Positions 1 to 64,000 of a stretch of 64,000 bases of DNA are shown here, piece by piece. Made by a program: the position numbers and the translations under genes. Origin of the DNA: a virus; IMG/VR virus record IMGVR_UViG_3300023174_000084, positions 1 through 64,000 of that record. One strand, 5' to 3'. Positions within the stretch are counted from its first letter, which is position 1; every line of letters begins with the position of its first letter. Under the pieces are notes generated by a model that worked only from the letters and a program-made list of their open reading frames with translations, was not told the DNA's origin and did not search any database.

Positions 1-20
1 TTAAAAATATTCAAGTTCAT
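1..20 (-). CDS. 5' end of a further gene, truncated by the window edge
   Basis: An ATG at 20 overlaps the TGA stop of the preceding small gene (ATGA coupling) and the frame stays open to the edge, giving only six residues (MNLNIF). The coupling style is the same as at most gene junctions here, so a gene probably continues leftwards. Nothing can be said about its product. Confidence 0.25.
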
Positions 21-295
21 TTGCAATTCGCTCCAGTTGTTGGCGTTATTGGTGTTGGTGTATTTTGTGCAATGGGTTTAGTTCCATCTGGTCCCAAGCG
101 TGGGTCATTTTGACCCTTAAAAATGTGTTGAGGACAAGTCCTTGTTACATCACAATATGGCAACTTGCATATATCTTTATCCCAATTTGCTGGGTCTTGG
201 CATGGGTAACGAAACTTATCACCACTAAAATATGCCAATGTCAATGGAAGCAATAATAAAATAATTAGGCCTTTGGCTAATCTTTTATCATTCAT
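17..295 (-). CDS. Small exported or membrane-anchored protein of the lysis region
   Basis: A 92-residue protein of no recognised family. Residues 1-8 are basic and are followed by a hydrophobic run (about 9-22) that could be a signal peptide or a single anchor. The mature part has four cysteines (PC, IC, YC, TC) within about 25 residues and a proline/threonine-rich tail, which suggests an oxidising periplasmic location. The start overlaps the endolysin stop in a TAATG, so the two are translationally coupled. Placement next to endolysin and spanins suggests a lysis or envelope role, but this is inferred from position only. Confidence 0.6.
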   Translation of the reverse strand: MNDKRLAKGLIILLLLPLTLAYFSGDKFRYPCQDPANWDKDICKLPYCDVTRTCPQHIFKGQNDPRLGPDGTKPIAQNTPTPITPTTGANCK

Positions 296-921
296 TAGTG
301 AACTCCTAATACATGAAGTGCGTGTTCATAATGTTTGATTCTATCTTCAAGACCAATGGTACCACCATTGATACGCTTAGTTAATGTAAGAATGTCGCCT
401 TTGTCAGCCCATTGATTAAGATTGTTTGTTTCCCAAAACCAACAAGCAGATTGAGCTGCACCTTCAAATGTTTGCAGATATTCAGATGCTTGTTCAACAG
501 GTATTTCAATTGAGGCAGCAAACCAAGAATAGTTTTCTTTACCTGTTAATTGAATTAGGCCACGACCACAATATCTGAAACCATCACCAGAAGCCTCATC
601 GCCATTACCCATACGATTAGCATAGATACGATTTGCAATTGCTTCTTGTTTGTTTGGTTTGTTTGCATACTCATTCGCCAACTCATCTGTTGGAAAATAC
701 TTTGCAAACAGTTTGCGTAGTGTAGGTGCTTTGTAATTTAGATTTTCTTTGAGAAATACAAAATTACCAGATTCGTGAGCGCATTGTGCTATGAAGGCTG
801 CAATACGCTGTGGTGTATTGATACCATAGTCAGGTAGTAATTGTGCCAAAGCATTGTGCCATTGGTCAATATAAGGATTCTTTGGAAGCAATTGCTTCAG
901 TTGGTCTTTTGTCAGTTCCAT
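295..921 (-). CDS. Endolysin, glycoside hydrolase family 19 (chitinase-like muramidase)
   Basis: A 208-residue GH19-type lysozyme that should cleave the host peptidoglycan at the end of infection. The catalytic glutamate is E50 in the CAHES motif. The GH19 signature YCGRGLIQLTG lies at about 117-127, and an NGG motif near the C-terminus closes the active-site cleft in this family. There is no signal peptide or membrane segment, so it is probably a canonical endolysin that needs a holin to reach the wall. Its ATG overlaps the stop of a 37-residue membrane protein upstream, and a thermonuclease and spanin pair follow further upstream in the same operon. Single-domain length is normal for phage GH19 endolysins. 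Confidence 0.9.
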   Translation of the reverse strand: MELTKDQLKQLLPKNPYIDQWHNALAQLLPDYGINTPQRIAAFIAQCAHESGNFVFLKENLNYKAPTLRKLFAKYFPTDELANEYANKPNKQEAIANRIYANRMGNGDEASGDGFRYCGRGLIQLTGKENYSWFAASIEIPVEQASEYLQTFEGAAQSACWFWETNNLNQWADKGDILTLTKRINGGTIGLEDRIKHYEHALHVLGVH

Positions 922-1034
922 TATTTTTTAATCATTCCCAAAATTTTAGCTTTGATTGCTTTAGCCCAAAAAGGTTCTGGAAAATGCCAACCTACAAATG
1001 CACCAACTAAAACCCAAAAAAGTGTATCTACCAT
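921..1034 (-). CDS. 37-residue single-span membrane protein, possible holin-type or lysis accessory protein
   Basis: The ORF begins MVDTLFWVLVGAF and ends in a lysine-rich tail (AIKAKILGMIKK). A good ribosome site (AAGGAGT) sits seven bases before the ATG. It has one hydrophobic helix at about residues 5-18 with several tryptophans, followed by a basic amphipathic stretch. Its TAA overlaps the endolysin ATG (TAATG), so it is translated just before the endolysin. Small membrane proteins in this position often serve as holins or pinholins, but the sequence alone does not prove that. Confidence 0.6.
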   Translation of the reverse strand: MVDTLFWVLVGAFVGWHFPEPFWAKAIKAKILGMIKK

Positions 1035-1045
1035 TTTTTTACTCC

Positions 1046-1252
1046 TTATGCCATTAAAGAAGCTGCACTAATAGCAGCGTTAATAATTAAATTTAATTGT
1101 TCTTTTAATGCCAATCCTTCAGCATCATCAGCAATACCTTCCATAATATTGATGCCTTTTAGTAATTCGACATATTCTTCTTTACTAACTAATCCATCTG
1201 CCAACATTTTATTATATTCAATGATATAAGCATTTAATTGTTCTGGTGTCAT
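1046..1252 (-). CDS. Conserved-looking small protein of unknown function
   Basis: A 68-residue mostly helical protein. The N-terminal part (LNAYIIEYNKMLADG, then a KEEY segment) looks like a short helical hairpin, and the C-terminus is hydrophobic (LIINAAISAASLMA) and could associate with a membrane. It overlaps the lipoprotein gene upstream by four bases (ATGA) and sits inside the lysis operon. No enzyme motif is visible and I do not recognise the family. Confidence 0.6.
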   Translation of the reverse strand: MTPEQLNAYIIEYNKMLADGLVSKEEYVELLKGINIMEGIADDAEGLALKEQLNLIINAAISAASLMA

Positions 1253-1653
1253 CGTGGTTTGCTCCCTAGCACATGTTGAATTGTATCTGCTGATTTAACA
1301 ATTTGTTGTAGTTTTGCTTTACAAAAAATTGGTGAAATCTTTTCTGCTTTGTTAAAATAATCTTTTGTATCTTTTGTCAATGTCAATAACTTAGTTGACA
1401 TATTATCTGTATCTTTGTTTCTTGGTATATGAGATGTAAAATTTTTAAACTCTAAAGTCTTAATATACAAATCATTTACCTGTGTAACAACCAGTATATG
1501 GTTGCCACAATTTTCTTCTGCTACCTGTGCTTTTGTTTTAATATCATTCACAATAAAGTATTCATTGGTGTCATACTTGGCCATAAAATAGGCATCAAGT
1601 AATGTACAACCACTTAGTAATACAACAAAAGTTAAAGGCATTAATTTTTTCAT
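1249..1653 (-). CDS. Lipoprotein of the lysis region
   Basis: A 134-residue protein with a classical lipoprotein signal: two lysines, a hydrophobic core and the lipobox LLSGC with Cys16 as the expected lipidation site. The mature part is soluble, with two further cysteines (C49 and C112 approximately) that could form a disulphide. It lies directly downstream of the secreted thermonuclease with a one-base overlap. It might be an outer-membrane immunity or exclusion lipoprotein or a lysis accessory, but there is no recognisable domain. Confidence 0.65.
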   Translation of the reverse strand: MKKLMPLTFVVLLSGCTLLDAYFMAKYDTNEYFIVNDIKTKAQVAEENCGNHILVVTQVNDLYIKTLEFKNFTSHIPRNKDTDNMSTKLLTLTKDTKDYFNKAEKISPIFCKAKLQQIVKSADTIQHVLGSKPR

Positions 1654-2087
1654 TAGTTACACCATGACTGTTTGGCGTCACCAAAGTATTCACGAGCAAA
1701 ACCATTTTGAATTAGACCTGTGCGTAGTGATTGACCATCTAAAATGATATCACCCAAGACACGGCCACCAAATTTATCCCAGCCATACAACACAACTTGA
1801 CGCTTGGTAGATTTGGTAATGGCGGCTTTTGTAAATTCACTAGCGGCTTTGCCTCGTGCATCTTCTGAAGGGCATTGGGCTCTATGTCCTTTTTCGGGAG
1901 TATCCACGCCGAATATTCTAACGGCAAGTTCGGGTTTAAGTGGTGCCGGTAAAAAGGGAGCCGCTATGACCACAGTATCGCCATCGCTTACACGGACAAT
2001 CTGAGCATCATAGGTTACACCTTGCGGAGTTTTCTGTGCCATTGCCAACATAGGCATGGCTAGTAATACAAGTAATAGTTTTTTCAT
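1653..2087 (-). CDS. Secreted thermonuclease-like nuclease (SNase fold)
   Basis: A 144-residue staphylococcal-nuclease-family protein with a cleavable signal peptide (MKKLLLVLLAMPMLAMA). The catalytic set is complete: R57 in AVRIFG, D62 and E65 in VDTPE, and R109 in the DKFGGR segment. Two cysteines (C72, C143) may form a disulphide in the periplasm. Members of this family hydrolyse DNA and RNA with Ca2+. It overlaps the outer spanin gene by four bases and lies with the lysis genes, so it is probably made late and exported; it could degrade host nucleic acid released on lysis. That timing and role are inferred. Confidence 0.85.
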   Translation of the reverse strand: MKKLLLVLLAMPMLAMAQKTPQGVTYDAQIVRVSDGDTVVIAAPFLPAPLKPELAVRIFGVDTPEKGHRAQCPSEDARGKAASEFTKAAITKSTKRQVVLYGWDKFGGRVLGDIILDGQSLRTGLIQNGFAREYFGDAKQSWCN

Positions 2088-2377
2088 TTTACACTATCAA
2101 AAATTTGTTTCTGTTGTTTATGCCATAATTGCCACGCATTGTATCTGTCTTGTAATTCATAGTACAAACCGTAATTTTCATTAGCATTTTGTAATAAATC
2201 TGCTAATGTCTTTTTATTCTCATTTAGAGGCTTTAGAACCGGAGCGGGCTCCATTAGCACTTGAGGAGCTTCTGGAAACTTTTGGCTCAATGGCACGGTT
2301 GTAGAGCACCCAAGCATCATCAGACAGCTTGCACTCAGCATTAATAGCTTCCCTCTTTGCTTCAATGGCTTTAGCAT
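2084..2377 (-). CDS. Rz1-like: Outer-membrane spanin subunit (Rz1-like lipoprotein)
   Basis: A 97-residue lipoprotein with signal and lipobox MLGC (Cys24). After the cysteine comes a proline-rich stretch (PEAPQVLMEPAPVLKP), typical of Rz1-type o-spanins, and then a helical tail. The gene starts inside the 3' part of the inner-spanin gene, in another frame, with about 158 bases of shared sequence. That is the embedded arrangement known from Rz/Rz1 pairs. Together the two proteins should bridge the periplasm and fuse the inner and outer membranes after endolysin action. Confidence 0.75.
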   Translation of the reverse strand: MLKPLKQRGKLLMLSASCLMMLGCSTTVPLSQKFPEAPQVLMEPAPVLKPLNENKKTLADLLQNANENYGLYYELQDRYNAWQLWHKQQKQIFDSVK

Positions 2378-2714
2378 TTTTATTCACCTTCTCTTTAATC
2401 AACTCTTTATTCTTGCTAACTTCAGCTGCCAACTTTTCATTGGCCTTTACAGATTTAACTTCTGCTTCTTTTATCTTTGCTTGCATTTCGGCTATTCTAG
2501 CACGATACGACATTTCTGTGGCATATCCTCCTTCAAAGAATACACCAATTACTAATAACACTATACCTAACTGTCTGCCAACCAAAGCGTATGGTTGAAT
2601 TATAGGTATAAATCTAACAAGCGATCCTACAAATGTTAATAATAATCCAAGTATAACTAGACCATGTATTGCCCATTGTAAAATCCAATCAGGAATGAAT
2701 GACAAAAACCACAT
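2220..2714 (-). CDS. Rz-like: Inner-membrane spanin subunit (Rz-like)
   Basis: A 164-residue protein with two hydrophobic segments (about 12-35 and 46-62) followed by a long lysine/alanine/glutamate coiled coil (about 70-130) and a CKLSDDAWVLYNRA segment. That segment resembles the conserved C-terminal part of Rz-type i-spanins. Canonical Rz has a single N-terminal anchor, so the double membrane segment is unusual. The Rz1-like gene is embedded in its 3' third. The serine/glycine-rich C-terminal tail corresponds to the overlapping region, where two frames constrain the sequence. Confidence 0.7.
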   Translation of the reverse strand: MWFLSFIPDWILQWAIHGLVILGLLLTFVGSLVRFIPIIQPYALVGRQLGIVLLVIGVFFEGGYATEMSYRARIAEMQAKIKEAEVKSVKANEKLAAEVSKNKELIKEKVNKNAKAIEAKREAINAECKLSDDAWVLYNRAIEPKVSRSSSSANGARSGSKASK

Positions 2715-2715
2715 A

Positions 2716-3411
2716 TTAAGCCTTTGGAGATTTTCTCCTGATAGACATCATAACAGGACTTTTCTTTTTACGAGGTAAATAAACACCTGGTTCGCCACCT
2801 TTAGGTAGTCCACTACCAGCAATTGCACCACTACTTACAACATTGGTTGGACCGGCAGAACCACCCATAGCACCATCTTCTTTTAATGAATCAAAATGTG
2901 CTTGTGCTTCTCTTTTGGATTTAAACCTTTGAATCATACCTGTTGGTTCAGTAACTTTATACTCCACATGGTCGCTTGTTCGTCCTGATGGATTGTTTAT
3001 TTTCTCAATCTTTGGAGTTGTTTTTACTATTGGTTTAATATATTTTTTAAACCTATCTTTTAAATCTGTTTCTTCTGGTACACAATTAGGCACCATACGA
3101 TTGCCTTTTTTCTTCATACCTTTTGCTGTGTATCCTGCCCAACAAGCTTCATCAACTTCTTCTGTTTTTACATTGATTGGTGCACCACGGCGTTCTGGAT
3201 TTGGATCTTCTCTACGCTTTCTTTGAGCGGCACTAGCACGAGCTTCTTTACCAATTGCGTGAGCTTTGGCCTGAGGTAAACATTTTGGTTTACCTTCGCC
3301 TGGTTCTCTTGCACAGTCACCTTTGATATTACCTTTGGTGTCCATGCGAACCCATTTCTGCTTAAACCACTTGCGTAAATCTTCACCGAGATATTGTTTG
3401 AAGGTTTGCAT
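2716..3411 (-). CDS. Head-associated protein with CTS-like leader and basic repeat domain
   Basis: I choose the ATG at 3411, not an upstream one at 3423, because it overlaps the previous gene's stop as TAATG and yields the leader MQTFKQYLGE, which matches neighbouring leaders. The product is 231 residues. After the leader comes a basic, cysteine-containing module (KWVRMDTKGNIKG through REDPNPERRG), then CWAGYTAKGMKKKGNRMVPN, both of which I know as recurring segments in T4-like phages of aquatic hosts; the first resembles a DUF5872-type domain. The C-terminus is glycine/lysine rich. L8-x-E10 fits a gp21 cleavage site. It is probably a packaged internal head protein; function unknown. Confidence 0.65.
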   Translation of the reverse strand: MQTFKQYLGEDLRKWFKQKWVRMDTKGNIKGDCAREPGEGKPKCLPQAKAHAIGKEARASAAQRKRREDPNPERRGAPINVKTEEVDEACWAGYTAKGMKKKGNRMVPNCVPEETDLKDRFKKYIKPIVKTTPKIEKINNPSGRTSDHVEYKVTEPTGMIQRFKSKREAQAHFDSLKEDGAMGGSAGPTNVVSSGAIAGSGLPKGGEPGVYLPRKKKSPVMMSIRRKSPKA

Positions 3412-3731
3412 TAGCAATTCCACTTTCTTAGTGCTTTGTTGATACGGCTATCTGGATCATTCGCTGTCTTGGCAGATGTTAATCGTTTCTTCATTCCACC
3501 CATTCTGGCACAAAATGATTTTCTACGATTAGCTGCCTTAGAACCTGGTTTTAGTTTAGATGGCTTTGTTGTAACAGCCATGCTTAATTTAGAACCTGGA
3601 TTTTCTCTGCGATATGAAGCAATACCTTTACGATTCAATCCGCCTTCTGGATCTTTACCTGCGGCTCGTTGCCACGCAGGAGATTTTTCTTCTAAGTATT
3701 CTTCCGTTACGAATTGCTTGAAAGTTTTCAT
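3411..3731 (-). CDS. Small basic head-associated protein with CTS-like leader (DUF6321-like)
   Basis: A 106-residue protein that begins MKTFKQFVTE, nearly identical in pattern to the T4 internal-protein leader MKTYQEFIAE. The rest is strongly basic with conserved stretches (SPAWQRAAGKDPEGGLN, KRLTSAKTANDPDSRINKAL) that I recognise as a small family in T4-like phages and related elements, DUF6321-like as far as I recall. Such basic proteins could bind DNA in the head. Its start overlaps the upstream gene by four bases and its stop overlaps the next start. Confidence 0.7.
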   Translation of the reverse strand: MKTFKQFVTEEYLEEKSPAWQRAAGKDPEGGLNRKGIASYRRENPGSKLSMAVTTKPSKLKPGSKAANRRKSFCARMGGMKKRLTSAKTANDPDSRINKALRKWNC

Positions 3732-4114
3732 ATTTTCCTCAATATCTCTGCGACATTAACATCTATTGGTATCTCTACAACAGAAATGTTTTTACCTCTG
3801 ATACCGTAAACTATTTCTGGTACAATATTCAAATAAGACAAAAAAGTTTTCAATATATCATAATCTCGTTCATCTATCTTATAGAATAATATTCTTGCCG
3901 TTGCTTCAGGACCAAAAACATTGTTCAATAAAATAATGTGATTTAATATCAATCTCTCTTTAAGAGATTTTGTAATTTTGTATCTACGGAACAAACGCTT
4001 CAAATACTTTGTTCTTTTGATATCACTTTCAAATTCAGACATAATACAATGTGGTGCATTATAACATTTCATTGCATATATCAAAAAATTATCATCATTC
4101 AATTCATCAATCAT
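3728..4114 (-). CDS. Conserved T4-like phage protein of unknown function
   Basis: A 128-residue protein. The pattern YAMKCYNAPHC at the N-terminus, a basic YLKRLFRRYK segment and RLILNHIILLNNVFGPEATARILFYKI (read at about 52-80) matches a family that I know from many T4-like cyanophages, always without assigned function. It is helical with no catalytic motif. It overlaps both neighbours by one to four bases. It lies between two genes with CTS-like leaders but has no such leader itself. Confidence 0.7.
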   Translation of the reverse strand: MIDELNDDNFLIYAMKCYNAPHCIMSEFESDIKRTKYLKRLFRRYKITKSLKERLILNHIILLNNVFGPEATARILFYKIDERDYDILKTFLSYLNIVPEIVYGIRGKNISVVEIPIDVNVAEILRKI

Positions 4115-4578
4115 TATTCTTCTTCTATATCGTCATCCTCAGATTCTTCAATATGTTTTGCTAATTCTTCTGCGTCCATTATTTTTGCTTTTGTTTCATA
4201 ATGGCCATCATCTTGCAATTCATAACTATAATAGAAGAAATATTCTGTTTCATCTAAATTGTTTAATTTCTCCACTTTGCCACACAGTCCGGCACCAGAC
4301 TTGGCACCGAACTGATCCACGGCAATTATTTCTTCACCTTCTTCCATGTTGGTGAATGTTATTTTGGGAGGAGAAATCCCATACAGATTTAATACTTTTG
4401 TTACTCTGAACAAATCAGTATATGGGTTCACCGAATGTCCAGTTGATGCTAGTGCTAAGTTTCTATTCAATTCTTGACGTGCTTGAGCATCGTCTAAATT
4501 TATATTATTGACGATAACTGTCGCAGTGGGGAAACTAAAATCTCCCCACTCTTTCAAGTATTGTTGAAAAGATAACAT
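4114..4578 (-). CDS. Unknown protein with CTS-like leader and acidic tail
   Basis: A 154-residue protein that starts MLSFQQYLKE, with L8-x-E10 in the register of the T4 capsid targeting sequence. The middle section is mixed alpha/beta (FRVTKVLNLYGISPPKITF, then a short VDQFGAKSGAGLCG loop), and the C-terminus is very acidic (EESEDDDIEEE). No family is recognised. It directly follows the capsid decoration protein with a one-base overlap, consistent with a head-related role and possible packaging. Confidence 0.6.
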   Translation of the reverse strand: MLSFQQYLKEWGDFSFPTATVIVNNINLDDAQARQELNRNLALASTGHSVNPYTDLFRVTKVLNLYGISPPKITFTNMEEGEEIIAVDQFGAKSGAGLCGKVEKLNNLDETEYFFYYSYELQDDGHYETKAKIMDAEELAKHIEESEDDDIEEE

Positions 4579-5261
4579 TAGGTAACTGTGTTAATTACAG
4601 CGTTAGCACTATTAACAGCGGTAGCTTCTGTACCTGTTGCATTAACAACGCAACGCAATACATAGTTGTTAATTGTTCCGTTAGTAGGTGCTACTACCAA
4701 GTTAGCCGTTGTTCCGCCAGTATAAACTGCACCAGAAGGTGTACCATTTACAACGTTGACCCATACACCGCCGGTGTTGTTGTTAACTTGCCATTGATAT
4801 GTCAATGGAGCTGCTGTATTACCTTCGGTGATACTTGCTACTACACGGAATGTTGCGCCATTGGCACTAGTTATGTTAGCAGTATTTTGACTTGGTTGTG
4901 AAGTGATTGTAATAGTAGCGTCTGGATAGATTGGACTTGTATTGTCTGTGATAATGCCGGTAGCAATCAAAACTTCTTGTTGCACACGACCTGCACGTCC
5001 ACCAGAACCAACGGTGCGTAACACCCATCCGCTATGAGCTACTTGGTCATTAACATCAGCTTCAAAAGCATCAACGGCAAATAAACCAATAGTTTCATCA
5101 GTAGTATAAACATCTGCTGTTGTATTTTGGTATAATCTTGCTACGTTGGCTGCTGTTGGAGCAGAGTAATTAATTTTCACATTTTGTGCATTAACAATCG
5201 TTGAATTTACAGCCCAATATGGTGCGTTGGCTGCGTTATCGTTATTTCCCCATGATGGCAT
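4578..5261 (-). CDS. Virion surface protein with C-terminal Ig-like domain (Hoc-like)
   Basis: A 227-residue protein. The N-terminus (MPSWGNNDNAANAPYWAV) and the segment GWVLRTVGSGGRAGRVQQEVL at about 78-98 match a structural protein family common in T4-like cyanophages. Residues from about 115 form an Ig-like beta domain with the typical YQWQ core tryptophan and a YVLRCVV strand. Ig-like domains on phage heads, such as T4 Hoc, decorate the capsid and bind surfaces or glycans. A clear ribosome site (AAGGAG) and a CATAAATA late box lie upstream, so late expression is expected. Confidence 0.75.
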   Translation of the reverse strand: MPSWGNNDNAANAPYWAVNSTIVNAQNVKINYSAPTAANVARLYQNTTADVYTTDETIGLFAVDAFEADVNDQVAHSGWVLRTVGSGGRAGRVQQEVLIATGIITDNTSPIYPDATITITSQPSQNTANITSANGATFRVVASITEGNTAAPLTYQWQVNNNTGGVWVNVVNGTPSGAVYTGGTTANLVVAPTNGTINNYVLRCVVNATGTEATAVNSANAVINTVT

Positions 5262-5295
5262 TTTTTTCTCCTTATTAACCTCGGGTTATGTTGCT

Positions 5296-5303
5296 TATTT
5301 ATG
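5296..5303 (-). promoter_or_regulatory. T4-type late promoter box (CATAAATA)
   Basis: On the minus strand the box reads CATAAATA and is followed by AGCAAC, the same context as the TATAAATAAGCAAC box at 11173. It lies 35 bases before the Ig-domain gene. gp55 sigma factors recognise TATAAATA-like boxes near -10, and gp55 is encoded in this window. Confidence 0.55.
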
Positions 5304-5304
5304 T

Positions 5305-6501
5305 TTAATTATCGTTGTTCTTATTTGCTTTTCTCATTACAGGATCAATTTCCAAAGTATCTCTAGTTTGACCTGTCAAAGTTTTACCACCTTTTAAAAC
5401 CATAGCTGCTTGAGTATCTTCATCTCCATAGGCTTCTTGTTTTTCAACCTTTGGTTTCTTTCCATAAGTAGCTACCGATTTATCTTCTTTTTCATGGTCA
5501 TATATTTCTTCTTTGACCATTTTGTGTTTTTTATATAATGATTTAATGATACGAGCAGATTTAGACATTTCTTTTTGTTTAGAATATGTTGGTTCTCTAT
5601 CGTCTGCTTGATTGGCCATATCAAAAGGCATCTGTGTTGCTGCATAGGTATCTTGAAATACATCTTCTTTCATTTTCAATTCATCTTTTCTTTTACCAAA
5701 AGTCTTATGAACCAGAGTATCTAATTTTTTATGAAATAAAGTTTCTTTTGCTTTACTGATACCAGGATCCGCTGCTTCTTTATTAAGATGTTTCTCTAAA
5801 CGGTCAATAGCACCTTTTAAATCACCAGTTGGTTTTTCATACTGGCTGTGTTTCTTTTCTCTTTCTGCTGCAGCTTTACGAAACTTATCTAAAGCTGTCA
5901 TTTTTGGTTTCTTTGCTTCAGTCATTGCACCCATGGCACGAACTTTGTCCATAACTGCTTGGTGATCCAGAGCGCCACGAGAATCTCTCTCATCTTCTAA
6001 AGCACGCAAATGGTCTTTTGTAACATTCATACCATGACGGCGAATCAATTCTTTAGCAATTTCTTCGTGATTATCAAAACCTTCTTTATGTAAACCATTA
6101 TGTTTAAGAACTTTGGTCATATGTTTCTCTCTGTTTAGAGCATGTTGGCGTAATTCAACAGGAGTATGTTGTAATGTTTTACCTTCTTCAATTTCAACTT
6201 CTTCTCGTTGAGCTCTTTGCGCTTTCATTTTTTCTCTTGTAACAGATGAAACATAATCAGCTGGATCATCAAACATATGGTCACGCTTCCATTTTTGAAA
6301 CTCAGAAGATTTAGAATGTGATATTTTAGTATCTTTGCCTACGAATTCAGGATTAATACCACGAGACCTTAGATAAGCATGCAACATGCCGGCTTCACTC
6401 TCTGTGATACCTGCACGAACTGACCATGGTTCATTTGGGTCGGTGCCAAAGGTGGGTTTCTTTTCACCCTTAACAATTAATTTTAATTTCTTTGCGTCCA
6501 T
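5305..6501 (-). CDS. Charged modular head-associated protein (probable prohead polyprotein)
   Basis: A 398-residue, extremely charged, helical protein with no enzyme motif. It is built of short basic segments separated by acidic linkers such as EEVEIEEG (about 98-105) and MKEDVFQD (about 284-291), which fit the (L/I/V)-x-E rule for gp21 cleavage. An N-terminal WSVRAGITESEAGMLHAYLRSRG segment appears folded. It is followed closely upstream by a related larger modular protein. I infer that it is an internal head or core component processed during maturation; the sequence does not prove this. Confidence 0.6.
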   Translation of the reverse strand: MDAKKLKLIVKGEKKPTFGTDPNEPWSVRAGITESEAGMLHAYLRSRGINPEFVGKDTKISHSKSSEFQKWKRDHMFDDPADYVSSVTREKMKAQRAQREEVEIEEGKTLQHTPVELRQHALNREKHMTKVLKHNGLHKEGFDNHEEIAKELIRRHGMNVTKDHLRALEDERDSRGALDHQAVMDKVRAMGAMTEAKKPKMTALDKFRKAAAEREKKHSQYEKPTGDLKGAIDRLEKHLNKEAADPGISKAKETLFHKKLDTLVHKTFGKRKDELKMKEDVFQDTYAATQMPFDMANQADDREPTYSKQKEMSKSARIIKSLYKKHKMVKEEIYDHEKEDKSVATYGKKPKVEKQEAYGDEDTQAAMVLKGGKTLTGQTRDTLEIDPVMRKANKNNDN

Positions 6502-6510
6502 TATTTCACC

Positions 6511-8157
6511 TTAACCGTTATTTCCTGGTGCTTTACCTAACATCTCTGTTTTGATACGTTTCATTGCTTGACGAGCCAAATCTTTAGCACGGGACATTGG
6601 TGTATGCTTTGCACCAGATTTATCTGTTACTGTGCCACCAATTTTTTTGTAAGGTCCATCAAAAGGAGGTTGCTCAGCATTTGTTACAAAAGGAACTGTA
6701 TCCGATTCAGGATGTTTACCTTCTGTAACACCACGAGCTTTGGCCAAATTTTCTTTTGAAGAAATAGAATCTTTACTTCCAGCCTTTGCATCAGCAACTG
6801 TCAATGGTTTGTCACCACGAGCTTTGCGAATGAAAGCTGGAATGTCAGACTTTTTTACTTCTTCTTTCATTGGACCTCCACGAAATTTTACTTTTGTGGA
6901 TTTAGCATCAGAACCAGGACCAACATCATCTTTTTGTGCTGTTGGTTCTTGGCCTTTTAATGTGTCTTTGGTACGAACATTTGGATCGATTTCTTCTTCG
7001 ACTGTATCTTCTTTCATTGCCTGTTTTGTTGCTGTAGCATACATTACAGATTTAGCATCTTTTCCATAACGCTGTCTAAATCCAGCAAAGCCTTTTTTCA
7101 TAGACTTAACAATCTTCTCACGCTTGGCCATTTCAGCATCAGTCATTTCTTTTTCTTCTAATTCATACACTTCTAATAAAGCATCAATATCTTCATCAGA
7201 CCAATCTTCATCTTCTTTACGGAGCTTAGCAAGAATAGCACCAGCGACACGCTTACCTGCTTCAGCAGAACCATAACGCTCACCAGCTTTCTTTGCAATC
7301 ATACCAAATGCTTTACCTGGTTTACCAATATCTTTTCCAGCACGAGCCGCTTTAGCTGAATAACCAGCTTTTTCATCCAGTTCTTCAACTTCTTCTTTTA
7401 CTGATTTCCAACCACCACCCATTGCTTTGTATTTCTTTGAAGCCCAACCATTTGCGTAAGCAGATGGATATACTGCAAATTTAGATTTAGCAGCTGCTTT
7501 TGCTTTAGCCCATTTCTCTGGACTTGTTGGTACATTCTTCTCATCAATTTGTTCTACATCTTCTTTGTGCATCTTTTCTACATGTTTAGAAACTTCACCA
7601 TCTTTGCCATGCATTTTCTTTTCGTGCTTTTTTACTTCAGCTTCACAAGAAGCTTCATCTAATTCAACTTCTTCTTTCTGTTGGGCACGGAGAATTGCAA
7701 AGTCTTGAGAATCAATTTTGTTATTTTTATTCTTATCAATCTTGTGTTGTTTACCTTTTAAGGCTTCAAGTAATTTATTCTTAAATTCCATTTCTTCATC
7801 GTAACGACCACGAGTTTTCTTCTCATCTTCTACATCTTTTTTAATCAAGTCTTTTGTCTTTGGACCTTTTAATGTGTCAACAACATGTTTTTCTGGTTTA
7901 GAACCACCGTATGCTTTGGTGGAACGATGAACTAAACCTGTTTTGGTACGAGTAACTTCGCCAGACATAGCTTCATCAACAGTATCTTCTTTAACTGGTT
8001 TCTTACCAGCACGGAGAGATGCTAAATCACCGCCATCAATCTCATCTTTTGGATGTTCAATTTTGGCAATTTCTTTTTGCTTAGCTGACAGTTCTTTTTC
8101 TGTAATTTCTTTTATAGCTTCAGCAATTGAATCCATTTTTAACTTGTTGACAAACAT
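6511..8157 (-). CDS. Modular polyprotein with repeated KEE-type linkers and an EF-hand loop
   Basis: A 548-residue, lysine/glutamate-rich protein. The start at 8157 is supported by AGGAG eight bases upstream. Small modules are separated by acidic linkers: KEDTVDEA (56-63), KEEVELDEA (161-169), KEDVEQIDEK (198-207), KEEVEELDEK (254-263), KEDTVEEEID (382-391), KEEVKK (431-436). A dockerin/EF-hand-like loop spans D141-D152 (DKNKNNKIDSQD). Modules such as SPEKWAKAKAAAKSKF and RYGKDAKSVMYATATKQAM recur, as I recall, in hypothetical proteins of T4-like cyanophages. The linkers resemble prohead protease sites, so it may be matured into several peptides inside the head. Confidence 0.65.
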   Translation of the reverse strand: MFVNKLKMDSIAEAIKEITEKELSAKQKEIAKIEHPKDEIDGGDLASLRAGKKPVKEDTVDEAMSGEVTRTKTGLVHRSTKAYGGSKPEKHVVDTLKGPKTKDLIKKDVEDEKKTRGRYDEEMEFKNKLLEALKGKQHKIDKNKNNKIDSQDFAILRAQQKEEVELDEASCEAEVKKHEKKMHGKDGEVSKHVEKMHKEDVEQIDEKNVPTSPEKWAKAKAAAKSKFAVYPSAYANGWASKKYKAMGGGWKSVKEEVEELDEKAGYSAKAARAGKDIGKPGKAFGMIAKKAGERYGSAEAGKRVAGAILAKLRKEDEDWSDEDIDALLEVYELEEKEMTDAEMAKREKIVKSMKKGFAGFRQRYGKDAKSVMYATATKQAMKEDTVEEEIDPNVRTKDTLKGQEPTAQKDDVGPGSDAKSTKVKFRGGPMKEEVKKSDIPAFIRKARGDKPLTVADAKAGSKDSISSKENLAKARGVTEGKHPESDTVPFVTNAEQPPFDGPYKKIGGTVTDKSGAKHTPMSRAKDLARQAMKRIKTEMLGKAPGNNG

Positions 8158-8158
8158 T

Positions 8159-9955
8159 TTATTTCTCCTGTTTCTTCTTTTTAATTTTTACTTGTGTACC
8201 AATATTTCTGTCCGCATCTTTATAGGATTGCATGGGTTCAAAATTAGTAGACCCATTACGAACACCGCCTACACCCATATCAGATATAGAAATGTCGTTT
8301 TGAAAGCCGTTATATTCTTTAATTGTTTTTCTAAAACTATTAAATTCTTTTTGTTCTCTGTATGTTACATCGCCTAGACCGGACATGGGATATACTGTTC
8401 CCTGCTGGCGTGTATCAAATTCTGGACCGATGCCCGTTGTGTTTCTTAATCTTTGACTAACAGTCGGTGCATCGGTAAATCGTTTTTTATTCTTTACTTT
8501 TTCTTTGTCTTTGGAGAAGTTGGCTTCTTTTGGGACTGGTTTGATTTCGAGCGTTGGGCCTTTGGCTTCGCTATAGGTGCGGAAGGTGTAGGTTTTTGTT
8601 CGCTTACCGGCGTTGTAACGGAGGTCGTCTGCTTGGGGCTCGTTTCCTCGGTTGTCGGCGGGCAAACTATCGAGGCCACCTGCTCGGAGTTCTGGATTGG
8701 TTTTAATTTTAGTAAATTTATTAATGCTTTGAACATTTTTTTCTTCCTTAATTTTATTATCACCTATATTTAATTTACCATGCTTTTCTAACCACGATAA
8801 AGAAATGTCACCATAGGTTCGGTTTTCAATAAATTCATTGATATTTAGGTAAGTTTGAGTTATATCTTCCTCAATACTTTCCAATGAACCAGTATTGTCA
8901 ATCTGTTTAAATTTTCTAAAAGATTCTGCAAAAAATTCTTTATTTTTCTGAGCTTGCAACCACTTATCATAACGAATAGATTCGACCATCATACGAGATA
9001 ATTTGGTATTTCTTTCTTGGCTAACCTCATTGGTGGTATTGACGAATACCATCATAGTTCTATAACCAAGTTCTTCTAGTTCTTCTTTAATGTGATTAAT
9101 TTTATCGATATTGTCTGCTGGTCCATTGATAATTAATGGACCACGGTTACGAATGGCTTCTCTACGGAAGTCATTGGTTTTTTCAGATAGTTTCTGTTTG
9201 TCGGCAAGATAATCAAAAGCCTGTGTGGCATTAAGTTCTACAGCACGAGCCTCTGGTATAGCTTCACGGATAATGATATCTTTACCAGAACCAGGTCCAC
9301 CGGTCACAAAGATTGCTTTGAATAGACCACGGTTGATGTTCTCATGCAATCCCATACCTTTGCGTGTATCGTGATATAGTTCTTTGGCATGGTGGTCGGC
9401 AACGTGCTCTGGTACACCTTTTTTAAACTCTTTGTAATTACCTGAGGCTGCGTGTTGGCGCATTTTGGTACCAGACATACCTTCGGAACCTTCAGCATCT
9501 GGATCACGATGGCCAGCAGAATGAATAGTAATTTTTTTGAAATCGTAATGGCCGTGTTTACCTTTTACACCATTGTATTTGTTTAATGAATCTTTAAATT
9601 CTTTAACACGGTCAGAACCAACCACAACATGAAGGTGAGTTACACCTTTCTTATGCAATTCGGATGCATGGTGAAAAATAGATGGATGTTCTTTGGAAGA
9701 TGTTTTGAAATTTGTACCTGGTGCATATCGTTTCAGGTGTTTTACTTTTTGTTCACCAGATAGAGGATTCTTTTTGGAATCTTGTGAATGTGAAACCACC
9801 ACAGTATGTTCTGCGTTATGTTTATCTGCAACTTCTTTTACTTTATGAATAAGTTTTAAGTGGCCAGTTGTAGGAGGATTCATGCGACCAAAGGTCATTA
9901 CATGGTGTTTCTCACCTTGTTTGGTTTCTTCAACTAATTCTAAAAATGATTTCAT
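8159..9955 (-). CDS. Bifunctional nucleotidyltransferase (NMNAT/cytidylyltransferase-like) plus P-loop kinase with CTS-like leader
   Basis: A 598-residue protein in three parts. Residues 1-10 (MKSFLELVEE) form a CTS-like leader. Residues 18-200 are an HxGH-class nucleotidyltransferase: GRMNPPTTGH at 23-32 supplies the nucleotide-binding motif and MSGTKMR at 160-166 is the ISSTxxR-type motif. A P-loop kinase-like domain follows, with Walker A GGPGSGK at 219-225. This order resembles NadR (NMN adenylyltransferase plus ribosylnicotinamide kinase), but the substrate cannot be read from sequence. The last 200 residues are low-complexity and basic. Its start overlaps the ligase-like gene stop (ATGA). 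A packaged, injected enzyme is the inference. Confidence 0.7.
   Translation of the reverse strand: MKSFLELVEETKQGEKHHVMTFGRMNPPTTGHLKLIHKVKEVADKHNAEHTVVVSHSQDSKKNPLSGEQKVKHLKRYAPGTNFKTSSKEHPSIFHHASELHKKGVTHLHVVVGSDRVKEFKDSLNKYNGVKGKHGHYDFKKITIHSAGHRDPDAEGSEGMSGTKMRQHAASGNYKEFKKGVPEHVADHHAKELYHDTRKGMGLHENINRGLFKAIFVTGGPGSGKDIIIREAIPEARAVELNATQAFDYLADKQKLSEKTNDFRREAIRNRGPLIINGPADNIDKINHIKEELEELGYRTMMVFVNTTNEVSQERNTKLSRMMVESIRYDKWLQAQKNKEFFAESFRKFKQIDNTGSLESIEEDITQTYLNINEFIENRTYGDISLSWLEKHGKLNIGDNKIKEEKNVQSINKFTKIKTNPELRAGGLDSLPADNRGNEPQADDLRYNAGKRTKTYTFRTYSEAKGPTLEIKPVPKEANFSKDKEKVKNKKRFTDAPTVSQRLRNTTGIGPEFDTRQQGTVYPMSGLGDVTYREQKEFNSFRKTIKEYNGFQNDISISDMGVGGVRNGSTNFEPMQSYKDADRNIGTQVKIKKKKQEK
8494..8736 (-). 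CDS. Possible overlapping gene, lysine/proline/threonine-rich 80-residue protein
   Basis: In a second minus-strand frame inside the C-terminal tail of the nucleotidyltransferase gene, an ORF begins MFKALINLLKLKP and continues as a P/T/S/K-rich tail ending in PKTKKK. A strong ribosome site (AAGGAAG) lies seven bases before the ATG. The host gene is low-complexity here and the local base composition is clearly more GC-rich than its surroundings, as expected where two frames constrain the sequence. No family is recognised. The alternative is a chance open frame in a repetitive tail. Confidence 0.4.
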   Translation of the reverse strand: MFKALINLLKLKPIQNSEQVASIVCPPTTEETSPKQTTSVTTPVSEQKPTPSAPIAKPKAQRSKSNQSQKKPTSPKTKKK

Positions 9956-11127
9956 TTTCTAACTTTAAGTAAATTGGCTTTTGCGAATTCTGCTCTATTA
10001 ACTAATTTTGTTGGTTCACCTGCATGATGAACCACAAATCCTTCTGGTTTAGACTTCTTATTATCTATATGATGTTCCAGGCCACCTTCGTGTTGATTTA
10101 ATGTATCAACTAATACATTCTTAGCCTGTTGTAGGTGATGATGCATCTTCAATAGGTTGTTATAGTGTTCTTCATTACCTTGAATATGACTAGTATGTGT
10201 TTTTAACTCTGTCATTTTACGGGACTGAGCAGCAGGCGTTTTTAATTTACCAGCAGCTTTTTTGTAAATATCAGTAATGTGTTTTTGTAAACCTTTAGCT
10301 GTTGGTTTCTCATCTGTGCGAACAGTTTTATTGATATATGTGGACAATGCACCAGTTTCACCGCTATGAGGATGAGTTGCACGATACATTGTATCACCAT
10401 GTTTATCGTGAATTGCCTGAGCTGCTTCAATGTGTTTTTTATATTGTTCTTGTGCTTTTTCGGTATAATTTACTTTGCTTGTGTCATGTTCAGCAGACTT
10501 GTGCCACACATCTTCGTGTTGTTTAAAGTTATGAACGTCCGGATGTGGATCAGCTTTCATATCGGTAATATTTTTACCATGATACTGTGTATGTACCACA
10601 ACACCAACCTTAGCCTTTTTAATCCTATCTGCCTGTTCACCTTTGGCAGTATACCGAATGGTATTTGGAGTAAACGAAACACCACTTTTGGTTTCTTTCT
10701 TATCATCATGACCAAACATGATGTCACCTTGATACACTCCTTTCTTCGGAGCAACTTTTTTAAGGTGTAGGGCGTCTTTTAGTTTTGAAACCAATCCTGG
10801 TGCGTGTCCGTGATTCTTCTCAATATCTTTTTCTGTATAGTTAATCTTTGGATTCTTATTAAATGCGGACTTACTAGCAACAAAAAACTTGCCCGTTTCT
10901 GGATGATGTCCAAATACTACTGCCGGAGAACCATCATATTTCATGGTAAGATTGGAACTGTGGCCACCAGATTTAATTTGGTTGTGTGCAGAATTCAACG
11001 CATCTCTGGCGTGTTCAAAACCTTTTGCTCCATGAAAGAGTGGGCGATCCTCAGCATGATGAATATGCTTGAGTTTGCCATCAACTTCCTGAGTTTCCTC
11101 TTTCAGAAACGATAAAAAAGACCGCAT
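9952..11127 (-). CDS. RNA/DNA-ligase-like nucleotidyltransferase with CTS-like leader (DUF6267-like)
   Basis: A 391-residue protein. After the leader MRSFLSFLKE come hallmarks of covalent nucleotidyltransferases: motif I KYDGSP (K63 as the expected adenylated lysine, D65, G66), a motif III-like YQGDIMFG around 132-139, motif IV EGFVV at 362-366 and a motif V-like TKLVN with K374. The spacing and wording resemble T4 RNA ligase 1 (KEDGS and EGYV motifs). Ligation or capping activity is an inference. The family is, to my memory, listed only as a DUF6267-type hypothetical. A TATAAATA late box lies 46 bases upstream, and it is cotranscribed with the nucleotidyltransferase-kinase. Confidence 0.65.
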   Translation of the reverse strand: MRSFLSFLKEETQEVDGKLKHIHHAEDRPLFHGAKGFEHARDALNSAHNQIKSGGHSSNLTMKYDGSPAVVFGHHPETGKFFVASKSAFNKNPKINYTEKDIEKNHGHAPGLVSKLKDALHLKKVAPKKGVYQGDIMFGHDDKKETKSGVSFTPNTIRYTAKGEQADRIKKAKVGVVVHTQYHGKNITDMKADPHPDVHNFKQHEDVWHKSAEHDTSKVNYTEKAQEQYKKHIEAAQAIHDKHGDTMYRATHPHSGETGALSTYINKTVRTDEKPTAKGLQKHITDIYKKAAGKLKTPAAQSRKMTELKTHTSHIQGNEEHYNNLLKMHHHLQQAKNVLVDTLNQHEGGLEHHIDNKKSKPEGFVVHHAGEPTKLVNRAEFAKANLLKVRK

Positions 11128-11172
11128 TGATTTCCTTACTAGATATGCAACACACTTTGGTTGCCGGTTGCT

Positions 11173-11180
11173 TATTTATA
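11173..11180 (-). promoter_or_regulatory. T4-type late promoter box (TATAAATA)
   Basis: A perfect minus-strand TATAAATA, followed by AGCAAC, lies in the 137-base gap before the ligase-like gene. This is the consensus late box of T4-like phages and implies that the head-protein block downstream is transcribed late. The rest of the gap shows nothing else clear. Confidence 0.75.
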
Positions 11181-11264
11181 CAACTTCTAAACTTTTATGG
11201 TACAAACCGTTTCCAATGATTAAATTATTGGGTTAGATATATACGACCTAAATTTGTTGGGTTT

Positions 11265-11810
11265 TTACACTACAACGAATGCTTTATTGGAATTTTTACA
11301 AACCTGATATTTACCATCAAATAGTTCTAACATAGCCCAATGAGCGCCATTCACATTACCTTTTTGAACATTCTGTCCTGGAGCTGCATCATCAAACCAA
11401 ATAATACCTCCCGGTACCATTTTAGGTAAAAGATAATTAACAGAATCAATAACCGATTTATACTGGTCACAATCTAAATGTAGAAAAGCAATATGAGGCA
11501 TTTCTACGGCACTATCTGGAAACAATCCTTTGACCACAGTAGCATAAGGTATTGCATTTTTGACGGTTTCATAGTCTGTATCATTAAAGTCACCCACTTT
11601 ATGATAGTCCATTTCAGATGTGTATGGAATACCTTCAAATGTATCATATAAAAATATTTGGCGATTTTGTTCTTCGGCTAATTTGGAAAGATGATATCCC
11701 GTTCCACCTTTGTAAACACCAATTTCAACAAAACATCCTTCTGGTGTTGTTCTAGCTTTATCAATTAATTCATTTATAATATATTGTGGTACAGCCGACT
11801 CTATTGCCAT
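11265..11810 (-). CDS. Class I SAM methyltransferase, TylF/macrocin O-methyltransferase type
   Basis: A 181-residue protein with the SAM-binding glycine-rich motif FVEIGVYKGGT (about 27-37), an acidic residue after strand 2 (YDTFEG), and the metal-binding-type segment LHLDCDQYKS that characterises TylF-family sugar O-methyltransferases. Its target is probably a hydroxyl on a glycan. It is the last gene of the glycan island and overlaps the GT9-like gene upstream by ten bases. Confidence 0.8.
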   Translation of the reverse strand: MAIESAVPQYIINELIDKARTTPEGCFVEIGVYKGGTGYHLSKLAEEQNRQIFLYDTFEGIPYTSEMDYHKVGDFNDTDYETVKNAIPYATVVKGLFPDSAVEMPHIAFLHLDCDQYKSVIDSVNYLLPKMVPGGIIWFDDAAPGQNVQKGNVNGAHWAMLELFDGKYQVCKNSNKAFVVV

Positions 11811-12514
11811 TTTGTTCCTTCAAAATCTAACCAGTAATTTGATATTCTACCTTTACCTTGTAATAAGTAAAATGGTAGAGTGTGAATTAAACCTCGACTA
11901 GAACCATAGTATATCAGGTCCTTAGGTCCTCTGTCAAGCGCCCATGCAAAGTGGCTAGAACCAGTATCACCGCCAACAAAGATTTCCGCTGTGGTAATGT
12001 GGTAATAATTCTGCACAAAATTGGTAGAATACCGCCAACCCTCAAATGGGCAACTTTCTGTTGGAGCACCTTTTTTACAGATTATTTTCTCATAATCTTT
12101 GTATTCTTCGGTAGAAAATTTCTGTATGATTTGTTCATATACTGGTTGTGGCCAGTTTCGCCACACATTATATGGTGCATCAAACAATGGAAACACAGCA
12201 ATCTTCTTTTCCATAGGTGCATTATTTTTTATTTTTACCAAATCACCAGATATATCACGGAAGTCCCAAACATTTACTTTTCTCCATGGTAATGATTGGT
12301 CACCTGGTTCTGTCGAAAAATAGTTAGTCATCTTCAACATTATCTCATAAAATGTCTGACAATGTGTATCATCGCTAACATTACCAGGTTTTAAATGAAA
12401 TTGAATTAATGGATTGTTATTTGTTTTACGAATGTGTTCTAAAACATTTGCAACAGCAATCATATCACCATTACGAACTGTACCAAATGTTCCTGGTTCA
12501 ATATTGATAATCAT
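11801..12514 (-). CDS. GT9-like (heptosyltransferase-type) glycosyltransferase
   Basis: A 237-residue protein with GT-B features. The C-terminal motif FVGGDTGSSHFAWAL (about 181-195) matches the nucleotide-sugar-binding DTG..H.A motif of ADP-heptose:LPS heptosyltransferases. The N-terminus (RNGDMIAVANVLEHIR) resembles the GD...P.l..l acceptor-side motif. It is shorter than typical GT9 enzymes (about 320-350 residues). A second GT-B-like gene is directly upstream with a four-base overlap, so the two may work as a pair on surface glycans. Confidence 0.7.
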   Translation of the reverse strand: MIINIEPGTFGTVRNGDMIAVANVLEHIRKTNNNPLIQFHLKPGNVSDDTHCQTFYEIMLKMTNYFSTEPGDQSLPWRKVNVWDFRDISGDLVKIKNNAPMEKKIAVFPLFDAPYNVWRNWPQPVYEQIIQKFSTEEYKDYEKIICKKGAPTESCPFEGWRYSTNFVQNYYHITTAEIFVGGDTGSSHFAWALDRGPKDLIYYGSSRGLIHTLPFYLLQGKGRISNYWLDFEGTKWQ

Positions 12515-13239
12515 AGAGTAACATCTTTCACATAAACCAATTTTGATTTGCGATTACCATAGTAATGGCGTTTAAAATCATATTCAACAGGATGTCCGTC
12601 CCACATTCTCATATCTTCGTCCCAACAAACAATCGTTTCTTTGTTCATTAAGTCAGCAAGAATGCCGATGCCTGTAAATGTAGTAATAAATGGCTTGGGA
12701 CTATTTTTAATCATATTCAAATTATACATCAATGATTTGTTATAATCTAAGTAAAGTATTTTTTCTGGATCAGGATTTACACCATCTTTAACTACTTGTA
12801 TTTTTCTGCGAGTATCAATCGTTGGATGATTCCATCGGTCACCAATAATATATTTACTGGTGGTTTCCATGGCAATACCATTCATAGGATCAATCAACAA
12901 TTCAAAGTTGTCATCGACTTGAAAATTAATTTGATAATGGTCACGAACCCAATTCTCGTATCGGCAAGTTTCGATTGGACGATTAGGATCGTTCTGATCC
13001 ATTCTTGTCCATGAACTAAGATTTATTGCACCATTGAAAAATACTTCATCATCAAATTCAACCGAATTGATACAAGGTTGTTGTAATAATAATTCTTTAA
13101 TACCAACAAACTTTTTCATCTCGCCACGAATAACAAGGTCAACTGGTCGACCACCATCGGATAAAGATAGACCTGATATAACAGGCAAAGCATTGGCAAA
13201 ATCTCCTAAATTTGCGGTGCAACTAACGTGTATTAACAT
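12511..13239 (-). CDS. GT-B-type glycosyltransferase, possibly GT9-related
   Basis: A 242-residue protein. MLIHVSCTANLGDFANALPVIS at the N-terminus fits the loop and helix of GT9-like enzymes (GD followed by a proline). The C-terminal FTGIGILADLMNKETIVCWDED looks like the GIG..A strand-helix of the sugar-nucleotide domain. Catalytic residues cannot be assigned with certainty. It overlaps both neighbours (17 bases with the upstream gene). Confidence 0.55.
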   Translation of the reverse strand: MLIHVSCTANLGDFANALPVISGLSLSDGGRPVDLVIRGEMKKFVGIKELLLQQPCINSVEFDDEVFFNGAINLSSWTRMDQNDPNRPIETCRYENWVRDHYQINFQVDDNFELLIDPMNGIAMETTSKYIIGDRWNHPTIDTRRKIQVVKDGVNPDPEKILYLDYNKSLMYNLNMIKNSPKPFITTFTGIGILADLMNKETIVCWDEDMRMWDGHPVEYDFKRHYYGNRKSKLVYVKDVTL

Positions 13240-14026
13240 TATATTCCTTAAATATTATAAACCAATCATTACTATTCACTTTGTGTAATTCGAATATTTC
13301 TGGCTTTTGAAGGTAAGACATTAACAACAATGTCTGGTCATCGTCAATCAAATTATTTTTAAATAATTCTTCTAAATTGTGGTGTACCAATGCTTCAAGT
13401 ATTGGCCACATTTCTTTACCGGCAACAATACATGGTCCGGTAATATGAACATCATTATTAAAAATAACATCTTCGATATATGTGCCTTCTTTCCAATCTT
13501 TAAGATTGAAGAAATGAATTTTATCTTTGTTGAATGAGTATTGCCAATGTTTAACATTATTAAGTGTTGATTCTTCACGACAATAACCAAAATCTAGCCA
13601 AGAAACTAAATCTGTTTTAACCAAATCTTGTTTAATAGCTTGATTAACAAATGATGCTTTCAACATATTAACGAGAACGTAGTCAGCACTCCAGTATTCT
13701 GGATTTTTTACTTGCATGGGATTTATTTTAGATTGAAATTCTTGATTACTTTGAACCGTTTGAATTTCACTTCTTAATTTTTTGAAACTGTCTTGAAAAT
13801 CAACAGTCAGAATATCTGTTGGTTTATTTTGCCTAAGGAATTGTATATCTTTAACAAACTCTTTAGATGTAAAAATAACCATTGGATTCTCAAGTTTGGC
13901 CATATGACCAAATCTTTGCATATAGGTGTTTGTGGTTCGATGTAAGTAATGTGGTAATCCTTTATCAGGAGTCCAATTGCTTCGACCAATATCAAAAAAA
14001 GCAGTTACGATTGTGATATCATTCAT
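13223..14026 (-). CDS. HtrL/YibB-like protein, putative glycosyltransferase
   Basis: A 267-residue protein. The start ITIVTAFFDIGRSNW, the Y....N.F-type segment near residue 35 and VSWLDFGYCREES (about 141-153) match the HtrL/YibB family associated with LPS biosynthesis loci. The WLDFGY segment probably plays the DxD-like role. It belongs to the glycan island and has no signal peptide. Confidence 0.75.
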   Translation of the reverse strand: MNDITIVTAFFDIGRSNWTPDKGLPHYLHRTTNTYMQRFGHMAKLENPMVIFTSKEFVKDIQFLRQNKPTDILTVDFQDSFKKLRSEIQTVQSNQEFQSKINPMQVKNPEYWSADYVLVNMLKASFVNQAIKQDLVKTDLVSWLDFGYCREESTLNNVKHWQYSFNKDKIHFFNLKDWKEGTYIEDVIFNNDVHITGPCIVAGKEMWPILEALVHHNLEELFKNNLIDDDQTLLLMSYLQKPEIFELHKVNSNDWFIIFKEYNVNTR

Positions 14027-14029
14027 AAT

Positions 14030-14374
14030 TTAAAAATTCGGTTTTACATATTTTTTTGTGGGAAACAATAATTCTCTTAAATTTTTCTTACAATTTTCTA
14101 ATACACTTTGTGGAGCATATTTTTCAACCCATTCCTCAATTTGTTCTTTTGTAAGCCTATCAAATTCAACAAAATTTTCTAAATTGTCTGTGGGCACATG
14201 AACGACAAAAAAAGTATTTTTATGTAGTAATGCTTCTCCATATTGTTCGGTTACAACCTTTTTTGTACCTTGCATTGTAACTCTAATTTCATAAACAACA
14301 TTTTCTTTTCCGTTCAATTCATTTTGAACACCTAGAGCATCAATAAAATATTCATATTGCACATTTTCTTCCAT
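14030..14374 (-). CDS. Unknown small protein of the glycan island
   Basis: I choose the ATG at 14374 (MEENVQYEYFIDALGVQ), which starts two bases after the TAA of the upstream gene, over a start that would overlap it by about 40 bases. The product is 114 residues, alpha/beta, with a basic C-terminus (FPTKKYVKPNF). No motif or family is recognised. Confidence 0.55.
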   Translation of the reverse strand: MEENVQYEYFIDALGVQNELNGKENVVYEIRVTMQGTKKVVTEQYGEALLHKNTFFVVHVPTDNLENFVEFDRLTKEQIEEWVEKYAPQSVLENCKKNLRELLFPTKKYVKPNF

Positions 14375-14375
14375 T

Positions 14376-15101
14376 TTATACCCAATAATGTTTTTTGTAG
14401 TTATTAACGATTTCAATGTAATCAGGTTGTTCTTCTACAAATTTATCAAAATCAAATCCATCATTTTTATGGTGATGTGTGTCTGTTAAATATGGGTTAA
14501 CAGAATAATCTTTACCACAAAGAAAATAATATACAACCATATAGCAGTCCATAAAACCCAATGGTAAGTATTGTTTTTGAAATGTATTATGGTTTTTCTT
14601 AAACCATTCAGTAACTCTTTCATAATTTTCCAAAAAAGTAGAAACTTTGAATATAGAACCCCCACCACAGCCATATTGATTTGTTAAGGGTCTTTTACCA
14701 GAAAATTCTTCGATACTGTCAATAATATTATCAGGAATAATATTGCCAACTTTAATATTCCACCCAGCCATTTCCCATTCTTCGTTGACTGTGATTGGTT
14801 TTTTAATCCAAACATCATCTTCTACCATCATTATATGTGAAGTATATGTTTGTTGGCAAGCCGTTTTAAACCTATCAAACCAAATTAATGTTTTATCTAA
14901 ATCATAACTTGGGTAACCAACTTTATCTTCAAAGTGATAATAATGACAGTTATATTTTTTGGCAATATCGGATAAATCTTCAGCTGCATCCGATCCTAAA
15001 AGATAATATTCATGGTGATGTTTACGAATATTATTTACAATTTTTTCAGTAGATATTTTTTTACCAGCAGATGCCAAATGTAAGAATGATACAGAAGCCA
15101 T
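14376..15101 (-). CDS. Putative GT-A-fold glycosyltransferase
   Basis: A 241-residue protein. The segment SHIMMVEDDVWIKKP (about 88-102) is a strand ending in an acidic DxD-like motif, typical of GT-A enzymes. CGGGSIFKVS (about 144-153) resembles the acceptor-loop region of such enzymes. A conserved-looking PYLTDTHHHK at the C-terminus could bind metal. It begins at the one-base overlap with the epimerase stop. Confidence 0.6.
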   Translation of the reverse strand: MASVSFLHLASAGKKISTEKIVNNIRKHHHEYYLLGSDAAEDLSDIAKKYNCHYYHFEDKVGYPSYDLDKTLIWFDRFKTACQQTYTSHIMMVEDDVWIKKPITVNEEWEMAGWNIKVGNIIPDNIIDSIEEFSGKRPLTNQYGCGGGSIFKVSTFLENYERVTEWFKKNHNTFQKQYLPLGFMDCYMVVYYFLCGKDYSVNPYLTDTHHHKNDGFDFDKFVEEQPDYIEIVNNYKKHYWV

Positions 15102-16102
15102 TACATTAATCTTTCAGACCAAGTTTTAGGAGTTTTATCGGTGATAATTTCTAATGGGTAAGCATAATCAAATTTCTTAGGACCTTTTTCTTTGATATAT
15201 TCAACCGTTTCTCTAATAGACTGTTCTAGGGTTGTTTTTGTTTCATAGTTCAACAACCAACGAGCCTTATCAGCAGAACAGTCAGCGTGTTTGACCTCTC
15301 GTGGTCGGTCTGGCATATGAATGGCCTCACCTTCAAATCCTGTTGCATCTGCAACTAGTTTGGCCAAGTCTTTAATTGTTACTGTGCCATCATCAGGTCC
15401 AATATTGATAATCTGACTAACAACTTTAGGATCTAAAGCCATCTTTTCTAAACAACCAACACAGTCATCAACATATGAGAAACAACGAGTTTGTAATCCA
15501 TCACCATAAATGATTGCAGGCAGTCCACGGAGATTACGATTAATCATAATACTCATTACATTACGGAACGGATCATCATATTTTTGACGAGGACCAACAA
15601 TGTTATGTGGCACAGCAATGTTCCATTCCATACCGTGTGTTTCGCACAGAATCTTTAACACATCTTCACCTGCAACTTTAGCAACACCATATGGGTCAAC
15701 AGGTTGTGGTGTCATATCTTCGGTAAAGGGATGTGGTTGATTACCATATCGTGCCATTGAGGTACAATAGACAAATCGTTTCACTTTATTTTGAACAGCT
15801 GCAGAGATTGTTGCAACAGAAGCTTCAAAGATGTTTTTGGTAATAAAACTAGGACTGAATACAGAAAGTCCTTCATGTGCTGTAGCGGCTGTATGAATTA
15901 CTACATCAACACCTTGTAAAATATAATTCATCTTTTCAATATCACAACAATCCACAACATATAATGTAGCTTTTTTAGGTACATTGTCACGATAACCTCC
16001 AATTAGTGTATCATTACCAGACACCTCATGTCCTAATTCTAACATTCTGTCGGCAAGATGGCTACCTAAAAAACCAGCAATACCAGTAATAAAAATTTTC
16101 AT
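15101..16102 (-). CDS. NAD-dependent sugar epimerase/dehydratase (extended SDR, GalE-like)
   Basis: A 333-residue enzyme of full length. The Rossmann motif GIAGFLGS is at 7-14, the catalytic tyrosine-lysine pair is YGVAK near 140, and the serine partner lies in CTSMARYG. The class uses bound NAD to epimerise or dehydrate nucleotide sugars. Residues PVDPYGVAKVAGED and NIVGPRQKYDDPF are typical for the WbpP/GalE branch. It would supply an activated sugar for the glycosyltransferases around it. The start overlaps the upstream methyltransferase gene by four bases. Confidence 0.9.
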   Translation of the reverse strand: MKIFITGIAGFLGSHLADRMLELGHEVSGNDTLIGGYRDNVPKKATLYVVDCCDIEKMNYILQGVDVVIHTAATAHEGLSVFSPSFITKNIFEASVATISAAVQNKVKRFVYCTSMARYGNQPHPFTEDMTPQPVDPYGVAKVAGEDVLKILCETHGMEWNIAVPHNIVGPRQKYDDPFRNVMSIMINRNLRGLPAIIYGDGLQTRCFSYVDDCVGCLEKMALDPKVVSQIINIGPDDGTVTIKDLAKLVADATGFEGEAIHMPDRPREVKHADCSADKARWLLNYETKTTLEQSIRETVEYIKEKGPKKFDYAYPLEIITDKTPKTWSERLM

Positions 16103-16629
16103 GTTGTTCTCTTTAAAATAGTTAATCCGTTATTATTATGTCGTCTTTCAATCAACTGCCATTCAGGATGAGAATCAATAAATTCTTGAACTGCTGGCCA
16201 AATACCTTTACCACCAAACTCTCCACGGTCAGCAAACAATGTTGTATCGTGAAATAAAATATATTTACGGACTTTACCTGCGTGTAGTTCTAATTCCTTT
16301 TGTACCTGCTCATAGATATGTAGACTATCTACTAACATCAGGTCCGTTTCAGCAATATCCACTTTACGAGTATCATCAACATGAAGTGTTACATTACGGC
16401 CAGCATTTTTTGCTTCATCAAAAAACTCACGAATGCCTGGTTGTGGCATAAATTCATAACTATGCAATTCAACATCATGTCTTAGAAAGGCACGAGTGCT
16501 TTGAGCCCAACCAACACCAAGTTCTGTAACATGAGTGCATTGTGATGTCAATTCAGAGATAATTGGTAAATGTTCGTGAATGTCCGTATCTCTTACACAG
16601 GCATCTTGATATTCTTTTTCAAAATCCAT
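16099..16629 (-). CDS. Class I SAM-dependent methyltransferase
   Basis: A 176-residue protein with the motif VTELGVGWAQST (about 34-45), an acidic loop (VDDTRKVD) and LMLVDSLHIYEQVQKEL (about 97-113), which resembles methyltransferase family 24 and CmcI-like enzymes. The HDTTLFAD segment after strand 5 carries a possible metal-binding site. It is the second methyltransferase of the glycan island and probably modifies a sugar. Confidence 0.75.
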   Translation of the reverse strand: MDFEKEYQDACVRDTDIHEHLPIISELTSQCTHVTELGVGWAQSTRAFLRHDVELHSYEFMPQPGIREFFDEAKNAGRNVTLHVDDTRKVDIAETDLMLVDSLHIYEQVQKELELHAGKVRKYILFHDTTLFADRGEFGGKGIWPAVQEFIDSHPEWQLIERRHNNNGLTILKRTT

Positions 16630-17477
16630 TATATTGTCCTAAATGTTAAAACTTCTTCTTGTTTATATTTTTCTTTAATGAATTGCTTCCATTCCGGTAC
16701 ACGGTCATATTGATGCACAATCGCAAACGGTTGGCCCAAAGAAGTTTTTACAATGCCGTTTTCAAATTTTGGCTCCTCTTCCAATAGATTTGGCCTAAAT
16801 GAATTAATCTTTGACGGATCAACAGTTGTGCCAGCTTGACATGCCCAACCATCTAATTGTTTTGCAAAATAAATTGAATCCTTAAATGGTTGCGTTTGAA
16901 TCAACACATTATATACTGCTTGGTCACAAATAGGAATAGGCCGGTTAATTGCATTGAATAATATGTTAAACATCATATCTTTTACATATTCAGACACACC
17001 ACCAATGGTTCCTACATTGTATATTTCATTATATTTAAATTGGTCATAAACATAAGGACCATAGGCTTGCATAAGGTTCTCGTTACCCCATGGTTCATCC
17101 ATATAACGGATGCTTTCTGAACCTGCAACTAGTTTTTTACCTTTAAGATTTAATTCTAACCAAGTGATAGGATTGGTTTGAAAATAAACATCTTTGACAT
17201 CTGTGGTAACTACATGATTGTAATTTTGCCAAGTTGTTTTGAGGAAATCATAGATTGTTAGAAAACGAGCTACATGAACTGGTGCTTTGATATCATGCAT
17301 CTTAATGATGATAAAATCACGCTTGATTAATTCACCAATTGTTTCTTGTGATGCATCACCAACGACCATTGCTTTGTCGCCAGTAAAACCACACTCATCA
17401 ATTGATTCAACCCACGGCTTTAGTTGGTTGTAGTTGTAATTTGTAAATGCACCGATTATTAAGCTTTTTGACGCCAT
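16629..17477 (-). CDS. GT-A-type glycosyltransferase
   Basis: A 282-residue protein. HVVTTDVKDVYFQTNP (about 88-103) carries the D-x-x-D metal/nucleotide motif of GT-A enzymes that transfer sugars to glycans. A YNVGTIGG segment near 152 and CDQAVYNVL near 182 resemble the acceptor and base regions. The protein starts 18 bases inside the end of the GT2 gene. Surface-glycan role is inferred from the cluster. Confidence 0.7.
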   Translation of the reverse strand: MASKSLIIGAFTNYNYNQLKPWVESIDECGFTGDKAMVVGDASQETIGELIKRDFIIIKMHDIKAPVHVARFLTIYDFLKTTWQNYNHVVTTDVKDVYFQTNPITWLELNLKGKKLVAGSESIRYMDEPWGNENLMQAYGPYVYDQFKYNEIYNVGTIGGVSEYVKDMMFNILFNAINRPIPICDQAVYNVLIQTQPFKDSIYFAKQLDGWACQAGTTVDPSKINSFRPNLLEEEPKFENGIVKTSLGQPFAIVHQYDRVPEWKQFIKEKYKQEEVLTFRTI

Positions 17478-18172
17478 GGATAACTCCCATTATATTTTTC
17501 ATTCATTATTTTATTACCATTTTCAAAGAATTCTGCATTGACAGAACCTTTACCACCATCCACTCTATAACAAGTTGTGTATTCACTGGTGCAATAGAAT
17601 TTAGGAAAATGCTTTGTAATAGCCTGTAAGAATACTCTATCTTGTCCCCAGCCACCATGCCAAACACTTGCAATCTTGTTTGCTACTTCTGTTTTAATGA
17701 AGTAACAATTAGTATCTATGTGATGAACTCCGTGATATGTTGGCCAGATGCCAAGTGATTCACAGTCATCAAAACAAACAAACTTACCTTCTTTATTATA
17801 TACTTGGCGTAAAGAATAACACCAATCTAAACCTCTTATGTTGATTGTTTTAATACATTGTTCAACATGAGACCGATACAACCAATTGTCTTGGTCGAGA
17901 TAGGCAACATATTCTGTATTGATTAGGTGTGTGAAGGCGGCATAGACACGGTGACCATAAAAACCATTGGCACCGACATTGATTGGTAGAGAACAGATAT
18001 GAACTCGTGCATCATTAATAGTTGAACTCAATACTTCTAATGTTTTATCAAGGTGTTCGTCACCATCTACTACAACATAACATTCAGTAGGATGACTTTG
18101 ATTTAAAACAGATTCAACGGCAGTTTTCACCTCTGGTGAACCAGTAGTTGGTATAATCACAGTAGCAGACAT
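17459..18172 (-). CDS. Family 2 glycosyltransferase
   Basis: A 237-residue GT2 domain. ATVIIPTTGSPEVKTAVESV at the start is the nucleotide-binding strand, VVVDGDEHLDKT provides the first acidic motif and YVAYLDQDNWLYRSH (about 88-102) the DxD motif. A WGQDRVFLQA segment probably carries the catalytic ED-like position. It is the first gene of the glycan island in transcription order. Confidence 0.85.
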   Translation of the reverse strand: MSATVIIPTTGSPEVKTAVESVLNQSHPTECYVVVDGDEHLDKTLEVLSSTINDARVHICSLPINVGANGFYGHRVYAAFTHLINTEYVAYLDQDNWLYRSHVEQCIKTINIRGLDWCYSLRQVYNKEGKFVCFDDCESLGIWPTYHGVHHIDTNCYFIKTEVANKIASVWHGGWGQDRVFLQAITKHFPKFYCTSEYTTCYRVDGGKGSVNAEFFENGNKIMNEKYNGSYPWRQKA

Positions 18173-18175
18173 AAT

Positions 18176-18457
18176 TTAATCTCGTGTTAGTTTCAGTATT
18201 TTTTCTATTTGTTTTTCTATAATTGGTTTACGGTTCGGCCAATATATGTATTCTTTCTCTCCAGTAGAATGTAACTTCTGAAGAAAAGGAATAATCATTT
18301 TTTCTACTTCAGCCAAACGAGTTTTATAATCGTCTGCTGTTTCAGCTGTCTTATTAATGACAGCATTATATTCCGCTTCTGATACGGCAGAAAAACCAAA
18401 GTCATCTTCGACATTGGCATACTCTTTCATTACTCGGTCAAAGTCTGTTAGTCCCAT
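18176..18457 (-). CDS. Conserved small T4-like phage protein, function unknown
   Basis: A 93-residue acidic/helical protein. The C-terminal EYIYWPNRKPIIEKQIEKIL pattern is familiar from small proteins of T4-like cyanophages with no assigned function. A central coiled-coil-like helix (ADDYKTRLAEVEKMIIPFLQK) may mediate assembly. It lies two bases upstream of the glycan island start and two bases after the gene before it. Confidence 0.65.
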   Translation of the reverse strand: MGLTDFDRVMKEYANVEDDFGFSAVSEAEYNAVINKTAETADDYKTRLAEVEKMIIPFLQKLHSTGEKEYIYWPNRKPIIEKQIEKILKLTRD

Positions 18458-18459
18458 AA

Positions 18460-19731
18460 TTAGTCAACTATTCCATTAAATTTAACTGATAAATTAAAAA
18501 ATTGGCCTAACTTATGCTCATCACCAACTTTATTTGTCCTCACAGCAAATTTCATTTTTAATTTTTCTGTATTGGATGCTATTAATTCTATATAGAAATC
18601 TTGTTTTGATGTGGTTGATGGATATGATTTTATTTGTTTTGTTTTAGGTAAAAATACTCCAACATCATCTTCGTCAGTTAATATCTTAACTTCTGTTCCA
18701 AAGGCCTTCAATACCAAAAGAGGAACTTCACCACCATCACCAACAATAGCTGCTCTGAGATAATTAACTGTATTCTTAACGTCCATTTCAAAACTTTGTG
18801 TTAATGTGTTTCTAATCATGTCCAAACCTTTATCATACAATGCATTGTATTGGTTTACATTTTTCTTTTCTAAGTCTGCCAACTTAGATATGGTTTGTTT
18901 CTTTTGTGATCTATCATCATACTTATCACGAGAGTCACTAAAATCTTTGTAAATATTATCGTATAATTTTTCTCTCAATGGATTAATTGCACCGGGATTA
19001 ATTTTTTCCAAAATAGGTTTTACATATGTGTTTAATTTTGGTTCTTTACTTTTTTCTTCTCCCGCTTTCAGAGAAATGCCTAACATGGTTTTATCTGTAT
19101 ATTCAATAAACAAGTCACCTTTATGTTTTGAATCTACACCTTCTGGTTTTGCACGGTAACCCCATAAAACATTTTTAATTGGTTTCTTTTTGTTTTCTTT
19201 TTGCAAAAATTTTAATACACCAATAGCGTTCTCCATTTTAGTTTTAAATTTGGAAGATTTTGGAAAATCATCAACAAATTTTTGTCCGGCAGATATATCT
19301 CTACTTGCAACATAAACACTTGCTGTTTTGTGATTGATGTTTTTTAATTGAGTATAGAAATCTTCCACTGTGCTGACTTTTAATTTATTGGTAAAAGCTA
19401 AAGCTGGTGCAAGTTCTGTAATAGTAGAATTGAGTGTTGTTTCTGACATACCACCAGAAGCAGGTTTATAAACTAATATGACAACAGCATCTTTATATAC
19501 ATTTGTTGGTTGTGATATTACGGTAACCTCTGTGCTTCCCGATAAGGCAGAATCTTTCTTTTTTGTAAAAGATATTTTCTTTTTTGTAAGTTCTTTTTCA
19601 ATATCTTTTTGAAGCTGCATACGATTTGATGATTTAAGAATAAGAACCTGTTTCTTTTTGGTTGACTTATTGGTTTTAACCTCATACGGATACTGATTAA
19701 GTATTGAATATAATGGGTCTGCTTTTGCCAT
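18460..19731 (-). CDS. Unknown protein with a possible PD-(D/E)xK nuclease core
   Basis: A 423-residue protein of no named family. Between about 190 and 225 the text KGDLFIEYTDKTMLGISLKAG has the layout of a PD-(D/E)xK nuclease core: an aspartate before a beta strand, then an S-x-K on the next strand. The flanking region is helical and lysine-rich. The C-terminal part is beta-rich (VGVFLPKTKQIKSYPS, FFNLSVKFNG). The nuclease idea is an inference; a structural role is possible. A GATAAATA late-like box lies 20 bases before the start. Confidence 0.5.
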   Translation of the reverse strand: MAKADPLYSILNQYPYEVKTNKSTKKKQVLILKSSNRMQLQKDIEKELTKKKISFTKKKDSALSGSTEVTVISQPTNVYKDAVVILVYKPASGGMSETTLNSTITELAPALAFTNKLKVSTVEDFYTQLKNINHKTASVYVASRDISAGQKFVDDFPKSSKFKTKMENAIGVLKFLQKENKKKPIKNVLWGYRAKPEGVDSKHKGDLFIEYTDKTMLGISLKAGEEKSKEPKLNTYVKPILEKINPGAINPLREKLYDNIYKDFSDSRDKYDDRSQKKQTISKLADLEKKNVNQYNALYDKGLDMIRNTLTQSFEMDVKNTVNYLRAAIVGDGGEVPLLVLKAFGTEVKILTDEDDVGVFLPKTKQIKSYPSTTSKQDFYIELIASNTEKLKMKFAVRTNKVGDEHKLGQFFNLSVKFNGIVD

Positions 19732-19750
19732 GGTAATATCTTAAAAGAAA

Positions 19751-19758
19751 TATTTATC
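19751..19758 (-). promoter_or_regulatory. Possible late promoter box (GATAAATA)
   Basis: The minus strand reads GATAAATA at the end of the DruA-like gene and 20 bases before the next start. It differs by one base from the T4 late consensus, so the assignment is tentative. Confidence 0.35.
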
Positions 19759-20860
19759 TGATAATTTGAATGTCTTTTCCTGAAGTCCAAACTTCAAGCT
19801 CTGTTCTCAATCGATCTTCAGCCTTCAATGTATCATAACGATTCGTTGCTTTATTTTTCCACCATGTGATAATATTATTCAAATTATGTTTCTCATAATT
19901 TTCACCAGGTAAAAGTTTATCTGTTTTACAGGTAACATAATCAATCATATTCTTGTAACCATAATCGGAAATGTAATATCTCTTTTGTTCTGTAAGTTTC
20001 TTAGCATTATTAATGATTTCATCAAAATTGGCAAGCTCTGGTGTATTCTTTAATGCGGCTCTTGTCAAAGAAATAATTTTCATAGAAATTTTCAGTTTAC
20101 GGCTAGAGATATTATCATCTACAATTTTACCAACTTTACTCTCGACAAAATCACGCAAATCTTCATAAGGCTTACCATGCATCATAGGCAAAAAATCTGA
20201 TTCTGTCAAGCCTTTATATCGAATATATGGTTTCATACCATCATATTGTGAAGATGATTTTGTTGAACCATACAAACTCGTAGTTTCGAATAGACATAGA
20301 TTCATATCATACTTCTTATTGACAATCTCTCTGACCTCATGGGAACAACAAATGGCAGCCAAAAGTTTGCCACCAAGATAATTGAAACCAAATGGTTGAG
20401 ATGGTACAATAACGAAACCCATCATAGAGGAGTCGTTGAATTGTTTACCCCACTCCGGATTCTGCGTAAACACTTGTCCAAGCATTTCGTTTCGTGGTCG
20501 ACAGTTGATGACTGGTGAACCTAACCGAATGAAACCTACGAACTTTCCTGAGTTCTTTTCTTTGACTGCCAGTTTAACATTACGACCAACAGGTGCAATA
20601 TTAATATGTGATGAGGTAATACTCAACAATGTTTCCCATGTTTCAGTTGGTATCTCCAATACTTCCAAATCCATATCGTTTGGATGCATAGAGAAATCGG
20701 AGAATAAATCTTCTTCGATGGGAAACAATGGATTAGTAGATATTTCAGAAAGCGATGCCAACTTTTGGTCACGCATATATTCATCAATGCGATTAAAATT
20801 ACCAAAATAATCTTTAAATGCTTTGGCACAAACCAAAGCATCATCTTTAGATAACATCAT
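19754..20860 (-). CDS. DruA-like (DUF4338-type) protein, first copy
   Basis: A 368-residue protein. The block PFGFNYLGGKLLAAICCSHE (about 150-170), then KKYDMNLCLFETTSLYG and SQYDG, is shared with the protein at 39433-40698. Its pattern resembles the DUF4338 family to which DruA of the Druantia defence system belongs (conserved LA..iLAl, YG..L...T and W/G motifs). DruA biochemistry is not well defined, so no reaction is given. The start overlaps the gp41 stop by four bases (ATGA). The role in a phage is unknown; see findings. Confidence 0.6.
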   Translation of the reverse strand: MMLSKDDALVCAKAFKDYFGNFNRIDEYMRDQKLASLSEISTNPLFPIEEDLFSDFSMHPNDMDLEVLEIPTETWETLLSITSSHINIAPVGRNVKLAVKEKNSGKFVGFIRLGSPVINCRPRNEMLGQVFTQNPEWGKQFNDSSMMGFVIVPSQPFGFNYLGGKLLAAICCSHEVREIVNKKYDMNLCLFETTSLYGSTKSSSQYDGMKPYIRYKGLTESDFLPMMHGKPYEDLRDFVESKVGKIVDDNISSRKLKISMKIISLTRAALKNTPELANFDEIINNAKKLTEQKRYYISDYGYKNMIDYVTCKTDKLLPGENYEKHNLNNIITWWKNKATNRYDTLKAEDRLRTELEVWTSGKDIQIIR

Positions 20861-22251
20861 ACTTTAAATCCACTAAATTGTTTTTTTGGTCTTTCTTCTC
20901 TGGTACCAAATGTGTTTAGTGGTTTATCATGGCCAGCATCAGCAATACCCATCTGTGCAGCTTGCTCAACATCATATAGTTTCATTTTTGCTCTATCAAT
21001 ACCAAGAGTAAATCGTTTATGGAATGTTGGATCATTATATCGGTTTTTCAATTGTTTGACCATTATTTGGCCAAGTTCTTCAAGTTCTTCAGAAGAAATC
21101 AAAGCAAACATCAAGTCTGCGGTGGCGGGAAGTCCGAACGATTCACTCGTGTCCTCAAGTCCCGGATCACTGGAAGTAAATCCTGAACGGGTAGTTTGTG
21201 TAGCAGATACAATAGGAACATTAAACTCAACAGCAAGGCCACGTAATTCTTCTGCAATTGCTTTAACGTAAGTGTAGGAATTAATGTTGCTACCAGCTTT
21301 AATACGAGCACTACAACAGATATTGAGATAGTCAACAAATATAATGTCAGGTATAAAAGACCTCTTGAGATTAAGTTCATTCAATAATGTCCTGAAATGA
21401 ATAGTAGAAGCTGAAGCTGTTGGATATTCTTTAATGATTAATTTGCCAGTAGTTTTTTCACGGACTCTAGCAACTTTTTTATCATACATATCTTTTGGTA
21501 AGTCCATCAAATCATCAATCGTTACATTTAATAAATTAGCATCGATTCGTTCTGCAATCTTTTCTTCACTCATTTCCATAGTGAGGTATAATACATTTTT
21601 GCCTTGAACCATACAGCCAGCAGCCACATGACACATAAAAAGAGATTTACCAACACCAGTGCCTGCAAGAGCAATGTTGAGTGTTTTATTAGGTAAACCA
21701 CCTTTTGTGATTTTGTTAAAGTAGTCGAGGTCAAAAGGTATTCTTTCCTCTTTTCTATGATAGAATTCAAATCGAGCATCTGAGTCCTGTAAATAATCGT
21801 GACCAACTGAACTGTCAAAAGATACAGCTAAAGCATCTGAAAGTATCTTGGGAATCTGACCTTTGTCGTGTTGTTTATCCTTGCCATCGAGAATCGAAAT
21901 AGACCCCAATACTGCATTGTAAATTGCTTTTTCTTGGCAAAACTTTTCTGTTTTGTCAATAAGCCATTGTACCTCGGTTCTTTCTTCCCGATTCTTTTCA
22001 ATCTCCGTAAGATAATCTTCGGCTCTCTGAACTTCATCAGCTGTGAGGTTTCTCTTTTCTTTGACGGCAATACCAAGTGCTTCAATCGTTGGTGTAGTAT
22101 TGTAAGTGTTCGTGAAGGATGTAATCTCATTAAATAAAGTTCTTTCTACACTATCACTAAAGTATTCTGTCTTTACAAATGGTAAAACTTTTCTAAGAAA
22201 GTCCTCATTGTAAATCAGGTTTTTTAATATCGTCTGTTCTAGTTTCATCAA
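20857..22251 (-). CDS. gp41: Replicative DNA helicase, T4 gp41-like (DnaB family)
   Basis: A 464-residue RecA-fold helicase. Walker A is AGTGVGKS (about 195-202), a MEMSEEKIAERI segment is the H1a-like motif, and IIFVDYLNICC (about 300-310) is Walker B/H2. The N-terminal domain is the short DnaB-like helical part. The enzyme unwinds DNA at the fork with the primase (gp61, not in this window). Its start region overlaps the preceding small gene by 47 bases, which is long for this genome, but the N-terminal sequence LEQTILKNLIYNEDFLRK fits the family. Confidence 0.93.
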   Translation of the reverse strand: MMKLEQTILKNLIYNEDFLRKVLPFVKTEYFSDSVERTLFNEITSFTNTYNTTPTIEALGIAVKEKRNLTADEVQRAEDYLTEIEKNREERTEVQWLIDKTEKFCQEKAIYNAVLGSISILDGKDKQHDKGQIPKILSDALAVSFDSSVGHDYLQDSDARFEFYHRKEERIPFDLDYFNKITKGGLPNKTLNIALAGTGVGKSLFMCHVAAGCMVQGKNVLYLTMEMSEEKIAERIDANLLNVTIDDLMDLPKDMYDKKVARVREKTTGKLIIKEYPTASASTIHFRTLLNELNLKRSFIPDIIFVDYLNICCSARIKAGSNINSYTYVKAIAEELRGLAVEFNVPIVSATQTTRSGFTSSDPGLEDTSESFGLPATADLMFALISSEELEELGQIMVKQLKNRYNDPTFHKRFTLGIDRAKMKLYDVEQAAQMGIADAGHDKPLNTFGTREERPKKQFSGFKV

Positions 22252-22528
22252 TCACTTCCTGCTCAACATTAGAGCTCATTATTTCTACAAGTAAATCACC
22301 AAGATAATTCTTAAAATTCAAATCTTTTTCCAACTTCTTTGAACTATCAACTGTGGATTCTATCACATCATAAGCAAAAAGTAAATAGACCTGGTCATTT
22401 TCTTCTTTGAACTTTACCTTACCATATTTAAATACAGTATCTTTATATTTACCTTCCAAAAGTCGAATATGAACCGCTGTGGTATCATCTTTTGGATAAA
22501 TGAAACAATAATCTAATCCTTCAATCAT
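22205..22528 (-). CDS. Conserved small T4-like phage protein near gp41
   Basis: A 107-residue beta-rich protein (FIYPKDDTTAVHIRLLEGKYKDTVFKYG). It resembles a small family found next to the helicase in T4-like cyanophages, with no known function. The C-terminal third is polar and overlaps the gp41 start. The short four-base overlap with the oxygenase gene upstream supports coupling. A replication accessory role is possible from context only. Confidence 0.6.
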   Translation of the reverse strand: MIEGLDYCFIYPKDDTTAVHIRLLEGKYKDTVFKYGKVKFKEENDQVYLLFAYDVIESTVDSSKKLEKDLNFKNYLGDLLVEIMSSNVEQEVIDETRTDDIKKPDLQ

Positions 22529-23145
22529 GACATAGGCCTATAATTTATAAATTGTGACATACAATATCTACCATCACCAGATAATGTTACTTCTGAAACC
22601 ATAGAAACTCTATTAACTTTATGATGATAAGCACCAGGAAAAATTACTACCATATTATTTTTTGGAATAATTTCCAAATTAAAATCTGTTAATACTAATT
22701 CTCCTCCAAAAAATTTTTTAGGTTCTTTAAAGAAATAACTTAATATTGTTAAAACTGAGTGGTCTGGATGTTCAAAGTAACTATCACCATTCTCATAATA
22801 TGATATTAGTGTATGGTCAACATTAGAATATTCTAGAGCTCTAAAGATAGGATTAATATCTGTTAATTTTTGTGCCACATTTTTTTCAAAAATTTTCCTA
22901 TTAATTCTTAAAATATTGGAAATATTCCTATTTAAATATACATCATCCAAAAATAATCCCACATTCGATTTAAAATTTCCTTCTGGTGAAATTGCTGACT
23001 GAGTATCTTCAGCTGAAAGTAATTTATCTTTACTGGTTAAAAACTCAAGTTCTTGCCAGATTAATTTTAATTCTTCTTTGGAATAAAAATCTTGAATTGT
23101 AACAAGAGAACAATTTTGAATTTTTGGAGTTTCAATTACCATCAT
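22525..23145 (-). CDS. 2OG-Fe(II) dioxygenase (prolyl-4-hydroxylase-like)
   Basis: A 206-residue double-stranded beta-helix protein. The iron ligands are read as HPD in YFEHPDHS (about 122-129) and the distal histidine in YHHKVNRV (about 173-180). The basic 2-oxoglutarate ligand is probably R181-region or the later R in GDGRYCMSQF. The class hydroxylates proteins or small molecules using 2-oxoglutarate. It is one of three such enzymes here. Substrate unknown; it sits in the UvsX-gp41 operon. Confidence 0.8.
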   Translation of the reverse strand: MMVIETPKIQNCSLVTIQDFYSKEELKLIWQELEFLTSKDKLLSAEDTQSAISPEGNFKSNVGLFLDDVYLNRNISNILRINRKIFEKNVAQKLTDINPIFRALEYSNVDHTLISYYENGDSYFEHPDHSVLTILSYFFKEPKKFFGGELVLTDFNLEIIPKNNMVVIFPGAYHHKVNRVSMVSEVTLSGDGRYCMSQFINYRPMS

Positions 23146-23314
23146 TTATTTTTTCTTTTTGGCGTTTTTCTTGCATAGTTTCTTCTTTTACCAATTTTCT
23201 TGGATTATCAGAATGATGGCTATGTTTAATGCCATTTTTTTGTTCATAAACATCATGTGCAATCGTTTTATGCCGTCTTTTAGAATGTTTTACTTTTGTT
23301 TCAATATCACTCAT
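23132..23314 (-). CDS. Small basic protein downstream of UvsX
   Basis: I take the ATG at 23314 (MSDIETKVKHSKRRHK), whose ATGAGTGA overlaps the UvsX stop, over a start 12 bases further out. The 60-residue product is rich in lysine, histidine and glutamate and is probably disordered; it may bind nucleic acid. No family is recognised. Confidence 0.5.
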   Translation of the reverse strand: MSDIETKVKHSKRRHKTIAHDVYEQKNGIKHSHHSDNPRKLVKEETMQEKRQKEKINDGN

Positions 23315-24392
23315 CTTCAGCACCATTCATAGTTTCAACTTCAAAAACTTCATCAATATCATCTTGCATAATACTACCAGTAGCAATACGATATTTACTT
23401 TCAATAAAATCACGGAAAGATTTTTGTTTTAAAATTGGTAACCAGAATTCTTTGGTGTCTGTTTCTTTAATTCGATACTTCTTATCTTCTATAACCCCTG
23501 ACTCGGTATCCACTTTACTATACCATCCGTTTGAGGGTTTGACAACATGGCCTGATTCAATAGCGAGGTCAAGTAACCCACTCCAACGGCTAATACCACC
23601 ATCAAAAGAAACGGTAACTGGTATCTTAGATTTTTCTTTAACATATCTAGACTTTTCAACATTGATGATAAAATTATATCCAACAATTTCTGTACCTTCC
23701 TTTTCTTGCTGACGGCCAAGAATAAAAATGTTATCAGCCGAATAATATGAACCTGTGCCACCACCAACGATGTCTTTAGGGAACATACCAATTTCTTTGT
23801 AAGTGTGATTGACCACAACCATTGGAACATCTTTCATTGTAAGATGTGGTGTAACCATACGGAATAAACTCTTAACTTGTTTTGCTCTTGACATATCGGC
23901 AACTGATTTGCCTTCAAGTGCATCATCAACTTCTTTCTTTGAAGCTAGATTACCAATTGAATCAATTACAATAATCAAATGGTCACCTCGCTCAAGAGCT
24001 GTTAATTGTTGCATTACATCAAACTTTAATTGCTCAATATCAGTAAGAGGTGTATGAAGAACTCTGTTGGTATCAATACCGAAGCTATCAAAATAAGACT
24101 GAGGAGTGCCAAACTCAGAATCGTAAAATAATAACGCTGCATCATTATATTTGTCCATGTAAGATTTTGCCATCAATAATGAGAAAGCAGTCTTAAAATG
24201 TTTTGATGGCCCAGCCCACATTGTAAGACCCGGTGTTAAACCACCATCCAATTTACCAGACAATGCCACATTAATAATGGGAATTGCCGTAGGTATCATA
24301 TCTTTATCAGTAAAGAACTTTGATTTGGAAAGAATTGCTGATTCTTTGATACTACTGTTTTTTTTAATCTTGTCAAGTATACTCATATTCAT
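23307..24392 (-). CDS. uvsX: UvsX recombinase (RecA-like)
   Basis: A 361-residue strand-exchange protein. Walker A reads GPSKHFKTA (about 60-68), close to the GPSKSFKS form of T4 UvsX. Walker B is LIIVIDSIGNL (about 139-149), and VVVNHTY followed by the GGGTGSYYSAD loop corresponds to L2. It drives recombination-dependent replication with UvsY (50021-50455) and gp46/47. It lies in an operon with the membrane protein and polymerase upstream. Confidence 0.95.
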   Translation of the reverse strand: MNMSILDKIKKNSSIKESAILSKSKFFTDKDMIPTAIPIINVALSGKLDGGLTPGLTMWAGPSKHFKTAFSLLMAKSYMDKYNDAALLFYDSEFGTPQSYFDSFGIDTNRVLHTPLTDIEQLKFDVMQQLTALERGDHLIIVIDSIGNLASKKEVDDALEGKSVADMSRAKQVKSLFRMVTPHLTMKDVPMVVVNHTYKEIGMFPKDIVGGGTGSYYSADNIFILGRQQEKEGTEIVGYNFIINVEKSRYVKEKSKIPVTVSFDGGISRWSGLLDLAIESGHVVKPSNGWYSKVDTESGVIEDKKYRIKETDTKEFWLPILKQKSFRDFIESKYRIATGSIMQDDIDEVFEVETMNGAEDE

Positions 24393-24395
24393 CCT

Positions 24396-25319
24396 TTAAA
24401 ATTTACCACCATCTAATTCTTTTTTTTCTTTAAAAGCCAATTCAGCAGCTTCATCATATTTACTTATACGATCCGTCTGACGCCTCGGAAAGCCCCTCTT
24501 TTTGTTTGTAGGTGCAGGCTCCTCCTCGATTGTAACCAAGTTTTCTTTAGGGACCTCGACCGTACCATTCGGCCGTTCTTTAACTGTTTGAACCTTTTTT
24601 TTACTATGTTTAACAGTTTTAGATGCAGTAATGGGGGACGATATTTTATTTCCATATTTTTCTCGTAGTGATATGTTTCCTGCTATCAATAATAACACAG
24701 CTAACGGGTCAAATACAAGCATAATTATAAAGATTACCAGCCTTACAGCCTTATCTAGTGAACCATCACCAGTACCAAAAAATATGTCTGCCACATATTT
24801 GATTGGTCCAACATCTGCCACTAATTTGTTTTCTTCTTTGAGAAGTGGTAATCTTTTCTTATTGATTTCGGATAATTCTTTTTGTGTTGCTTGAATTTGT
24901 CGGTCAATTTGAACAGAAGCTGTTTCAGGATTACCAGCACGCTTCAGTAAATAACTTAATCTTTCTTCGGCAATCTTTTGTTGTGAATTGAGTGTTTTTA
25001 ATTCAGCAGTATTGGCACCAGATTCTAATGTAGAATCAATATGTGATTTGGCCAAGAAACCAAAAATACCCATTGAAGTAATAAACATCAAGACAACAAC
25101 AGCAGCCGTCAGATATGACTTCAATAAAATATTGGTCTTTTGCCAATTGTTATACAACCAAGATGCGGTGACAAGTTTGGCGAATTCAAGTGATGAACCC
25201 ATAACAACTACAGGCCAAAATGCACCAGAGAATATTAATGCAAGACCAATAACTGAATAATAAGCTGCAATACCAGATAATAAAAATGCAGCCAGAAATG
25301 TTAGTATGATTGTTATCAT
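24396..25319 (-). CDS. Multi-span membrane protein with central coiled coil
   Basis: A 307-residue protein. Hydrophobic helices lie at about 2-22, 27-45, 66-88 and 188-215; between the third and fourth is a helical coiled-coil region (LKTLNSQQKIAEERLSYLL, about 105-125). The C-terminal 90 residues are charged and cytoplasmic-like. Similar proteins sit near uvsX in T4-like phages of aquatic bacteria as hypothetical membrane proteins. It overlaps gp43 by four bases, and a replication-membrane link is only a guess. Confidence 0.7.
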   Translation of the reverse strand: MITIILTFLAAFLLSGIAAYYSVIGLALIFSGAFWPVVVMGSSLEFAKLVTASWLYNNWQKTNILLKSYLTAAVVVLMFITSMGIFGFLAKSHIDSTLESGANTAELKTLNSQQKIAEERLSYLLKRAGNPETASVQIDRQIQATQKELSEINKKRLPLLKEENKLVADVGPIKYVADIFFGTGDGSLDKAVRLVIFIIMLVFDPLAVLLLIAGNISLREKYGNKISSPITASKTVKHSKKKVQTVKERPNGTVEVPKENLVTIEEEPAPTNKKRGFPRRQTDRISKYDEAAELAFKEKKELDGGKF

Positions 25320-27850
25320 GAGAAGAAGTCCTCTATCGAACTAGTTTTTTCTGTTTTCCATCCAATACAATCAAGTATAATACGAATTGGTTCTAGGAAT
25401 GCCTTGTCGAATTGCATATCATAATCGATATATTCTTGTAATTCAAACTCTTTTGGTAAACGAGATGGATACGAAATAACTGTATCTTTAAATGGATTAG
25501 GCATCTTCAGGTAAGTAAACTTAACCTTTTCACCTTCTTGAATGAGTGGATATTTTTTTGTAAGATTCTTTTGTTCTAAAAAATAATTATAAAGAATGGC
25601 ACCTTTAACATGAATCGGTGTACCTTTTTTATATAAAGTGCCTTTGTCAGAATAAGTATTTAGGCCATTGAGCCCACGAGGAAAAGAAATTTCTTCAACA
25701 GGTAATGTTTTGAATTCATTTCTGAAATCATCAATAAACTTATGAATGTCATCTTGTGTACCAGAAACCATCAGACGAATAATCTGTTTCATCTTCTCAC
25801 GAATAGCAGATGGTGTAGACGACTTAACCATTTCAAGACCCATCACTTTAAGATCAGGTTCTTTGTATGCCACACCTTCGTTATTATATACATTGAGAAT
25901 ATATCGCTTCTTGGCAGTCCAAATACCTTTGTTTGATAAACCTTCTCGTTTCATCTCCATCTTTTGTTGATACGCATGAACATAATCAGCGAGTTCTCTA
26001 TATGATCTATCGATGAATGGTTGAATCTTTTCTTCACAGATTTTATCCATGAAGTCAATCGTCTTTTGTGTTGGTTTATCTCTATAGAATTTATCGATAA
26101 TTGAACCAAGTTTTAAATAGATTGAATCGGTATCAGAAGCGATTACATAATCTTGACCTTCTGTTTCAACAATCTTGTTCATATATTCGTTTAGTTTATT
26201 CTCAATCCAACGAATACTTAATTGACCAGCAGTCGTAACACCAAGTGCCATTCGTAAATCATAAAAACGAAAATACTGGCTGCCAAGAGCACCATAAGCA
26301 GAATTAAGAGAAACTTTTTTCGCCAACTGAATGTTGTTGTATTTTGCAATTCGTTTTTCGATTTCGTATTTTTTACTTTCATCTGTTTCATTTTGATATT
26401 CTTGTTTTGCCTGTAACATCAACTTCTTAAATTTCTTTCTATCTTCATACATTTCTTCCATCATCTTTGGTAAGAAGCCTTGAAAATCGGTACGGAAGAA
26501 TTGGCCATTTGGTGTTAATGTGGCACCTTCAAGTTTAGATGTGTCAATTTGTTTCTTCAACAGTTTATCGACTGAAATACCTTGAGATAAAATTTCTCGC
26601 ATTTCATCTGTATAGTTTTCCGGTTCAATCAATGTTTCGGGTGAAATATTATACTGCATCATCAAATGAGGATACAGAGAATTCAAGTCAAACGATGCCA
26701 CCCAATTGTGTAGTCCTGTTTGTGGGTCTTTTACATATGCACCTTCAAATGCAGAATCTTTTTCTTTGATAACACGAGGTGGAACAATAATGTCTTTCTC
26801 ACGCAAATAAGCATGTGTCAAAGCATCCCACATACGAGTCTGTGCAAACACATCTTCAAAGTTTGATTTGGTATCATATGCAAGAGTGACTGCCAATTCA
26901 AGTAATTTCAGTTTATCTTCTAGTTTGACAATCAACTCAACGTCTTTAATGTTATACTCAATAAATTTTTGATAGTTCAAACGATAAAGAGCATGAAGGT
27001 TATCATATTCATCATATGCAATCTTACCTTCACCGAGTTCAACCTGTGCAATATTATCCAAACGATATGATTCTTGTGACTTACCACCAGGAGCATACCA
27101 TTTGTATAGTTCAATATAATCAAGTGATGAAATACCAACAAGTGTATAATCAATCATCTGCCTATTATTGACATAGGCATTTCTTTCAGTAATGTAATTC
27201 CATGGCGATAGTTTCTTGGCTTCATCTTCACCAAGAATCTTTTTGAAACGATTGATAAGATAAGGTATATCAAAGAACTTGGTGTTCCAGCCAGTAATGA
27301 TGTCTGGATAATTGTCTTTGAAATGATTTAGAAATGTTTTACAGAGATTGTATTCACCTTTGCAACGAATATAGACCTCGTCACCTTGAACTTCGTATTC
27401 ACCACATCCATAAACTGTGATACCACCATTTAGTTTACGAATAGCAATGGCTGTAATAGGTTCGTTTGCTTGATATGGGTCCGGAAAACCATTCTCTGAA
27501 CCGACCTCAATGTCGATGATGGCAATGGCAATTTTATCAAAGTCATAGTCGACCATACCTTTATGTTGGTCGGCAATAAAGGCATATTCAAATCGAGTTT
27601 GGCCATAAATCTTAGATGCACCAGAAACACCTTCAAATTGCTTAATGTAATCTCTGGCTGCTTTGATGTTTTGAAACTTTTTCTCGTCAAGATAATCACC
27701 TTCTAAATTTGTTAGATTGGTGATTTTTTTGGATGGTATGAATAAAGACGGAGTATATTCGACCTTTGTCTTTACTCTTTTGCCGCTTTGAATGCCACGA
27801 TAGAGTATGTTACCACCGATACTCTGAACATTAGTATAGAAAGAACTCAT
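25316..27850 (-). CDS. gp43: DNA polymerase, family B, T4 gp43-like
   Basis: An 844-residue polymerase with 3'-5' exonuclease. Exo I is IIDIEVG with D113 and E115. Motif A is DLNSLYP (about 388), motif B is KKVSLNSAYGALGSQ (about 515) and motif C is ASDTDSIY (about 575). The C-terminus ends SSIEDFFS, a likely clamp-binding peptide for gp45. Length is slightly below T4 gp43 (about 900). It follows the Sm-like gene with a one-base overlap under a probable sigma70 promoter. Confidence 0.96.
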   Translation of the reverse strand: MSSFYTNVQSIGGNILYRGIQSGKRVKTKVEYTPSLFIPSKKITNLTNLEGDYLDEKKFQNIKAARDYIKQFEGVSGASKIYGQTRFEYAFIADQHKGMVDYDFDKIAIAIIDIEVGSENGFPDPYQANEPITAIAIRKLNGGITVYGCGEYEVQGDEVYIRCKGEYNLCKTFLNHFKDNYPDIITGWNTKFFDIPYLINRFKKILGEDEAKKLSPWNYITERNAYVNNRQMIDYTLVGISSLDYIELYKWYAPGGKSQESYRLDNIAQVELGEGKIAYDEYDNLHALYRLNYQKFIEYNIKDVELIVKLEDKLKLLELAVTLAYDTKSNFEDVFAQTRMWDALTHAYLREKDIIVPPRVIKEKDSAFEGAYVKDPQTGLHNWVASFDLNSLYPHLMMQYNISPETLIEPENYTDEMREILSQGISVDKLLKKQIDTSKLEGATLTPNGQFFRTDFQGFLPKMMEEMYEDRKKFKKLMLQAKQEYQNETDESKKYEIEKRIAKYNNIQLAKKVSLNSAYGALGSQYFRFYDLRMALGVTTAGQLSIRWIENKLNEYMNKIVETEGQDYVIASDTDSIYLKLGSIIDKFYRDKPTQKTIDFMDKICEEKIQPFIDRSYRELADYVHAYQQKMEMKREGLSNKGIWTAKKRYILNVYNNEGVAYKEPDLKVMGLEMVKSSTPSAIREKMKQIIRLMVSGTQDDIHKFIDDFRNEFKTLPVEEISFPRGLNGLNTYSDKGTLYKKGTPIHVKGAILYNYFLEQKNLTKKYPLIQEGEKVKFTYLKMPNPFKDTVISYPSRLPKEFELQEYIDYDMQFDKAFLEPIRIILDCIGWKTEKTSSIEDFFS

Positions 27851-28161
27851 TAACCTGTAATTAGTGTTTTGGTTGGGGGTACCACAAGACCTGAACCAAA
27901 AATTGAATTATAATTATTAATAAAGTCTTGTGCCGGAACATAGGAGTATACTACATTCTTCTTGTTCAAGGCAACCGTGGCACCAGTCTTTTGTTCGGCA
28001 TGAATGGGAAATGGTGCAAATCCGACATTGGGTTGGCCATCTTTACCACGCACAATGGCGATACCTACAGCATTTACCAGAACAAATTCGGTTTCGGATT
28101 CCGATTCAATTTCACCCAAAACTTCTTCTCCGGTTACTAATTTTAACGTTAATACTTTCAT
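27850..28161 (-). CDS. Sm-like small beta-barrel protein
   Basis: A 103-residue protein. LKLVTGEEVLGEIESESETEF at the start fits an Sm1-type strand-turn pattern, and later sequence (VNAVGIAIVRGKDG, then SYVPAQDFINNYNSIFG) matches the shape of the related protein at 46176-46550. Sm-like proteins of phage origin are known from marine metagenomes and can bind RNA. It starts the polymerase operon immediately downstream of a TTGACA/TATAAT promoter. RNA binding is inferred. Confidence 0.65.
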   Translation of the reverse strand: MKVLTLKLVTGEEVLGEIESESETEFVLVNAVGIAIVRGKDGQPNVGFAPFPIHAEQKTGATVALNKKNVVYSYVPAQDFINNYNSIFGSGLVVPPTKTLITG

Positions 28162-28203
28162 TTATTATCTCCAATGACTAAATAACTATGTAGTTGAATT
28201 GAA

Positions 28204-28232
28204 ATTATATCTAATTTATCTCTCCGTGTCAA
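28204..28232 (-). promoter_or_regulatory. Sigma70-type (early) promoter
   Basis: The minus strand has TTGACA, 17 bases, TATAAT, a perfect consensus. Transcription would start about 36 bases before the Sm-like gene and continue into gp43, consistent with early expression by the host polymerase. No equally good plus-strand promoter is visible for the divergent gene at 28286. Confidence 0.8.
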
Positions 28233-28285
28233 CCTGACATTTGGTATTCTTTATTATCCCTATTAACACAACCAAAAGAAATCAA

Positions 28286-28729
28286 ATGTCCGATCCATTT
28301 GTTGCTGGCGCTCAAGGTGCCGCTAATACCCTCAAAGCTGCTCAAGGTGCAGGCAAACAATTAGGCTCTGTGGTTAGTGACCAACAGGCCGATATGGAAA
28401 AAGCTGTTCAACAACAGCATGCCCAAAGAATGAAAGCCAAAGCCGAACGAGAATACTTAGCCACAATGGCAGAGTTTAAGGCTTATGAGAAATATCAAAA
28501 AGAAAAAGCTCATCAACTAAGAATTGACCAGTTAAAACTGGAAGCCATTAAAAAATATGGCAAAACTGCTTGGGCGGAAATTGAAGCCACAAAAGCAAAA
28601 ATGGAAAAAGAAAGAGCTGAAGAATTAAAGTTTATGGATAAAGATAGGCAAAAACAAGTTCAAGTTTTTTGGTGGTGTATGACGGCAGCTGCTTTAGTAA
28701 CATACTTTTTTAAGTTGTATAAATTATAA
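28286..28729 (+). CDS. Coiled-coil protein with C-terminal membrane anchor
   Basis: One of the few plus-strand genes. I prefer the ATG at 28286 (MSDPFVAGAQGAANTLKAAQ) to one 45 bases earlier that would extend into poor sequence. The 147-residue product has a small glycine/alanine-rich head, a long charged coiled coil (about 35-120) and a C-terminal hydrophobic helix (FWWCMTAAALVTYFF). The overall pattern is familiar from T4-like cyanophages, with no known function. Its stop overlaps the next small ORF by a base step (TAAATG). Confidence 0.75.
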   Translation: MSDPFVAGAQGAANTLKAAQGAGKQLGSVVSDQQADMEKAVQQQHAQRMKAKAEREYLATMAEFKAYEKYQKEKAHQLRIDQLKLEAIKKYGKTAWAEIEATKAKMEKERAEELKFMDKDRQKQVQVFWWCMTAAALVTYFFKLYKL

Positions 28730-28816
28730 ATGAATATGCAACCAATAGTTTTCGTATTAGTCCTTATATTTTGTCTTTCTTTAATGGTAATTGAATCGGG
28801 AGTATTTAAATTATAA
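28730..28816 (+). CDS. 28-residue single-span membrane peptide
   Basis: The ORF starts one base after the previous stop (TAAATG) and reads MNMQPIVFVLVLIFCLSLM followed by a short tail. It is almost entirely one hydrophobic helix. No clear ribosome site is seen, so translation would rely on coupling to the upstream gene. Small size and lack of homology make it uncertain. Confidence 0.4.
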   Translation: MNMQPIVFVLVLIFCLSLMVIESGVFKL

Positions 28817-28833
28817 ACTGAAATGGAGGTATT

Positions 28834-28923
28834 ATGAATAAATTACCGCAATTAATATTTGCGATTGTATTGATTGGCAGTTTAACTCTTATGGCATTAG
28901 AAACTATAGTTAAAATGTCCTAA
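28834..28923 (+). CDS. 29-residue single-span membrane peptide
   Basis: A very good ribosome site (TGGAGGT) lies seven bases before the ATG. The product MNKLPQLIFAIVLIGSLTLM... is one hydrophobic helix with a short charged tail (ETIVKMS). It lies 93 bases before the desaturase start and on the same strand. The strong ribosome site makes this the more credible of the two micro-ORFs. It could act as a small regulator of a membrane enzyme. Confidence 0.55.
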   Translation: MNKLPQLIFAIVLIGSLTLMALETIVKMS

Positions 28924-29015
28924 ATAATTAATGGCAATAATTCATCCAATAGACCTTTGGGTATACTTCATACTCAATCTTTGGTTTTTCCCACACACAC
29001 TTATAAAACACACAA

Positions 29016-29720
29016 ATGAACGAACTAATTTATGTTTTACTGACAACTCATCTAACAATCATCGCCGTAACTCTATATCTACATCGTAGCCAAACTCATC
29101 AAGGTGTTACATTTCATCCAGTAGTAAATAATTTTTTTCGTTTTTGGTTATGGTTAACCACAGGTATGGTTACAAAACAATGGGTAGCCATTCATCGTAA
29201 ACACCATGGTATGACCGACCAAAAAGGTGACCCACATTCACCTCAATTATTTGGTATCTGGAAAGTTTTATTTGGTGGTGCACTATTATATAATACAGCC
29301 AGTAAAGATACTCTAATGGTTAATGCGTTTGGTAGAGGAACACCAGATGATTGGATGGAAAAAAATGTATATAGCAAACACAGTAGATTAGGAATTACTT
29401 TGTTATTACTAATTAATTTACTTTGTTTTTCTTGGTGGGGTTTACTGATTTGGGGTATTCAAATGTTGTGGATACCTTTGTTAGCTGCAGGTGTAATCAA
29501 TGGAATTGGTCACTATTGGGGGTATAGAAATATCGAAACAAGAGAATCATCTAGAAATATTTTCCCTATTGGTCTTATTATTGGTGGCGAAGAGCTTCAC
29601 AATAATCACCATGCTGATGCTGGTTCTGCCAAGCTTAGTAGGAAGTGGTTTGAATTAGATATTGGTTGGTTCTATATTAAATTTTTAGAGAAACTTAAAC
29701 TAGCAACACTCAAGCATTAA
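29016..29720 (+). CDS. Fatty acid desaturase (acyl-CoA/acyl-lipid delta-9 type)
   Basis: A 234-residue membrane di-iron desaturase. The three histidine boxes are H23RSQTH28, H60RKHH64 and H195NNHH199, and a further histidine lies in NGIGHYWG (about 162-169). Hydrophobic segments alternate with these boxes in the usual way. It introduces a double bond into fatty acids and would alter host membrane fluidity, which needs host electron donors (ferredoxin or cytochrome b5-type). The length is short compared with bacterial enzymes (about 300) but no box is missing. An auxiliary metabolic gene of the phage. Confidence 0.9.
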   Translation: MNELIYVLLTTHLTIIAVTLYLHRSQTHQGVTFHPVVNNFFRFWLWLTTGMVTKQWVAIHRKHHGMTDQKGDPHSPQLFGIWKVLFGGALLYNTASKDTLMVNAFGRGTPDDWMEKNVYSKHSRLGITLLLLINLLCFSWWGLLIWGIQMLWIPLLAAGVINGIGHYWGYRNIETRESSRNIFPIGLIIGGEELHNNHHADAGSAKLSRKWFELDIGWFYIKFLEKLKLATLKH

Positions 29721-30033
29721 AAGAAGAACCACAACCACAGGTAGATTTGGCGTTTGGATTACTGATAACGAATTGTGAATTAAATTTTTCTTCTTTATAA
29801 TCCAATGTTGCACCTTGTAGGTACTGAGAAGATATTACATCAACTACTATTTTGATTCCTTCATTCTCAATTACAAAATCATCTTCAGCAATTTCTTCCT
29901 CAAAAGTAAAACCATATTGATAACCAGAACAACCACCACCTTGAACAAACATTCTCAAAGCTCCATTCGGTAGTTTTTCTTCTACCAGTAAATCACGAAC
30001 CTTGTTAATTGCACTTGCAGTTATTGTTATCAT
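29710..30033 (-). CDS. iscA-like: A-type iron-sulfur carrier (IscA/ErpA-like)
   Basis: A 107-residue HesB-family protein with the three ligand cysteines C35, C99 and C101 (GGGCSG and STCGCGSSF). This family carries Fe-S clusters from the scaffold to target proteins. It follows IscU with a 29-base overlap, and converges with the desaturase, overlapping its 3' end by eleven bases. Together with IscU it forms a minimal Fe-S assembly pair; cysteine desulfurase (IscS) and HscAB are not in this window, so host partners would be needed. Confidence 0.92.
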   Translation of the reverse strand: MITITASAINKVRDLLVEEKLPNGALRMFVQGGGCSGYQYGFTFEEEIAEDDFVIENEGIKIVVDVISSQYLQGATLDYKEEKFNSQFVISNPNAKSTCGCGSSFNA

Positions 30034-30403
30034 GTTTTCCTTTGTAATCGTTTATTGCAGCCTTAATAGCGTCTTCCGCAAGGATTGAACAATGAATCTT
30101 AACTGGCGGGAGTGAGAGTTCTTCTGCAATTTGAGTGTTCTTAATTGATGCAGCCTCGTCCAATGTTTTACCTTTGACCCATTCCGTGACAAGCGAACTA
30201 CTTGCAATGGCTGAACCACAGCCGTATGTTTTGAATTTTGCATCTCTAATAATTCCATCTTCTACTCGTATTTGTAGTTTCATAACATCACCACATGCTG
30301 GTGCACCAACCATACCGGTACCAACATTAACATCACCTGAATCTAATTTTCCTACATTGCGAGGATTTTCATAGTGGTCTATAACTTTATCTGAATATGC
30401 CAT
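30005..30403 (-). CDS. iscU-like: Iron-sulfur cluster scaffold (IscU-like)
   Basis: A 132-residue scaffold of normal length (about 128 in E. coli). The ligands C37, D39, C62 and C105 with H104 are all present. The HscA recognition motif LPPVK (98-102) is intact, which suggests that it works with host HscA/HscB. The C-terminal tail has extra cysteines (NNNCKCN), which is unusual and may be a chance addition. It overlaps IscA downstream and follows the 53-residue protein upstream. Confidence 0.93.
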   Translation of the reverse strand: MAYSDKVIDHYENPRNVGKLDSGDVNVGTGMVGAPACGDVMKLQIRVEDGIIRDAKFKTYGCGSAIASSSLVTEWVKGKTLDEAASIKNTQIAEELSLPPVKIHCSILAEDAIKAAINDYKGKHDNNNCKCN

Positions 30404-30565
30404 TTATTTTTTTTGTTGTTTTTCTATTCGTTTAAATTCTTCATCTTCAGCAATAGCATCATCAATATCTTTTGGTTCGGGTGGTTGAGCACCAGTGCAT
30501 GAACCGCCATTATTGAACCATAACTCCATAGCCTTCTTACGATATTCCTCTAAATCAGAAGTCAT
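30404..30565 (-). CDS. 53-residue acidic/helical protein upstream of IscU
   Basis: The ORF (MTSDLEEYRKKAMELWFNN, then GGSCTGAQPPEPKDIDDAIA) ends directly before the IscU ATG. Its start overlaps the stop of the 46-residue ORF by ATGA. A helix followed by an acidic tail suggests a small interaction protein. No family is recognised, but gene spacing and frame argue that it is real. Confidence 0.55.
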   Translation of the reverse strand: MTSDLEEYRKKAMELWFNNGGSCTGAQPPEPKDIDDAIAEDEEFKRIEKQQKK

Positions 30566-30702
30566 CTACCTCTACCTGCCTTTCGCATGACATTTGTTTT
30601 AGGAGTAAAGTTTTGTTTTGGTTTTGGGGTATTTAAAGGTTTAAGATTACGAACTCGTTTGAGTTGTTCTTCGTGAAATTTTTTAGATGTATCGTCACTC
30701 AT
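30562..30702 (-). CDS. 46-residue basic protein
   Basis: MSDDTSKKFHEEQLKRVRN is followed by a proline/lysine-rich tail (PKPKQNFTPKTN) and an RKAGRGR end. The ribosome site is AAGGAGAAT, and the ATG is 13 bases after the end of the CAT-anticodon tRNA. Small basic proteins next to tRNAs are common in this phage group. Function unknown. Confidence 0.6.
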   Translation of the reverse strand: MSDDTSKKFHEEQLKRVRNLKPLNTPKPKQNFTPKTNVMRKAGRGR

Positions 30703-30715
30703 ATATTCTCCTTAT

Positions 30716-30790
30716 TGGTTGCGGGGGAAGGAATCGAACCTACGGCCCCTGGATTATGAGTCCAATGCTCTACCTCTGAGCTACCCCGCT
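30716..30790 (-). tRNA. tRNA with CAT anticodon (Met; A1:A72 mismatch)
   Basis: A complete cloverleaf with CCA encoded at the 3' end. The acceptor arm is AGCGGGG/CCCCGCA with an A1:A72 mismatch, the D arm is GCTC/GAGC, the anticodon loop is CTCATAA (CAT), and the T loop is TTCGATT; T54, T55 and C56 are intact. The 3' end CCCCGCAACCA equals that of bacterial initiator tRNA, whose 1:72 pair is also unpaired. The C11:G24 pair and lack of three GC pairs in the anticodon stem argue for an elongator. Either tRNA-Met or lysidine-modified tRNA-Ile is possible. Confidence 0.85.
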
Positions 30791-30844
30791 ACGGATATTT
30801 ATTTGTAAAACTAAAATCACTTTTTTGGATTTTGAAATCGCCGG

Positions 30845-30865
30845 AAAAAATTTCGGAGGCTCCGA
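30845..30865 (-). terminator. Rho-independent terminator after the GroES-like gene
   Basis: On the minus strand, TCGGA-GCC-TCCGA forms a short hairpin followed by AAATTTTTT. It lies 14 bases after the GroES-like stop and before the CAT tRNA. The stem is short, so termination may be partial. Confidence 0.5.
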
Positions 30866-30878
30866 CTGTCCAACCTTT

Positions 30879-31115
30879 TTAGTAAATCCAGACTACTTCT
30901 GTAATAGGTACGACATAAGTTTCGTTTTCAATTTTTACAGCTTTGTTCCAATTAACTAATACTGTATCACCAACATTGACCTCGTCAACTTTATTACCAA
31001 TGGCAATGACTTCTGCTTTATCAGGTTCATCGGCTGATTTAAGAATAATGCCAGAATGAGTAGCCTTTTCAGCTGCAACACGAATTACAATAATATTATC
31101 TCTAGTTGGTTTCAT
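30879..31115 (-). CDS. groES-like: GroES-like co-chaperonin (cpn10)
   Basis: A 78-residue protein with the cpn10 core: MKPTRDNIIVIRV at the start, a mobile-loop-like SGIILKSADEPDKAEVIAIG (about 21-40) and VGDTVLVNW (about 48-56). It is shorter than bacterial GroES (about 95 residues). T4 makes gp31 as its own GroES to help GroEL fold the capsid protein, so this could serve gp23 folding here. Ribosome site AAAGGT precedes the ATG. The gene follows tRNA-Thr by 16 bases. Confidence 0.75.
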   Translation of the reverse strand: MKPTRDNIIVIRVAAEKATHSGIILKSADEPDKAEVIAIGNKVDEVNVGDTVLVNWNKAVKIENETYVVPITEVVWIY

Positions 31116-31131
31116 AATTTACCTTTTAAAA

Positions 31132-31207
31132 TGGTGCCCTCACCATGATTCGAACACGGGACCTACTGATTACAAATCAGTTGCTCTACCGGCTGAGCTA
31201 TAAGGGC
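31132..31207 (-). tRNA. tRNA-Thr (TGT anticodon)
   Basis: A full cloverleaf with acceptor GCCCTTA/TGAGGGC, D arm GCTC/GAGC, anticodon stem ACTGA/TCAGT and loop TTTGTAA (anticodon TGT, reading ACA-type codons), T loop TTCGAAT, and CCA encoded. Its 5' end is one base after the stop of the 54-residue gene. Confidence 0.9.
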
Positions 31208-31208
31208 A

Positions 31209-31373
31209 TTATACTGATTTTCTTGCGATTGCGTTTTTAATTTTTGCTTTGATTTTTGGCTTACTCGTTTCATCTAACATCTTCGTTAGTTGAGCAATGT
31301 TTAGTGGACCTAATCTTGGTTTGCCATTTTTAGTCAACATTGGATTTTTCTTTTTAAATTTTGAAACTGCCAT
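31209..31373 (-). CDS. 54-residue basic protein, conserved type in T4-like phages
   Basis: The ORF starts MAVSKFKKKNPMLTKNGKPR and continues LGPLNIAQLTKML with a KPKIKAKIKNAIARK tail. The pattern is familiar from small proteins of T4-like cyanophages. It is strongly basic and may bind nucleic acid. AAGGA lies eight bases before the ATG. It is flanked by tRNA-Thr downstream and a tRNA-like element upstream. Confidence 0.7.
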   Translation of the reverse strand: MAVSKFKKKNPMLTKNGKPRLGPLNIAQLTKMLDETSKPKIKAKIKNAIARKSV

Positions 31374-31390
31374 GATATAGTCCTTGAAAG

Positions 31391-31460
31391 TGGAGCGGTG
31401 GTCTAGATTTGCACTAGATGAGTAAGTTGGACACCTACTCTGGTTCTATACCCCGACCGC
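31391..31460 (-). tRNA. Degenerate tRNA-Gly-like element (TCC anticodon), possible pseudo-tRNA
   Basis: A 70-base minus-strand structure. The acceptor GCGGTCG/CCACCGC has one mismatch, the discriminator is T and CCA is encoded, as in tRNA-Gly. The anticodon stem GTAGG/CTTAC has a G:T pair and the loop is TGTCCAA, which puts TCC in the anticodon but G at position 33. The T stem TCTAG/CTAGA is perfect with a loop TGCAAAT, so T55 is G. The D arm is reduced to three pairs. A perfect sigma70 promoter ends just before it. It may be a decayed or unusual tRNA, or another small RNA. Confidence 0.4.
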
Positions 31461-31468
31461 ATAATGAA

Positions 31469-31497
31469 ATTATAACATTATATAGGTTGATTGTCAA
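31469..31497 (-). promoter_or_regulatory. Sigma70-type promoter for the tRNA/GroES cluster
   Basis: The minus strand reads TTGACA, 17 bases, TATAAT, inside the 3' end of the metallopeptidase gene. The predicted start point lies one or two bases before the tRNA-like element at 31460. It would drive the tRNA-like RNA, the 54-residue gene, tRNA-Thr and the GroES-like gene. Confidence 0.8.
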
Positions 31498-32014
31498 TAG
31501 CTATTTGTGGTATATTTCGCCAAGCAATTGGTTCTGGTGTTAATGGTGCATCCGGATTACGAACATCACTAAACACTTCCCATAATTTTTCTTTAATAGC
31601 AAACTTGGTAAATAAACCCGATGATAAACCAAAAGCTTCAACTTCCCATGGTTCATCATAATAATTTAAATTTTCTGTAATTCTTTGGCCACGCCAACGG
31701 GTGCCATACTCATTCATTTCATTATAGGCATATTGTTTAACATGAACCATTTCATGGGCTAATGTTTCCAATATGTCATGTGAACCTATAATAGGATTCA
31801 ATTCTATTTGAAATTCTCTAGGTTTATTACTTTCGTTATAATTTAACACATCAGCATAACCTAAAACATCCAACTTTGAGTCAAACTTGATCCGAACATA
31901 AATGTTTTCCAACATTTTCGGTGTCATTAATTGTTCAGCATAAAAAAGAGCAGCTTTCTTCACAAAAGGGCGAAAGCGCTTTTTATCGGGACATCCGATT
32001 ATACTGAGCTGCAT
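31478..32014 (-). CDS. SprT-like zinc metallopeptidase domain protein
   Basis: A 178-residue protein with the zinc motif H87-E88-M-V-H91 in LAHEMVHVKQYA, and a downstream YYDEPWEVEAFG (about 119-130) whose glutamate may be the third ligand. Such SprT/zincin domains in phages may act on host proteins or DNA-protein cross-links. No signal peptide is present. The ribosome site TAGGAG precedes the ATG. The 55-base gap to the dCMP deaminase gene holds nothing clear. Confidence 0.75.
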   Translation of the reverse strand: MQLSIIGCPDKKRFRPFVKKAALFYAEQLMTPKMLENIYVRIKFDSKLDVLGYADVLNYNESNKPREFQIELNPIIGSHDILETLAHEMVHVKQYAYNEMNEYGTRWRGQRITENLNYYDEPWEVEAFGLSSGLFTKFAIKEKLWEVFSDVRNPDAPLTPEPIAWRNIPQIAIDNQPI

Positions 32015-32069
32015 CTGAGGTTTCTCCTAATGAAAAACAACCAATACTTCTCAAATATTTAGGTGCTCT

Positions 32070-32516
32070 CTAGATTTCACCAGGTGAAATTTGTTCTACT
32101 TGAACACCACATTTGTTTAAGAAGTTTATGCCGATGGTATCTCGGTAAGAATTACGGTAATATACTTTTTTGATACCAGCGGTATAAACTTGTTTCGCAC
32201 AATGAATACACGGTGCATGGGTTAGGAACATTGTGGAACCATCTCCAGATTCACTGCCTTTGGCCAGTTTAGCGATAGCATTAGCCTCTGCGTGGATGAC
32301 TTCATCCTTGGTTTTGGTGATAGTACCGCCATCTTCTAGGTATTCTATTACTTCTTCACATTCATTGGTCCATCCGGCAGGCATGCCATTATAACCAATG
32401 GATATAATCCTATCATCTTTGACAATGATAGCGCCTACTTGTAATCGTTTTGCGGATGATAATTTGGAGAATCTTTCCGCCACATCCATATAAGCATTAA
32501 TAAATTTTTGTTTCAT
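32070..32516 (-). CDS. cd: Deoxycytidylate (dCMP) deaminase
   Basis: A 148-residue zinc enzyme. The catalytic HAE motif is H75-A-E77 and the zinc cysteines are C103 and C106 in APCIHC. It converts dCMP to dUMP and thereby supplies thymidylate precursors for an AT-rich genome. The ATG is only four bases after the CCA of the upstream tRNA, and no ribosome site is visible apart from the tRNA tail. The gene is about 45 residues shorter than T4 Cd but keeps the core. Confidence 0.93.
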   Translation of the reverse strand: MKQKFINAYMDVAERFSKLSSAKRLQVGAIIVKDDRIISIGYNGMPAGWTNECEEVIEYLEDGGTITKTKDEVIHAEANAIAKLAKGSESGDGSTMFLTHAPCIHCAKQVYTAGIKKVYYRNSYRDTIGINFLNKCGVQVEQISPGEI

Positions 32517-32520
32517 ATTT

Positions 32521-32597
32521 TGGTGGGCCTTGTAGGACTCGAACCTACGACCAAAGGATTATGAGTCCTCTGCTCTAACCAACTGAGCTAAAGGCCC
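32521..32597 (-). tRNA. tRNA with CAT anticodon (Met or Ile2)
   Basis: A perfect 77-base cloverleaf: acceptor GGGCCTT/AAGGCCC, D arm GCTC/GAGC, anticodon stem GAGGA/TCCTT with loop CTCATAA (CAT), T stem GTAGG/CCTAC with loop TTCGAGT, discriminator A and CCA encoded. CAT tRNAs are either elongator Met or, if the C34 is lysidinylated, Ile reading AUA. The body resembles both groups, so I leave the identity open. AUA codons are frequent in AT-rich genes here. Confidence 0.9.
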
Positions 32598-32604
32598 CTT
32601 TGGT

Positions 32605-32775
32605 TTACCAAGATCCGTTATCAAACCATATTCGTATAGTGATAGGCAATAATTCTAAAACAAATGCATCTGTTTCCCAAACTTCATTTGTTTTATTATA
32701 GGCACAGTTAATACGCCAGTGAAATGGATTTAATTTGATTGTAATATTACAACCAGAATATTTTAACCAATTCAT
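32605..32775 (-). CDS. 56-residue unknown protein
   Basis: The ORF reads MNWLKYSGCNITIKLNPFHW and ends IRIWFDNGSW. Its ATG overlaps the stop of the 76-residue gene (ATGA), and its stop lies seven bases before the CAT tRNA. Aromatic and tryptophan content is high. No family is recognised, but coupling supports a real gene. Confidence 0.6.
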   Translation of the reverse strand: MNWLKYSGCNITIKLNPFHWRINCAYNKTNEVWETDAFVLELLPITIRIWFDNGSW

Positions 32776-33002
32776 TTAAATATTTCCAATGTAGGATCTG
32801 GAATATTAAATTGTCCACGAATATATTTGTCTTTTAACATTTCAGGAATAGTGAGGTATGGTTCTTGTAAAATAAATGGACAAGGTCCACTCCACTTGTT
32901 ATTGGCCAAAAATGATTTGAACAATTCAACATCTTTTTTATTCTTTGGATCAAAAGTTCTTTTTTGATTATGAAGTAATTGATAATTTGTAAGAATGGTC
33001 AT
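32772..33002 (-). CDS. 76-residue unknown protein
   Basis: The product (MTILTNYQLLHNQKRTFDPK, ending in IPDPTLEIFK) is mixed and soluble, with no motif that I know. It overlaps the genes on both sides by four bases, so the three small genes form one coupled unit with the strong promoter at 33206. Confidence 0.6.
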   Translation of the reverse strand: MTILTNYQLLHNQKRTFDPKNKKDVELFKSFLANNKWSGPCPFILQEPYLTIPEMLKDKYIRGQFNIPDPTLEIFK

Positions 33003-33199
33003 TTCACATACTCCATGCTATCTTTTTTCATATAATGAACTACTTGATTCTTTTTTGGATCAGGCATTTGCTTTACAACAGCAATAAATTTCTCACCATC
33101 AATTTCTTCAATTGGCCAATTCGAATAAGTATAGTAGATATCCGTGCCATTTCTGGCACGAACTTTTTTGAGAACGGATTTAGATTTCACATTTTTCAT
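32999..33199 (-). CDS. 66-residue conserved-looking protein at a strong promoter
   Basis: The product (KKVRARNGTDIYYTYSNWPI, then EEIDGEKFIAVVKQMPD and a DSMEYVK end) resembles a small family in T4-like cyanophages, function unknown. The ATG is six bases after a perfect TATAAT box, which puts the predicted transcription start at the ATG itself, so the mRNA may be leaderless. Confidence 0.65.
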   Translation of the reverse strand: MKNVKSKSVLKKVRARNGTDIYYTYSNWPIEEIDGEKFIAVVKQMPDPKKNQVVHYMKKDSMEYVK

Positions 33200-33205
33200 A
33201 ATATA

Positions 33206-33234
33206 ATTATAACAGATTTATAGGAGGTTGTCAA
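33206..33234 (-). promoter_or_regulatory. Sigma70-type promoter with -35 in a palindrome
   Basis: The minus strand reads TTGACA, 17 bases, TATAAT. It drives the three coupled small genes downstream. The -35 hexamer lies in the loop of a perfect 9-bp inverted repeat. Confidence 0.85.
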
Positions 33235-33244
33235 GACCTCCTAT
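33220..33244. repeat. Inverted repeat, candidate operator
   Basis: ATAGGAGGT and ACCTCCTAT form a perfect nine-base inverted repeat separated by seven bases that contain the -35 hexamer. It could be an operator that blocks the promoter. As RNA on either strand it also makes a hairpin, but there is no T-run, so a terminator is less likely. Confidence 0.5.
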
Positions 33245-33249
33245 AATTA

Positions 33250-33324
33250 TTACCGAGGTTTAGTTTTTTGTGGATAATTCAACTGTTCCCATTCCTCATC
33301 GGATACAGGCCACCAGTTACTCAT
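33250..33324 (-). CDS. 24-residue microprotein coupled to Hsp20
   Basis: The ORF (MSNWWPVSDEEWEQLNYPQK, basic end) starts inside the Hsp20 stop as ATGAGTAA. It has three tryptophans and is acidic in the middle. Coupling and clean codons favour a real microprotein, but 24 residues are too few to judge. Confidence 0.4.
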   Translation of the reverse strand: MSNWWPVSDEEWEQLNYPQKTKPR

Positions 33325-33781
33325 CTTTCTTTTCCTTGATGGTAATCTTTTTAATGGTATCTTGAGCCTGCACAAGATTTTCCAACCAAACACGCAACAT
33401 ACCATTTACCATTTCGGCTTGACCAATTTCAATCTTGTCAGCCAATGTAAATGAACGTGTAAAGTCACGGTTAGCAATTCCCTTAAATAAGAAATTTTCA
33501 TCTTCTTTAAGTTCATTCTCTTTTGCAGAACCTTTGATGACCAACTTATTACCTTCAAGTGTGATTTCAATATCAGACTTGGCAAAACCAGCAACTGCCA
33601 TTTCAATGACATACTTGTTTTTGCTTACTTGTTTGATATTGTATGGGGGATATGATGGAACATTCTTGGCAACGTTTTTGGTTACTTCTTCAATATCCTT
33701 AAAGAATTTATCGTAACCAACGGTGAATGGATCCAACGATTTATGAAAGTCAAATAGACTTGGTAATAGACTTGTAGTCAT
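33317..33781 (-). CDS. hsp20: Small heat-shock protein (Hsp20/alpha-crystallin)
   Basis: A 154-residue protein with an alpha-crystallin domain at about 45-145: YVIEMAVAGFAKSDIEITL, then LVIKGSAK and RDFTRSFTL, all typical. The N-terminal SLLPSLFDFHKSL-type segment may mediate oligomers. It would hold unfolded proteins during infection and is common in T4-like cyanophages. The gene has a leader with an early promoter, an embedded late box and a GC hairpin. Ribosome site AAGGAG is clear. Confidence 0.92.
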   Translation of the reverse strand: MTTSLLPSLFDFHKSLDPFTVGYDKFFKDIEEVTKNVAKNVPSYPPYNIKQVSKNKYVIEMAVAGFAKSDIEITLEGNKLVIKGSAKENELKEDENFLFKGIANRDFTRSFTLADKIEIGQAEMVNGMLRVWLENLVQAQDTIKKITIKEKKDE

Positions 33782-33812
33782 GCTTAGTTCTCCTTATTTT
33801 AAGCGAGTTAAT

Positions 33813-33841
33813 CAAAAATTGCGGCCTCATTGAGCACCGCA
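33813..33841 (-). terminator. Hairpin and T-run in the Hsp20 leader (terminator or leader stem-loop)
   Basis: On the minus strand TGCGG...CCGCA encloses an inner CTCA/TGAG pairing and is followed by ATTTTTGATT. It sits after RegA and before Hsp20, about at the predicted start point of the Hsp20 promoter. It may terminate RegA-operon transcripts or form a protective 5' stem-loop. The ribosome site is not sequestered, so a thermosensor is not supported. Confidence 0.45.
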
Positions 33842-33846
33842 CCATA

Positions 33847-33875
33847 AGTATATTAGTATTTATACTACTTGTCAA
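33847..33875 (-). promoter_or_regulatory. Overlapping early (sigma70) and late promoter before Hsp20
   Basis: The minus strand carries TTGACA, 17 bases, TATACT (33847-33875). Within the spacer lies a perfect TATAAATA late box (33857-33864). The pair would allow Hsp20 to be made from both early and late transcription. Confidence 0.65.
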
Positions 33876-34279
33876 TAGTCCTGAGTTTTTTTACCAATAT
33901 TATATTTTGGTACTAATTGCCAATCGTCCTTCTCTTTATGAGATAATATCTTGATTTGACTAAGGAAAATAGGTGGTGGATTCTCAATCTGTTGTTTTCG
34001 GACAACAGTTACCAGACCCCAATCTTCCAATAGTTTTACTATGGCATTCCTACGGGATAAGTCATTTTCGGTAATATCAGTTGGTTTGCCATCCAAGGCA
34101 AACAATTCTTTAAAGTGGACAATATAGTATTGACCTCTTTTGTGTAGTATATGACACGATTGGAATAGAGTCCTGTCTTTTTTCGAAGCCACACCAATGC
34201 GTGTGAGGGTTTCACGGACTTTGAGGAAATCGTCTTGTTCATTCAAAGTCACTTCAACTAAATCAGTAATGTTAATCAT
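33872..34279 (-). CDS. regA: Translational repressor RegA
   Basis: A 135-residue RNA-binding protein. Its place directly after gp62, as in T4, and the sequence (MINITDLVEVTLNEQDDF, then SRRNAIVKLLEDWGLV) identify it. It represses translation of early mRNAs at their start regions. Its start overlaps gp62 by four bases. Confidence 0.88.
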   Translation of the reverse strand: MINITDLVEVTLNEQDDFLKVRETLTRIGVASKKDRTLFQSCHILHKRGQYYIVHFKELFALDGKPTDITENDLSRRNAIVKLLEDWGLVTVVRKQQIENPPPIFLSQIKILSHKEKDDWQLVPKYNIGKKTQDY

Positions 34280-34659
34280 GTTCCGCCTTTATCTGTTCTT
34301 CTTTTTATTTCAGCGATTTGTTCATCATTAAGAATACGCAAAGCTTCCTTAGCCTTCTGGTTAGAGTAACCGAAGTAGGTTTTTACACATTCTATGTTTT
34401 TATCGACCTCTGATTTCTGCCACGGTTGAAATTTCCGTTTCATAGGTCTGATGGTATTTAGAAGATACGAATATTGAAGGTCTTTTTCCAACTCCGGGTA
34501 AAGGTTCATCTCATTGGCATATAAAACACAGTCGATATGGTATGACAAGGCTCTATTGACCACAAAGGGTGTGTAGTCTTTGGCATCTATATCATCGTGT
34601 ATTACAGACTTCTTAGTTTGAAGAATAGACGGTATAATTTCTTTGAATAGATCAGGCAT
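34276..34659 (-). CDS. gp62: Clamp loader small subunit gp62
   Basis: A 127-residue helical protein. FVVNRALSYHIDCVLYANEM (about 32-51) fits the gp62 family, and its position between gp44 and RegA is that of T4, although a methyltransferase gene is inserted before it. It pairs with gp44 to load the gp45 clamp. T4 gp62 is about 187 residues; short forms are usual in aquatic relatives. Confidence 0.85.
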   Translation of the reverse strand: MPDLFKEIIPSILQTKKSVIHDDIDAKDYTPFVVNRALSYHIDCVLYANEMNLYPELEKDLQYSYLLNTIRPMKRKFQPWQKSEVDKNIECVKTYFGYSNQKAKEALRILNDEQIAEIKRRTDKGGT

Positions 34660-35347
34660 GATTTATCTTATCAAAATTGCAAGGAGTTAAATCTCCAATA
34701 AAAAATTTATGACAAAAATCAAATAATTCTTTTTCACTTAAATTTGGAAGTGTTTTCATTTCGTAATATTTTTTAAGATTATTATAAATTTTATTTAAAG
34801 GTAATCCCACATAATTTCTATAATGCATACACAAGATATATTCCAATGGCCAAAACCAGCTGGTCTCACAATTCACATTATCCATAATTATTTTAGAAAA
34901 ATTTATATATTCGTATATTGGCAAATTATCCGCATAACTGTCAATTAAAAGTGTATCACATTTTCCAACAAAAGAACGAGCATCAATGTTAATAACATTA
35001 ATCTTTTCCATGATTTCAGGATTAAATTTTTTATGATAGTCTATTACTAATTTATTTGACTCCAATACTGTTATTTTTGTAACATTTTGATTATTCAATA
35101 ACCAATTTTCTCTTAGAGCAAATCCTAATCCTGTGCAAATACAATGCCCTTTAGCCAATTTGAAATGTGAGTATATTTCAAAAACTTCTCTTAAAGATTT
35201 GTCCCAGACCATAAATTGCTGGCCATTTTGTTGCATTATCCAAGTATCTTGAAATTTTTTAATGCTTAATTCATGAATGTCACTTTCAACAATTTGTGGT
35301 TCTTTGAATCCTAAATCATATAAAAAATTTTCATTTAACAAATTCAT
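34652..35347 (-). CDS. Spermidine-synthase/methyltransferase-like protein inserted in the replication operon
   Basis: A 231-residue Rossmann-type protein. CICTGLGFALRENWLLNN (about 68-85) is the glycine-rich SAM loop, VLESNKLVIDYHK the strand-2 acidic residue, and CDTLLIDSYAD (about 129-139) the strand-4 motif. A substrate cannot be assigned. It overlaps gp62 by eight bases and gp44 by four, so it fits seamlessly where T4 has none. It is likely a moron acquired by recombination. Confidence 0.6.
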   Translation of the reverse strand: MNLLNENFLYDLGFKEPQIVESDIHELSIKKFQDTWIMQQNGQQFMVWDKSLREVFEIYSHFKLAKGHCICTGLGFALRENWLLNNQNVTKITVLESNKLVIDYHKKFNPEIMEKINVINIDARSFVGKCDTLLIDSYADNLPIYEYINFSKIIMDNVNCETSWFWPLEYILCMHYRNYVGLPLNKIYNNLKKYYEMKTLPNLSEKELFDFCHKFFIGDLTPCNFDKINHA

Positions 35348-36276
35348 TTAAACTCACAGTCAACCATAATTTCTGTTAAACAAGCAATCAAATTAATCTC
35401 TGCATCAGCAACAAAAGCAGCCTGATATTGATACTTAGCAAGAATTAAAACCAACTGTGGAACAGATTGTGGTTTTAACTGTTCATATAAACTGTCGTAT
35501 AGTTTACGGAAGATTCTGGCTGGATCATTGTCAAGATTGTTAGTGACCCATTTCCTGGCGGAGGCGAAGTCTTTTTCTTTGAGGGCTCGAAGTAAATCAG
35601 CAAGTTGTATATCACTAACACTAGAAAGAATATCTTTGCCAATTGAACCAGAAACTGAATGTCGTTGAAGTTCATTAAGAATTCTCCGATTATCCGGAAA
35701 ATGTTTTGTAATGATTGCAGCCACGACTTCTTTATCATATGTAATTCCTTCTTGCTGTAATATCCATTCTACTCGTTTAAAGAATTGAGATGCCATCTTT
35801 GGCTTCTGTCCGTTAATTTTAAAATCAATAACGGTGCATCGAGAATGAATCGGATCAATAATACGATTCTTAAAATTACAAGTAAAAATGAAAGAGCAAT
35901 TAGAAGCAAACTCCTCGATTGCACCACGCATTGCAGGTTGAGTTGAATTTGGATTCAGATAATCTGCTTCGTCAATGATAATGACTTTGCGGCCACCCAT
36001 CAAAGAGACCGATGAAGCATAATTTTTGATTTTGGTTCGTAAAACATCAATACCCGATTCGTCAGAACCATTGATGATAATATAATCACAACCTACTTCT
36101 TCACAGAGAGCTTTGGCGATAGTAGTTTTACCAACACCAGCCGAACCTGAAAGAAGTAGATTAGGTATTTCTTTACGATTTACATATTCTTGAAATGTGG
36201 ATTTGATTGTATCAGGTAAGATACAATCTTCCACTTTAGATGGTCGATACTTTTCGACCCATAATAAATGTTCCAT
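35344..36276 (-). CDS. gp44: Clamp loader large subunit gp44 (AAA+ ATPase)
   Basis: A 310-residue AAA+ protein. Walker A is GSAGVGKT (about 44-51), Walker B is VIIIDEADYL (about 97-106), and the SRC sensor is in HSRCTV. It loads the gp45 sliding clamp onto DNA with gp62. Motifs WVEKYRP at the start and KMASQFFKRVEWIL later are typical of the T4 family. Confidence 0.95.
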   Translation of the reverse strand: MEHLLWVEKYRPSKVEDCILPDTIKSTFQEYVNRKEIPNLLLSGSAGVGKTTIAKALCEEVGCDYIIINGSDESGIDVLRTKIKNYASSVSLMGGRKVIIIDEADYLNPNSTQPAMRGAIEEFASNCSFIFTCNFKNRIIDPIHSRCTVIDFKINGQKPKMASQFFKRVEWILQQEGITYDKEVVAAIITKHFPDNRRILNELQRHSVSGSIGKDILSSVSDIQLADLLRALKEKDFASARKWVTNNLDNDPARIFRKLYDSLYEQLKPQSVPQLVLILAKYQYQAAFVADAEINLIACLTEIMVDCEFK

Positions 36277-36311
36277 TCACACACCTCATAATAAAATAAT
36301 ACAACAAAATA

Positions 36312-36503
36312 CTACTCAATTTGTCCTTGCAAGACACCAACAACATCAATCTGTGATTCTTCAACGGCAACTGAACCGTTAACTAAACTAATTGCTGTTT
36401 TATCCTTTAAGTCACCTTCTACAATTGGAAAAATAGCCACAACATATTTTGGATTAACGGCAACTTGTTTTTTTGAAACTACATCAGTGAAATAAACTAA
36501 CAT
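36312..36503 (-). CDS. 63-residue small beta-rich protein next to the clamp
   Basis: The product (LVYFTDVVSKKQVAVNPKYV, then AISLVNGSVAVEESQIDVVG) is beta-rich and weakly resembles FlbD-type small domains, with a VN...I pattern. It lies two bases after gp45 in the operon order of T4-like cyanophages. Function unknown. Confidence 0.6.
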   Translation of the reverse strand: MLVYFTDVVSKKQVAVNPKYVVAIFPIVEGDLKDKTAISLVNGSVAVEESQIDVVGVLQGQIE

Positions 36504-36505
36504 AA

Positions 36506-37180
36506 TTATCCTTCAAACTTAGATTCTTTGGATTCAGTTGCAACCCAATATTGAATATCAACAGACTTGTTTTTAAACGTAGCCAAACCTTTTGCAGAGA
36601 TTTCAACATCATATGCACCAGGAATCATTTTAAGATTATCGGTCAAAAATACCATCTTAAAGTTCTTGCCGTTGCCTTCACCAACTTCAATAGAATTGGT
36701 GTGTGCTGAATCATCTTTAGCGTTGAATGTGGTCAGTTTAATTGAACCACCATCAGACTCAACAGCGATGTGTGGTGATTGCAGAATAGAAGCACTCTTT
36801 AACAAATCGGAGAAATCTTCTTTAGTGAGTGTGAAAGTAACATCAACCGATGGCAAACTTAATTCTTTGTCTGGTGCGGTGACAATCATTTCTTTGGCTG
36901 TCTTACGATACTTGGTTGATTTCTTAGTACCACTTTTGAAGATGACATTTTTATCATCAAATTCAATCTCGGTATTATCAAACATAGAATGAACCGACAA
37001 GAATTGATTTAAATCATACACACAGAAATCTTGTGGAAATTCATCTTTTAGTGTGGCTTTGGCAAGAACAGTTTTGCCAGATGACATGGTACGAATTGTA
37101 TTACCTTTCTTAAACTCAATACCAGAGTTGATTGTTGCAAAATTTTTCAATACATCAAGTGTATCTTTAGTTAACTTCAT
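36506..37180 (-). CDS. gp45: Sliding clamp gp45
   Basis: I prefer the ATG at 37180 (MKLTKDTLDVLKNFATINSG) because GGAG lies seven bases upstream, although an ATG 12 bases earlier is in frame. The 224-residue product is a clamp with the two-domain T4 pattern (T4 gp45 has 228). It tethers polymerase and, with gp55 and gp33, activates late transcription. A TTGACA/TATGAT promoter lies directly upstream, giving a leader of about 20 bases. Confidence 0.93.
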   Translation of the reverse strand: MKLTKDTLDVLKNFATINSGIEFKKGNTIRTMSSGKTVLAKATLKDEFPQDFCVYDLNQFLSVHSMFDNTEIEFDDKNVIFKSGTKKSTKYRKTAKEMIVTAPDKELSLPSVDVTFTLTKEDFSDLLKSASILQSPHIAVESDGGSIKLTTFNAKDDSAHTNSIEVGEGNGKNFKMVFLTDNLKMIPGAYDVEISAKGLATFKNKSVDIQYWVATESKESKFEG

Positions 37181-37209
37181 TTGATTCTCCATTATGTAAA
37201 AGTCCTTTA

Positions 37210-37238
37210 ATCATACTACATTCAAAATACATTGTCAA
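37210..37238 (-). promoter_or_regulatory. Sigma70-type promoter of the clamp operon
   Basis: The minus strand reads TTGACA, 17 bases, TATGAT. It lies in the short gap between the MazZ-like gene and gp45 and would start the clamp and clamp-loader operon early. Confidence 0.8.
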
Positions 37239-37239
37239 G

Positions 37240-37638
37240 TTATTCTTTGGAATACTTAACATCATGCTCATACAAAAACATTAGGCAACACATGGCGTGT
37301 GCTAAGTGGTGTATACCAGATTCAGGATCAACTTGTTCGCCTTGTTTCCAAGCCCAAACATGCCGTTGTAAGGCATCAAAATACCTGCGTTTAGAATCAG
37401 GCACTTTTTGCCAGTTATCTCGTTCATATTTCTGAGCACCAAAGGTTAACACTTTAACCGTTTCTTCTAGTGCGAGTGGTGGTAATAAACCATATTCTAA
37501 TTTACCACCATCAAATTTACGGCCGATAGGTAAAGGTGGATTCAATTGTAAAGATTCGGTATATTTTTTCATCTCTGGTGAAGCCAAAGCGACATTATCA
37601 TCTGTGCCACGGTTACCCATACTGTCTTGCCAGGCCAT
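37240..37638 (-). CDS. dATP/dGTP diphosphohydrolase-like protein (MazZ/DUF5664 type)
   Basis: A 132-residue protein. KFDGGKLEYGLLPPLAL (about 41-57) and FGAQKYERDNW (about 66-76), followed by an HVWAWKQGE and SGIHHLAHA stretch, match the MazG-related family that includes MazZ of cyanophage S-2L. Members hydrolyse dNTPs to monophosphates. The helical bundle fits MazG folds. No PurZ or DatZ partner is visible here, so modified-base synthesis is not implied. Confidence 0.75.
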   Translation of the reverse strand: MAWQDSMGNRGTDDNVALASPEMKKYTESLQLNPPLPIGRKFDGGKLEYGLLPPLALEETVKVLTFGAQKYERDNWQKVPDSKRRYFDALQRHVWAWKQGEQVDPESGIHHLAHAMCCLMFLYEHDVKYSKE

Positions 37639-37654
37639 TACATTTCTCCAAACA

Positions 37655-38164
37655 TTAATTCGTTTCTTTTAATTTAAAGGCAACAGTCACTCTTAACTCT
37701 TTACAATGCCTTGTGGGTTCTAATCCAGCGTGTAGAATCGATGAGTTAAAAAGTAAACCTGTATTTGGAATAGGAGACTGTTTATAGATATTATCATTAT
37801 TGACAAAAATAGTTTCTCCACCCCAAATATAATTCCACCAAGGATTTACATAATATAAAAAAGTTTTATATGTATCATCATTAAATTCATTATCTGTATG
37901 TAAAGATCCACACATTCCATAGGTTTGGCCATTTGCATACACTTGTATCAAATCAAACTTTTTATTAGAAAGTTTTTCAATTTTAGACAACATATTTTCT
38001 GTAAAAAAAACATCTTTGATCAGATCCATATAGAATATGGTAAATTCCTCATTACGATCAATACTGCATCCACAAAATTCCCAAGAATTTCCGTTGACTG
38101 TTTTTTTTACAACATATTCATGTTCTTCTTTTGATAAGAAGTTTGAATATTCTTTGATAAACAT
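37655..38164 (-). CDS. 2OG-Fe(II) dioxygenase
   Basis: A 169-residue oxygenase. The iron motif is H-x-D in GSLHTDNEF (about 90-98) and the distal histidine lies in SILHAGLEP (about 146-154) with the 2-oxoglutarate arginine in CKELRVTVAF. WGGETIFVNN is the typical strand between. Substrate unknown. It shares a one-base overlap with the glycosyltransferase gene upstream. Confidence 0.8.
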   Translation of the reverse strand: MFIKEYSNFLSKEEHEYVVKKTVNGNSWEFCGCSIDRNEEFTIFYMDLIKDVFFTENMLSKIEKLSNKKFDLIQVYANGQTYGMCGSLHTDNEFNDDTYKTFLYYVNPWWNYIWGGETIFVNNDNIYKQSPIPNTGLLFNSSILHAGLEPTRHCKELRVTVAFKLKETN

Positions 38165-38982
38165 TACATTTCACCAACAAAATTAGCCACAGCAGGCATA
38201 TCTCCTTGGAAATGATATGTACCAATATGCGATGTTCTCATCCATGGACACAACCAAATCGAACCACCAATCTTGCGCCACATCTGGCAGAACATATAAT
38301 CTTCTGATAGATAACGATCAGAACCCCCTCCAACAATAGATTCTTTTGTATCAATCACTGTATCAAAGAAAGCATGAATATAACGTGTACCATCAAAATT
38401 GGCTTGGCCAACATGGTCTGGTTTATATCGAATCATTGGATATGCTTCTTCCATCTTTGCAAAGACTTCACGTTTAATCATCATGAAGCCAGTACCAATC
38501 TCTAATACTTCTAATGGTTGTGTTACAGAAAACTGTGCGGTACCTTTAACAGGGTTAAAAACATAATCACCAGTAACTTTTTCTAAAGTCTGTGCATCAA
38601 TGTCTGGTTTTCTTTCAACGGCTTTCTTAACAGATTTCCACTTAATTGCTTTCTTTGGATAAGGACCGCCTGCAACTTCTTTGTCGAGAGCTAACAGAGC
38701 AATAACATCTTGTGGATTAAATGAAATATCAGAATCAAGAAACAACATATGAGTGCAATCTGAACGATGAATAAATTCATCTACCAAATAATTTCTTGCA
38801 CGAGTAATTAATGATTCATTGAAAAGAAATGAAAATTTAATCTGTATTCCATATTGAAAACAAATACCTTGAAGGTCTAGACAAGCTTTCATATACAGAC
38901 CGTGATTCATGCCACCATACATTGGTGTAGCCACAAACAAGCTCTTTTTTTGTAATTCTTCTTTTTTAATTGAAATTTCCAT
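38164..38982 (-). CDS. Glycosyltransferase with GT-A fold
   Basis: A 272-residue protein. SLFVATPMYGGMNHG at the N-terminus and MLFLDSDISFNPQDV (about 78-92) with the DxD motif mark it as GT-A. FMMIKREVFAKM and SEDYMFCQMWRKIGG (about 227-241, ED-type catalytic region) support this. Comparable genes occur in many T4-like cyanophages. It is separate from the main glycan island. Confidence 0.8.
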   Translation of the reverse strand: MEISIKKEELQKKSLFVATPMYGGMNHGLYMKACLDLQGICFQYGIQIKFSFLFNESLITRARNYLVDEFIHRSDCTHMLFLDSDISFNPQDVIALLALDKEVAGGPYPKKAIKWKSVKKAVERKPDIDAQTLEKVTGDYVFNPVKGTAQFSVTQPLEVLEIGTGFMMIKREVFAKMEEAYPMIRYKPDHVGQANFDGTRYIHAFFDTVIDTKESIVGGGSDRYLSEDYMFCQMWRKIGGSIWLCPWMRTSHIGTYHFQGDMPAVANFVGEM

Positions 38983-38996
38983 TTGTTCTCCGAAAA

Positions 38997-39032
38997 ATAA
39001 AAAAAAAGGGACTCCACTTCCGTGGAATCCCT
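38997..39032 (-). terminator. Strong Rho-independent terminator
   Basis: The minus strand has an eleven-base stem (AGGGATTCCAC paired with GTGGAGTCCCT, one G:T pair) with a tetraloop, followed by a long T-run. It ends transcription after the winged-helix gene. Confidence 0.85.
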
Positions 39033-39047
39033 AAGCGCTAGGTTCGA

Positions 39048-39317
39048 TTAACCTGCGTAAGCACGAACACCGTTAGCACGGCACTGAGCCTTGAAAGACT
39101 TGCTTGGTGTACCAAGACGGTAGAAAGTCTTTTTCTGTCCATCAACATTTTTCTTGTTTGCGTAGATGGCATAACCTTCTTGGCGCAATTCAGAAATACG
39201 AGCAGAAACGTTAGTGATACCGAAACGGCGTTGAGCTTGTTCGGTTGTAAAGGTGTTGTAACCTTGAGTTTGCATTAAAGCATTGAGCATACGCTCTTTG
39301 GCGGATAATTTAGCCAT
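39048..39317 (-). CDS. Winged-helix DNA-binding protein, monocistronic
   Basis: An 89-residue basic protein with a winged-helix fold: KERMLNALMQTQGYNTFTTE (about 7-26), a recognition helix NVSARISELRQEG (about 35-47) and a beta wing YAIYANKKNVDGQKKTFYRL. It has its own sigma70-type promoter and a strong terminator, so it is an isolated transcription unit. This fits a regulator or an abundant DNA-binding protein. No ligand domain is present. Confidence 0.8.
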   Translation of the reverse strand: MAKLSAKERMLNALMQTQGYNTFTTEQAQRRFGITNVSARISELRQEGYAIYANKKNVDGQKKTFYRLGTPSKSFKAQCRANGVRAYAG

Positions 39318-39381
39318 TTTTTAAGACTCCATATTAAAGTTAATAACAAAAATCTCGTCAACTTCTTCAACGAGTAAACAC

Positions 39382-39410
39382 ATCATATCATTATATAGTG
39401 TGTGTGTCAA
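39382..39410 (-). promoter_or_regulatory. Sigma70-type promoter of the winged-helix gene
   Basis: The minus strand reads TTGACA, 17 bases, TATGAT, about 60 bases before the ATG. A second TATAAT at shorter spacing overlaps it but is less well placed. The leader of about 58 bases contains no other feature that I can see. Confidence 0.75.
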
Positions 39411-39432
39411 GTATATTTGCGGTATACTTGTT

Positions 39433-40698
39433 TTATCTGCCAACTTGTGGCAAATATTTGGCCTTGGTTTCTTCCCAAGACATTTTGATTAGGTCATCAT
39501 AGAAAAGTGTTTCATATGAAACATTATTTTTTTTCTGTAATTGCCTAATACGACCCTTAGCATACTTGATTTTCCAAATATTGGCAAGGGCTTCTTCACT
39601 AGTATCAAACGACTTTACCAGTTCAGAATCGGTAATTTCTTTACGGAGAAATTCATTGGTATTATTATAGAGTGGACTAAAATAGATACCACGTTGATGT
39701 TCGGTGCGGATTAATTCTTTTGGTATTTGTAACTTGGAATATGCAAAATTTAATGAACGATTTTTGTGGTCACGTTTGAGTGGAAGACCTTGTTGATTTT
39801 TGGCATCCCACCATTCAAAATATTTACGAGTATGATTTTCTTTAATCCAATCAAACACCAATTTTTTGGTGGCTCTCGTTGGTTCAAATGCAACTGAACC
39901 TGATGAGAATCCCATTTGATTCCAATGTTCAAGTCCATCATATTGAGATAATCCACCAGCTTTAGTTTTGCCATATAATGATGTTGTGGTAACACCAACT
40001 AGTGTATCGCCATATTGCCGTTTCCAATCTTTCTGAACTGTATCAGATAAACACATCAATGCCAACAATTTACCACCCATGTAATTAAAACCAAGTGGCT
40101 GTAATGGAACGATTGTAGAACCGATTGCGGTGTGATTAATCATGTGTTGTTGTGTTTTGACATCTCGTGACCATCCGATTGCGTTATCTCTCGGAGTCAA
40201 GTCCAGGAAGTCTGAGGAGATGCATATCACACCAAGATATTTTTTTGTTACCTCATCGGTAAGAATATAAAATAGATTACGGCCAATGTTAGAATTGTTT
40301 TTCATTGTAGATGAGAATGTGCGAATGGCATTCCATCTTTCTGCTTCAGGTCCATTTGATAAAACCATAACAGGTTTTAGTTTTTCAAAATCATCAGGAT
40401 CTTTTGGCATCCAAAAATTTCTTTTGACTTCATTAATCATTTCTTCTTGTTCGGGATACACCATTTGTAATTCTTCACCAAACAACGTAGATACCTCATG
40501 GACAGGATATCTTTCTTTAATTTCACACCATTTTTGATACAAAGTATATTCACGAACATCCATTTGAGAAGCATAGGTTAAATCCTCAATGAGGACTTTC
40601 TTCATATGTTCTTCATCAATATGTTCAAAAGAACTGGTAGGATTTTTTTCTTGCCAGTCTTGCCATTGTTTTTCTACAAATTCAATCGGTGTTGCCAT
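39433..40698 (-). CDS. DruA-like (DUF4338-type) protein, second copy
   Basis: A 421-residue protein. Residues 153-180 (KYLGVICISSDFL, then TPRDNAIGWS) and 202-265 (LGFNYMGGKLLALM, DWKRQYGDTLVGVTTTSLYG, SQYDGLEHWNQMG) follow the order of conserved blocks in DruA/DUF4338 proteins (IGW, LA..LAL, DW..YG...T, W..G). The protein at 19754-20860 shares the second block. The similarity is read by eye. It overlaps peptide deformylase by one base. The reaction is unknown. Confidence 0.65.
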   Translation of the reverse strand: MATPIEFVEKQWQDWQEKNPTSSFEHIDEEHMKKVLIEDLTYASQMDVREYTLYQKWCEIKERYPVHEVSTLFGEELQMVYPEQEEMINEVKRNFWMPKDPDDFEKLKPVMVLSNGPEAERWNAIRTFSSTMKNNSNIGRNLFYILTDEVTKKYLGVICISSDFLDLTPRDNAIGWSRDVKTQQHMINHTAIGSTIVPLQPLGFNYMGGKLLALMCLSDTVQKDWKRQYGDTLVGVTTTSLYGKTKAGGLSQYDGLEHWNQMGFSSGSVAFEPTRATKKLVFDWIKENHTRKYFEWWDAKNQQGLPLKRDHKNRSLNFAYSKLQIPKELIRTEHQRGIYFSPLYNNTNEFLRKEITDSELVKSFDTSEEALANIWKIKYAKGRIRQLQKKNNVSYETLFYDDLIKMSWEETKAKYLPQVGR

Positions 40699-41309
40699 TA
40701 TTTTTTAAGCTTACTCAAGTTTTTTTTCATTTTGCCAACCATCTTAAAGAGTTTATCTCTTTTTTTCATGGCCATTTGAAATGCTAAAGGTTTAACACGA
40801 CTAGTATACACGATTCCATTCATGTGGTCAAGCTCGTGGAGAAAACAACGAGCGGATATGCCAGTCAATTTGGTATTTCTAATTTGGCCATTAAAGTCTT
40901 GGTACTCCACCATAATCTCTTTTGGCCTACCGATTCGTAATGATAATAATGGATAAGAAAGGCATCCTTCTTCCATTAAAATCATTTCATCTGATAAAGA
41001 AATAACTTTTGGATTAAAGAATGCCACATATTCATCACCAGCACCCATTACAAATACTCTGTGTTTAAAACCACATTGATTGGCAGATAGTCCAAGGCCT
41101 TTGTTTAACTTACAAGTTTCAATCAATGAAGAAGCAAACTCCGCCGGATTAACCGGCGGATTGGCAAAATCAAATTCTGGCAAATACTTTCGAAGTATAG
41201 TATCATTTTCAGGTACTAAATCAAAAATTGGTATACGCTCTTCTACCGCATAGCTAAGACCTTTTAATGTATCTTCCGTATTAAATTTAATTATTGCATC
41301 ATCTTGCAT
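40698..41309 (-). CDS. def: Peptide deformylase
   Basis: I choose the ATG at 41309 (MQDDAIIKFNTED), which overlaps the upstream stop by eleven bases; longer starts fall inside the ParB-like gene. The 203-residue enzyme carries all PDF motifs: GLGLSANQ (71-78), EGCLS with C116, and HELDH with H158, E159 and H162. It removes the formyl group from new proteins. PDF genes are frequent in marine T4-like phages. Confidence 0.9.
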   Translation of the reverse strand: MQDDAIIKFNTEDTLKGLSYAVEERIPIFDLVPENDTILRKYLPEFDFANPPVNPAEFASSLIETCKLNKGLGLSANQCGFKHRVFVMGAGDEYVAFFNPKVISLSDEMILMEEGCLSYPLLSLRIGRPKEIMVEYQDFNGQIRNTKLTGISARCFLHELDHMNGIVYTSRVKPLAFQMAMKKRDKLFKMVGKMKKNLSKLKK

Positions 41310-42471
41310 ATTCTTCTTCCTCATCTTCTTCATCAAATAATTCTTCTTCATCGGCTGAATTGAAGAAAGCACTTAATCCTTGCGTAACAAGATAATTATC
41401 ACTAATCTTTTCATCGTTCTTTCCAAAAATAATTAATTTGTCCATATCTTCACAAATATCTTCAATTTGTGATGGAACACATCCATATAATTTAACTCTA
41501 TCATTATATGATTTTGCGTTACCATAGTATATGGTACTAATTTTGTTAAGATATTCAAACCACAATTTTTTAAATTTTAGTATAGATTCTAAATAACATT
41601 TTTGTAAATTGTATCCGTCTAGTTTTGAAACATAAATGACTAAACGAACTTCTTTACCAGGTTTTTGCTGAGCCAATTCGGCAGCCGCAAAAAAAGCTTT
41701 GATTGGTGAAGATGAAGCATATGGTAAGTAAATAACTTTTTCGGTTTCTATGTAGTTTTTATCTTTCAACCAAGAACCAACTTCTTTTCTTGAAGCCCAA
41801 GAAATTGGTAATAGACCGGAACTTTGAATAGCATTTTGGTGATGAAAAATTCGCCAAGATAAATCGCTACGTTTTTTACCGGTAAATTTTCCTTTTCCAC
41901 ATACTTTATTGATCCAATTAAAAATTGCGTCATAATTTAATTCTAAAGTACCTTTATTGATATGTTTATTTGCATTGTCAATAATATCGATCAGTTTCGT
42001 TAATCCCGCAGGAGCATTATCATCACCTGAGTTCAAACGCAAACCGTAATCAACTTCTTCTTCATCAGAAATATCAACAATAACACAAATACGGTTCTTG
42101 AAGTTTTTTTCAGATAAAATTTTATCTTTTGTTCGTCCATCAAGCAATTTAAATTTTCCACCTGGAATGCGTTTTACAAAAATTAATTTTTCATATAGAC
42201 GGTAACCATTTTCTAACAAATCGGTTTTTAATTCTGCATATCGGTCATTCAAACCGTTAGCTCTAACAGGTTGTGAACTGCCATAACCATCACGAACAAT
42301 TAAATCTGCATCAATTATATCAATATCGATAAATTTTAGAGATTTAAATTCAATGTTGGTGTAATATTGTGGAAAAGCAGACTTGCGAATAAGACTCTTT
42401 GCAGTTGCTAAGTTTTCTTTAGAAAATTGTCCGTTTTTTTTGATTGGTACAATAAGCTCTTTTGATTTCAT
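41299..42471 (-). CDS. ParB/Srx-like N-terminal domain protein
   Basis: A 390-residue protein. LIFVKRIPGGKFKLLDGRTKDK (read near 105-126) and the later ICVIVDISDEEEVDYGLRLNSGD segment have the ParB-domain layout (a DG.R motif before a helix and a short strand). The C-terminal half is helical and ends in a highly acidic tail (EEELFDEEDEEEEYAR). It could be a DNA-binding or nucleotide-hydrolysing ParB-like protein. A TTGCCT/TATAAT promoter and a structured leader precede it. Confidence 0.55.
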   Translation of the reverse strand: MKSKELIVPIKKNGQFSKENLATAKSLIRKSAFPQYYTNIEFKSLKFIDIDIIDADLIVRDGYGSSQPVRANGLNDRYAELKTDLLENGYRLYEKLIFVKRIPGGKFKLLDGRTKDKILSEKNFKNRICVIVDISDEEEVDYGLRLNSGDDNAPAGLTKLIDIIDNANKHINKGTLELNYDAIFNWINKVCGKGKFTGKKRSDLSWRIFHHQNAIQSSGLLPISWASRKEVGSWLKDKNYIETEKVIYLPYASSSPIKAFFAAAELAQQKPGKEVRLVIYVSKLDGYNLQKCYLESILKFKKLWFEYLNKISTIYYGNAKSYNDRVKLYGCVPSQIEDICEDMDKLIIFGKNDEKISDNYLVTQGLSAFFNSADEEELFDEEDEEEEYAR

Positions 42472-42494
42472 AATAATTTCCTTTGTTTAAAGTT

Positions 42495-42547
42495 AAGTAA
42501 TTTTTAAATACTTACTCATGTTTAGTGAGTAAAAGGTTTTAACCTTT
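42495..42547 (-). repeat. Leader with three stem-loops
   Basis: On the transcript three inverted repeats follow one another: AAAGGTT/AACCTTT (42532-42547), TTACTCA/TGAGTAA (42512-42532) and AAGTA/TACTT (42495-42513). The predicted transcription start lies at the first. They may be operators, an attenuator or a binding site for the product. Confidence 0.45.
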
Positions 42548-42553
42548 ATGTGA

Positions 42554-42582
42554 ATTATAAAATATTGTAATAACTAAGGCAA
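42554..42582 (-). promoter_or_regulatory. Sigma70-type promoter of the ParB-like gene
   Basis: The minus strand reads TTGCCT, 17 bases, TATAAT, between gp46 and the ParB-like gene. The -35 differs from consensus in two bases. Confidence 0.6.
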
Positions 42583-42599
42583 GAGATATTGTGGTAAAC

Positions 42600-44315
42600 T
42601 TATTTTTCTACCTGGCTAAAGTTGTTGACTTTTTTGAATTTAATTATACTTCTAAATTTATCAAATAACTGGTCACCCTTATGGGATATAACAAAAATGT
42701 TTGTATCATTTCCCATCTCATGAATTAACTTCAAAAACTCCTCTGTGCCAACACCATCTAGTGAAGAATCAAATACTTCATCAAGAATCAATAGATTAGT
42801 ATTGGTACTATTCTTTAGCTTGGCAATCTGTCGCCATGTAAACAATAGAGCCAAATCAATCCGCATCTTTTCACCTTCTGAGAAGTTGGCATAACTAAAC
42901 TCATCACGGTGCCTTGATTTAATTGTTTCTTCAAATGATTCATTGATATTAAAGTTCACAAAGAAATCCATGGCAGTCAAATACTTATTAATCAGTTTGT
43001 TCATGATAGGTAAGTATTGACGAATGATTTTGGTTTTAATGCCAGTATCTTTTAATAGATTACCTGCAAACTCATAATATTGTTTTTCGGTTGCAAGTTC
43101 TTCTTGTTTGGCAATCAATGCAGCCAATTTAGTTTTGAGTTCCTTTAATTTGGCATTTTCTTCTTCTAAATTATCTTTACGATTGGATAACTCAACAATT
43201 TCACCATTTAATTTATTGATAAAATTGTTTATGGCTGTAATGGTAGAATTGTGTTTTACAACTTCGTTACTGTGTGACTGTATGTGTTGAATTATTTTTT
43301 GTATTGCATCAATTCTATCACTTGTTTCAGCAATCTGTTTAGCAATATCGGTTAGTGCATCATTGACTTCAACCTTGGTGTTGTTCAATGTGATGATTTG
43401 TCCTTCTCTAAACTCTTGGTCAATACCTTGTTTACAAGTAGGACAATCACCATTATCGTGATAGAATACAACCTCTTTCTCAATCTTTTTCAAACGAGAT
43501 TCTAGTTTAGATTCTAACTGAACCAATTTGCCACTCTTTTTCTGCATGGCCATTTGATCCGAAATCTTACTATTCAATACATCAATATGTTTTTGTATCA
43601 AACCAATGTCTTTGGTTAATTGTTTGATTTGTTCTTCCGAATCAACAATCTCTTTTTGTTTCTTTTCAATTTCGGCATCATTGTGTTTCTTGTGTTCTTC
43701 AATGCTTTGTTTCTGAAAATTAATTTTCTCAGAAGTTAAATCCATTTCGTATTTGTTTTTGGTGGAGGTATCTTTAATGATGGCCATCTTCTCTTTAACC
43801 ACACCATTCATAGATGAAAAGATTTGAATGTCTAATAAGTCCTCAATGATTGCTCGTCTATCGGATGGAGATAACTGCATGAAAGGAACAAACGAAGCCG
43901 AACCAAGAATTACCACTTGAGTGAATGATTTATAGTTTAGTTTGAGAATAAACTTCTCTAGGTGTTCCTGATAGTCTTTTGCTTTGGCATCTTGGTCGAC
44001 CAACTGGCCATTGCAATACACTTCAAATGTATTTGGTTTGATGCCACGAATTACTTTGTATTGTTTTTTGCCAATAGAAAATTCAATCTCAACAACACAA
44101 TCAGATTGATTAATAGAGTTTGGTAACTGTGGTTTGTTAATCTTACGAAATGGTTTACCAAAAAGGCCAAAACATAAGGCATCAAGAATTGTTGATTTGC
44201 CTGCACCATTATTGCCAATGATGAGTGTGTTTGGTGATTTGGTTAGATTGATTTCAGTAAAATTTAATCCTGTTGAAAGAAAATTTTTCCAACGGACCTT
44301 TTCAAATATAATCAT
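42600..44315 (-). CDS. gp46: Recombination nuclease subunit gp46 (SbcC/Rad50-like)
   Basis: A 571-residue ABC-ATPase. Walker A is IGNNGAGKST (about 33-42), the zinc-hook CPTC lies between two coiled coils near residue 290, the signature is FSEGEKMR and Walker B is LLILDEVFD. It works with gp47 to resect DNA ends for recombination-dependent replication. Its start overlaps gp47 by four bases. Length matches T4 gp46 (560). Confidence 0.95.
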   Translation of the reverse strand: MIIFEKVRWKNFLSTGLNFTEINLTKSPNTLIIGNNGAGKSTILDALCFGLFGKPFRKINKPQLPNSINQSDCVVEIEFSIGKKQYKVIRGIKPNTFEVYCNGQLVDQDAKAKDYQEHLEKFILKLNYKSFTQVVILGSASFVPFMQLSPSDRRAIIEDLLDIQIFSSMNGVVKEKMAIIKDTSTKNKYEMDLTSEKINFQKQSIEEHKKHNDAEIEKKQKEIVDSEEQIKQLTKDIGLIQKHIDVLNSKISDQMAMQKKSGKLVQLESKLESRLKKIEKEVVFYHDNGDCPTCKQGIDQEFREGQIITLNNTKVEVNDALTDIAKQIAETSDRIDAIQKIIQHIQSHSNEVVKHNSTITAINNFINKLNGEIVELSNRKDNLEEENAKLKELKTKLAALIAKQEELATEKQYYEFAGNLLKDTGIKTKIIRQYLPIMNKLINKYLTAMDFFVNFNINESFEETIKSRHRDEFSYANFSEGEKMRIDLALLFTWRQIAKLKNSTNTNLLILDEVFDSSLDGVGTEEFLKLIHEMGNDTNIFVISHKGDQLFDKFRSIIKFKKVNNFSQVEK

Positions 44316-45415
44316 GCCTGTTCTTGGTTCAATGCCTCAACATATAATTCACGCATTACTGTTTTCAGCTTTTCATTGTCAATGTGTTCTTCGTGTATAC
44401 CATCTACAAACTTATTAATAATCGTGATAGTATCTTCTGCTTGGTCAACCATATCATCATCTACACCTTCTGTCAAGTCCGTAAAGTCCTCGGCAATGGT
44501 AATATCAACAGGATTAACATTATACAGGTTATTCATAAACTTGTCAAATAGATAGGGGTTCGTTTTGTTGATTACCACCACTTTAACATAGGTATTGGTA
44601 TACTTGCTCATATCTTTATTGGTAATCTCAGTAATTGATTCCACTTTATCATCATAAATGATTTTGTGGAACATTACATTTGAATTCTTTATGAAAGTAA
44701 GGTCACGAGTATTAAGATCAAAAATATGAAAGCCTCTAGCGTCATTATAATCTTGCCAAGTAAGTTCATACGGATTTCCAAGATAATGAATGCCGTCAGC
44801 TGAACTGCGATGATGATAATGCCCACTAAAAGTAAAATCAAACTTTCTGAATAACTCACGACTTAATCCTTCTTGACTTGGCATGCCACGATACATGGCA
44901 AAGCCGGCAATCTCAAAGTGACCCATACAAATATCAGCATCGGTGTCTGACATAATTTTAATACAATCGTTATGATTCTCAGTACATATCCATGGTATCA
45001 TACAGATATTTGTATTCTTCACGTTAATAACGGTTGGTTTTGAGATTACATTAATATTATTATACTCTTGCAACAACAAATCAACCGAATTCACATCATT
45101 GGTATTTTTAAAATAGGTGTCATGGTTACCAGCCAACATATGCACCTGAATACCTTTGGCATACAACTTGTCAAAGAACATCTCTCTTGTTCGTTTGAGT
45201 GTATAAAAGTTTACATACTTTCTACGGTCAAAAGTATCACCCAAAATAAGAACAGTATCAATACCGTTCTCATCAAGAACTGTAAAAAAAGTATCCCTAT
45301 AAAATTTTTCATAATAATCAAGGAAGTGTATCGAATCATTACGAGCACCAAAGTGTTGGTCGGTAATGATGGCAACTTTAGTTGCGGTCTGGTTTTCTGT
45401 GGTCGATATTGTCAT
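44312..45415 (-). CDS. gp47: Recombination nuclease subunit gp47 (SbcD/Mre11-like)
   Basis: A 367-residue calcineurin-like phosphoesterase. Motifs are TDQHFGARND (about 18-27), GDTFDRR (about 60-66), AGNHDTY (about 95-101) and FSGHYHHRS (about 196-204). It is the nuclease partner of gp46. Its start overlaps the end of the small gene 45378-45545. Length matches T4 gp47 (339) closely. Confidence 0.95.
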   Translation of the reverse strand: MTISTTENQTATKVAIITDQHFGARNDSIHFLDYYEKFYRDTFFTVLDENGIDTVLILGDTFDRRKYVNFYTLKRTREMFFDKLYAKGIQVHMLAGNHDTYFKNTNDVNSVDLLLQEYNNINVISKPTVINVKNTNICMIPWICTENHNDCIKIMSDTDADICMGHFEIAGFAMYRGMPSQEGLSRELFRKFDFTFSGHYHHRSSADGIHYLGNPYELTWQDYNDARGFHIFDLNTRDLTFIKNSNVMFHKIIYDDKVESITEITNKDMSKYTNTYVKVVVINKTNPYLFDKFMNNLYNVNPVDITIAEDFTDLTEGVDDDMVDQAEDTITIINKFVDGIHEEHIDNEKLKTVMRELYVEALNQEQA

Positions 45416-45545
45416 AATATTTTATCTCAATCACGGATTCATTTGGTTTATTGCCAGCAAAAAATGTGGCTTCTTGTAGTGTATTGAACCATTTAAAAAA
45501 TACAACAGATTCTTTTTCTGTTGGGTAGTAACTCACTTTATACAT
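45378..45545 (-). CDS. 55-residue protein between gp55 and gp47
   Basis: The ORF reads MYKVSYYPTEKESVVFFKWF and continues NTLQEATFFAGNKP to a polar end. AGGAGAG lies eight bases before its ATG and the gp55 stop is within a few bases. It overlaps the gp47 start by 38 bases. The aromatic core fits a small alpha/beta domain, as in T4-like cyanophages. Function unknown. Confidence 0.65.
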   Translation of the reverse strand: MYKVSYYPTEKESVVFFKWFNTLQEATFFAGNKPNESVIEIKYYDNIDHRKPDRN

Positions 45546-45549
45546 TATA

Positions 45550-46092
45550 TCACTCTCCTAAAAACTTTTCAAGCCCCTTTGTTTTCTTTGCCGTTGCGAT
45601 GTCTTTCTTTACCTTTCTTGCATCTTCATAGTTTTCAATAAATTCGGCAATATTATCATATAATTCAAACTGTTTAGAGGTACCATCTTCAAACTCCATC
45701 ATTTCGAATTCATCCAAAATACCCATTTGTTCTGTAGATTTATACTTAACATACAGTTGTTTCTTTTCTTTGGAAATTCTTCTTAGAAAGGCAAAGTAAA
45801 TAATCTGTGTGAAATAGGCAAAAGGATTTTTGGACTTGGCTGGGTCAAAATTATCAAAGTATTGTAGGCAATTCTCAATACCATCCGATATCATTTCGTC
45901 ACGATAGGTATAGTTTATGAAATTAGGTTTGTGTGATAAACCTTCTGCTATCTTCATAAAACACTCACCAATGTAATTTGGAATCGCTGGAGGTGATCTT
46001 TTTTCTTTCTTTGCCAGTTTACAAGCTGCCTTGTAATCGACCAAAGCTTTAAGAAAATCTTCGTTATTAATATAATGTTTTTGCTTAGCCAT
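45550..46092 (-). CDS. gp55: Late sigma factor gp55
   Basis: I choose the ATG at 46092 (MAKQKHYINNEDFLKALVDY). The 180-residue product has the core conserved in gp55 (INYTYRDEMISDGIENCLQY and FDPAKSKNPFAYFTQIIYFA, about 77-116). It directs RNA polymerase to TATAAATA late promoters, several of which I find in this window. The C-terminal region should contact gp45. A 38-base gap to the next gene has no clear minus-strand promoter. Confidence 0.92.
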   Translation of the reverse strand: MAKQKHYINNEDFLKALVDYKAACKLAKKEKRSPPAIPNYIGECFMKIAEGLSHKPNFINYTYRDEMISDGIENCLQYFDNFDPAKSKNPFAYFTQIIYFAFLRRISKEKKQLYVKYKSTEQMGILDEFEMMEFEDGTSKQFELYDNIAEFIENYEDARKVKKDIATAKKTKGLEKFLGE

Positions 46093-46113
46093 AAAATATA
46101 CCATAAAAAGTTG

Positions 46114-46142
46114 TTGACAAAGGGCTTGACAGAGTGTATAGT
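46114..46142 (+). promoter_or_regulatory. Plus-strand sigma70-like promoter (possible antisense promoter)
   Basis: The plus strand reads TTGACA, 17 bases, TATAGT, pointing right into the Sm-like gene, which lies on the other strand. No plus-strand gene follows. It may give an antisense RNA or be a chance match. Confidence 0.4.
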
Positions 46143-46175
46143 TCTCGGTGTTGACCCATGAGATTAATAATTAAT

Positions 46176-46550
46176 TTAGTGTAATGTTTGGTTTTCACCA
46201 TCATCTAATGCATCCATAATATCTTCAATTTCTTCATCTGTCATTTCATCAGCAAGACTTTTTGCCTTCAATAACTCATTAATCTTTTCCACAGTATTCA
46301 TATAGTATTCTGCAAATTCATCATTTGGTTCAAATACAGTAAGCACGTCACAAGGACTAATTTTGATTTCATTTTTTTTAATTAATTGAACTGGTAACCA
46401 ATGGGACATTACTAAACCACTTTGATGACCTTTTTGTACCAAAGAAACAGACATAGGTTCAGAGATTTCATAATCTCCATTTTCAGTATCATGCAAATTA
46501 CCAATGATATCTTCACCGTTTTTTAAACGAACTATTTTTATGGTGTTCAT
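46176..46550 (-). CDS. Sm-like protein with acidic tail
   Basis: The start at 46550 (MNTIKIVRLKNGEDIIGNLH) has AAAGGC before it, while a longer start would overlap the upstream gene. The 124-residue protein has an Sm-like beta part (RLKNGEDIIG, then DYEISEPMSVSLV) and an acidic helical end (DEMTDEEIEDIMDALDDGE). It resembles the protein at 27850-28161 in the core. Both could bind RNA; that is an inference. Confidence 0.6.
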   Translation of the reverse strand: MNTIKIVRLKNGEDIIGNLHDTENGDYEISEPMSVSLVQKGHQSGLVMSHWLPVQLIKKNEIKISPCDVLTVFEPNDEFAEYYMNTVEKINELLKAKSLADEMTDEEIEDIMDALDDGENQTLH

Positions 46551-46569
46551 TTTGATGCCTTTATTGATA

Positions 46570-47364
46570 TTAAACATGTTTGAGTATACCATTCATTGAG
46601 CTCATATTATTATATCCAAAAAAATCCAAATACTTTGTATCTAATTTTAAAAAAGTATTCAATGCCATTAAATCTCTAATTACATCTTGCTGAGTCCAAG
46701 CATCTTCTATTATTAGATAATCACCTTGTTTTATGTATTGGTTGAAATATTTTACAACCTCAAAAACATTACAATGTGTATCTTCTATTATTAACCATGG
46801 ATGAGGTAAATTTAAATAATCTATACCATGGTTTTCAAATGTTGTTATATTGTTGCAATCACAAAATAAGTAATTGATTCCATTATTAAACAAATTATTG
46901 TTTTGTATATCAAAGGAAAATAAATTAATATTTTTATTGTATATTTTTGATATATCCATTATATATTCAGCACTGGAACCTGATCCTGACCCTATTTCTA
47001 TAACTGTGTTAGGCTTTAACTCCCATAATAACATATTGATTATGTTTAAATCTTCTGCACTTTTTAATATTTCTTTGCCTTTCCAAGTGTTACAGTAACC
47101 AAAACCTTGGCCGAGATGTAGTTGAGTTTCTATTAACTTAGGAAATTTTAGATTTTGTTCATTAATCCTTTTTTCCCAGTCTACAAATCTTTCGTGGCTT
47201 TTTGTAACATACAATTCAAAAAGATTTAATAAATCTTTCTCATCAGTCCATGTAACATTTTCGTTAACATAATAATTTACAATATTATTAAAATGTGTTT
47301 GTGATTTATAATTTGATAATTTTATTTTTTCAATTAATTGTTTTAATAATATATCTTTATTCAT
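46570..47364 (-). CDS. Class I SAM methyltransferase (CmcI-like)
   Basis: A 264-residue protein. VIEIGSGSGSSAEYI (about 117-131) is the SAM loop, FSFDIQNN (about 148-155) the acidic strand-2 end and LIIEDTHCNVFEV (about 192-204) the metal-like DTH segment seen in CmcI-type cephalosporin-hydroxylase relatives. Substrate unknown. It overlaps UvsW by four bases. Confidence 0.7.
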   Translation of the reverse strand: MNKDILLKQLIEKIKLSNYKSQTHFNNIVNYYVNENVTWTDEKDLLNLFELYVTKSHERFVDWEKRINEQNLKFPKLIETQLHLGQGFGYCNTWKGKEILKSAEDLNIINMLLWELKPNTVIEIGSGSGSSAEYIMDISKIYNKNINLFSFDIQNNNLFNNGINYLFCDCNNITTFENHGIDYLNLPHPWLIIEDTHCNVFEVVKYFNQYIKQGDYLIIEDAWTQQDVIRDLMALNTFLKLDTKYLDFFGYNNMSSMNGILKHV

Positions 47365-48845
47365 TTTTTTAAATTGATTTTATAAATCTTAAATGGAAAT
47401 TTTTCTTCCGTGTAAATCTTAACTCGTTCAACAAAATGTTTTAATGTATAATTCATATGTTTTTTATATCGTAAATCATCGGCTATGTCATAGAGTGTGG
47501 CTTTTTCTTTTCCTTCTGCTTGCCGTAATCCTCTGCCGATAGATTGCAGATTGCGAATCCTTGATTTAGAAGGACTTGCAAAGATGATATTGTGTAGATT
47601 GCGAATGTTAATACCAGTGCTAAAAGTACCAAAAGATGCAACAACAATCGCATCATTTTCTATCTCCATTATTCTTCTTATTTCTTCTCTGTCGGCGGTA
47701 TCAGTACCTCCATGAACAAAGAATACTTTTCTATCACCAATGTTCTTGGTATTCTTAATCATATCATATAGGATTTGACCATGTTTGTCAACCATTTGAT
47801 ACAATATTAGTGTATTATTACCTAAGCTAACTGTAAGATTTTTAATGAATTTATTTCTATTTTCGTTTGCAATTAGATATTGTATTTCTTCTTGGTATGT
47901 TTTATCTTTTAATTGTAAACATATTTCGTCATCATGTTTAAGAACTAAACACTTTATTTCAAAATCTGAAACCTGCTGTTTATCAATCAACTCTCTGGTG
48001 GTAATTACCTTTTTAACAGTACCAAAAAGACCTTCTAATACTAATTTATGTGTTTTTGTTCCATCTAAAGTGCCTGTTAGTCCTATCCTATATTTGGCAT
48101 TAACACAAGATGTAAGTATTGTGGTTAAAGACTGTGCTTTGAATAAGTGAGCTTCATCACCTATAACGTAATCAAATTGTTCAAAATATTCTTTTGGCAT
48201 CTTATATAAAGATTGCCATGTAGAAATGATTAATGGTTTGTCAGATTCTTTTTCTTTGCCTTGGTAAATTCTATGCACATTTACCATTTCACTATTGTTA
48301 TAATCACCAAAGTCGGAGTATAATTGTTCAACTAATGAAGTTGTAGGAACAATTACAAGTCCTTTAAGATTTTGATATTGATGTAGCTGTCTAAAGATTA
48401 GATAGATGATAAGAGATTTGCCGGATGCCGTTGGTGAAACCAATAACGCTCGGCGTTTTTGCATGGCATGAATATAAGCATCTAATTGATGTTCTCGTAT
48501 TTCAATGGATTCACCACGAGAATGAATGTTTAGTGAGCCAATAAATTTCTTGGCATGGTATACCGAATATTCATCTTCAATATCTAATCCGTCTTGGTAT
48601 TCATGCGTGTAACCCCTCTCTTTACAAAATTCTTCTGCATAGTAAAGAAGTCCACGATAGATGGTATTGTTTCGTAAATCAAAAAGCCTTATCTTGCCGT
48701 CCCAGATTCTATTGCGGTATGCAGGAACAAATTGGTAACCAGGAACAAAAAAAGTGAAATACTCCGATAACTCTTTTGCGATATGTTTTTCACAAGTTAT
48801 CTTAACATAGACTTCATCTTTTTTAGAAATTATAATGTCGACCAA
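47361..48845 (-). CDS. uvsW: UvsW RNA/DNA helicase (SF2)
   Basis: A 494-residue superfamily 2 helicase. Motif I is SPTASGKS (about 141-148), motif II is GDEAH (about 229-233), motif III is IGLTGT and motif VI is QSIGRGLRQ. It unwinds branched and R-loop DNA and switches replication to the recombination mode in T4. It is in the usual T4-like position upstream of the late sigma factor region. Length matches T4 UvsW (503). Confidence 0.94.
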   Translation of the reverse strand: MVDIIISKKDEVYVKITCEKHIAKELSEYFTFFVPGYQFVPAYRNRIWDGKIRLFDLRNNTIYRGLLYYAEEFCKERGYTHEYQDGLDIEDEYSVYHAKKFIGSLNIHSRGESIEIREHQLDAYIHAMQKRRALLVSPTASGKSLIIYLIFRQLHQYQNLKGLVIVPTTSLVEQLYSDFGDYNNSEMVNVHRIYQGKEKESDKPLIISTWQSLYKMPKEYFEQFDYVIGDEAHLFKAQSLTTILTSCVNAKYRIGLTGTLDGTKTHKLVLEGLFGTVKKVITTRELIDKQQVSDFEIKCLVLKHDDEICLQLKDKTYQEEIQYLIANENRNKFIKNLTVSLGNNTLILYQMVDKHGQILYDMIKNTKNIGDRKVFFVHGGTDTADREEIRRIMEIENDAIVVASFGTFSTGINIRNLHNIIFASPSKSRIRNLQSIGRGLRQAEGKEKATLYDIADDLRYKKHMNYTLKHFVERVKIYTEEKFPFKIYKINLKK

Positions 48846-48852
48846 TTTAATC

Positions 48853-49380
48853 CTATTGACAAATTAAATTAAAAGATACTATAGTCTTTGTTTTATTAGA
48901 CAAATTCTTTTTTGATTGGTGGTATATTAATGATGGAAAACAAATTATATCTCCTTCCGAAACATCAAAATCATATTCTTTATCAATAATTTTAAAAGTT
49001 GTTTTTAATGATTTTTCTGGAAGTTCAACATAATAAACACAACTATAATAACTGTCAGTATGATTGTGCCACACATGATAATCACCATTTTTATATTGTT
49101 GAAACCAATAGTTTGATAAAAACAAATTGCAATCCAATTTTAAATTTTCTTTTAGAGAAGATGCTGTTTGCACTATTAAATTATTAACATAGTTATAATA
49201 TGGCCGAAAAAAATCTTTATTCAGGTGCCAATCCGTATTAGAAATAGATTGGTTGTTGTGTGGTTCTATTAAACTATGCATACCCATTTCTTCTATTGAT
49301 TTCAATATTTGCAGTTTTAATTCATTATGATTTTCAATATTGTAAATTACAATTGGCATTTGCAAAAAATCAATTTTCAT
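48853..49380 (-). CDS. 2OG-Fe(II) oxygenase-like protein
   Basis: I choose the ATG at 49380 (MKIDFLQMPIVIYN); the longer frame begins with a TTG. The 175-residue product has WHNHTDSYYSCVYYVELPE (about 79-97) as the first iron region and GDIICFPSLIYHQS (about 139-152) as the second, which fits the 2OG-Fe(II) oxygenase family 5 layout. Substrate unknown. It is the third such enzyme in the window. Confidence 0.7.
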   Translation of the reverse strand: MKIDFLQMPIVIYNIENHNELKLQILKSIEEMGMHSLIEPHNNQSISNTDWHLNKDFFRPYYNYVNNLIVQTASSLKENLKLDCNLFLSNYWFQQYKNGDYHVWHNHTDSYYSCVYYVELPEKSLKTTFKIIDKEYDFDVSEGDIICFPSLIYHQSKKNLSNKTKTIVSFNLICQ

Positions 49381-49382
49381 TA

Positions 49383-50021
49383 TCAATCTTTCTCATTAAA
49401 TTGGTAGAACCACGAATCAGGAGTGCCAACACTCCATTTAGATACATTTTCTACCGAATAAACCTCTGTAGGTATTTTAAAGTCAGGCGTTTTGACAGTC
49501 GGTGGTACCAAAGATACGTCATACCATAGACAACGATTATTTGGCTGACACGCAAACTGTCCATTATCTAGTTGAATAAAATTATATGATTTGTGTTCTT
49601 GCACACCTTCTGAAAAACTGGTGTCAATACGATTAAAATCTGGTGCAGCAAAATCAATTGTAAAAAGGTATTTACCAAAATGAAACACTCGGTCTTTGCC
49701 AAAGTATTTTACTTTTAAACCACGCAGATTAGATTTCTCGATTACTGCCATATCATATGAAAGACAATCCCATATTTGTAGGTTGTCTAAAGGTAAATAA
49801 TCATCAACAGGCTTCCACACATATGCAGAGATTGGTAACTTATCAAACAACGCACCATAATCCGTCAACATACATTCAATACGAAATGCTTGGCCTTTGA
49901 TTGCTTTGGCAGTCATCCATACACAAGGTTCTAATTCACCATGACCTTTTTCATGGTTATAGAGAAACTCTTTACGCACAAAACATTTAACGGGTGGTAT
50001 ATTTGCAACGAGAAAAGACAT
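49383..50021 (-). CDS. Conserved T4-like phage protein of unknown function
   Basis: The start at 50021 (MSFLVANIPPVKCFVRKEFL) has a strong GGAGG site and overlaps the UvsY stop as TAATG. The 212-residue product matches a family that I recognise from T4-like cyanophages next to UvsY. It is rich in tryptophan and cysteine with a beta-type pattern (VFHFGKYLFTIDFAAPD). Its role is unknown. Confidence 0.75.
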   Translation of the reverse strand: MSFLVANIPPVKCFVRKEFLYNHEKGHGELEPCVWMTAKAIKGQAFRIECMLTDYGALFDKLPISAYVWKPVDDYLPLDNLQIWDCLSYDMAVIEKSNLRGLKVKYFGKDRVFHFGKYLFTIDFAAPDFNRIDTSFSEGVQEHKSYNFIQLDNGQFACQPNNRCLWYDVSLVPPTVKTPDFKIPTEVYSVENVSKWSVGTPDSWFYQFNEKD

Positions 50022-50455
50022 TATTGACCTCCAATAAATTTTTCCCAAGAAATAAAATCTCGGAGTTGCCACGTTCTTTGTTTCAATTCATTCATAACAG
50101 ATTCCAAAACTGAAACACATTCTTCATGGTATACTTTTTTCTCTAACATTTTAATCAAATCATCATCACCTTCCAAATAGGCACCGATGTCTGATTTCAA
50201 TACAAACTGAAATGGTTGCCAACCACGATTTTCTAATTCATCTTGGTCCAATCTACCATTATAATAATCAATCTTTATTTTCCGCAAACGCAAGTAATCA
50301 AAGTGTGCTTTCTTGGCTGCAATTTTGTGTTTTGTGAGAATGGAGAGGTATTTGTTGTGTAGAATAGGAATACGAAGCAGTTCTTTACCAGGTTCTGTCT
50401 GGTCCATTTCTGCATCTTTTTCCCAATACTTCAATACTTGTTCTAGATTTTCCAT
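50021..50455 (-). CDS. uvsY: Recombination mediator UvsY
   Basis: A 144-residue helical protein. LKYWEKDAEMDQTEPGKELL at the start, IPILHNKYL and the C-terminal NELKQRTWQLRDFISWEKFI follow the UvsY pattern in T4-like phages. UvsY loads UvsX on gp32-covered ssDNA. Length agrees with T4 UvsY (137). The 74-base gap before it contains no clear promoter. Confidence 0.85.
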   Translation of the reverse strand: MENLEQVLKYWEKDAEMDQTEPGKELLRIPILHNKYLSILTKHKIAAKKAHFDYLRLRKIKIDYYNGRLDQDELENRGWQPFQFVLKSDIGAYLEGDDDLIKMLEKKVYHEECVSVLESVMNELKQRTWQLRDFISWEKFIGGQ

Positions 50456-50528
50456 AATATTTTCAATAGTTTAACACCAGTTTTACATACTAACACAAAC
50501 TATGTTAAATGGCAATACTTTGTGTTAA

Positions 50529-51065
50529 TTAAACTGGTACAAATTTAAACTGGTCAAAAACGAAAGTGGCATCGGCTGTAATCATATCATCTGCCGATTG
50601 TTTTGTATCAAAAAAGATATCTGATAGAGATACTGGAAACATGTTAGTAAACTCTACACGAATAATTGGATTATTTAAAGCACTTAATATAGTTAATGTG
50701 GCATCAGAATATTGTTGTTTATCACTAGCCATATTATTATATTGATTCTGTAATGCCGTTTTTAGATTTCGTTCATCGGTACCGTCTGGAGATGCAAAAG
50801 ACCGAAACCAATCATGTAATTGAATCCATGATGTCATATCTTCATTCACCAAAAAATTCATATTAAAATTATTATATAATATTTGATTACCAGGCGAATA
50901 TACCATTACGCTTGGAAAACTGATTGGGGCCTGTCCTACGCTGACTCCTGGTATGTTTACAGACTGACAGAACCATGTCGTATCCGGTATCCTACTGAAA
51001 GTCATTAGAAACTTTGTAGGTTGTAGATAGTTGGTGTTTTGAGGAGTTCTAGTTAATACATTCAT
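50529..51065 (-). CDS. Second tail-tube-like protein (gp19/gp54 family)
   Basis: A 178-residue protein. FLMTFSRIPDTTWFCQSVNIPGVSVGQ at the start (about 19-45) and NFLVNEDMTSWIQLHDWF (about 69-86) are the tube-fold signature. It lies after the capsid gene instead of with gp19. It may be the tube initiator gp54 or a baseplate tube protein. The two copies in the window are distinct in sequence. Confidence 0.65.
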   Translation of the reverse strand: MNVLTRTPQNTNYLQPTKFLMTFSRIPDTTWFCQSVNIPGVSVGQAPISFPSVMVYSPGNQILYNNFNMNFLVNEDMTSWIQLHDWFRSFASPDGTDERNLKTALQNQYNNMASDKQQYSDATLTILSALNNPIIRVEFTNMFPVSLSDIFFDTKQSADDMITADATFVFDQFKFVPV

Positions 51066-51082
51066 ACAGATATTTAGGCCAT

Positions 51083-51110
51083 AAAAAAAGAGACCTCCGA
51101 AGAGGTCTCT
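51083..51110 (-). terminator. Strong terminator after the major capsid gene
   Basis: The minus strand has a nine-base perfect stem (AGAGACCTC/GAGGTCTCT) with a TTCG tetraloop and a run of T. It ends the head operon after gp23. A tetraloop of this type is very stable. Confidence 0.92.
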
Positions 51111-51140
51111 TGAAATGTCCTTCTTGACGAGGACTTTTTA

Positions 51141-52478
51141 TTACATCAAGTTCTTGACGCCAAAAATACGATAGTATTTGTTGGTACGAGCATTCAAACC
51201 ACCCAAGCCAGCGCCGAGACCTTCTGCGAATGGGTTGGATACCATTCCATAACGTGTCTTGAAGCCAATCTTTGGTTGGAATGTGAACTGGTCTACAGCA
51301 CGAACCATCTGTAATGGAACGTATGGGCAATAGAACAGACCAGCATCGTATGGGCTAGAACCTTTGTAACCGATTGTTACGAGTTCTTGGTTGCTTGTGT
51401 AACCACCGAAGTATGGGTCAATGTAGACCTTGATACGACCATGGAGTAAGCCAGCAAATGTGTTGCCTGTGTCATCTACTTGCAAGTCAGCTTGGAGAGC
51501 AGGAGTATATTGCAATACACCAGCCATTGCCATAGCGGAAGCAACGTCAGAAGAAACGATCAACACATTACCTTTACCACGGCGGGTTTGCTTAGCGATA
51601 ACGTTAGCATCACGCTCGATTTGGAAAATCAAGCCTTTGAAACGCTCAACAGACCAACGACCGTTGGAGTCTGTGTCGAGGTCAAAGAAACCAGCAGTTG
51701 TTGTACCATACTGAGCACCTGGAACGGCAACAGTATAGATGGTACGGATAACTTCACGGTTGATTTCAGCGAGAACTTCTGTAGACAGAATGTTAGACAA
51801 TTCTGTTTCAGCATCAAGACCATGAATTGCTTTCAAGTCTTGTGCAAGTTCTAAAGAATACTCAGCTTTCAAAGCACGGCTTTGAGCAGTTACAGTTACC
51901 TTCTCGATAGAGAAAGCCATCTGAGCAAATGCTGTATTGCCATCGGAACCGAGGAATTCAGCAGTAGCTGTTGGCATTGCAATACCAGTTGTATAGCTGT
52001 TAGCAGCCAAAGATGCAGAAACAACAGGGTTTGTACCTGTGTCAGTTGCAGTTGTACCACGGAAACCGTATGGGTTGTTAGCAGAACCAACACCGGAGAA
52101 CATTGTGTTCGCCTCGTTGAAGAATGCCTCGTCACCACCTTGGTTAACATACTTGGCACGCATTGCAAAAATCAAACCGGTAGGACCAGTCATTGGCTGA
52201 ACGCCAGCAACGTCATAAGCGATAAGATTTGGCAATGCACGGCGTACCAACGAAATCAAGATTGGGTCAAAGTTTTGAACACCACCAGTGATGTTTGTTG
52301 GGCCAGCAGACTGCTCGTTAAGAGCTTGCATTTGAGCAGCATCTTGACGCATTGCTTGTTGTTGGTTTTCCAAAACAAGAGCTGTAACAGCTTTCTTGTA
52401 TGGGTCTTTAATGGCGTCTAATTCTGGATGCTCCAGAACAGGTTGCCATTTCTTTTGTAGTTCTTCTGTCAAATACAT
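51141..52478 (-). CDS. gp23: Major capsid protein gp23
   Basis: A 445-residue HK97-fold capsid protein of T4 type. Conserved blocks are FDPILISLVRRALPNLIAYD (about 70-89), QPMTGPTGLIFAMRAKY and the C-terminal GYKGSSPYDAGLFYCPYVPL (about 368-387). The first 55 residues are charged and helical, with a gp21 site candidate at LNE55, where cleavage would expose QSAGPTN. The shell needs chaperones in T4, and a GroES-like protein is encoded here. A good ribosome site AAGGAAC precedes it. Confidence 0.96.
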   Translation of the reverse strand: MYLTEELQKKWQPVLEHPELDAIKDPYKKAVTALVLENQQQAMRQDAAQMQALNEQSAGPTNITGGVQNFDPILISLVRRALPNLIAYDVAGVQPMTGPTGLIFAMRAKYVNQGGDEAFFNEANTMFSGVGSANNPYGFRGTTATDTGTNPVVSASLAANSYTTGIAMPTATAEFLGSDGNTAFAQMAFSIEKVTVTAQSRALKAEYSLELAQDLKAIHGLDAETELSNILSTEVLAEINREVIRTIYTVAVPGAQYGTTTAGFFDLDTDSNGRWSVERFKGLIFQIERDANVIAKQTRRGKGNVLIVSSDVASAMAMAGVLQYTPALQADLQVDDTGNTFAGLLHGRIKVYIDPYFGGYTSNQELVTIGYKGSSPYDAGLFYCPYVPLQMVRAVDQFTFQPKIGFKTRYGMVSNPFAEGLGAGLGGLNARTNKYYRIFGVKNLM

Positions 52479-52512
52479 TTTATTGTTCCTTTTGTTATGT
52501 ATTAGTGGTTAA

Positions 52513-53703
52513 TTACTTAACCAATGTTTGTGAAATGGTTTTTGCGTAGATACTGATAGAAGGATCTTCGGAAACGATTTTATCTTTCTTCTCTTCCTCA
52601 ACCAATACTTCGTCTAAAGCAGATGAATCAGCAACTTTAACATCAGCCTTGAAATATGATTCTTTCAATGTTGATAGTTTGGTAGCAAATTCTTCATCAG
52701 TAGTAAACTCCACACCTTCTGCGAGTGATTTCAGTTTTTCTACTTGAGTCTGCGTAAGGCCTTCACAAGCTGCGTAAATAGCCTCAAACTTTTTGTGCTC
52801 ATTGAGTTCTTTTTTCATCTCAATAGCAGATTGAATTTGTTGATTGTAAGCTTCTTCGAGTTCTTCTACTTTAGCGGTGAGTTCTTCAACAACATCCACT
52901 TTCTCAGCAGGAATATCGATGTAATGCTCTTCAAACAAATCTTTCAAACCGGTAATAAAATCTTCAACGATTTCGGCACGGAGACCTTTTTCGATAGCGA
53001 TTTCATTGTCTTTGACCCATTCTTCAACCATGTAGTTGAGATAGTCATCAACCTTAGCTGCCAAATCTTCTTTGATTTCTTCAACAGCAGCTTCAAATTG
53101 TTCTGTTAATTCAGCTTCAGCTTCAGCAATAACTTCTTCGGCACGAGCAAGAACGGCAGCTTCAAAAATAGTAGAAGCTTTTTGAACAAATTCCTCAGAG
53201 AGATTTTCGCCTGTAAACAGAGCGTCCATATCTTCTTTCATTTTTTCTTTCATCTTCATTTTTTTCATCATTGCTTTGTCTTGAGCTTCATCTTCATGAC
53301 CTTCTTCTTTTTCAGCTTCAGCAATAACTTCTTCTTCAGCTTCTGTTTCTTCGTAAGTCTGAACACCAACTGAACCTTTGTTTAAAGGCATTTGGTTTTT
53401 ACCAGTCTTACCTTCTGGTTGTTCAACAGAACCTTGCTCAGCAGGTTGACCTTTGAGTTTCTTTGCTGGCTCAGAACCAACAGGTGGTTTTGCACCTGGA
53501 GGAGTTGCTGTTGGTACGCCTTTAGTAGCGTCTGGACCAGCATCGGTTGTTTTAGTAACTTCTGTGCCAATGTCGCCCACTTCTTGTGTACCGTAAGCTA
53601 CATCGCCAGATAATTTGGCTGGTTTATCTTGGCCACTTTGTTTACCAGAAACATTACCCGAAAGAATGTCTTTAGCGGCTTCGGACAGATTAAATTTTCC
53701 CAT
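52513..53703 (-). CDS. gp22: Prohead core scaffold protein gp22-like
   Basis: A 396-residue, very acidic, helical protein in the position of gp22. It has a glycine/proline-rich N-terminal region (about 20-110) and long coiled coils afterwards (ELTEQFEAAVEEIKEDLAAK). The C-terminus is SISIYAKTISQTLVK. It should form the scaffold core and be cleaved by gp21; several L-x-E-type sites are present. Longer than T4 gp22 (269) because of the N-terminal extension. A TATAAATA late box is 29 bases upstream. Confidence 0.85.
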   Translation of the reverse strand: MGKFNLSEAAKDILSGNVSGKQSGQDKPAKLSGDVAYGTQEVGDIGTEVTKTTDAGPDATKGVPTATPPGAKPPVGSEPAKKLKGQPAEQGSVEQPEGKTGKNQMPLNKGSVGVQTYEETEAEEEVIAEAEKEEGHEDEAQDKAMMKKMKMKEKMKEDMDALFTGENLSEEFVQKASTIFEAAVLARAEEVIAEAEAELTEQFEAAVEEIKEDLAAKVDDYLNYMVEEWVKDNEIAIEKGLRAEIVEDFITGLKDLFEEHYIDIPAEKVDVVEELTAKVEELEEAYNQQIQSAIEMKKELNEHKKFEAIYAACEGLTQTQVEKLKSLAEGVEFTTDEEFATKLSTLKESYFKADVKVADSSALDEVLVEEEKKDKIVSEDPSISIYAKTISQTLVK

Positions 53704-53731
53704 TTTAAAAATCTCCTTGATTTATATTGGA

Positions 53732-53739
53732 TATTTATA
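53732..53739 (-). promoter_or_regulatory. T4-type late promoter box (TATAAATA)
   Basis: A perfect minus-strand TATAAATA 29 bases before the scaffold start. It would drive scaffold and capsid genes late in infection. Confidence 0.75.
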
Positions 53740-53740
53740 T

Positions 53741-54385
53741 TTAAAGTTTTTTTACGAGTGATTCCCAAATGCGTAGACTTACTTCTTCAATTTCTCTTTG
53801 AGAAGCCTTTTTAATTGCTTGTTTGGCTTCAGAGTATTGCTGTTCAGTCCATACACCATTGACCATCACCCATTCTTTGCCTTCCATAATACCTTGAACG
53901 AAAGCATTTGGAGCAGAAGGGTCTGCTACAATATCCGCCGCTGTGGCTAGATGAAAATCATCTTGAACTACATTGACACCATTGACAGATTTGAGAGAAC
54001 CCATACCACGAGATGATACTCCAATCTGAGCACCACCTTCGATAAGGCTCTTAACAATCTGACCCATAGGTGTGTCAAGAATCTTTGCTTTGCCTATCCA
54101 ATCATTTCCCTCTTGACGAAGGCTCACAACCATGTGGGAAACTCTGTCAAGATTGATTGATGGGGTGTCTGGATGACCCAGCTCACCAAAGGCACGATTT
54201 TTATTGATATATTGTTCTGTGTATCTTTCTACTTCTTTGGCCATGGTCTCTTTGAGATATTTACGGCCATTACGGTTTACCACTTCTGCTTGGAGAAATG
54301 GACCCTCAATGTAAAGATTACGCTTGCCGTCTTTATCTTCAGCAAGATATTGTAGTGTTTCGGTGACTTCTGTTATTAACTTCAT
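53741..54385 (-). CDS. gp21: Prohead protease gp21
   Basis: A 214-residue serine protease (herpes-type fold, family S78-like). The catalytic histidine is H71 in GELGHPDTP and the serine is in IGVSSRGMGS (S124 or S125). It matures the head by cleaving scaffold, capsid and internal proteins at (L/I)-x-E sites. This enzyme is the expected processor of the CTS-like leaders described in findings. Length matches T4 gp21 (212). Confidence 0.94.
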   Translation of the reverse strand: MKLITEVTETLQYLAEDKDGKRNLYIEGPFLQAEVVNRNGRKYLKETMAKEVERYTEQYINKNRAFGELGHPDTPSINLDRVSHMVVSLRQEGNDWIGKAKILDTPMGQIVKSLIEGGAQIGVSSRGMGSLKSVNGVNVVQDDFHLATAADIVADPSAPNAFVQGIMEGKEWVMVNGVWTEQQYSEAKQAIKKASQREIEEVSLRIWESLVKKL

Positions 54386-54804
54386 TATAGTCCCATTGCC
54401 TTTCTTTTTCTTAATGTCATCTGGCGTTTTCTTAACGCTTGACGCAATTTAGACCGTCTTTTAAATTTAGACCGTCTTGCAGCTAACTTTCGTTTTCTGC
54501 GTTCTACGGGTGACATTCTTGTTAACTTGCCACCACGAATTGTGAAACCTGGTACTGCTGACTTCTTAACTCTCCGTTGTAGTTTACCACCACGGAAACG
54601 CACACGAATAAGTTTTGTTCGACCCATTCGTTGCACATTGGCTTCGTTTACTTCTTCAAACTCAACATTATCATACATCTCTGTTGCCAACCGAATTTTA
54701 ACTTGGTTAACTTTTTCATTAACCAAGTCTTGTATTCGTTGAACTAAAACTTCTTTTGCTTCAACTATTTTATTTTGTAATAGTTTGGAAACAAATTCTT
54801 GCAT
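54385..54804 (-). CDS. Basic head protein in the prohead-core position (gp68-like place)
   Basis: A 139-residue protein with an acidic/helical N-terminus and an extremely basic C-terminal half (RRKRKLAARRSKFKRRSKLR, about 102-121). RFRGGKLQRRVKKSAVPGFT (about 69-88) is familiar from T4-like cyanophage structural proteins. It occupies the place of gp67/gp68, between portal and protease. Binding to packaged DNA is plausible. One-base overlaps on both sides. Confidence 0.75.
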   Translation of the reverse strand: MQEFVSKLLQNKIVEAKEVLVQRIQDLVNEKVNQVKIRLATEMYDNVEFEEVNEANVQRMGRTKLIRVRFRGGKLQRRVKKSAVPGFTIRGGKLTRMSPVERRKRKLAARRSKFKRRSKLRQALRKRQMTLRKRKAMGL

Positions 54805-55340
54805 TATGTCCTCGATGTTGGAGTTACACCATAAGGAGGATAGTTAAATGCAGCTGGATCAGTAAACTGACCAGAACTATAAAAACGATTGTCTTTGTGT
54901 AATTCAATAATTAATGTGTAAGCGGCATTACCTGTTGTACCAACGGTTGTAATTGTTACATTGCCTGTAGGACCAACAGCATTATTTGTAATTGCAGGCA
55001 TTTGATATTGTGGGTTTGTATCACCAGCACCAACACCTAATGCATAAATTGTGGCATCAGCAGTTGTGCCTTGCCATTTTAATTGTAAATGACCAACTTC
55101 AGCATCAACATTATAAATGACACGAGAAATTGTAAATGCAGAATTAGCAAAACCAGGAGCGGTTGTATTACCTGTCTGATATGGTAAGTTATTAGCATTT
55201 AAAGCACCAGACAAAGCTCGTGGATCAATAACAACTGTCAACGCTTCATTTCCGCCAGCGGCATCAAAAATACCTACTCGTTTAATTACGGTACGCTTTG
55301 TTGTATCAACTAAAATTTGTGTGCTATTTGATGTTGCCAT
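54804..55340 (-). CDS. Virion structural protein, paralogue A
   Basis: A 178-residue protein with beta-type sequence (VTITTVGTTGNAAYTLIIELHK) and a C-terminal tail QFTDPAAFNYPPYG. The tail is nearly identical to that of the next gene, showing a duplication. It lies between portal and protease genes, as do structural genes in T4-like cyanophages. It may be a head decoration or neck protein. One-base overlap with the basic head gene. Confidence 0.75.
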   Translation of the reverse strand: MATSNSTQILVDTTKRTVIKRVGIFDAAGGNEALTVVIDPRALSGALNANNLPYQTGNTTAPGFANSAFTISRVIYNVDAEVGHLQLKWQGTTADATIYALGVGAGDTNPQYQMPAITNNAVGPTGNVTITTVGTTGNAAYTLIIELHKDNRFYSSGQFTDPAAFNYPPYGVTPTSRT

Positions 55341-55353
55341 TTTTTTATCCTAA

Positions 55354-55893
55354 TTATTTTGTACCAGTTAATCCGTATGGTGGATAGTTAAATGCAGCTG
55401 GATCATTAAACTGTCCACGCTGATAATATTCATTTAACTTTCTCAATTCCATAATAATTGTATAACTTGATGTGTTGCAATTTGGTGCTAAACGACTTCT
55501 AATACCAATATCGCCATTTGTATTAGCGATAGCAGTATTAGGATTCGGTATTGTTACCCAATTTCCGTTACCATCGTATTCTCCATTACCATTCATCAAT
55601 AGAATAGTTTGTGGATCATCAGAATACCAATACAGCTCAACATCACCTTCATATGGCCATGTGTCGTACCAAACTCGGTTGACAGTTAAACCATAATATG
55701 GCTTGGCTGTATTACTTAAACTTAAATGTGTCTTTAAAGGCACATTGTTTGCATCTAACGCACCGTATAGTGTATTTGCTTGTATACGATGTGCATTATC
55801 TTCATTTGTAGAACCGTCAAACGAACCTGTTATTTTAATAACGGCGTGTTCTGTGGTATCTTTAACAACCTGATATGTAAACTTATTCGGCAT
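55354..55893 (-). CDS. Virion structural protein, paralogue B
   Basis: A 179-residue protein with the same frame: DTTEHAVIKITGSFDGS near the start, ALDANNVPL in the middle and QFNDPAAFNYPPYG at the end. Against paralogue A only scattered positions and the tail are conserved, so the duplication is old. Rich in beta strands. Function unknown. Confidence 0.75.
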   Translation of the reverse strand: MPNKFTYQVVKDTTEHAVIKITGSFDGSTNEDNAHRIQANTLYGALDANNVPLKTHLSLSNTAKPYYGLTVNRVWYDTWPYEGDVELYWYSDDPQTILLMNGNGEYDGNGNWVTIPNPNTAIANTNGDIGIRSRLAPNCNTSSYTIIMELRKLNEYYQRGQFNDPAAFNYPPYGLTGTK

Positions 55894-56113
55894 TTACTTC
55901 TTCATCCATGGAACCTGTTGAGGACCATTGCATGGCAGTATATGGAACGGTTACATATTTATTAATCTTATCAACATAATAAAGAGCTACTCTCTGATTG
56001 TTTGGAAACTGACGAATCGATTTTCGTTTCATAATCAATACCGCAGGTGGATCCATGGGAGCACTATGGTCTTCCTTTTCATTCAAAGATCGTAGTTCTT
56101 TAAGTGTTTTCAC
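55883..56113 (-). CDS. Small structural protein downstream of the prohead core gene (GTG start)
   Basis: I choose a GTG at 56113 with AGAGGA before it, which yields MKTLKELRSLNEKEDHSAP; a longer ATG frame would run inside the previous gene. The 76-residue product has DPPAVLIMKRKSIRQFPNNQ and ALYYVDKINKYVTVPYTAMQ, which resemble a cyanophage family of small head proteins. It overlaps its neighbours by 11 and 14 bases. Confidence 0.6.
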   Translation of the reverse strand: MKTLKELRSLNEKEDHSAPMDPPAVLIMKRKSIRQFPNNQRVALYYVDKINKYVTVPYTAMQWSSTGSMDEEVNAE

Positions 56114-56306
56114 TTGTATTTTCCTCTGGTTGAATTTCTGTTTCAACTTCTTCTGTTTCTTCTGGCGCAAACATATTCTGTGCAACAGCTTGTTTGGCAG
56201 CATCTAAATGTGCAGTAACACGGTCATGAATGTTAGCATATAATGCATCACGCATTTCTTTAGCATTATCATTAACTGCATAATCTATAATTTGTCTTGT
56301 GTCCAT
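56100..56306 (-). CDS. gp67: Small prohead core protein (gp67-like)
   Basis: A 68-residue protein with helical start (IIDYAVNDNAKEMRDALYAN) and acidic tail (EETEEVETEIQPEENT). Position directly after gp20 and its composition match gp67, the prohead core protein of T4. A TATAAATA box lies 18 bases upstream, inside the portal stop region. Confidence 0.7.
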   Translation of the reverse strand: MDTRQIIDYAVNDNAKEMRDALYANIHDRVTAHLDAAKQAVAQNMFAPEETEEVETEIQPEENTSENT

Positions 56307-56323
56307 TTTATCTCCAATCTCAA

Positions 56324-56331
56324 TATTTATA
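56324..56331 (-). promoter_or_regulatory. T4-type late promoter box (TATAAATA)
   Basis: A perfect minus-strand TATAAATA 18 bases before the gp67-like gene. It would drive prohead core genes late. Confidence 0.7.
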
Positions 56332-57994
56332 ATAACTGTTTCAATTTAACAAATGTTCCTGCTGACTCTTGGCGCATACCAGCATCTTGTGCTTGTTGCA
56401 ATTCATTTTGATGAGTTGCTAAAGCTGCTTGTTGGTCGGCTTGTATATCACCAACCATTTGTTGTTGAGCTACCGTATTGGTAACATCAACAGGTAAACC
56501 TAAACCGGCTTCTTTTTCTTCATCAATCTCACTTTGCATTTCTTTAATCTGGTCGTCTGTCATGCGTAATACATTACGTTGAATCCATGCTTGTGAGAAG
56601 TACCGACCGGTGTATGGATCTACCGAAGCCAAAAGAGATAATCTTTCTCTCATTAATTCAGCTTCTTTAAGTTCACTAAAGTTATTATCTTTAACAAAGT
56701 CGTAAATAATACTTTCTTTAAATTGATCCCATTCATCAGCGGTACAAATACCTTTTAATACACACTGCACACGGAGTGCCTGATTAAAGATATCAGAGAA
56801 CTTACTACGCAAACGGTCTACAAACTTTGCAAACTTTAATTCGTCACGAGTAACTTCTGCAACACGACCAATTGAGAAACCTTGATTAGGTTCCAAACGA
56901 GAGATTGGCACCGAAAGTGATTGATACAATTTCTTTTGGAAATACTTAACATCTTCTAACTCACCTAAGTTTTGACCACCAGGTAAGGTAGAAATTTCGG
57001 TGCCTTTGCCACCTTCACGGCGAGGTAACCAGAAATCTTCCATCATTGATAAGAATTTACGGTCATCACGAACTTCACCGGTGTTTGCATCATATACCAG
57101 TTTGTTCTTATACTTGACCATAATATCACGCAGATATTGTTCTGCTTTTAGTTTAGGTAAATTACCTACATCAATATAAAAAATACGGCGTTCTGGTGCT
57201 CGTGAGATACGATAGATAACTGTCGCATCTTCAATCATGCGTAACTGGTTTAACGGCTTTATAGCTTTGTGTAAATATGATAAAACAACAGCACGGCGGC
57301 TGTCCATGAGACCAGAAACAACAGATATGATTGAGTCAGTAGTGATCCGAACGCCAACAGGACCATAGTTGCTTGAACTACCAGTAACGACTTTATCGTT
57401 AAAGATGTAATATTCGTTAAATACATCAACAACTTCTGCACCTGTTCTTTCATCTTTCTTCTTCTTTATTTCTCTAACTTTACGAAGTTTGCGTGGATCA
57501 ATGTATCTTAATTCTTTAATACCAGCAATTGGATTTTCTTTATCAATAATAATGTTATAATACATTCTGCCGTCAATATAAAAACGGCGAAAGATATCTT
57601 GTGCCATGTGTTTGTAATTTAACAAACGAAGAATGGTATTAAATTCTTCTTTAATGGCCTTTTTAATTTTTTCTGGTTGTTCTAATTTATCTAAAACAAT
57701 CTGTGTAACGATACCATCTTCATCTTGGCAAATAGCTTCATTCATAATATCGTCTATCGCTGATTCAATTTCTGGCTGCATAGCCATTTCACGATAACGA
57801 GAGATGAGTTCTACTTCATTTTTTGCCGTGCCGTCTAAATCAACATATGTACCGTAATATGCGGCCGAAGAAATGGTAAGAGCACCATCTTCATTTGAAG
57901 GTGGTGTAAAGGATGGTTGTAGAGCCTGTTCTTCCTCGGTTTTTCTCCGAGAAATCTCAAAACCAAAGAGAGAGAATTTATTTTGAGCTGCCAT
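56327..57994 (-). CDS. gp20: Portal protein gp20
   Basis: A 555-residue portal (T4 gp20 has 524). Conserved blocks are ISRYREMAMQPEIESAIDDI (about 64-83), RRFYIDGRMYYNIIID (about 134-149), YLHKAIKPLNQLRMIEDA (about 245-262) and RLEPNQGFSIGR. It forms the dodecameric ring at the head vertex and starts head assembly. The C-terminal 60 residues are a glutamine-rich extension. A hairpin terminator lies before it. Confidence 0.96.
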   Translation of the reverse strand: MAAQNKFSLFGFEISRRKTEEEQALQPSFTPPSNEDGALTISSAAYYGTYVDLDGTAKNEVELISRYREMAMQPEIESAIDDIMNEAICQDEDGIVTQIVLDKLEQPEKIKKAIKEEFNTILRLLNYKHMAQDIFRRFYIDGRMYYNIIIDKENPIAGIKELRYIDPRKLRKVREIKKKKDERTGAEVVDVFNEYYIFNDKVVTGSSSNYGPVGVRITTDSIISVVSGLMDSRRAVVLSYLHKAIKPLNQLRMIEDATVIYRISRAPERRIFYIDVGNLPKLKAEQYLRDIMVKYKNKLVYDANTGEVRDDRKFLSMMEDFWLPRREGGKGTEISTLPGGQNLGELEDVKYFQKKLYQSLSVPISRLEPNQGFSIGRVAEVTRDELKFAKFVDRLRSKFSDIFNQALRVQCVLKGICTADEWDQFKESIIYDFVKDNNFSELKEAELMRERLSLLASVDPYTGRYFSQAWIQRNVLRMTDDQIKEMQSEIDEEKEAGLGLPVDVTNTVAQQQMVGDIQADQQAALATHQNELQQAQDAGMRQESAGTFVKLKQLL

Positions 57995-58026
57995 ATTTTA
58001 TAGATTCCAATTCAATTAAACATAAA

Positions 58027-58046
58027 GAGAGGACCGAAGTCCTCTC
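58027..58046 (-). terminator. Hairpin terminator between tail tube and portal genes
   Basis: The minus strand has an eight-base perfect stem (GAGAGGAC/GTCCTCTC) with TTCG loop and a short TTTAT tail. The T-run is weak, so read-through is likely. Confidence 0.7.
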
Positions 58047-58060
58047 GAAACAAAAACATA

Positions 58061-58603
58061 TTAAGTAGTAGTGTTGGATTCCCAATATTGGAAAGCGAAT
58101 GTGGCCGAGTATTCTTCAATCACATCATTTGAACCCCAATCTAAATCAATTGGTGCGATATCCAATGGGAAAACACCTACAAACTTATAAGATTTCAATT
58201 CGTTACCAGCTTTTCCGTATTGTGTAACAACTGCATCTACGGTATAACCTGTTGGGTTAACTGCTCCAGTATTACGAACATTAGTTGTATGACTGTTGAT
58301 TGCGTTCATCCACGATTCGAGAGCGTTACGAACTACAAAGTCCTCGTCATTGATAATCTGTAATGTCCAGTCTGTAAATGTTCTGTTACCAGCAAATTTT
58401 AATTCACGACCAAAATAAAACACAGGCACAGTACCTACGGTAGAACCTGGTAACTGTGCTGATTTTGCCATGAATGTTGTTTTAGCACCTGCGGCTGTGC
58501 CGTTGGTTGCAACTGTTGGAAATGTTAGAGTAACTTGGAATAGATTAGGACGGGCACCGTCACCAATCATATTCGCTCTAAATTCTGCTACATTGAATGC
58601 CAT
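58061..58603 (-). CDS. gp19: Tail tube protein gp19
   Basis: A 180-residue tube subunit (T4 gp19 has 163). Blocks FNVAEFRANMIGDGARPNLF at the start, AQLPGSTVGTVPVFYFGREL (about 49-68) and LQIINDEDFVVRNALESWM (about 82-100) are typical. It forms the tube through which DNA passes. Ribosome site TAGGAGA precedes the ATG, and an AATAAATA box lies 23 bases upstream. Confidence 0.94.
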   Translation of the reverse strand: MAFNVAEFRANMIGDGARPNLFQVTLTFPTVATNGTAAGAKTTFMAKSAQLPGSTVGTVPVFYFGRELKFAGNRTFTDWTLQIINDEDFVVRNALESWMNAINSHTTNVRNTGAVNPTGYTVDAVVTQYGKAGNELKSYKFVGVFPLDIAPIDLDWGSNDVIEEYSATFAFQYWESNTTT

Positions 58604-58625
58604 TTGTATTCTCCTATATCGTGGT

Positions 58626-58633
58626 TATTTATT
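58626..58633 (-). promoter_or_regulatory. Possible late promoter box (AATAAATA)
   Basis: One mismatch to the late consensus, 23 bases before the tail tube gene and at the stop of the sheath gene. Tentative. Confidence 0.4.
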
Positions 58634-60317
58634 AAGCTGCACCAACGATTGTTGTGAAGTCAACACCAGTTCCAACTGCAACAAAGTTCAACTGAATGAA
58701 GTTGATAGAACGAGCAGGTTTGATGTAAATATCACCAACAAATTGATTACTGTCAATGACTTGTGGTGTATTGTTGGTTGTATCACAAACCACACGGAAG
58801 TCATAGATACCACGGCGACCTTGAACATCACGCAGATACGGAGTTACTAGTGCTACAAACTGAGCACGAGTAAATTCATCATTGAATTCAAATAACGAGA
58901 ACTGAGCAGCTTGAGAAATTGCTTTTTCAAGAACAATGAATAATCTACGGACATTGATGCGGTCAAATGCAGATGGTTTGTTTTGTAAAGTCTTATCACC
59001 AAACAGAACAATGCCTTGGCCAGGAAACGACACAACTGGATTTACGCCTGCTGCATATAATACATCTCGTTGTGTTTTATTTGGATTCCATGCCAGTTTA
59101 ATAGCATTTTTAATTTGACCACGGTTGAAACCAGCTGGCGAGAACCATGGATCACGAACCGTATCAGTATTAACACAAAGACCGGCTACATCACCATTTA
59201 ATGGAATATAACGATATACATTGTTATACTTGTCGTACATATATTTGTAACCAGAATCAGCTACAACATAAGAACTGGAACGAGCCAAACTTGTTAACCA
59301 AGCTTGAATACCAGCTGTTGGTGTTGTGTTGATGCTATCAATTGCTGTTCGTGGAGGCGAAATAAATGCTACGCAGTCTTTACGAGAATTGACAATATTA
59401 TCAATTACATATTGTTGAACTACTGTATTTGCATTACCAGTTAACACCAATGAAATATCAATTGTTTCTTTGTTAGCAAACAAATCATAAGCAGTTTGAA
59501 TATTAGCATTAGTTGGAATAGTTTCTGAACCGCCAGCCAAAGTGATTGTTGGATTTGTTGTCAATGTGGCAAAATTTGTATTTGCTGCTGGACGACCCCA
59601 AGTAGAATTAGTTGTGCTATAACTTACTGGATCAGTTGCATAAACATATTGTGAATTATCAAATATGACTTGTTCATAAAAATTTGATACACCATTAATG
59701 CTTGCATCAGAAGCTTTAGATAAGAATGGATAAACTTCTAATACTGTACCTTGTTGGCCAGTAAATTGACCGCCAGCGTCAATAACGACTACGTGCATTT
59801 CGTCATTAGAACCTCCAACAGCCGCTGCATAATTTGAAGTACCAGGAGCAGAAGTAAAGTAAGAACTATAAGACCAGCTGCTGAACAAACTGGTATTAGC
59901 ACAAACAGCTACTGATAAAGAATTACCAATTATGCCTGGATATTTGGCCATAAATGCACCAAAAAAGTTATTATTATCTCTATTTAAATATAGGTACTCA
60001 AATTCTTCTGAATTAGGAATTTGAAATGCTGTGTTTGCAGCTGCATTGTTTGAGTTAGCATTAACGGCACGAACAACACTTAGATTGTTACCGTAGGCTA
60101 AGAAAGAAGCAGATGTAAAAAATGAAATTGCAGAGTTTGAATCTGGTTTACCAAAATATTTGGTTAATGTAATTTCGTTGTCAACCAGAATTACTTGTCG
60201 TGCTGGACCCCACGAAAAGTTTCCAGCATAAGCACCGGCCGTAGTTAGAACCGAAGGAACGACTGTTGTTAAGTCTACTTCGGAAACATTTACGCCTGGA
60301 GAGATTTGAAACGCCAT
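58632..60317 (-). CDS. gp18: Tail sheath protein gp18
   Basis: A 561-residue contractile sheath subunit (T4 gp18 has 659). The N-terminal PGVNVSEVDLTTVVPSVLTT and the C-terminal PARSINFIQLNFVAVGTG are the conserved assembly parts. The middle domain is more variable. AAGGAG precedes the ATG. A CATAAATA late box lies 53 bases upstream. Confidence 0.95.
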   Translation of the reverse strand: MAFQISPGVNVSEVDLTTVVPSVLTTAGAYAGNFSWGPARQVILVDNEITLTKYFGKPDSNSAISFFTSASFLAYGNNLSVVRAVNANSNNAAANTAFQIPNSEEFEYLYLNRDNNNFFGAFMAKYPGIIGNSLSVAVCANTSLFSSWSYSSYFTSAPGTSNYAAAVGGSNDEMHVVVIDAGGQFTGQQGTVLEVYPFLSKASDASINGVSNFYEQVIFDNSQYVYATDPVSYSTTNSTWGRPAANTNFATLTTNPTITLAGGSETIPTNANIQTAYDLFANKETIDISLVLTGNANTVVQQYVIDNIVNSRKDCVAFISPPRTAIDSINTTPTAGIQAWLTSLARSSSYVVADSGYKYMYDKYNNVYRYIPLNGDVAGLCVNTDTVRDPWFSPAGFNRGQIKNAIKLAWNPNKTQRDVLYAAGVNPVVSFPGQGIVLFGDKTLQNKPSAFDRINVRRLFIVLEKAISQAAQFSLFEFNDEFTRAQFVALVTPYLRDVQGRRGIYDFRVVCDTTNNTPQVIDSNQFVGDIYIKPARSINFIQLNFVAVGTGVDFTTIVGAA

Positions 60318-60369
60318 TTTATTCTCCTTGAATTATTATGTGTTCTTGGCAGTTAAAATACCATACTGA

Positions 60370-60377
60370 TATTTATG
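60370..60377 (-). promoter_or_regulatory. T4-type late promoter box (CATAAATA)
   Basis: The minus strand has CATAAATA in the 71-base gap between terminase and sheath genes, 53 bases before the sheath start. Confidence 0.5.
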
Positions 60378-60388
60378 ATTCATAGGAT

Positions 60389-62068
60389 TTACAAGTCCCT
60401 AAAGAAACTACGATGATATGAAGCATAGGTGTCACCTCCACCTGCCACTTCCCATACATCACCACCTTCCACCATAAAGTCAGTCTTTAAACCATCTTCA
60501 ATGATAGGTGCAGGTAGAACTTCTTCATCAAATTGATTCATATTTTCTAATTGAATTTGTTTTCTTAAATCATGATTTACTATTTCTCTGAAGTATTTCT
60601 GCGTGGTTGCCCATGCAAAAATTACTAAAGTCATTGCCATATCATCATTTGCACCTTCTGCGGCCGCAAATGAAGTCTTATATTGTTCAAATGTTGTTAA
60701 CTCCGAATAGGTGTCAAAATCATTTATCAGTAGTTTATCACCTTCTATTAATGTTTTAAGGTTAGAACAACCTACAGATTTTACTTGAGGCGACATTTTT
60801 AGACCCATCTGGACACCACGAGCAAATCCAGCGGACAATTGTTGAGGTTTTTTATTACCAGTAAAGACTTTTAATAGATTTTCATACTCTAAATCTGTGT
60901 GAATAAAGTCTGCCACCTGAGGATTATTGTTTATTTCTACCAAAATGTAAGCGTCATTATAAACTCTGGCTGCATTGACTATCACCGTTGGAAATAAAAT
61001 AGGTGAAATAGATGAACTTGCATAGGATGCTACTTGTTTATATGGTGTAGATGATATATCAAATACTGAGAATGCCGAGGAGTCTAAGTTTTTACCTTCT
61101 GATACATCCACAGTAATACAGTAAATGTGGTCAGTCAGAGAACCATTGACACCTTCTTTGACAGGATGTTCATAGATTTTCATCTTGTCGTGTTCTGCGA
61201 TTGGGTTCATGTACCTCAATTGTTGCAGTTTATAACCAGAGATAAGGGTATTGGAAGAACCCAAGAACTCGGTTTCAAACTCTTGTGCAAATTGCCGTTC
61301 AGAAGTATTACGGATGGTTTCTTCTTTCCACGCATCATCACGACCTGGTACCATCGACCAATGAATCTCAAAGTTTTTGTAATTGTTTCGACCTTCTAGT
61401 GAATCCATCCACAACTTGTAGAATAGATTCATACCATTTGGTGTGGAAACAATGATAATCTTTGATGACTTACCGGATGATATTACCGGATAGACTGAGT
61501 TAAAGAACTCATTGGCAATATTGTTTGGCACGAAAGCAAATTCGTCTAAGAACACAATGTTAAACGAACCGCCTCGGATTGCAGAGGACGAGGTGGAGGC
61601 CGCAATGACCTTAGAACCGTTCTCTAATTCTACATTACCCTTGTTCCATGTCACCACGCCTTGTTGGAGCCATTGTGGTAAATTCTCGTATGCCAATTGA
61701 TACTTGGCCAAAATATCACGAGCCAAAGAACCTTTGTTTGCCAGTACCGCCACATTCTGCGAATCGGTAAAAATGGTTGCCCAAAGAAGATAACCAACGG
61801 TTGTGGTAGTTTTACCAACCTGACGAGGACATTTGGTAATAACGAAACGATTATCTTTAAATAGATTAATCATTTCTTTTTGAAAGTCCCACATCTTAAA
61901 GTTGATGAGGCCTTCATCCACGTTTACAATCTTAATGTAGTTCATACAGAAGTAAACTGGATCCTTAGAACACTTTACATATTCTTGTACCTGTTCTTCG
62001 GTATACTCGTGTGCAACTCCTACTTTTTTGAGTAGAGGATTATCACGGTAAGAATCTTTAGTGTTCAT
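60389..62068 (-). CDS. gp17: Terminase large subunit gp17
   Basis: A 559-residue packaging motor. Walker A is CPRQVGKT (about 80-87), Walker B with the catalytic glutamate is IVFLDEFAF (about 172-180), STPNG is the coupling motif, and the nuclease aspartates are in TVDVSEGKN and NDDMAM. It packs the DNA and cuts concatemers. T4 gp17 has 610 residues. One-base overlap with the gene upstream. Confidence 0.96.
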   Translation of the reverse strand: MNTKDSYRDNPLLKKVGVAHEYTEEQVQEYVKCSKDPVYFCMNYIKIVNVDEGLINFKMWDFQKEMINLFKDNRFVITKCPRQVGKTTTTVGYLLWATIFTDSQNVAVLANKGSLARDILAKYQLAYENLPQWLQQGVVTWNKGNVELENGSKVIAASTSSSAIRGGSFNIVFLDEFAFVPNNIANEFFNSVYPVISSGKSSKIIIVSTPNGMNLFYKLWMDSLEGRNNYKNFEIHWSMVPGRDDAWKEETIRNTSERQFAQEFETEFLGSSNTLISGYKLQQLRYMNPIAEHDKMKIYEHPVKEGVNGSLTDHIYCITVDVSEGKNLDSSAFSVFDISSTPYKQVASYASSSISPILFPTVIVNAARVYNDAYILVEINNNPQVADFIHTDLEYENLLKVFTGNKKPQQLSAGFARGVQMGLKMSPQVKSVGCSNLKTLIEGDKLLINDFDTYSELTTFEQYKTSFAAAEGANDDMAMTLVIFAWATTQKYFREIVNHDLRKQIQLENMNQFDEEVLPAPIIEDGLKTDFMVEGGDVWEVAGGGDTYASYHRSFFRDL

Positions 62069-62787
62069 TAAAATAGATGTTCAATCTTTATTTTGGCATG
62101 AGGTGAACCGGCATCACCGTGGTAGTCGGTACCAAAGTGTGTCACCCATGTGTCGGAGAAATTATTTAGTGGTAACATACATCTGTGACCAAATCCTACA
62201 GGTATGTTTATAAACATATTGCCTAGATTGGCTGATTCACGAATACCCCATGAACCTTTTTGACCAAAAATAAAGTAATCAGATTGAATATGTTCTTCTA
62301 CTAATTCTCTATCCATGATAAACATACCTTGATATGGATCAGATAGTGAAATAAACCTTTGACCTTCTACTGTAATTGTTGGTCGATGGCCTTGATGATG
62401 TGTGCAATCTAATGAAAACACTTCACCATTTACTTTTTGAACTCGATGAGTGGCAGGTATAAAATTTAGATTATTGCGTTGAAAGAGTTCTCTGGTGTTT
62501 ACCCAATAATCAAATGTTTTCTTTTCTACTTCGATATTACCTTCAAGGTATGCAAAGTGCGTGTAATCTGATTTGAGAAACTCTGGCATATACTTCTTAT
62601 GTTCCCATGTATGCCAATATGGATGTTCTAAATCTACAACATGAATAGGTAAACTAGAATCAAAATTAACATTGCTGTTAATAATGAGTTTGATGTTTGG
62701 TATAGCAGATAATGTTTTTATTACTTTCTTGAACCGCTCTAATCTTTCTTCAACATAATAAAAACAAACATTCACCCAAAGTTTCAT
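62068..62787 (-). CDS. Putative glycosyltransferase inserted between gp16 and gp17
   Basis: A 239-residue protein. YTHFAYLEGNIEVEKKTFDYW (about 76-96) has the strand plus acidic motif of GT-A enzymes, and a YQGMFIMDRELVEEH and GSWGIRESANLG stretch would be the acceptor region. It is not a packaging protein by sequence. It overlaps gp16 by four bases and gp17 by one, so it is cotranscribed with packaging genes. Substrate unknown. Confidence 0.55.
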   Translation of the reverse strand: MKLWVNVCFYYVEERLERFKKVIKTLSAIPNIKLIINSNVNFDSSLPIHVVDLEHPYWHTWEHKKYMPEFLKSDYTHFAYLEGNIEVEKKTFDYWVNTRELFQRNNLNFIPATHRVQKVNGEVFSLDCTHHQGHRPTITVEGQRFISLSDPYQGMFIMDRELVEEHIQSDYFIFGQKGSWGIRESANLGNMFINIPVGFGHRCMLPLNNFSDTWVTHFGTDYHGDAGSPHAKIKIEHLF

Positions 62788-63200
62788 TCTTTTCCTTTGA
62801 TTAGTTTATTCAATTCTGCGGTACTACCAACAAAGATAGCTTTATCAATATTGGTGCCAGTATTTTTTTTCTTTTCTTCATCCATCTCACGCATTTGTTT
62901 TTGAATGTTGAGAAGTTCTTTATTGGCATCTACCATATTTTTCAATAGAGTGCCATAGACTTCAAATGCTCGTGGATGTTGGCCTGCTTTGGCAATATTA
63001 AGTATTTCTTCCATGGCTTCTTGGCCTTGGTCAATAATACCTTGTAGATTTTCTTTTGACTGTTGATATGCATCAGTCAAATCTTGTTTCAAATCTGGTT
63101 GATTGTATTTTACCGACACCGTAGGAAGTTTTTCTTTTTTAGGTTCTTCAATTGGCATCACATCAAATACATCTGCTAAAGTTTTATTTAAATCACTCAT
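62784..63200 (-). CDS. gp16: Terminase small subunit gp16
   Basis: A 138-residue helical protein. The central coiled coil QEAMEEILNIAKAGQHPRAFEVYGTLL (read at about 60-86) and its position after gp15 identify it. It regulates the gp17 ATPase and recognises DNA. T4 gp16 is 164 residues. Confidence 0.88.
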   Translation of the reverse strand: MSDLNKTLADVFDVMPIEEPKKEKLPTVSVKYNQPDLKQDLTDAYQQSKENLQGIIDQGQEAMEEILNIAKAGQHPRAFEVYGTLLKNMVDANKELLNIQKQMREMDEEKKKNTGTNIDKAIFVGSTAELNKLIKGKE

Positions 63201-63203
63201 AGA

Positions 63204-64000
63204 TTAAGGATATTCAGTAATAATAGTGTTGGCTGTCCAAGTGTTTGCTAGTGCCACATTTGCATTTGCTGGATCAGGTCTCACATCAATTTGTACCAAT
63301 TTTTGTGGTACTGGATTATATGTAGTAAACTTATAATTTGCGTTTGAACTGGAGGATTGAATTGGCAAATTAGAAACAAAATTACCATTAATATTTTTTA
63401 ATTGTAATATATTATTATTGAACGATACGACCTTACCTGTTGCAATGGCCAATGGTGCCGAATATCCTTGATATACAATTTCACCAATTTGATATGTTCC
63501 AACACCTGATGATGGATTGACATAAAATTCAATTATATCATTTTCGCTTATTTGATTATAAATTGATGTAATTGAATGTGTAATAAGTCCTGTGCCAGAA
63601 TCATTAATTTTACCAAAAATATATCCTTTGACCGTAAATGAAAGAGTCCAAATAATAACACGAGTATCTCTTTCATAATTACCTTCATAGTCAATATCTT
63701 GAGCCGTTGAATTTAATACAACAGGAATATTCTTAACAATACCCATTTCAGGTATCATGTTAAGTTTCATTGTATAATCTGGTGTGAAGTAGGAAAGAAT
63801 ATGTTCAATAATTTGTGTACCATCTTCGATATTTCTTACATACAAATAAAGATTAAAATCAAAATTATATGGTACTGGATTATATTGTGAAACTAATCCT
63901 TTTGATGTCTGTGCAAATTGTTTTGTATTTGTATTTTGTTTACGGCTTGCATCATAATTAAAACCAAGCAATTCAAATGACATTCTTGGTAATGTAATTT
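63204..64000 (-). CDS. gp15: Tail sheath stabiliser gp15, 5' end missing
   Basis: The frame is open to the window edge and reads ITLPRMSFELLGFNYDASRK across the first in-frame ATG at 63983, so the gene is truncated and starts outside. NPVPYNFDFNLYLYVRNIED and the following IIEHILSYFTPDYT segment match gp15, the proximal tail sheath stabiliser. gp15 caps the tail and joins it to the neck. The C-terminal part has an extra beta region compared with T4. Confidence 0.85.
   Translation of the reverse strand, partial: ITLPRMSFELLGFNYDASRKQNTNTKQFAQTSKGLVSQYNPVPYNFDFNLYLYVRNIEDGTQIIEHILSYFTPDYTMKLNMIPEMGIVKNIPVVLNSTAQDIDYEGNYERDTRVIIWTLSFTVKGYIFGKINDSGTGLITHSITSIYNQISENDIIEFYVNPSSGVGTYQIGEIVYQGYSAPLAIATGKVVSFNNNILQLKNINGNFVSNLPIQSSSSNANYKFTTYNPVPQKLVQIDVRPDPANANVALANTWTANTIITEYP

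Follow-up and report, generated by a model that had tools for sequence, protein, structure and literature searches.

The DNA analysed here comes from the IMG/VR record IMGVR_UViG_3300023174_000084 (115,580 bp); the window comprises bases 1-64000. The virus is a T4-like phage. A head and tail module encoding gp23, gp22, gp21, the portal, gp19, gp18 and gp17 occupies 51.1-62.1 kb of the minus strand. Its major capsid protein gp23 (51141..52478, minus strand) is 65% identical to the counterparts in Methylophilales phage Melnitz and Pelagibacter phage Mosig, and is predicted to be cleaved, likely at ALNE/QSAG (residue 55). A gp22-type scaffold, assigned by gene order (52513..53703, minus strand), is rich in [LIV]xE, with 22 sites where 12.3 are expected (p = 0.002). 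The prohead core protease gp21 of family S77 (53741..54385, minus strand) was recognized by Pfam (PF03420, E 2.4e-38) and, when aligned, has GELxHP and GVSSRG blocks in common with T4 gp21, confirming the report of an initial sequence-only reading that this protease is encoded.

A second block of minus-strand genes occupies 2.7-11.1 kb, flanked by a glycosyltransferase-rich island and by lysis-type genes. It had been described as part of the head region; this location was not borne out, as the block lies ~40 kb from the gp20-gp23 head operon. Adjoining genes in the block overlap by 1-4 bases, consistent with an operon. Five of the products begin with a ten-residue leader. In the direction of transcription these are a DUF6267 protein of 391 aa (9952..11127; Pfam PF19782, E 1.8e-95; leader MRSFLSFLKE, codons 11098-11127), a protein of 598 aa with a cytidylyltransferase-like domain and a P-loop kinase (8159..9955; leader MKSFLELVEE, codons 9926-9955), a protein of 154 aa with no assigned function (4114..4578; leader MLSFQQYLKE, codons 4549-4578), a DUF6321 protein of 106 aa (3411..3731; PF19846, E 3.3e-19; leader MKTFKQFVTE, codons 3702-3731) and a basic protein of 231 aa (2716..3411; leader MQTFKQYLGE, codons 3382-3411). 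The starts at 11127, 9955, 4578, 3731 and 3411 thus carry the common ten-residue plan exactly as first reported. The ATG of the last gene overlaps the stop codon of the gene upstream, as at other junctions of the block. An alternative GTG start for this gene is possible 12 nt upstream of the ATG.

Four further genes lie among the five. A leaderless protein of 548 aa (6511..8157) has repeated E-E-V-E-L-D-E type segments; it contains 16 [LIV]xE sites where 8.1 are expected (p = 0.0025), an enrichment that may fit a core protein, and it is weakly similar to the virion protein S-SCSM1_92. It is followed by a leaderless open reading frame of 398 aa with no assigned function (5305..6501), the position of which fits the block order of phages S-SM1 and S-SCSM1, and by an Ig-like head protein (4578..5261; PHROG 613, phrog_613 'head protein', E 1.9e-11), weakly related to the virion protein S-SCSM1_95. 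The fourth is a leaderless DUF7207 protein (3728..4114; PF23837, E 1.2e-36), neither of whose relatives, S-SCSM1_96 and S-CREM2_159, was detected in virions.

The block is headed by a late-promoter-like sequence, TATAAATA (11173..11180, minus strand), 53 nt upstream of the first leader gene, in agreement with the earlier remark that a late promoter leads the block. Scanning for [TAC]ATAAATA also identified a variant at 5296..5303 (minus strand), preceding the head-protein gene that starts at 5261 and the leader genes that start at 4578, 3731 and 3411. Across the window the scan returned nine sites on the minus strand and none on the plus strand, and by position most or all of the minus-strand sites lie upstream of late-type genes. 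Late expression of the leader block is predicted from these sites.

To describe the leader we used the pattern M..[FYLIMW]..[FYLIMW][LIVMF].E, which was tried at all 2,026 ATG, GTG and TTG starts of open reading frames of at least 50 aa in the whole record. It matched the five block genes and one spurious open reading frame antisense to another gene (40286-40537, plus strand). All five leaders have F at position 4 and Y, F or L at position 7, and the bodies behind this common leader are otherwise unrelated, families having been clustered on the mature parts only. Because the pattern was derived from these very sequences, the five N-termini might merely be a chance fit to a loose pattern written after they had been viewed. 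Against this, 0.15 matches among the 130 called genes would be expected genome-wide from how often the motif occurs internally (P ~5e-7 for at least five), and in 20,000 trials with residues 2-20 of each N-terminus shuffled the count never rose above three. Considering also that the unchanged pattern made an independent prediction in cyanophage S-CREM2 and that the leader is present in nearly all DUF6267 relatives (both below), a chance origin is extremely improbable.

The five leaders resemble an established T4 signal. Mutagenesis of the T4 internal protein IPIII has established that the first 10 residues suffice for packaging, with residues 4 and 7 serving targeting and residues 8 and 10 serving processing by gp21; gp21 cuts after L/I-x-E, and mutants with Asp at residue 10 are targeted and unprocessed (PMC9026906). 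The positions fixed in the five leaders are those mapped in IPIII, so prohead targeting, as proposed for all five products, is well supported. The statement that T4 internal proteins begin MKTYQEFIAE is correct for IPII and IPIII, both of which are found by the same pattern, and incorrect for IPI, which begins MKTFKEFTSTTTPVSTITE and has a longer leader.

Trimming directly after E10 in all five proteins had been proposed as well, and this part holds less evenly. The products of 2716..3411, 4114..4578 and 9952..11127 have L at position 8, and so a strict L/I-x-E at E10 in three of the five. Position 8 is V in the products of 3411..3731 and 8159..9955, which have V-x-E at E10 and L-x-E instead at E15 and E9, respectively; it is accordingly less certain that all five are cut precisely at E10. 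These two leaders lacking L or I at position 8, like the T4 residue-10 Asp mutants (PMC9026906), would suit a different role, in which the leaders dock proteins on the prohead core or head shell, uncut or cut only in some, as structural components that are not injected.

The relatives of the leader proteins bear on both roles. Across 232 IMG/VR loci, 157 of 158 DUF6267 proteins carry the leader, the exception being a truncated gene. Their 78 distinct N-termini have F4 fixed, F or Y at position 7, L or I at position 8 and E10 fixed, while positions 2, 5, 6 and 9 vary. Among cyanophages, DUF6267 proteins often have no leader. The cytidylyltransferases fit the leader strictly in 94 of 124 cases, and most of the remainder retain F4 and E10 and either differ at position 7 or 8 or have the shorter register. 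In many relatives F4 and position 7 are retained and position 8 is altered (MKSFLELYEE, MKSFLELSEE), as docking would allow. However, the DUF6267 proteins have an invariant E10 and the cytidylyltransferases a nearly invariant one, and variants often gain an L-x-E just downstream, as in some DUF6321 relatives that keep F4 and F7 and have L-x-E a few residues later (MRTFKEFKEYLEE), like T4 IPI. Enzymatic domains are also unlikely parts of a shell. We consider a purely structural docking role unlikely, and favour the reading of all five leaders as capsid targeting sequences of the T4 type. In Melnitz, two neighbouring genes begin MQGFKTFLSE and MINFSKYITE, the second encoding a DUF6267 protein. 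For the product of 4114..4578, Pfam and PHROG profile searches gave no match and a peptide-pattern search for relatives found none; by eye it is like a family of ~153 aa from other loci, in which 20 of 27 members carry the leader. A SAM methyltransferase family (MKSLVDIMVE) was considered as a further leader family and set aside as probably a chance fit.

The breadth of the leader was assessed by scanning IMG/VR at the DNA level for a stricter form, M-K-x-F-K-x-F-hydrophobic-x-E, which was found in at least 120 stretches. Among the matches listed, 106 of 123 are no more than 20 codons away from an upstream stop. A control scan with isoleucine replacing methionine returned 80 stretches in the whole collection, despite the three codons for isoleucine. 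The stricter leader heads at least 107 distinct proteins in at least 63 families unrelated in their bodies; the Pfam assignments among the leader proteins listed include adenylate kinase, HD_4, ADP-ribosyltransferase, glucosaminidase, HicA, Zeta_toxin/AAA_33, Nudix, lysozyme, cytidylyltransferase and DUF6267. Co-occurrence with an S77 protease did not separate the sets of contigs (13 of 50 leader-bearing against 18 of 44 control contigs) and was uninformative as a test of the leader, because most contigs are fragments and the control also holds T4-like contigs.

Five genes adjoining in one block, together with the ease with which short amphipathic N-termini arise, could suggest that the leader was spread by duplication or is kept as a translation-start signal for expression, with no part in targeting. 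Several observations oppose this. At the fixed positions of the DUF6267 leaders the codons vary synonymously, with at least seven codons in use at position 8, indicating that selection acts on the peptide; the bodies behind the leader, in at least 63 families, are unrelated; and the internal rate of the motif is low. In S-CREM2, moreover, the leader genes are dispersed (at 3.8 kb, 10 kb, 107 kb and 124 kb) and yet have virion location in common. Shared ancestry or a start signal is therefore a very unlikely explanation, and capsid targeting remains the reading that we prefer.

Published virion proteomes of cyanophages provided an independent test of this targeting reading. The S-CREM2 virion proteome has been published with coordinates (PMC10665884), and the pattern was applied unchanged to this phage. 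It matched six annotated gene starts, all other matches being internal or antisense: ORF6, a SAM hydrolase (MKDFDSFLEE); ORF13 (MKDLHSFLTE); ORF14, a kinase (MKRFDAFLTE); ORF136 (MQTFSMFFSE); ORF154, a cytidylyltransferase (MKNFSSFLTE); and gp175 (55 aa). Five of the six are virion proteins (ORFs 6, 13, 14, 136 and 154) and gp175 is absent from the proteome, an overlap with p = 0.003 over all genes and 0.0002 when 24 classical structural genes are left out. The S-CREM2 authors caution that CsCl preparations can contain co-purified proteins. In S-SCSM1 the pattern marks ORF91, a virion protein, and ORF30, which is not labelled as one; in S-SM1 it marks a cytidylyltransferase found in the virion by Sullivan et al. 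Pooling the three phages, seven of nine leader genes encode virion proteins (p = 4e-4, with an approximate gene count for S-SM1).

Orthologues of the 8159..9955 product are both leader-bearing and virion-detected in four T4-like cyanophages: S-CREM2 (MKNFSSFLTE), S-SCSM1 (MKSFLQFLKE), S-SM1 (MKKFSAFLNE) and S-SZBM1 (MRFRQFIIE). The register of the last is one residue shorter, a variant allowed for beforehand. In the S-SZBM1 virion the cytidylyltransferase is the sole enzyme, and neither the text nor the tables of the S-SZBM1 paper contain the leaderless DUF6267 protein encoded next to it. These cyanophage proteins, known as cytidylyltransferase or NMNAT (T4-GC190; S-SCSM1 ORF91, S-CREM2 ORF154, S-SZBM1_140), have the same leader as the protein studied here, which differs in that its second domain is a P-loop kinase with a Walker-type GPGSGKD. 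In the available portions of the four papers the leader is unmentioned and the choice between packaged protein and contaminant is left undecided (PMC3037559, PMC9602691, PMC10665884, PMC9146016).

The leader is nevertheless not the sole way into the virion. The product of 3411..3731 resembles the C-terminus of the virion proteins S-SCSM1_29 (62%) and S-CREM2_137 (46%), and that of 2716..3411 is 38% identical to the virion protein S-CREM2_160 and 39% identical to S-SCSM1_29 over ~70-115 residues; all three of these virion-detected relatives are without an N-terminal leader. The NMNAT of S-CBWM1, reported from virions, was also considered as a leader case and rejected, since it is leaderless and the 50 kb examined contained no fitting gene start; S-CBWM1 is described as not T4-like, so its NMNAT represents another route or contamination. 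No start matches were found in podovirus P-SSP7, pelagiphage HTVC010P or the examined parts of Mosig, HTVC008M and S-CBWM1, and the jumbo phage 121Q encodes a leaderless homolog of the nucleotidyltransferase. In the cases tested the leader predicts virion proteins well, yet it is not necessary for virion entry.

Two of the five products had been said to look like enzymes, which holds strongly for the protein starting at 9955 and, through motifs with weak fold support, for that starting at 11127. The former matched Pfam CTP_transf_like (2.1e-7) and Zeta_toxin (2.3e-5). It combines an HxGH-type nucleotidyltransferase domain, with the motifs PPTTGH and MSGTKMR, and a P-loop kinase domain, and its fold matches include ATP sulfurylase (2e-7), NaMN adenylyltransferases (2e-4) and also polynucleotide and adenylate kinases. 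The PHROG match to NMNAT reached only 4.5e-4, and the superfamily motifs do not fix the substrate; possibly, this nucleotidyltransferase-kinase functions in making NAD or in nucleic-acid repair. The DUF6267 protein contains nucleotidyltransferase/ligase-like motifs (K63YDG, QGD135, EG363, K374xV), in which K63, D65, G66, G134, D135, E362, G363, K374 and V376 are invariant in 35 sequences; the ligase/capping superfamily motifs KxDG, GD/GE, EG and K-x-x are present in order. Its AF2 model, a confident one (pLDDT 87), leaves the leader unfolded, and the best PDB fold matches, to the fungal tRNA ligase Trl1 and RNA ligases, are weak (E 0.14, probability <0.35). These motifs and the weak fold matches point to a predicted ligase-like nucleotidyltransferase. 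A PDB sequence search with both enzymes gave no informative match. In PHROGs, one family joins DUF6267 and the nucleotidyltransferase-kinase. Extra gp21 sites were considered as a general mark of cargo and discarded, the DUF6267 protein having none beyond the leader and the cytidylyltransferase 15 in all.

We consider packaging by T4-type capsid targeting sequences the best explanation for the five leaders and hold it to be probable; that this phage cleaves and injects the proteins is inferred by analogy with T4. During head assembly, residues 4 and 7 would bind the prohead core, building each protein into it. Next, gp21 would cut after L/I/V-x-E, at E10 in most and possibly, for the cytidylyltransferase, at E9. 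The mature protein would thereby be released within the DNA-filled head, from which it would leave with the DNA into the next cell. Pre-made enzymes could then act before phage gene expression, for example against NAD- or RNA-damaging defences.

The leader proteins share with T4 IPI, IPII and IPIII, whose capsid targeting sequence is credited to Mullaney and Black, a 10-residue leader with the same key positions and unrelated bodies behind a common leader (reviewed in PMC9026906, PMC3012670), as well as a gp21 protease in the genome and late-promoter sequences. They differ in that two of the cargo proteins, 391 and 598 aa long, are enzyme-like, and in that the leader consensus is nearer MKSFxxFLxE than MKTYQEFIAE. 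T4 Alt, an ADP-ribosyltransferase, is likewise a head-carried enzyme, cleaved by gp21 and injected; its propeptide is of 7 residues by review, its chemistry is different, and there is no known homology. Giant phages with S77-like prohead proteases, such as SPN3US and phiKZ, also carry cleaved head proteins with their DNA (PMC9026906); according to the literature, their ejection proteins have long propeptides and another cargo set, and not a short F4/F7 leader. The idea that varied cargo stands behind such leaders in T4 relatives has already been published (PMC9026906), and full-text searches of open-licence papers turned up no previous description of it in phages of this kind. What is new here is additional members of the T4 capsid-targeting class, with enzyme cargo.

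Cyanophage particles have repeatedly yielded cytidylyltransferases, kinases and SAM hydrolases, and the authors were unable to tell cargo from contamination. With a ten-residue leader that predicts these enzymes from their sequences, the question becomes a rule that can be tested. On balance, we lean towards the broader view that aquatic T4-like phages use the leader as a general, swappable address tag that marks a large unrecognised set of injected proteins in at least 63 families, and that the adjacent genes for DUF6267 and the nucleotidyltransferase-kinase supply a pre-loaded kit for NAD or nucleic-acid repair in the first minutes of infection. If true, this would explain the enzymes in cyanophage virions, and the tagged families would include adenylate kinase, RelA/SpoT-type HD, ADP-ribosyltransferase, Nudix, HicA-like, nucleotidyltransferase, kinase, ligase-like and cell-wall enzymes. 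The leader offers an inexpensive way to look for proteins injected for host takeover or counter-defence across the large pool of environmental T4-like phages, the majority being annotated as hypothetical.

In the blocks of S-SM1, S-SCSM1, S-SZBM1 and P-RSM1 (comparison loci L253, L012/L015, L462 and L463, respectively), a recurrent cyanophage order was seen: DUF6267 is followed by the cytidylyltransferase, then by a large acidic protein, a small head protein and DUF7207. In these cyanophages, however, the DUF6267 protein usually lacks the leader. In the kinase domain of the 8159-9955 (-) product, the Walker A motif (residues 219-226) reads GGPGSGKD, with K225 and D226 invariant and D226 occupying the usual S/T position.

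Flanked by leader genes is a pair of long, acidic and repetitive proteins, 6511-8157 and 5305-6501 (-). The product of 6511-8157 (-) contains repeats of the type EEVELDE/EEVEELDE and twice the expected number of [LIV]xE sites; given both features, a possible role is that of a core protein, or of a precursor that gp21 cleaves at many points.

Beside the block, the overlapping reading frames 2084-2377 and 2220-2714 (-) resemble nested spanin genes, the inner frame appearing lipoprotein-like. Two genes lie alongside them, one for a GH19-like endolysin (295-921), the other for a thermonuclease-like protein (1653-2087). At 29-31 kb, reading the sequence by eye assigned neighbouring IscA/ErpA-like and IscU-like iron-sulfur assembly proteins (29710-30033 and 30005-30403, -), accompanied by a GroES-like protein (30879-31115) and a desaturase-like gene (29016-29720, +).

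Elsewhere, S-CREM2 ORF12 (OR473000 7704-10313, -), annotated as Cas9 and detected in the virion, carries a leader-like LRFASFMAEA at residues ~17-26 rather than at the protein start. Locus L284 (IMG/VR 3300025288_000189) has three leader-bearing genes, two of them adjacent, on one 14-kb contig, and this group is a further cluster of the same kind as the window's leader block.

Follow-up and report, generated by a model that had tools for sequence, protein, structure and literature searches.

The window, the whole 64,000-nt stretch of viral DNA that was analysed, belongs to a 115,580-base virus record with T4-type head genes, including those for gp23, a scaffold protein and a gp21-type protease; PADLOC returned no defence-system match. 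On its minus strand, an ORF with an ATG start encodes a protein of 598 aa with strong matches to PHROGs 3041 and 395, both labelled 'cytidyltransferase'. Its sequence reads, from the N terminus, as a leader followed by an HxGH-type nucleotidyltransferase (NTase) that looks intact, then a P-loop kinase fold and finally a variable tail (Table 1). Pfam matches to CTP_transf_like (aa 21–167, E 2e-7) and Zeta_toxin (aa 229–350, E 2e-5) both exceed the cut-off, and an AlphaFold2 model built on 92 aligned sequences has two well-folded domains with a mean pLDDT of 89.6, in which a loop adjoining the NTase active site (aa 151–157) is disordered. A search of solved structures by sequence, with the full-length protein as query, found no match. 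Elsewhere in the window (29016–30403), a fatty acid desaturase gene adjoins a pair of genes, NifU_N and Fe-S_biosyn; these are probable auxiliary metabolic genes.

Table 1 Features of the NTase–kinase locus and of the candidate leader-processing protease (window coordinates)
Feature	Position	Strand	Evidence
NTase–pseudokinase gene, 598 aa (pseudokinase predicted)	8159..9955	(-)	phrog_3041 E 9e-64, phrog_395 E 1e-46
Capsid-targeting-type leader MKSFLELVEE, aa 1-10	9926..9955	(-)	position matrix, relatives, T4 leaders
HxGH nucleotidyltransferase domain, aa 17-207	9335..9907	(-)	Pfam, PHROG, AlphaFold2, alignment
FGRMNPPTTGH motif, aa 22-32	9860..9892	(-)	H32 in 90/90, R24 in 85/90 relatives
GSDR motif, aa 113-116	9608..9619	(-)	alignment
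SGTKMR motif, aa 161-166	9458..9475	(-)	R166 in 87/90 relatives
Degenerate P-loop kinase domain, aa 211-392	8780..9325	(-)	Zeta_toxin, AlphaFold2, Foldseek, alignment; dN/dS 0.073
Altered P-loop GGPGSGKD, aa 219-226	9278..9301	(-)	alignment
Variable tail, aa 393-598	8162..8779	(-)	domain search: none found; dN/dS 0.33
ATGA overlap, 4 nt, DUF6267 stop / NTase start	9952..9955	(-)	kept in 45 relatives
DUF6267 gene, ligase-like, leader MRSFLSFLKEE, motifs KYDG, QGD, EGFV, K	9952..11127	(-)	E 2e-95
T4-type late promoter TATAAATA upstream of DUF6267	11173..11180	(-)	kept in 42/50 relatives
gp21-type prohead protease (Peptidase_S77), expected leader-processing enzyme	53741..54385	(-)	E 2e-38

The HxGH nucleotidyltransferase that an earlier note on this DNA had read from TTGH and MSGTKMR is confirmed by the CTP_transf_like match and by the presence of both TTGH and SGTKMR. 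Among 90 relatives, T29 and H32 are invariant. The [H/T]xGH and SxTxxR signatures of NadM/NatV-type NMN adenylyltransferases (NMNATs) are present, and the NadM/NatV NMNATs provide the nearest profile (hhalign probability 90%, E 2e-6); in single-sequence comparisons with the NTase profile, NadM reached 62%, CoaD 47%, NadR 7% and NadD 2%. The catalytic Arg, the His of HxGH and the Arg of SxTxxR are common to the NTase and the NMNAT of M. thermautotrophicus. Against solved structures, the NTase profile retrieved weak matches only (MJ0951, NadR and MjNMNAT), along with S-layer noise.

The kinase-like domain is of the zeta/PSTK/polynucleotide-kinase type by family profile and by fold, with a Foldseek match to the Pnkp kinase at a TMt of ~0.6; Pnkp of Clostridium, adenylate kinases and thymidylate kinases are among the best fold matches to this part, and a search over both domains placed fungal ATP sulfurylase first, at a TM-score of ~0.3. 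The P-loop kinase reported earlier thus stands as a fold but not as a canonical P-loop, which reads GGPGSGKD rather than GK[S/T], and further kinase residues are altered. The window has NATQ at the catalytic-Asp (NSD) site and INGPAD at Walker-B, so that both Asp residues are lost. Across 52 aligned domains, three positions (the one following GK, the Asp of NSD and that of Walker-B) combine into three states: S,D,D (n=5), D,D,N (n=8) and D,other,N/T (n=39, including this one), the catalytic Asp being missing in the last 39. The alignment suggests that the P-loop S-to-D and Walker-B D-to-N changes arose together, perhaps as a compensating swap, which would leave room for residual kinase activity, and that the catalytic Asp was lost after this pair had changed. 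Median dN/dS rises from 0.073 in the kinase-like domain to 0.158 in the NTase and 0.33 in the tail; the strong purifying selection on the first indicates that the altered domain is useful, and we regard it as probably a nucleotide-binding pseudokinase. Kinase homologues with intact motifs stand alone, as in HTVC008M gp129, which adjoins its NTase, and Melnitz_118, which has its own leader. Agrobacterium phage Atu_ph07 gp053 (L091:2236–4572) also carries a kinase with intact motifs; the RGM/STS region N-terminal to it has no Pfam match and looks, by eye, like an ADP-ribosyltransferase fold.

The proposed resemblance to NadR did not survive comparison with family models. The TIGR01526 equivalog model scored 20.5 bits against a cut-off of 341 bits, rejecting NadR identity, and PF13521 had no match in the genome, rejecting a NadR-type ribosylnicotinamide kinase. 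A profile of the kinase domain aligned with NadR at only 37% probability, over the P-loop, and the type of the domain and its lost catalytic Asp likewise speak against a NadR-type kinase.

With few exceptions among the viral loci examined, the gene for DUF6267 lies just upstream of the NTase gene, and the conserved 4-nt overlap between them bears out the suggestion that the NTase gene is cotranscribed with a ligase-like gene. The DUF6267 motifs K63xDG, QGD, EGxV and K374 fit those of the covalent ligase superfamily, and K63, D65, G66, E362, G363, V365 and K374 are invariant in 68 sequences. Its fold is predicted with confidence (pLDDT 92.6). A Foldseek search with this model gave no match below 0.001, all fold matches having E values of at least 0.5; these weak matches include tRNA-ligase, NAD+-ligase and Rnl structures, the best ligase match being a tRNA ligase at a non-significant probability of 0.28. 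Profile comparison with T4 Rnl2 gave no match, sequence comparison with solved structures gave chance matches only, and a literature search for DUF6267 found no paper. DUF6267 and the NTase are fused in a single ORF in seven loci, and PHROG 455 includes such a fusion.

The N terminus of the NTase–kinase protein resembles the leaders of T4 internal proteins, which in the deposited T4 record read MKTYQEFIAE (ipII and ipIII) and MKTFKEFTS (ipI); starts among the relatives include MKSFLELVEE, MKSFKQFVTE and MKTFNGFITE. A position matrix built solely from the leaders of other phages, T4 MKTYQEFIAE included, was run over the 1,928 possible starts in the genome and set six at the top, with DUF6267 fifth and the NTase gene sixth, in agreement with the earlier claim that both genes carry leaders. 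The leader of the NTase gene is the weakest of this set (7.0 bits, with ~1.6 chance hits expected at 6 bits or more) and its assignment therefore rests mainly on conservation in relatives. Among 131 adjacent DUF6267–NTase pairs, the leader occurs on both proteins in 96, on DUF6267 only in 25, on the NTase only in 6 and on neither in 4. At least one leader is thus present in 127 of the 131 pairs, as it is in 6 of the 7 fusions; other ORFs give a background of 8%, which itself seems to include many true leaders. Because one leader often serves the pair and the fusions need only one, this pattern suggests that DUF6267 and the NTase travel together.

Three more leader-like starts are found on the minus strand at 2716–5261 of the window: MQTFKQYLGED, MKTFKQFVTEE (with DUF6321) and MLSFQQYLKEW. 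The second, at 3411–3731, is close to the T4 ip leaders, and the genes are a probable cluster of internal head proteins, judging by these starts. Downstream of the NTase gene (5305–8157, minus strand) are two proteins (398 and 548 aa) that match no Pfam family and contain many acidic segments resembling EEVELDE or EDTVDEA; these segments may be sites at which a core protein is cut by protease. The fourth start in the leader scan, MLGFMQNISEA, belongs to a 313-aa ORF of no known family on the opposite strand (G000 109546–110487 (+), L174).

The late promoter upstream of DUF6267 lies 50–68 nt away in the relatives that keep it, nearly always at 50–55 nt, with a background of 2.4% per 250 nt. The window contains only four TATAAATA sites, all on the coding strand just upstream of minus-strand genes; the other three (33857, 53732 and 56324, minus strand) precede hsp20, the scaffold gene and a gene at 55883–56203 between portal and protease, a placement as expected of late promoters. 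In the window the motif occurs less often than chance would predict, so it is the placement and the conservation of the sites, rather than their number, that give it meaning. Synthesis at a late stage suits a protein of the virion and does not suit an enzyme that the producing cell needs early.

Relatives are widespread, with 555 phage records for the NTase domain and 461 for DUF6267. Carriers of either are mainly phages of Synechococcus and Prochlorococcus, together with Pelagibacter and Methylophilales phages, and giant enterobacterial phages have a stand-alone NTase without a leader. Genomes L104, L135, L139, L141, L142, L146 and L158 contain, in addition to the first NTase, another paralogue, which starts MK[DN]Y[RK]QL. 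The T4-GC190 cluster, whose label P-SSM2 gp194 bears, is a cyanophage core gene that was detected in S-SM1 virions (PMC3037559). NMNAT-like proteins have been found in S-SCSM1 and S-CBWM1 virions, with a proposed role in NAD supply (PMC9602691), and S-CREM2 ORF154 (start MKNFSSFLTEA) appears in a list of virion proteins (PMC10665884); the authors of these virion reports caution that detections may be carry-over. On sequence grounds, we assign the gene to this known and common family of head-packaged phage NTases, as a variant with an apparently degenerate kinase fusion. Packaging of the protein in the head is well supported, because a T4-like leader, a conserved late promoter, a gp21-type protease and virion proteomics of the family all point to it.

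On balance, we favour the reading that the protein is a late-made, T4-like internal head protein that is injected, with an active NTase and a non-phosphorylating pseudokinase, and that it works with DUF6267. The ten-residue leader would target it to the prohead core, the gp21-type protease would probably cut the leader after Glu, and the protein would probably be injected with the DNA at infection. Its N-terminal domain is expected to be a working NMNAT/PPAT-type nucleotidyltransferase that places a nucleotide, most likely AMP from ATP, onto the phosphate of an acceptor. The kinase-like domain, with general base and Walker-B Asp lost, would phosphorylate nothing; its probable role is to bind a nucleotide and to position or regulate the enzyme. 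The partner would be DUF6267, a putative covalent nucleotidyltransferase of ligase-like type from the same operon, and the occasional fusions are consistent with a physical complex.

The earlier speculation that the enzyme restores NAD is possible from the sequence and is not the reading we favour. In its specific form, an injected NMNAT would make NAD from NMN and ATP on entry, feeding metabolism or countering NAD-depleting defences; the profile match and the three catalytic residues common to the M. thermautotrophicus enzyme speak for it, as do the reported NMNAT-like virion proteins, and an NMNAT carried in the virion has already been proposed in its metabolic version (PMC9602691, PMC10665884). 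Phage proteins that are true NMNATs have no leader, and three of the five examined adjoin NAMPT/NAPRT. The Asp..Trp segment of NadM and NatV has a role in nicotinamide stacking. This D..W motif is kept in MtNadM and in all five phage NatV-type proteins but was not found in the NTase, and no Trp is conserved among its 90 relatives. Neither PF04095 (NAPRT/NAMPT) nor Nudix had a match in the 115-kb, possibly incomplete record. NAMPT is widespread in other phages, yet Synechococcus, which accounts for 374 of the 555 NTase records, is not among its ten commonest names. An injected NMNAT would also leave the constant ligase-like partner unexplained, and we consider it unlikely.

That partner is central to a different possibility, nucleic-acid end repair or modification, in which NTase, kinase-like domain and DUF6267 would act on RNA or DNA ends as infection begins. 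The invariant KxDG, EGxV and K motifs shared with RNA/DNA ligases, the ligases among the weak DUF6267 fold matches, the Pnkp match of the kinase-like domain and the DUF6267–NTase fusions all fit, but the DUF6267 fold matches fall short of significance, the kinase domain is without catalytic residues and there is no known RNA substrate, which makes this rather improbable in our view. A more elaborate version, in which the packaged proteins make up an injected end-processing machine, differs from the NMNAT reading in having a polynucleotide acceptor for the same chemistry: the NTase would adenylylate an RNA or DNA 5'-phosphate, the pseudokinase would hold the end and DUF6267 would seal or transfer, repairing cuts made by host defences in the first minutes of infection. 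We offer this as a long shot. A purely structural role as internal head proteins, with old enzyme folds that have lost catalysis and serve to fill or organize the core, is also quite improbable; the packaging signals, altered kinase residues and variable tail are compatible with it, but across 90 diverse sequences the catalytic residues of the NTase hardly vary.

Among marine T4-like phages the NTase belongs to the core genes, and its description as a virion protein dates back to 2010. What is new here is the evidence from leader and late promoter, the fusion to a degenerate kinase, and the recognition of DUF6267, with its covalent-ligase motifs, as a constant and sometimes fused partner. Leader plus conserved late promoter gives a simple rule for telling which proteins these phages bring into the host, and the constancy and occasional fusion of DUF6267 suggest a machine of two proteins. 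Should the NTase act as infection begins, few injected phage enzymes in water would be more widespread.

Several known systems share parts of this design. NadR likewise has an NTase followed by a P-loop domain, but our protein scores far under the model cut-off, has no ribosylnicotinamide-kinase family match and has no HTH domain. NadM and KVP40-type NatV have in common with the NTase the HxGH fold, the GRxxP..xGH start, the Ser/Pro-Phe-or-Leu loop and the S[G/A]TxxR end; unlike them, the NTase is without the D..W nicotinamide motif and has GSDR and RDPD insertions, and its protein has a leader, no Nudix domain and no NAMPT nearby. Zeta-toxin, PSTK and polynucleotide kinases resemble the second domain in fold and through the Zeta_toxin match, whereas here the catalytic and Walker-B Asp are lost and the P-loop ends in GKD. 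Fungal ATP sulfurylase also joins an HxGH-type NTase to an APS-kinase-like P-loop domain, and that domain is degenerate and regulatory; with a TM-score of ~0.3, a large rmsd and low identity, the likeness is an analogy only. T4 IPI, IPII and IPIII share the N-terminal MKTYQEFIAE-type leader and the expected late expression, but here the cargo has several domains and resembles an enzyme rather than a small inhibitor. The cyanophage 'cytidyltransferases' of T4-GC190 and PHROGs 3041 and 395 have the same NTase domain and the same DUF6267 neighbour, a leader in many members and virion detection in S-SM1 and others; most of the T4-GC190 cyanophage members are without the kinase-like domain, whereas in our protein it is fused in and degenerate.
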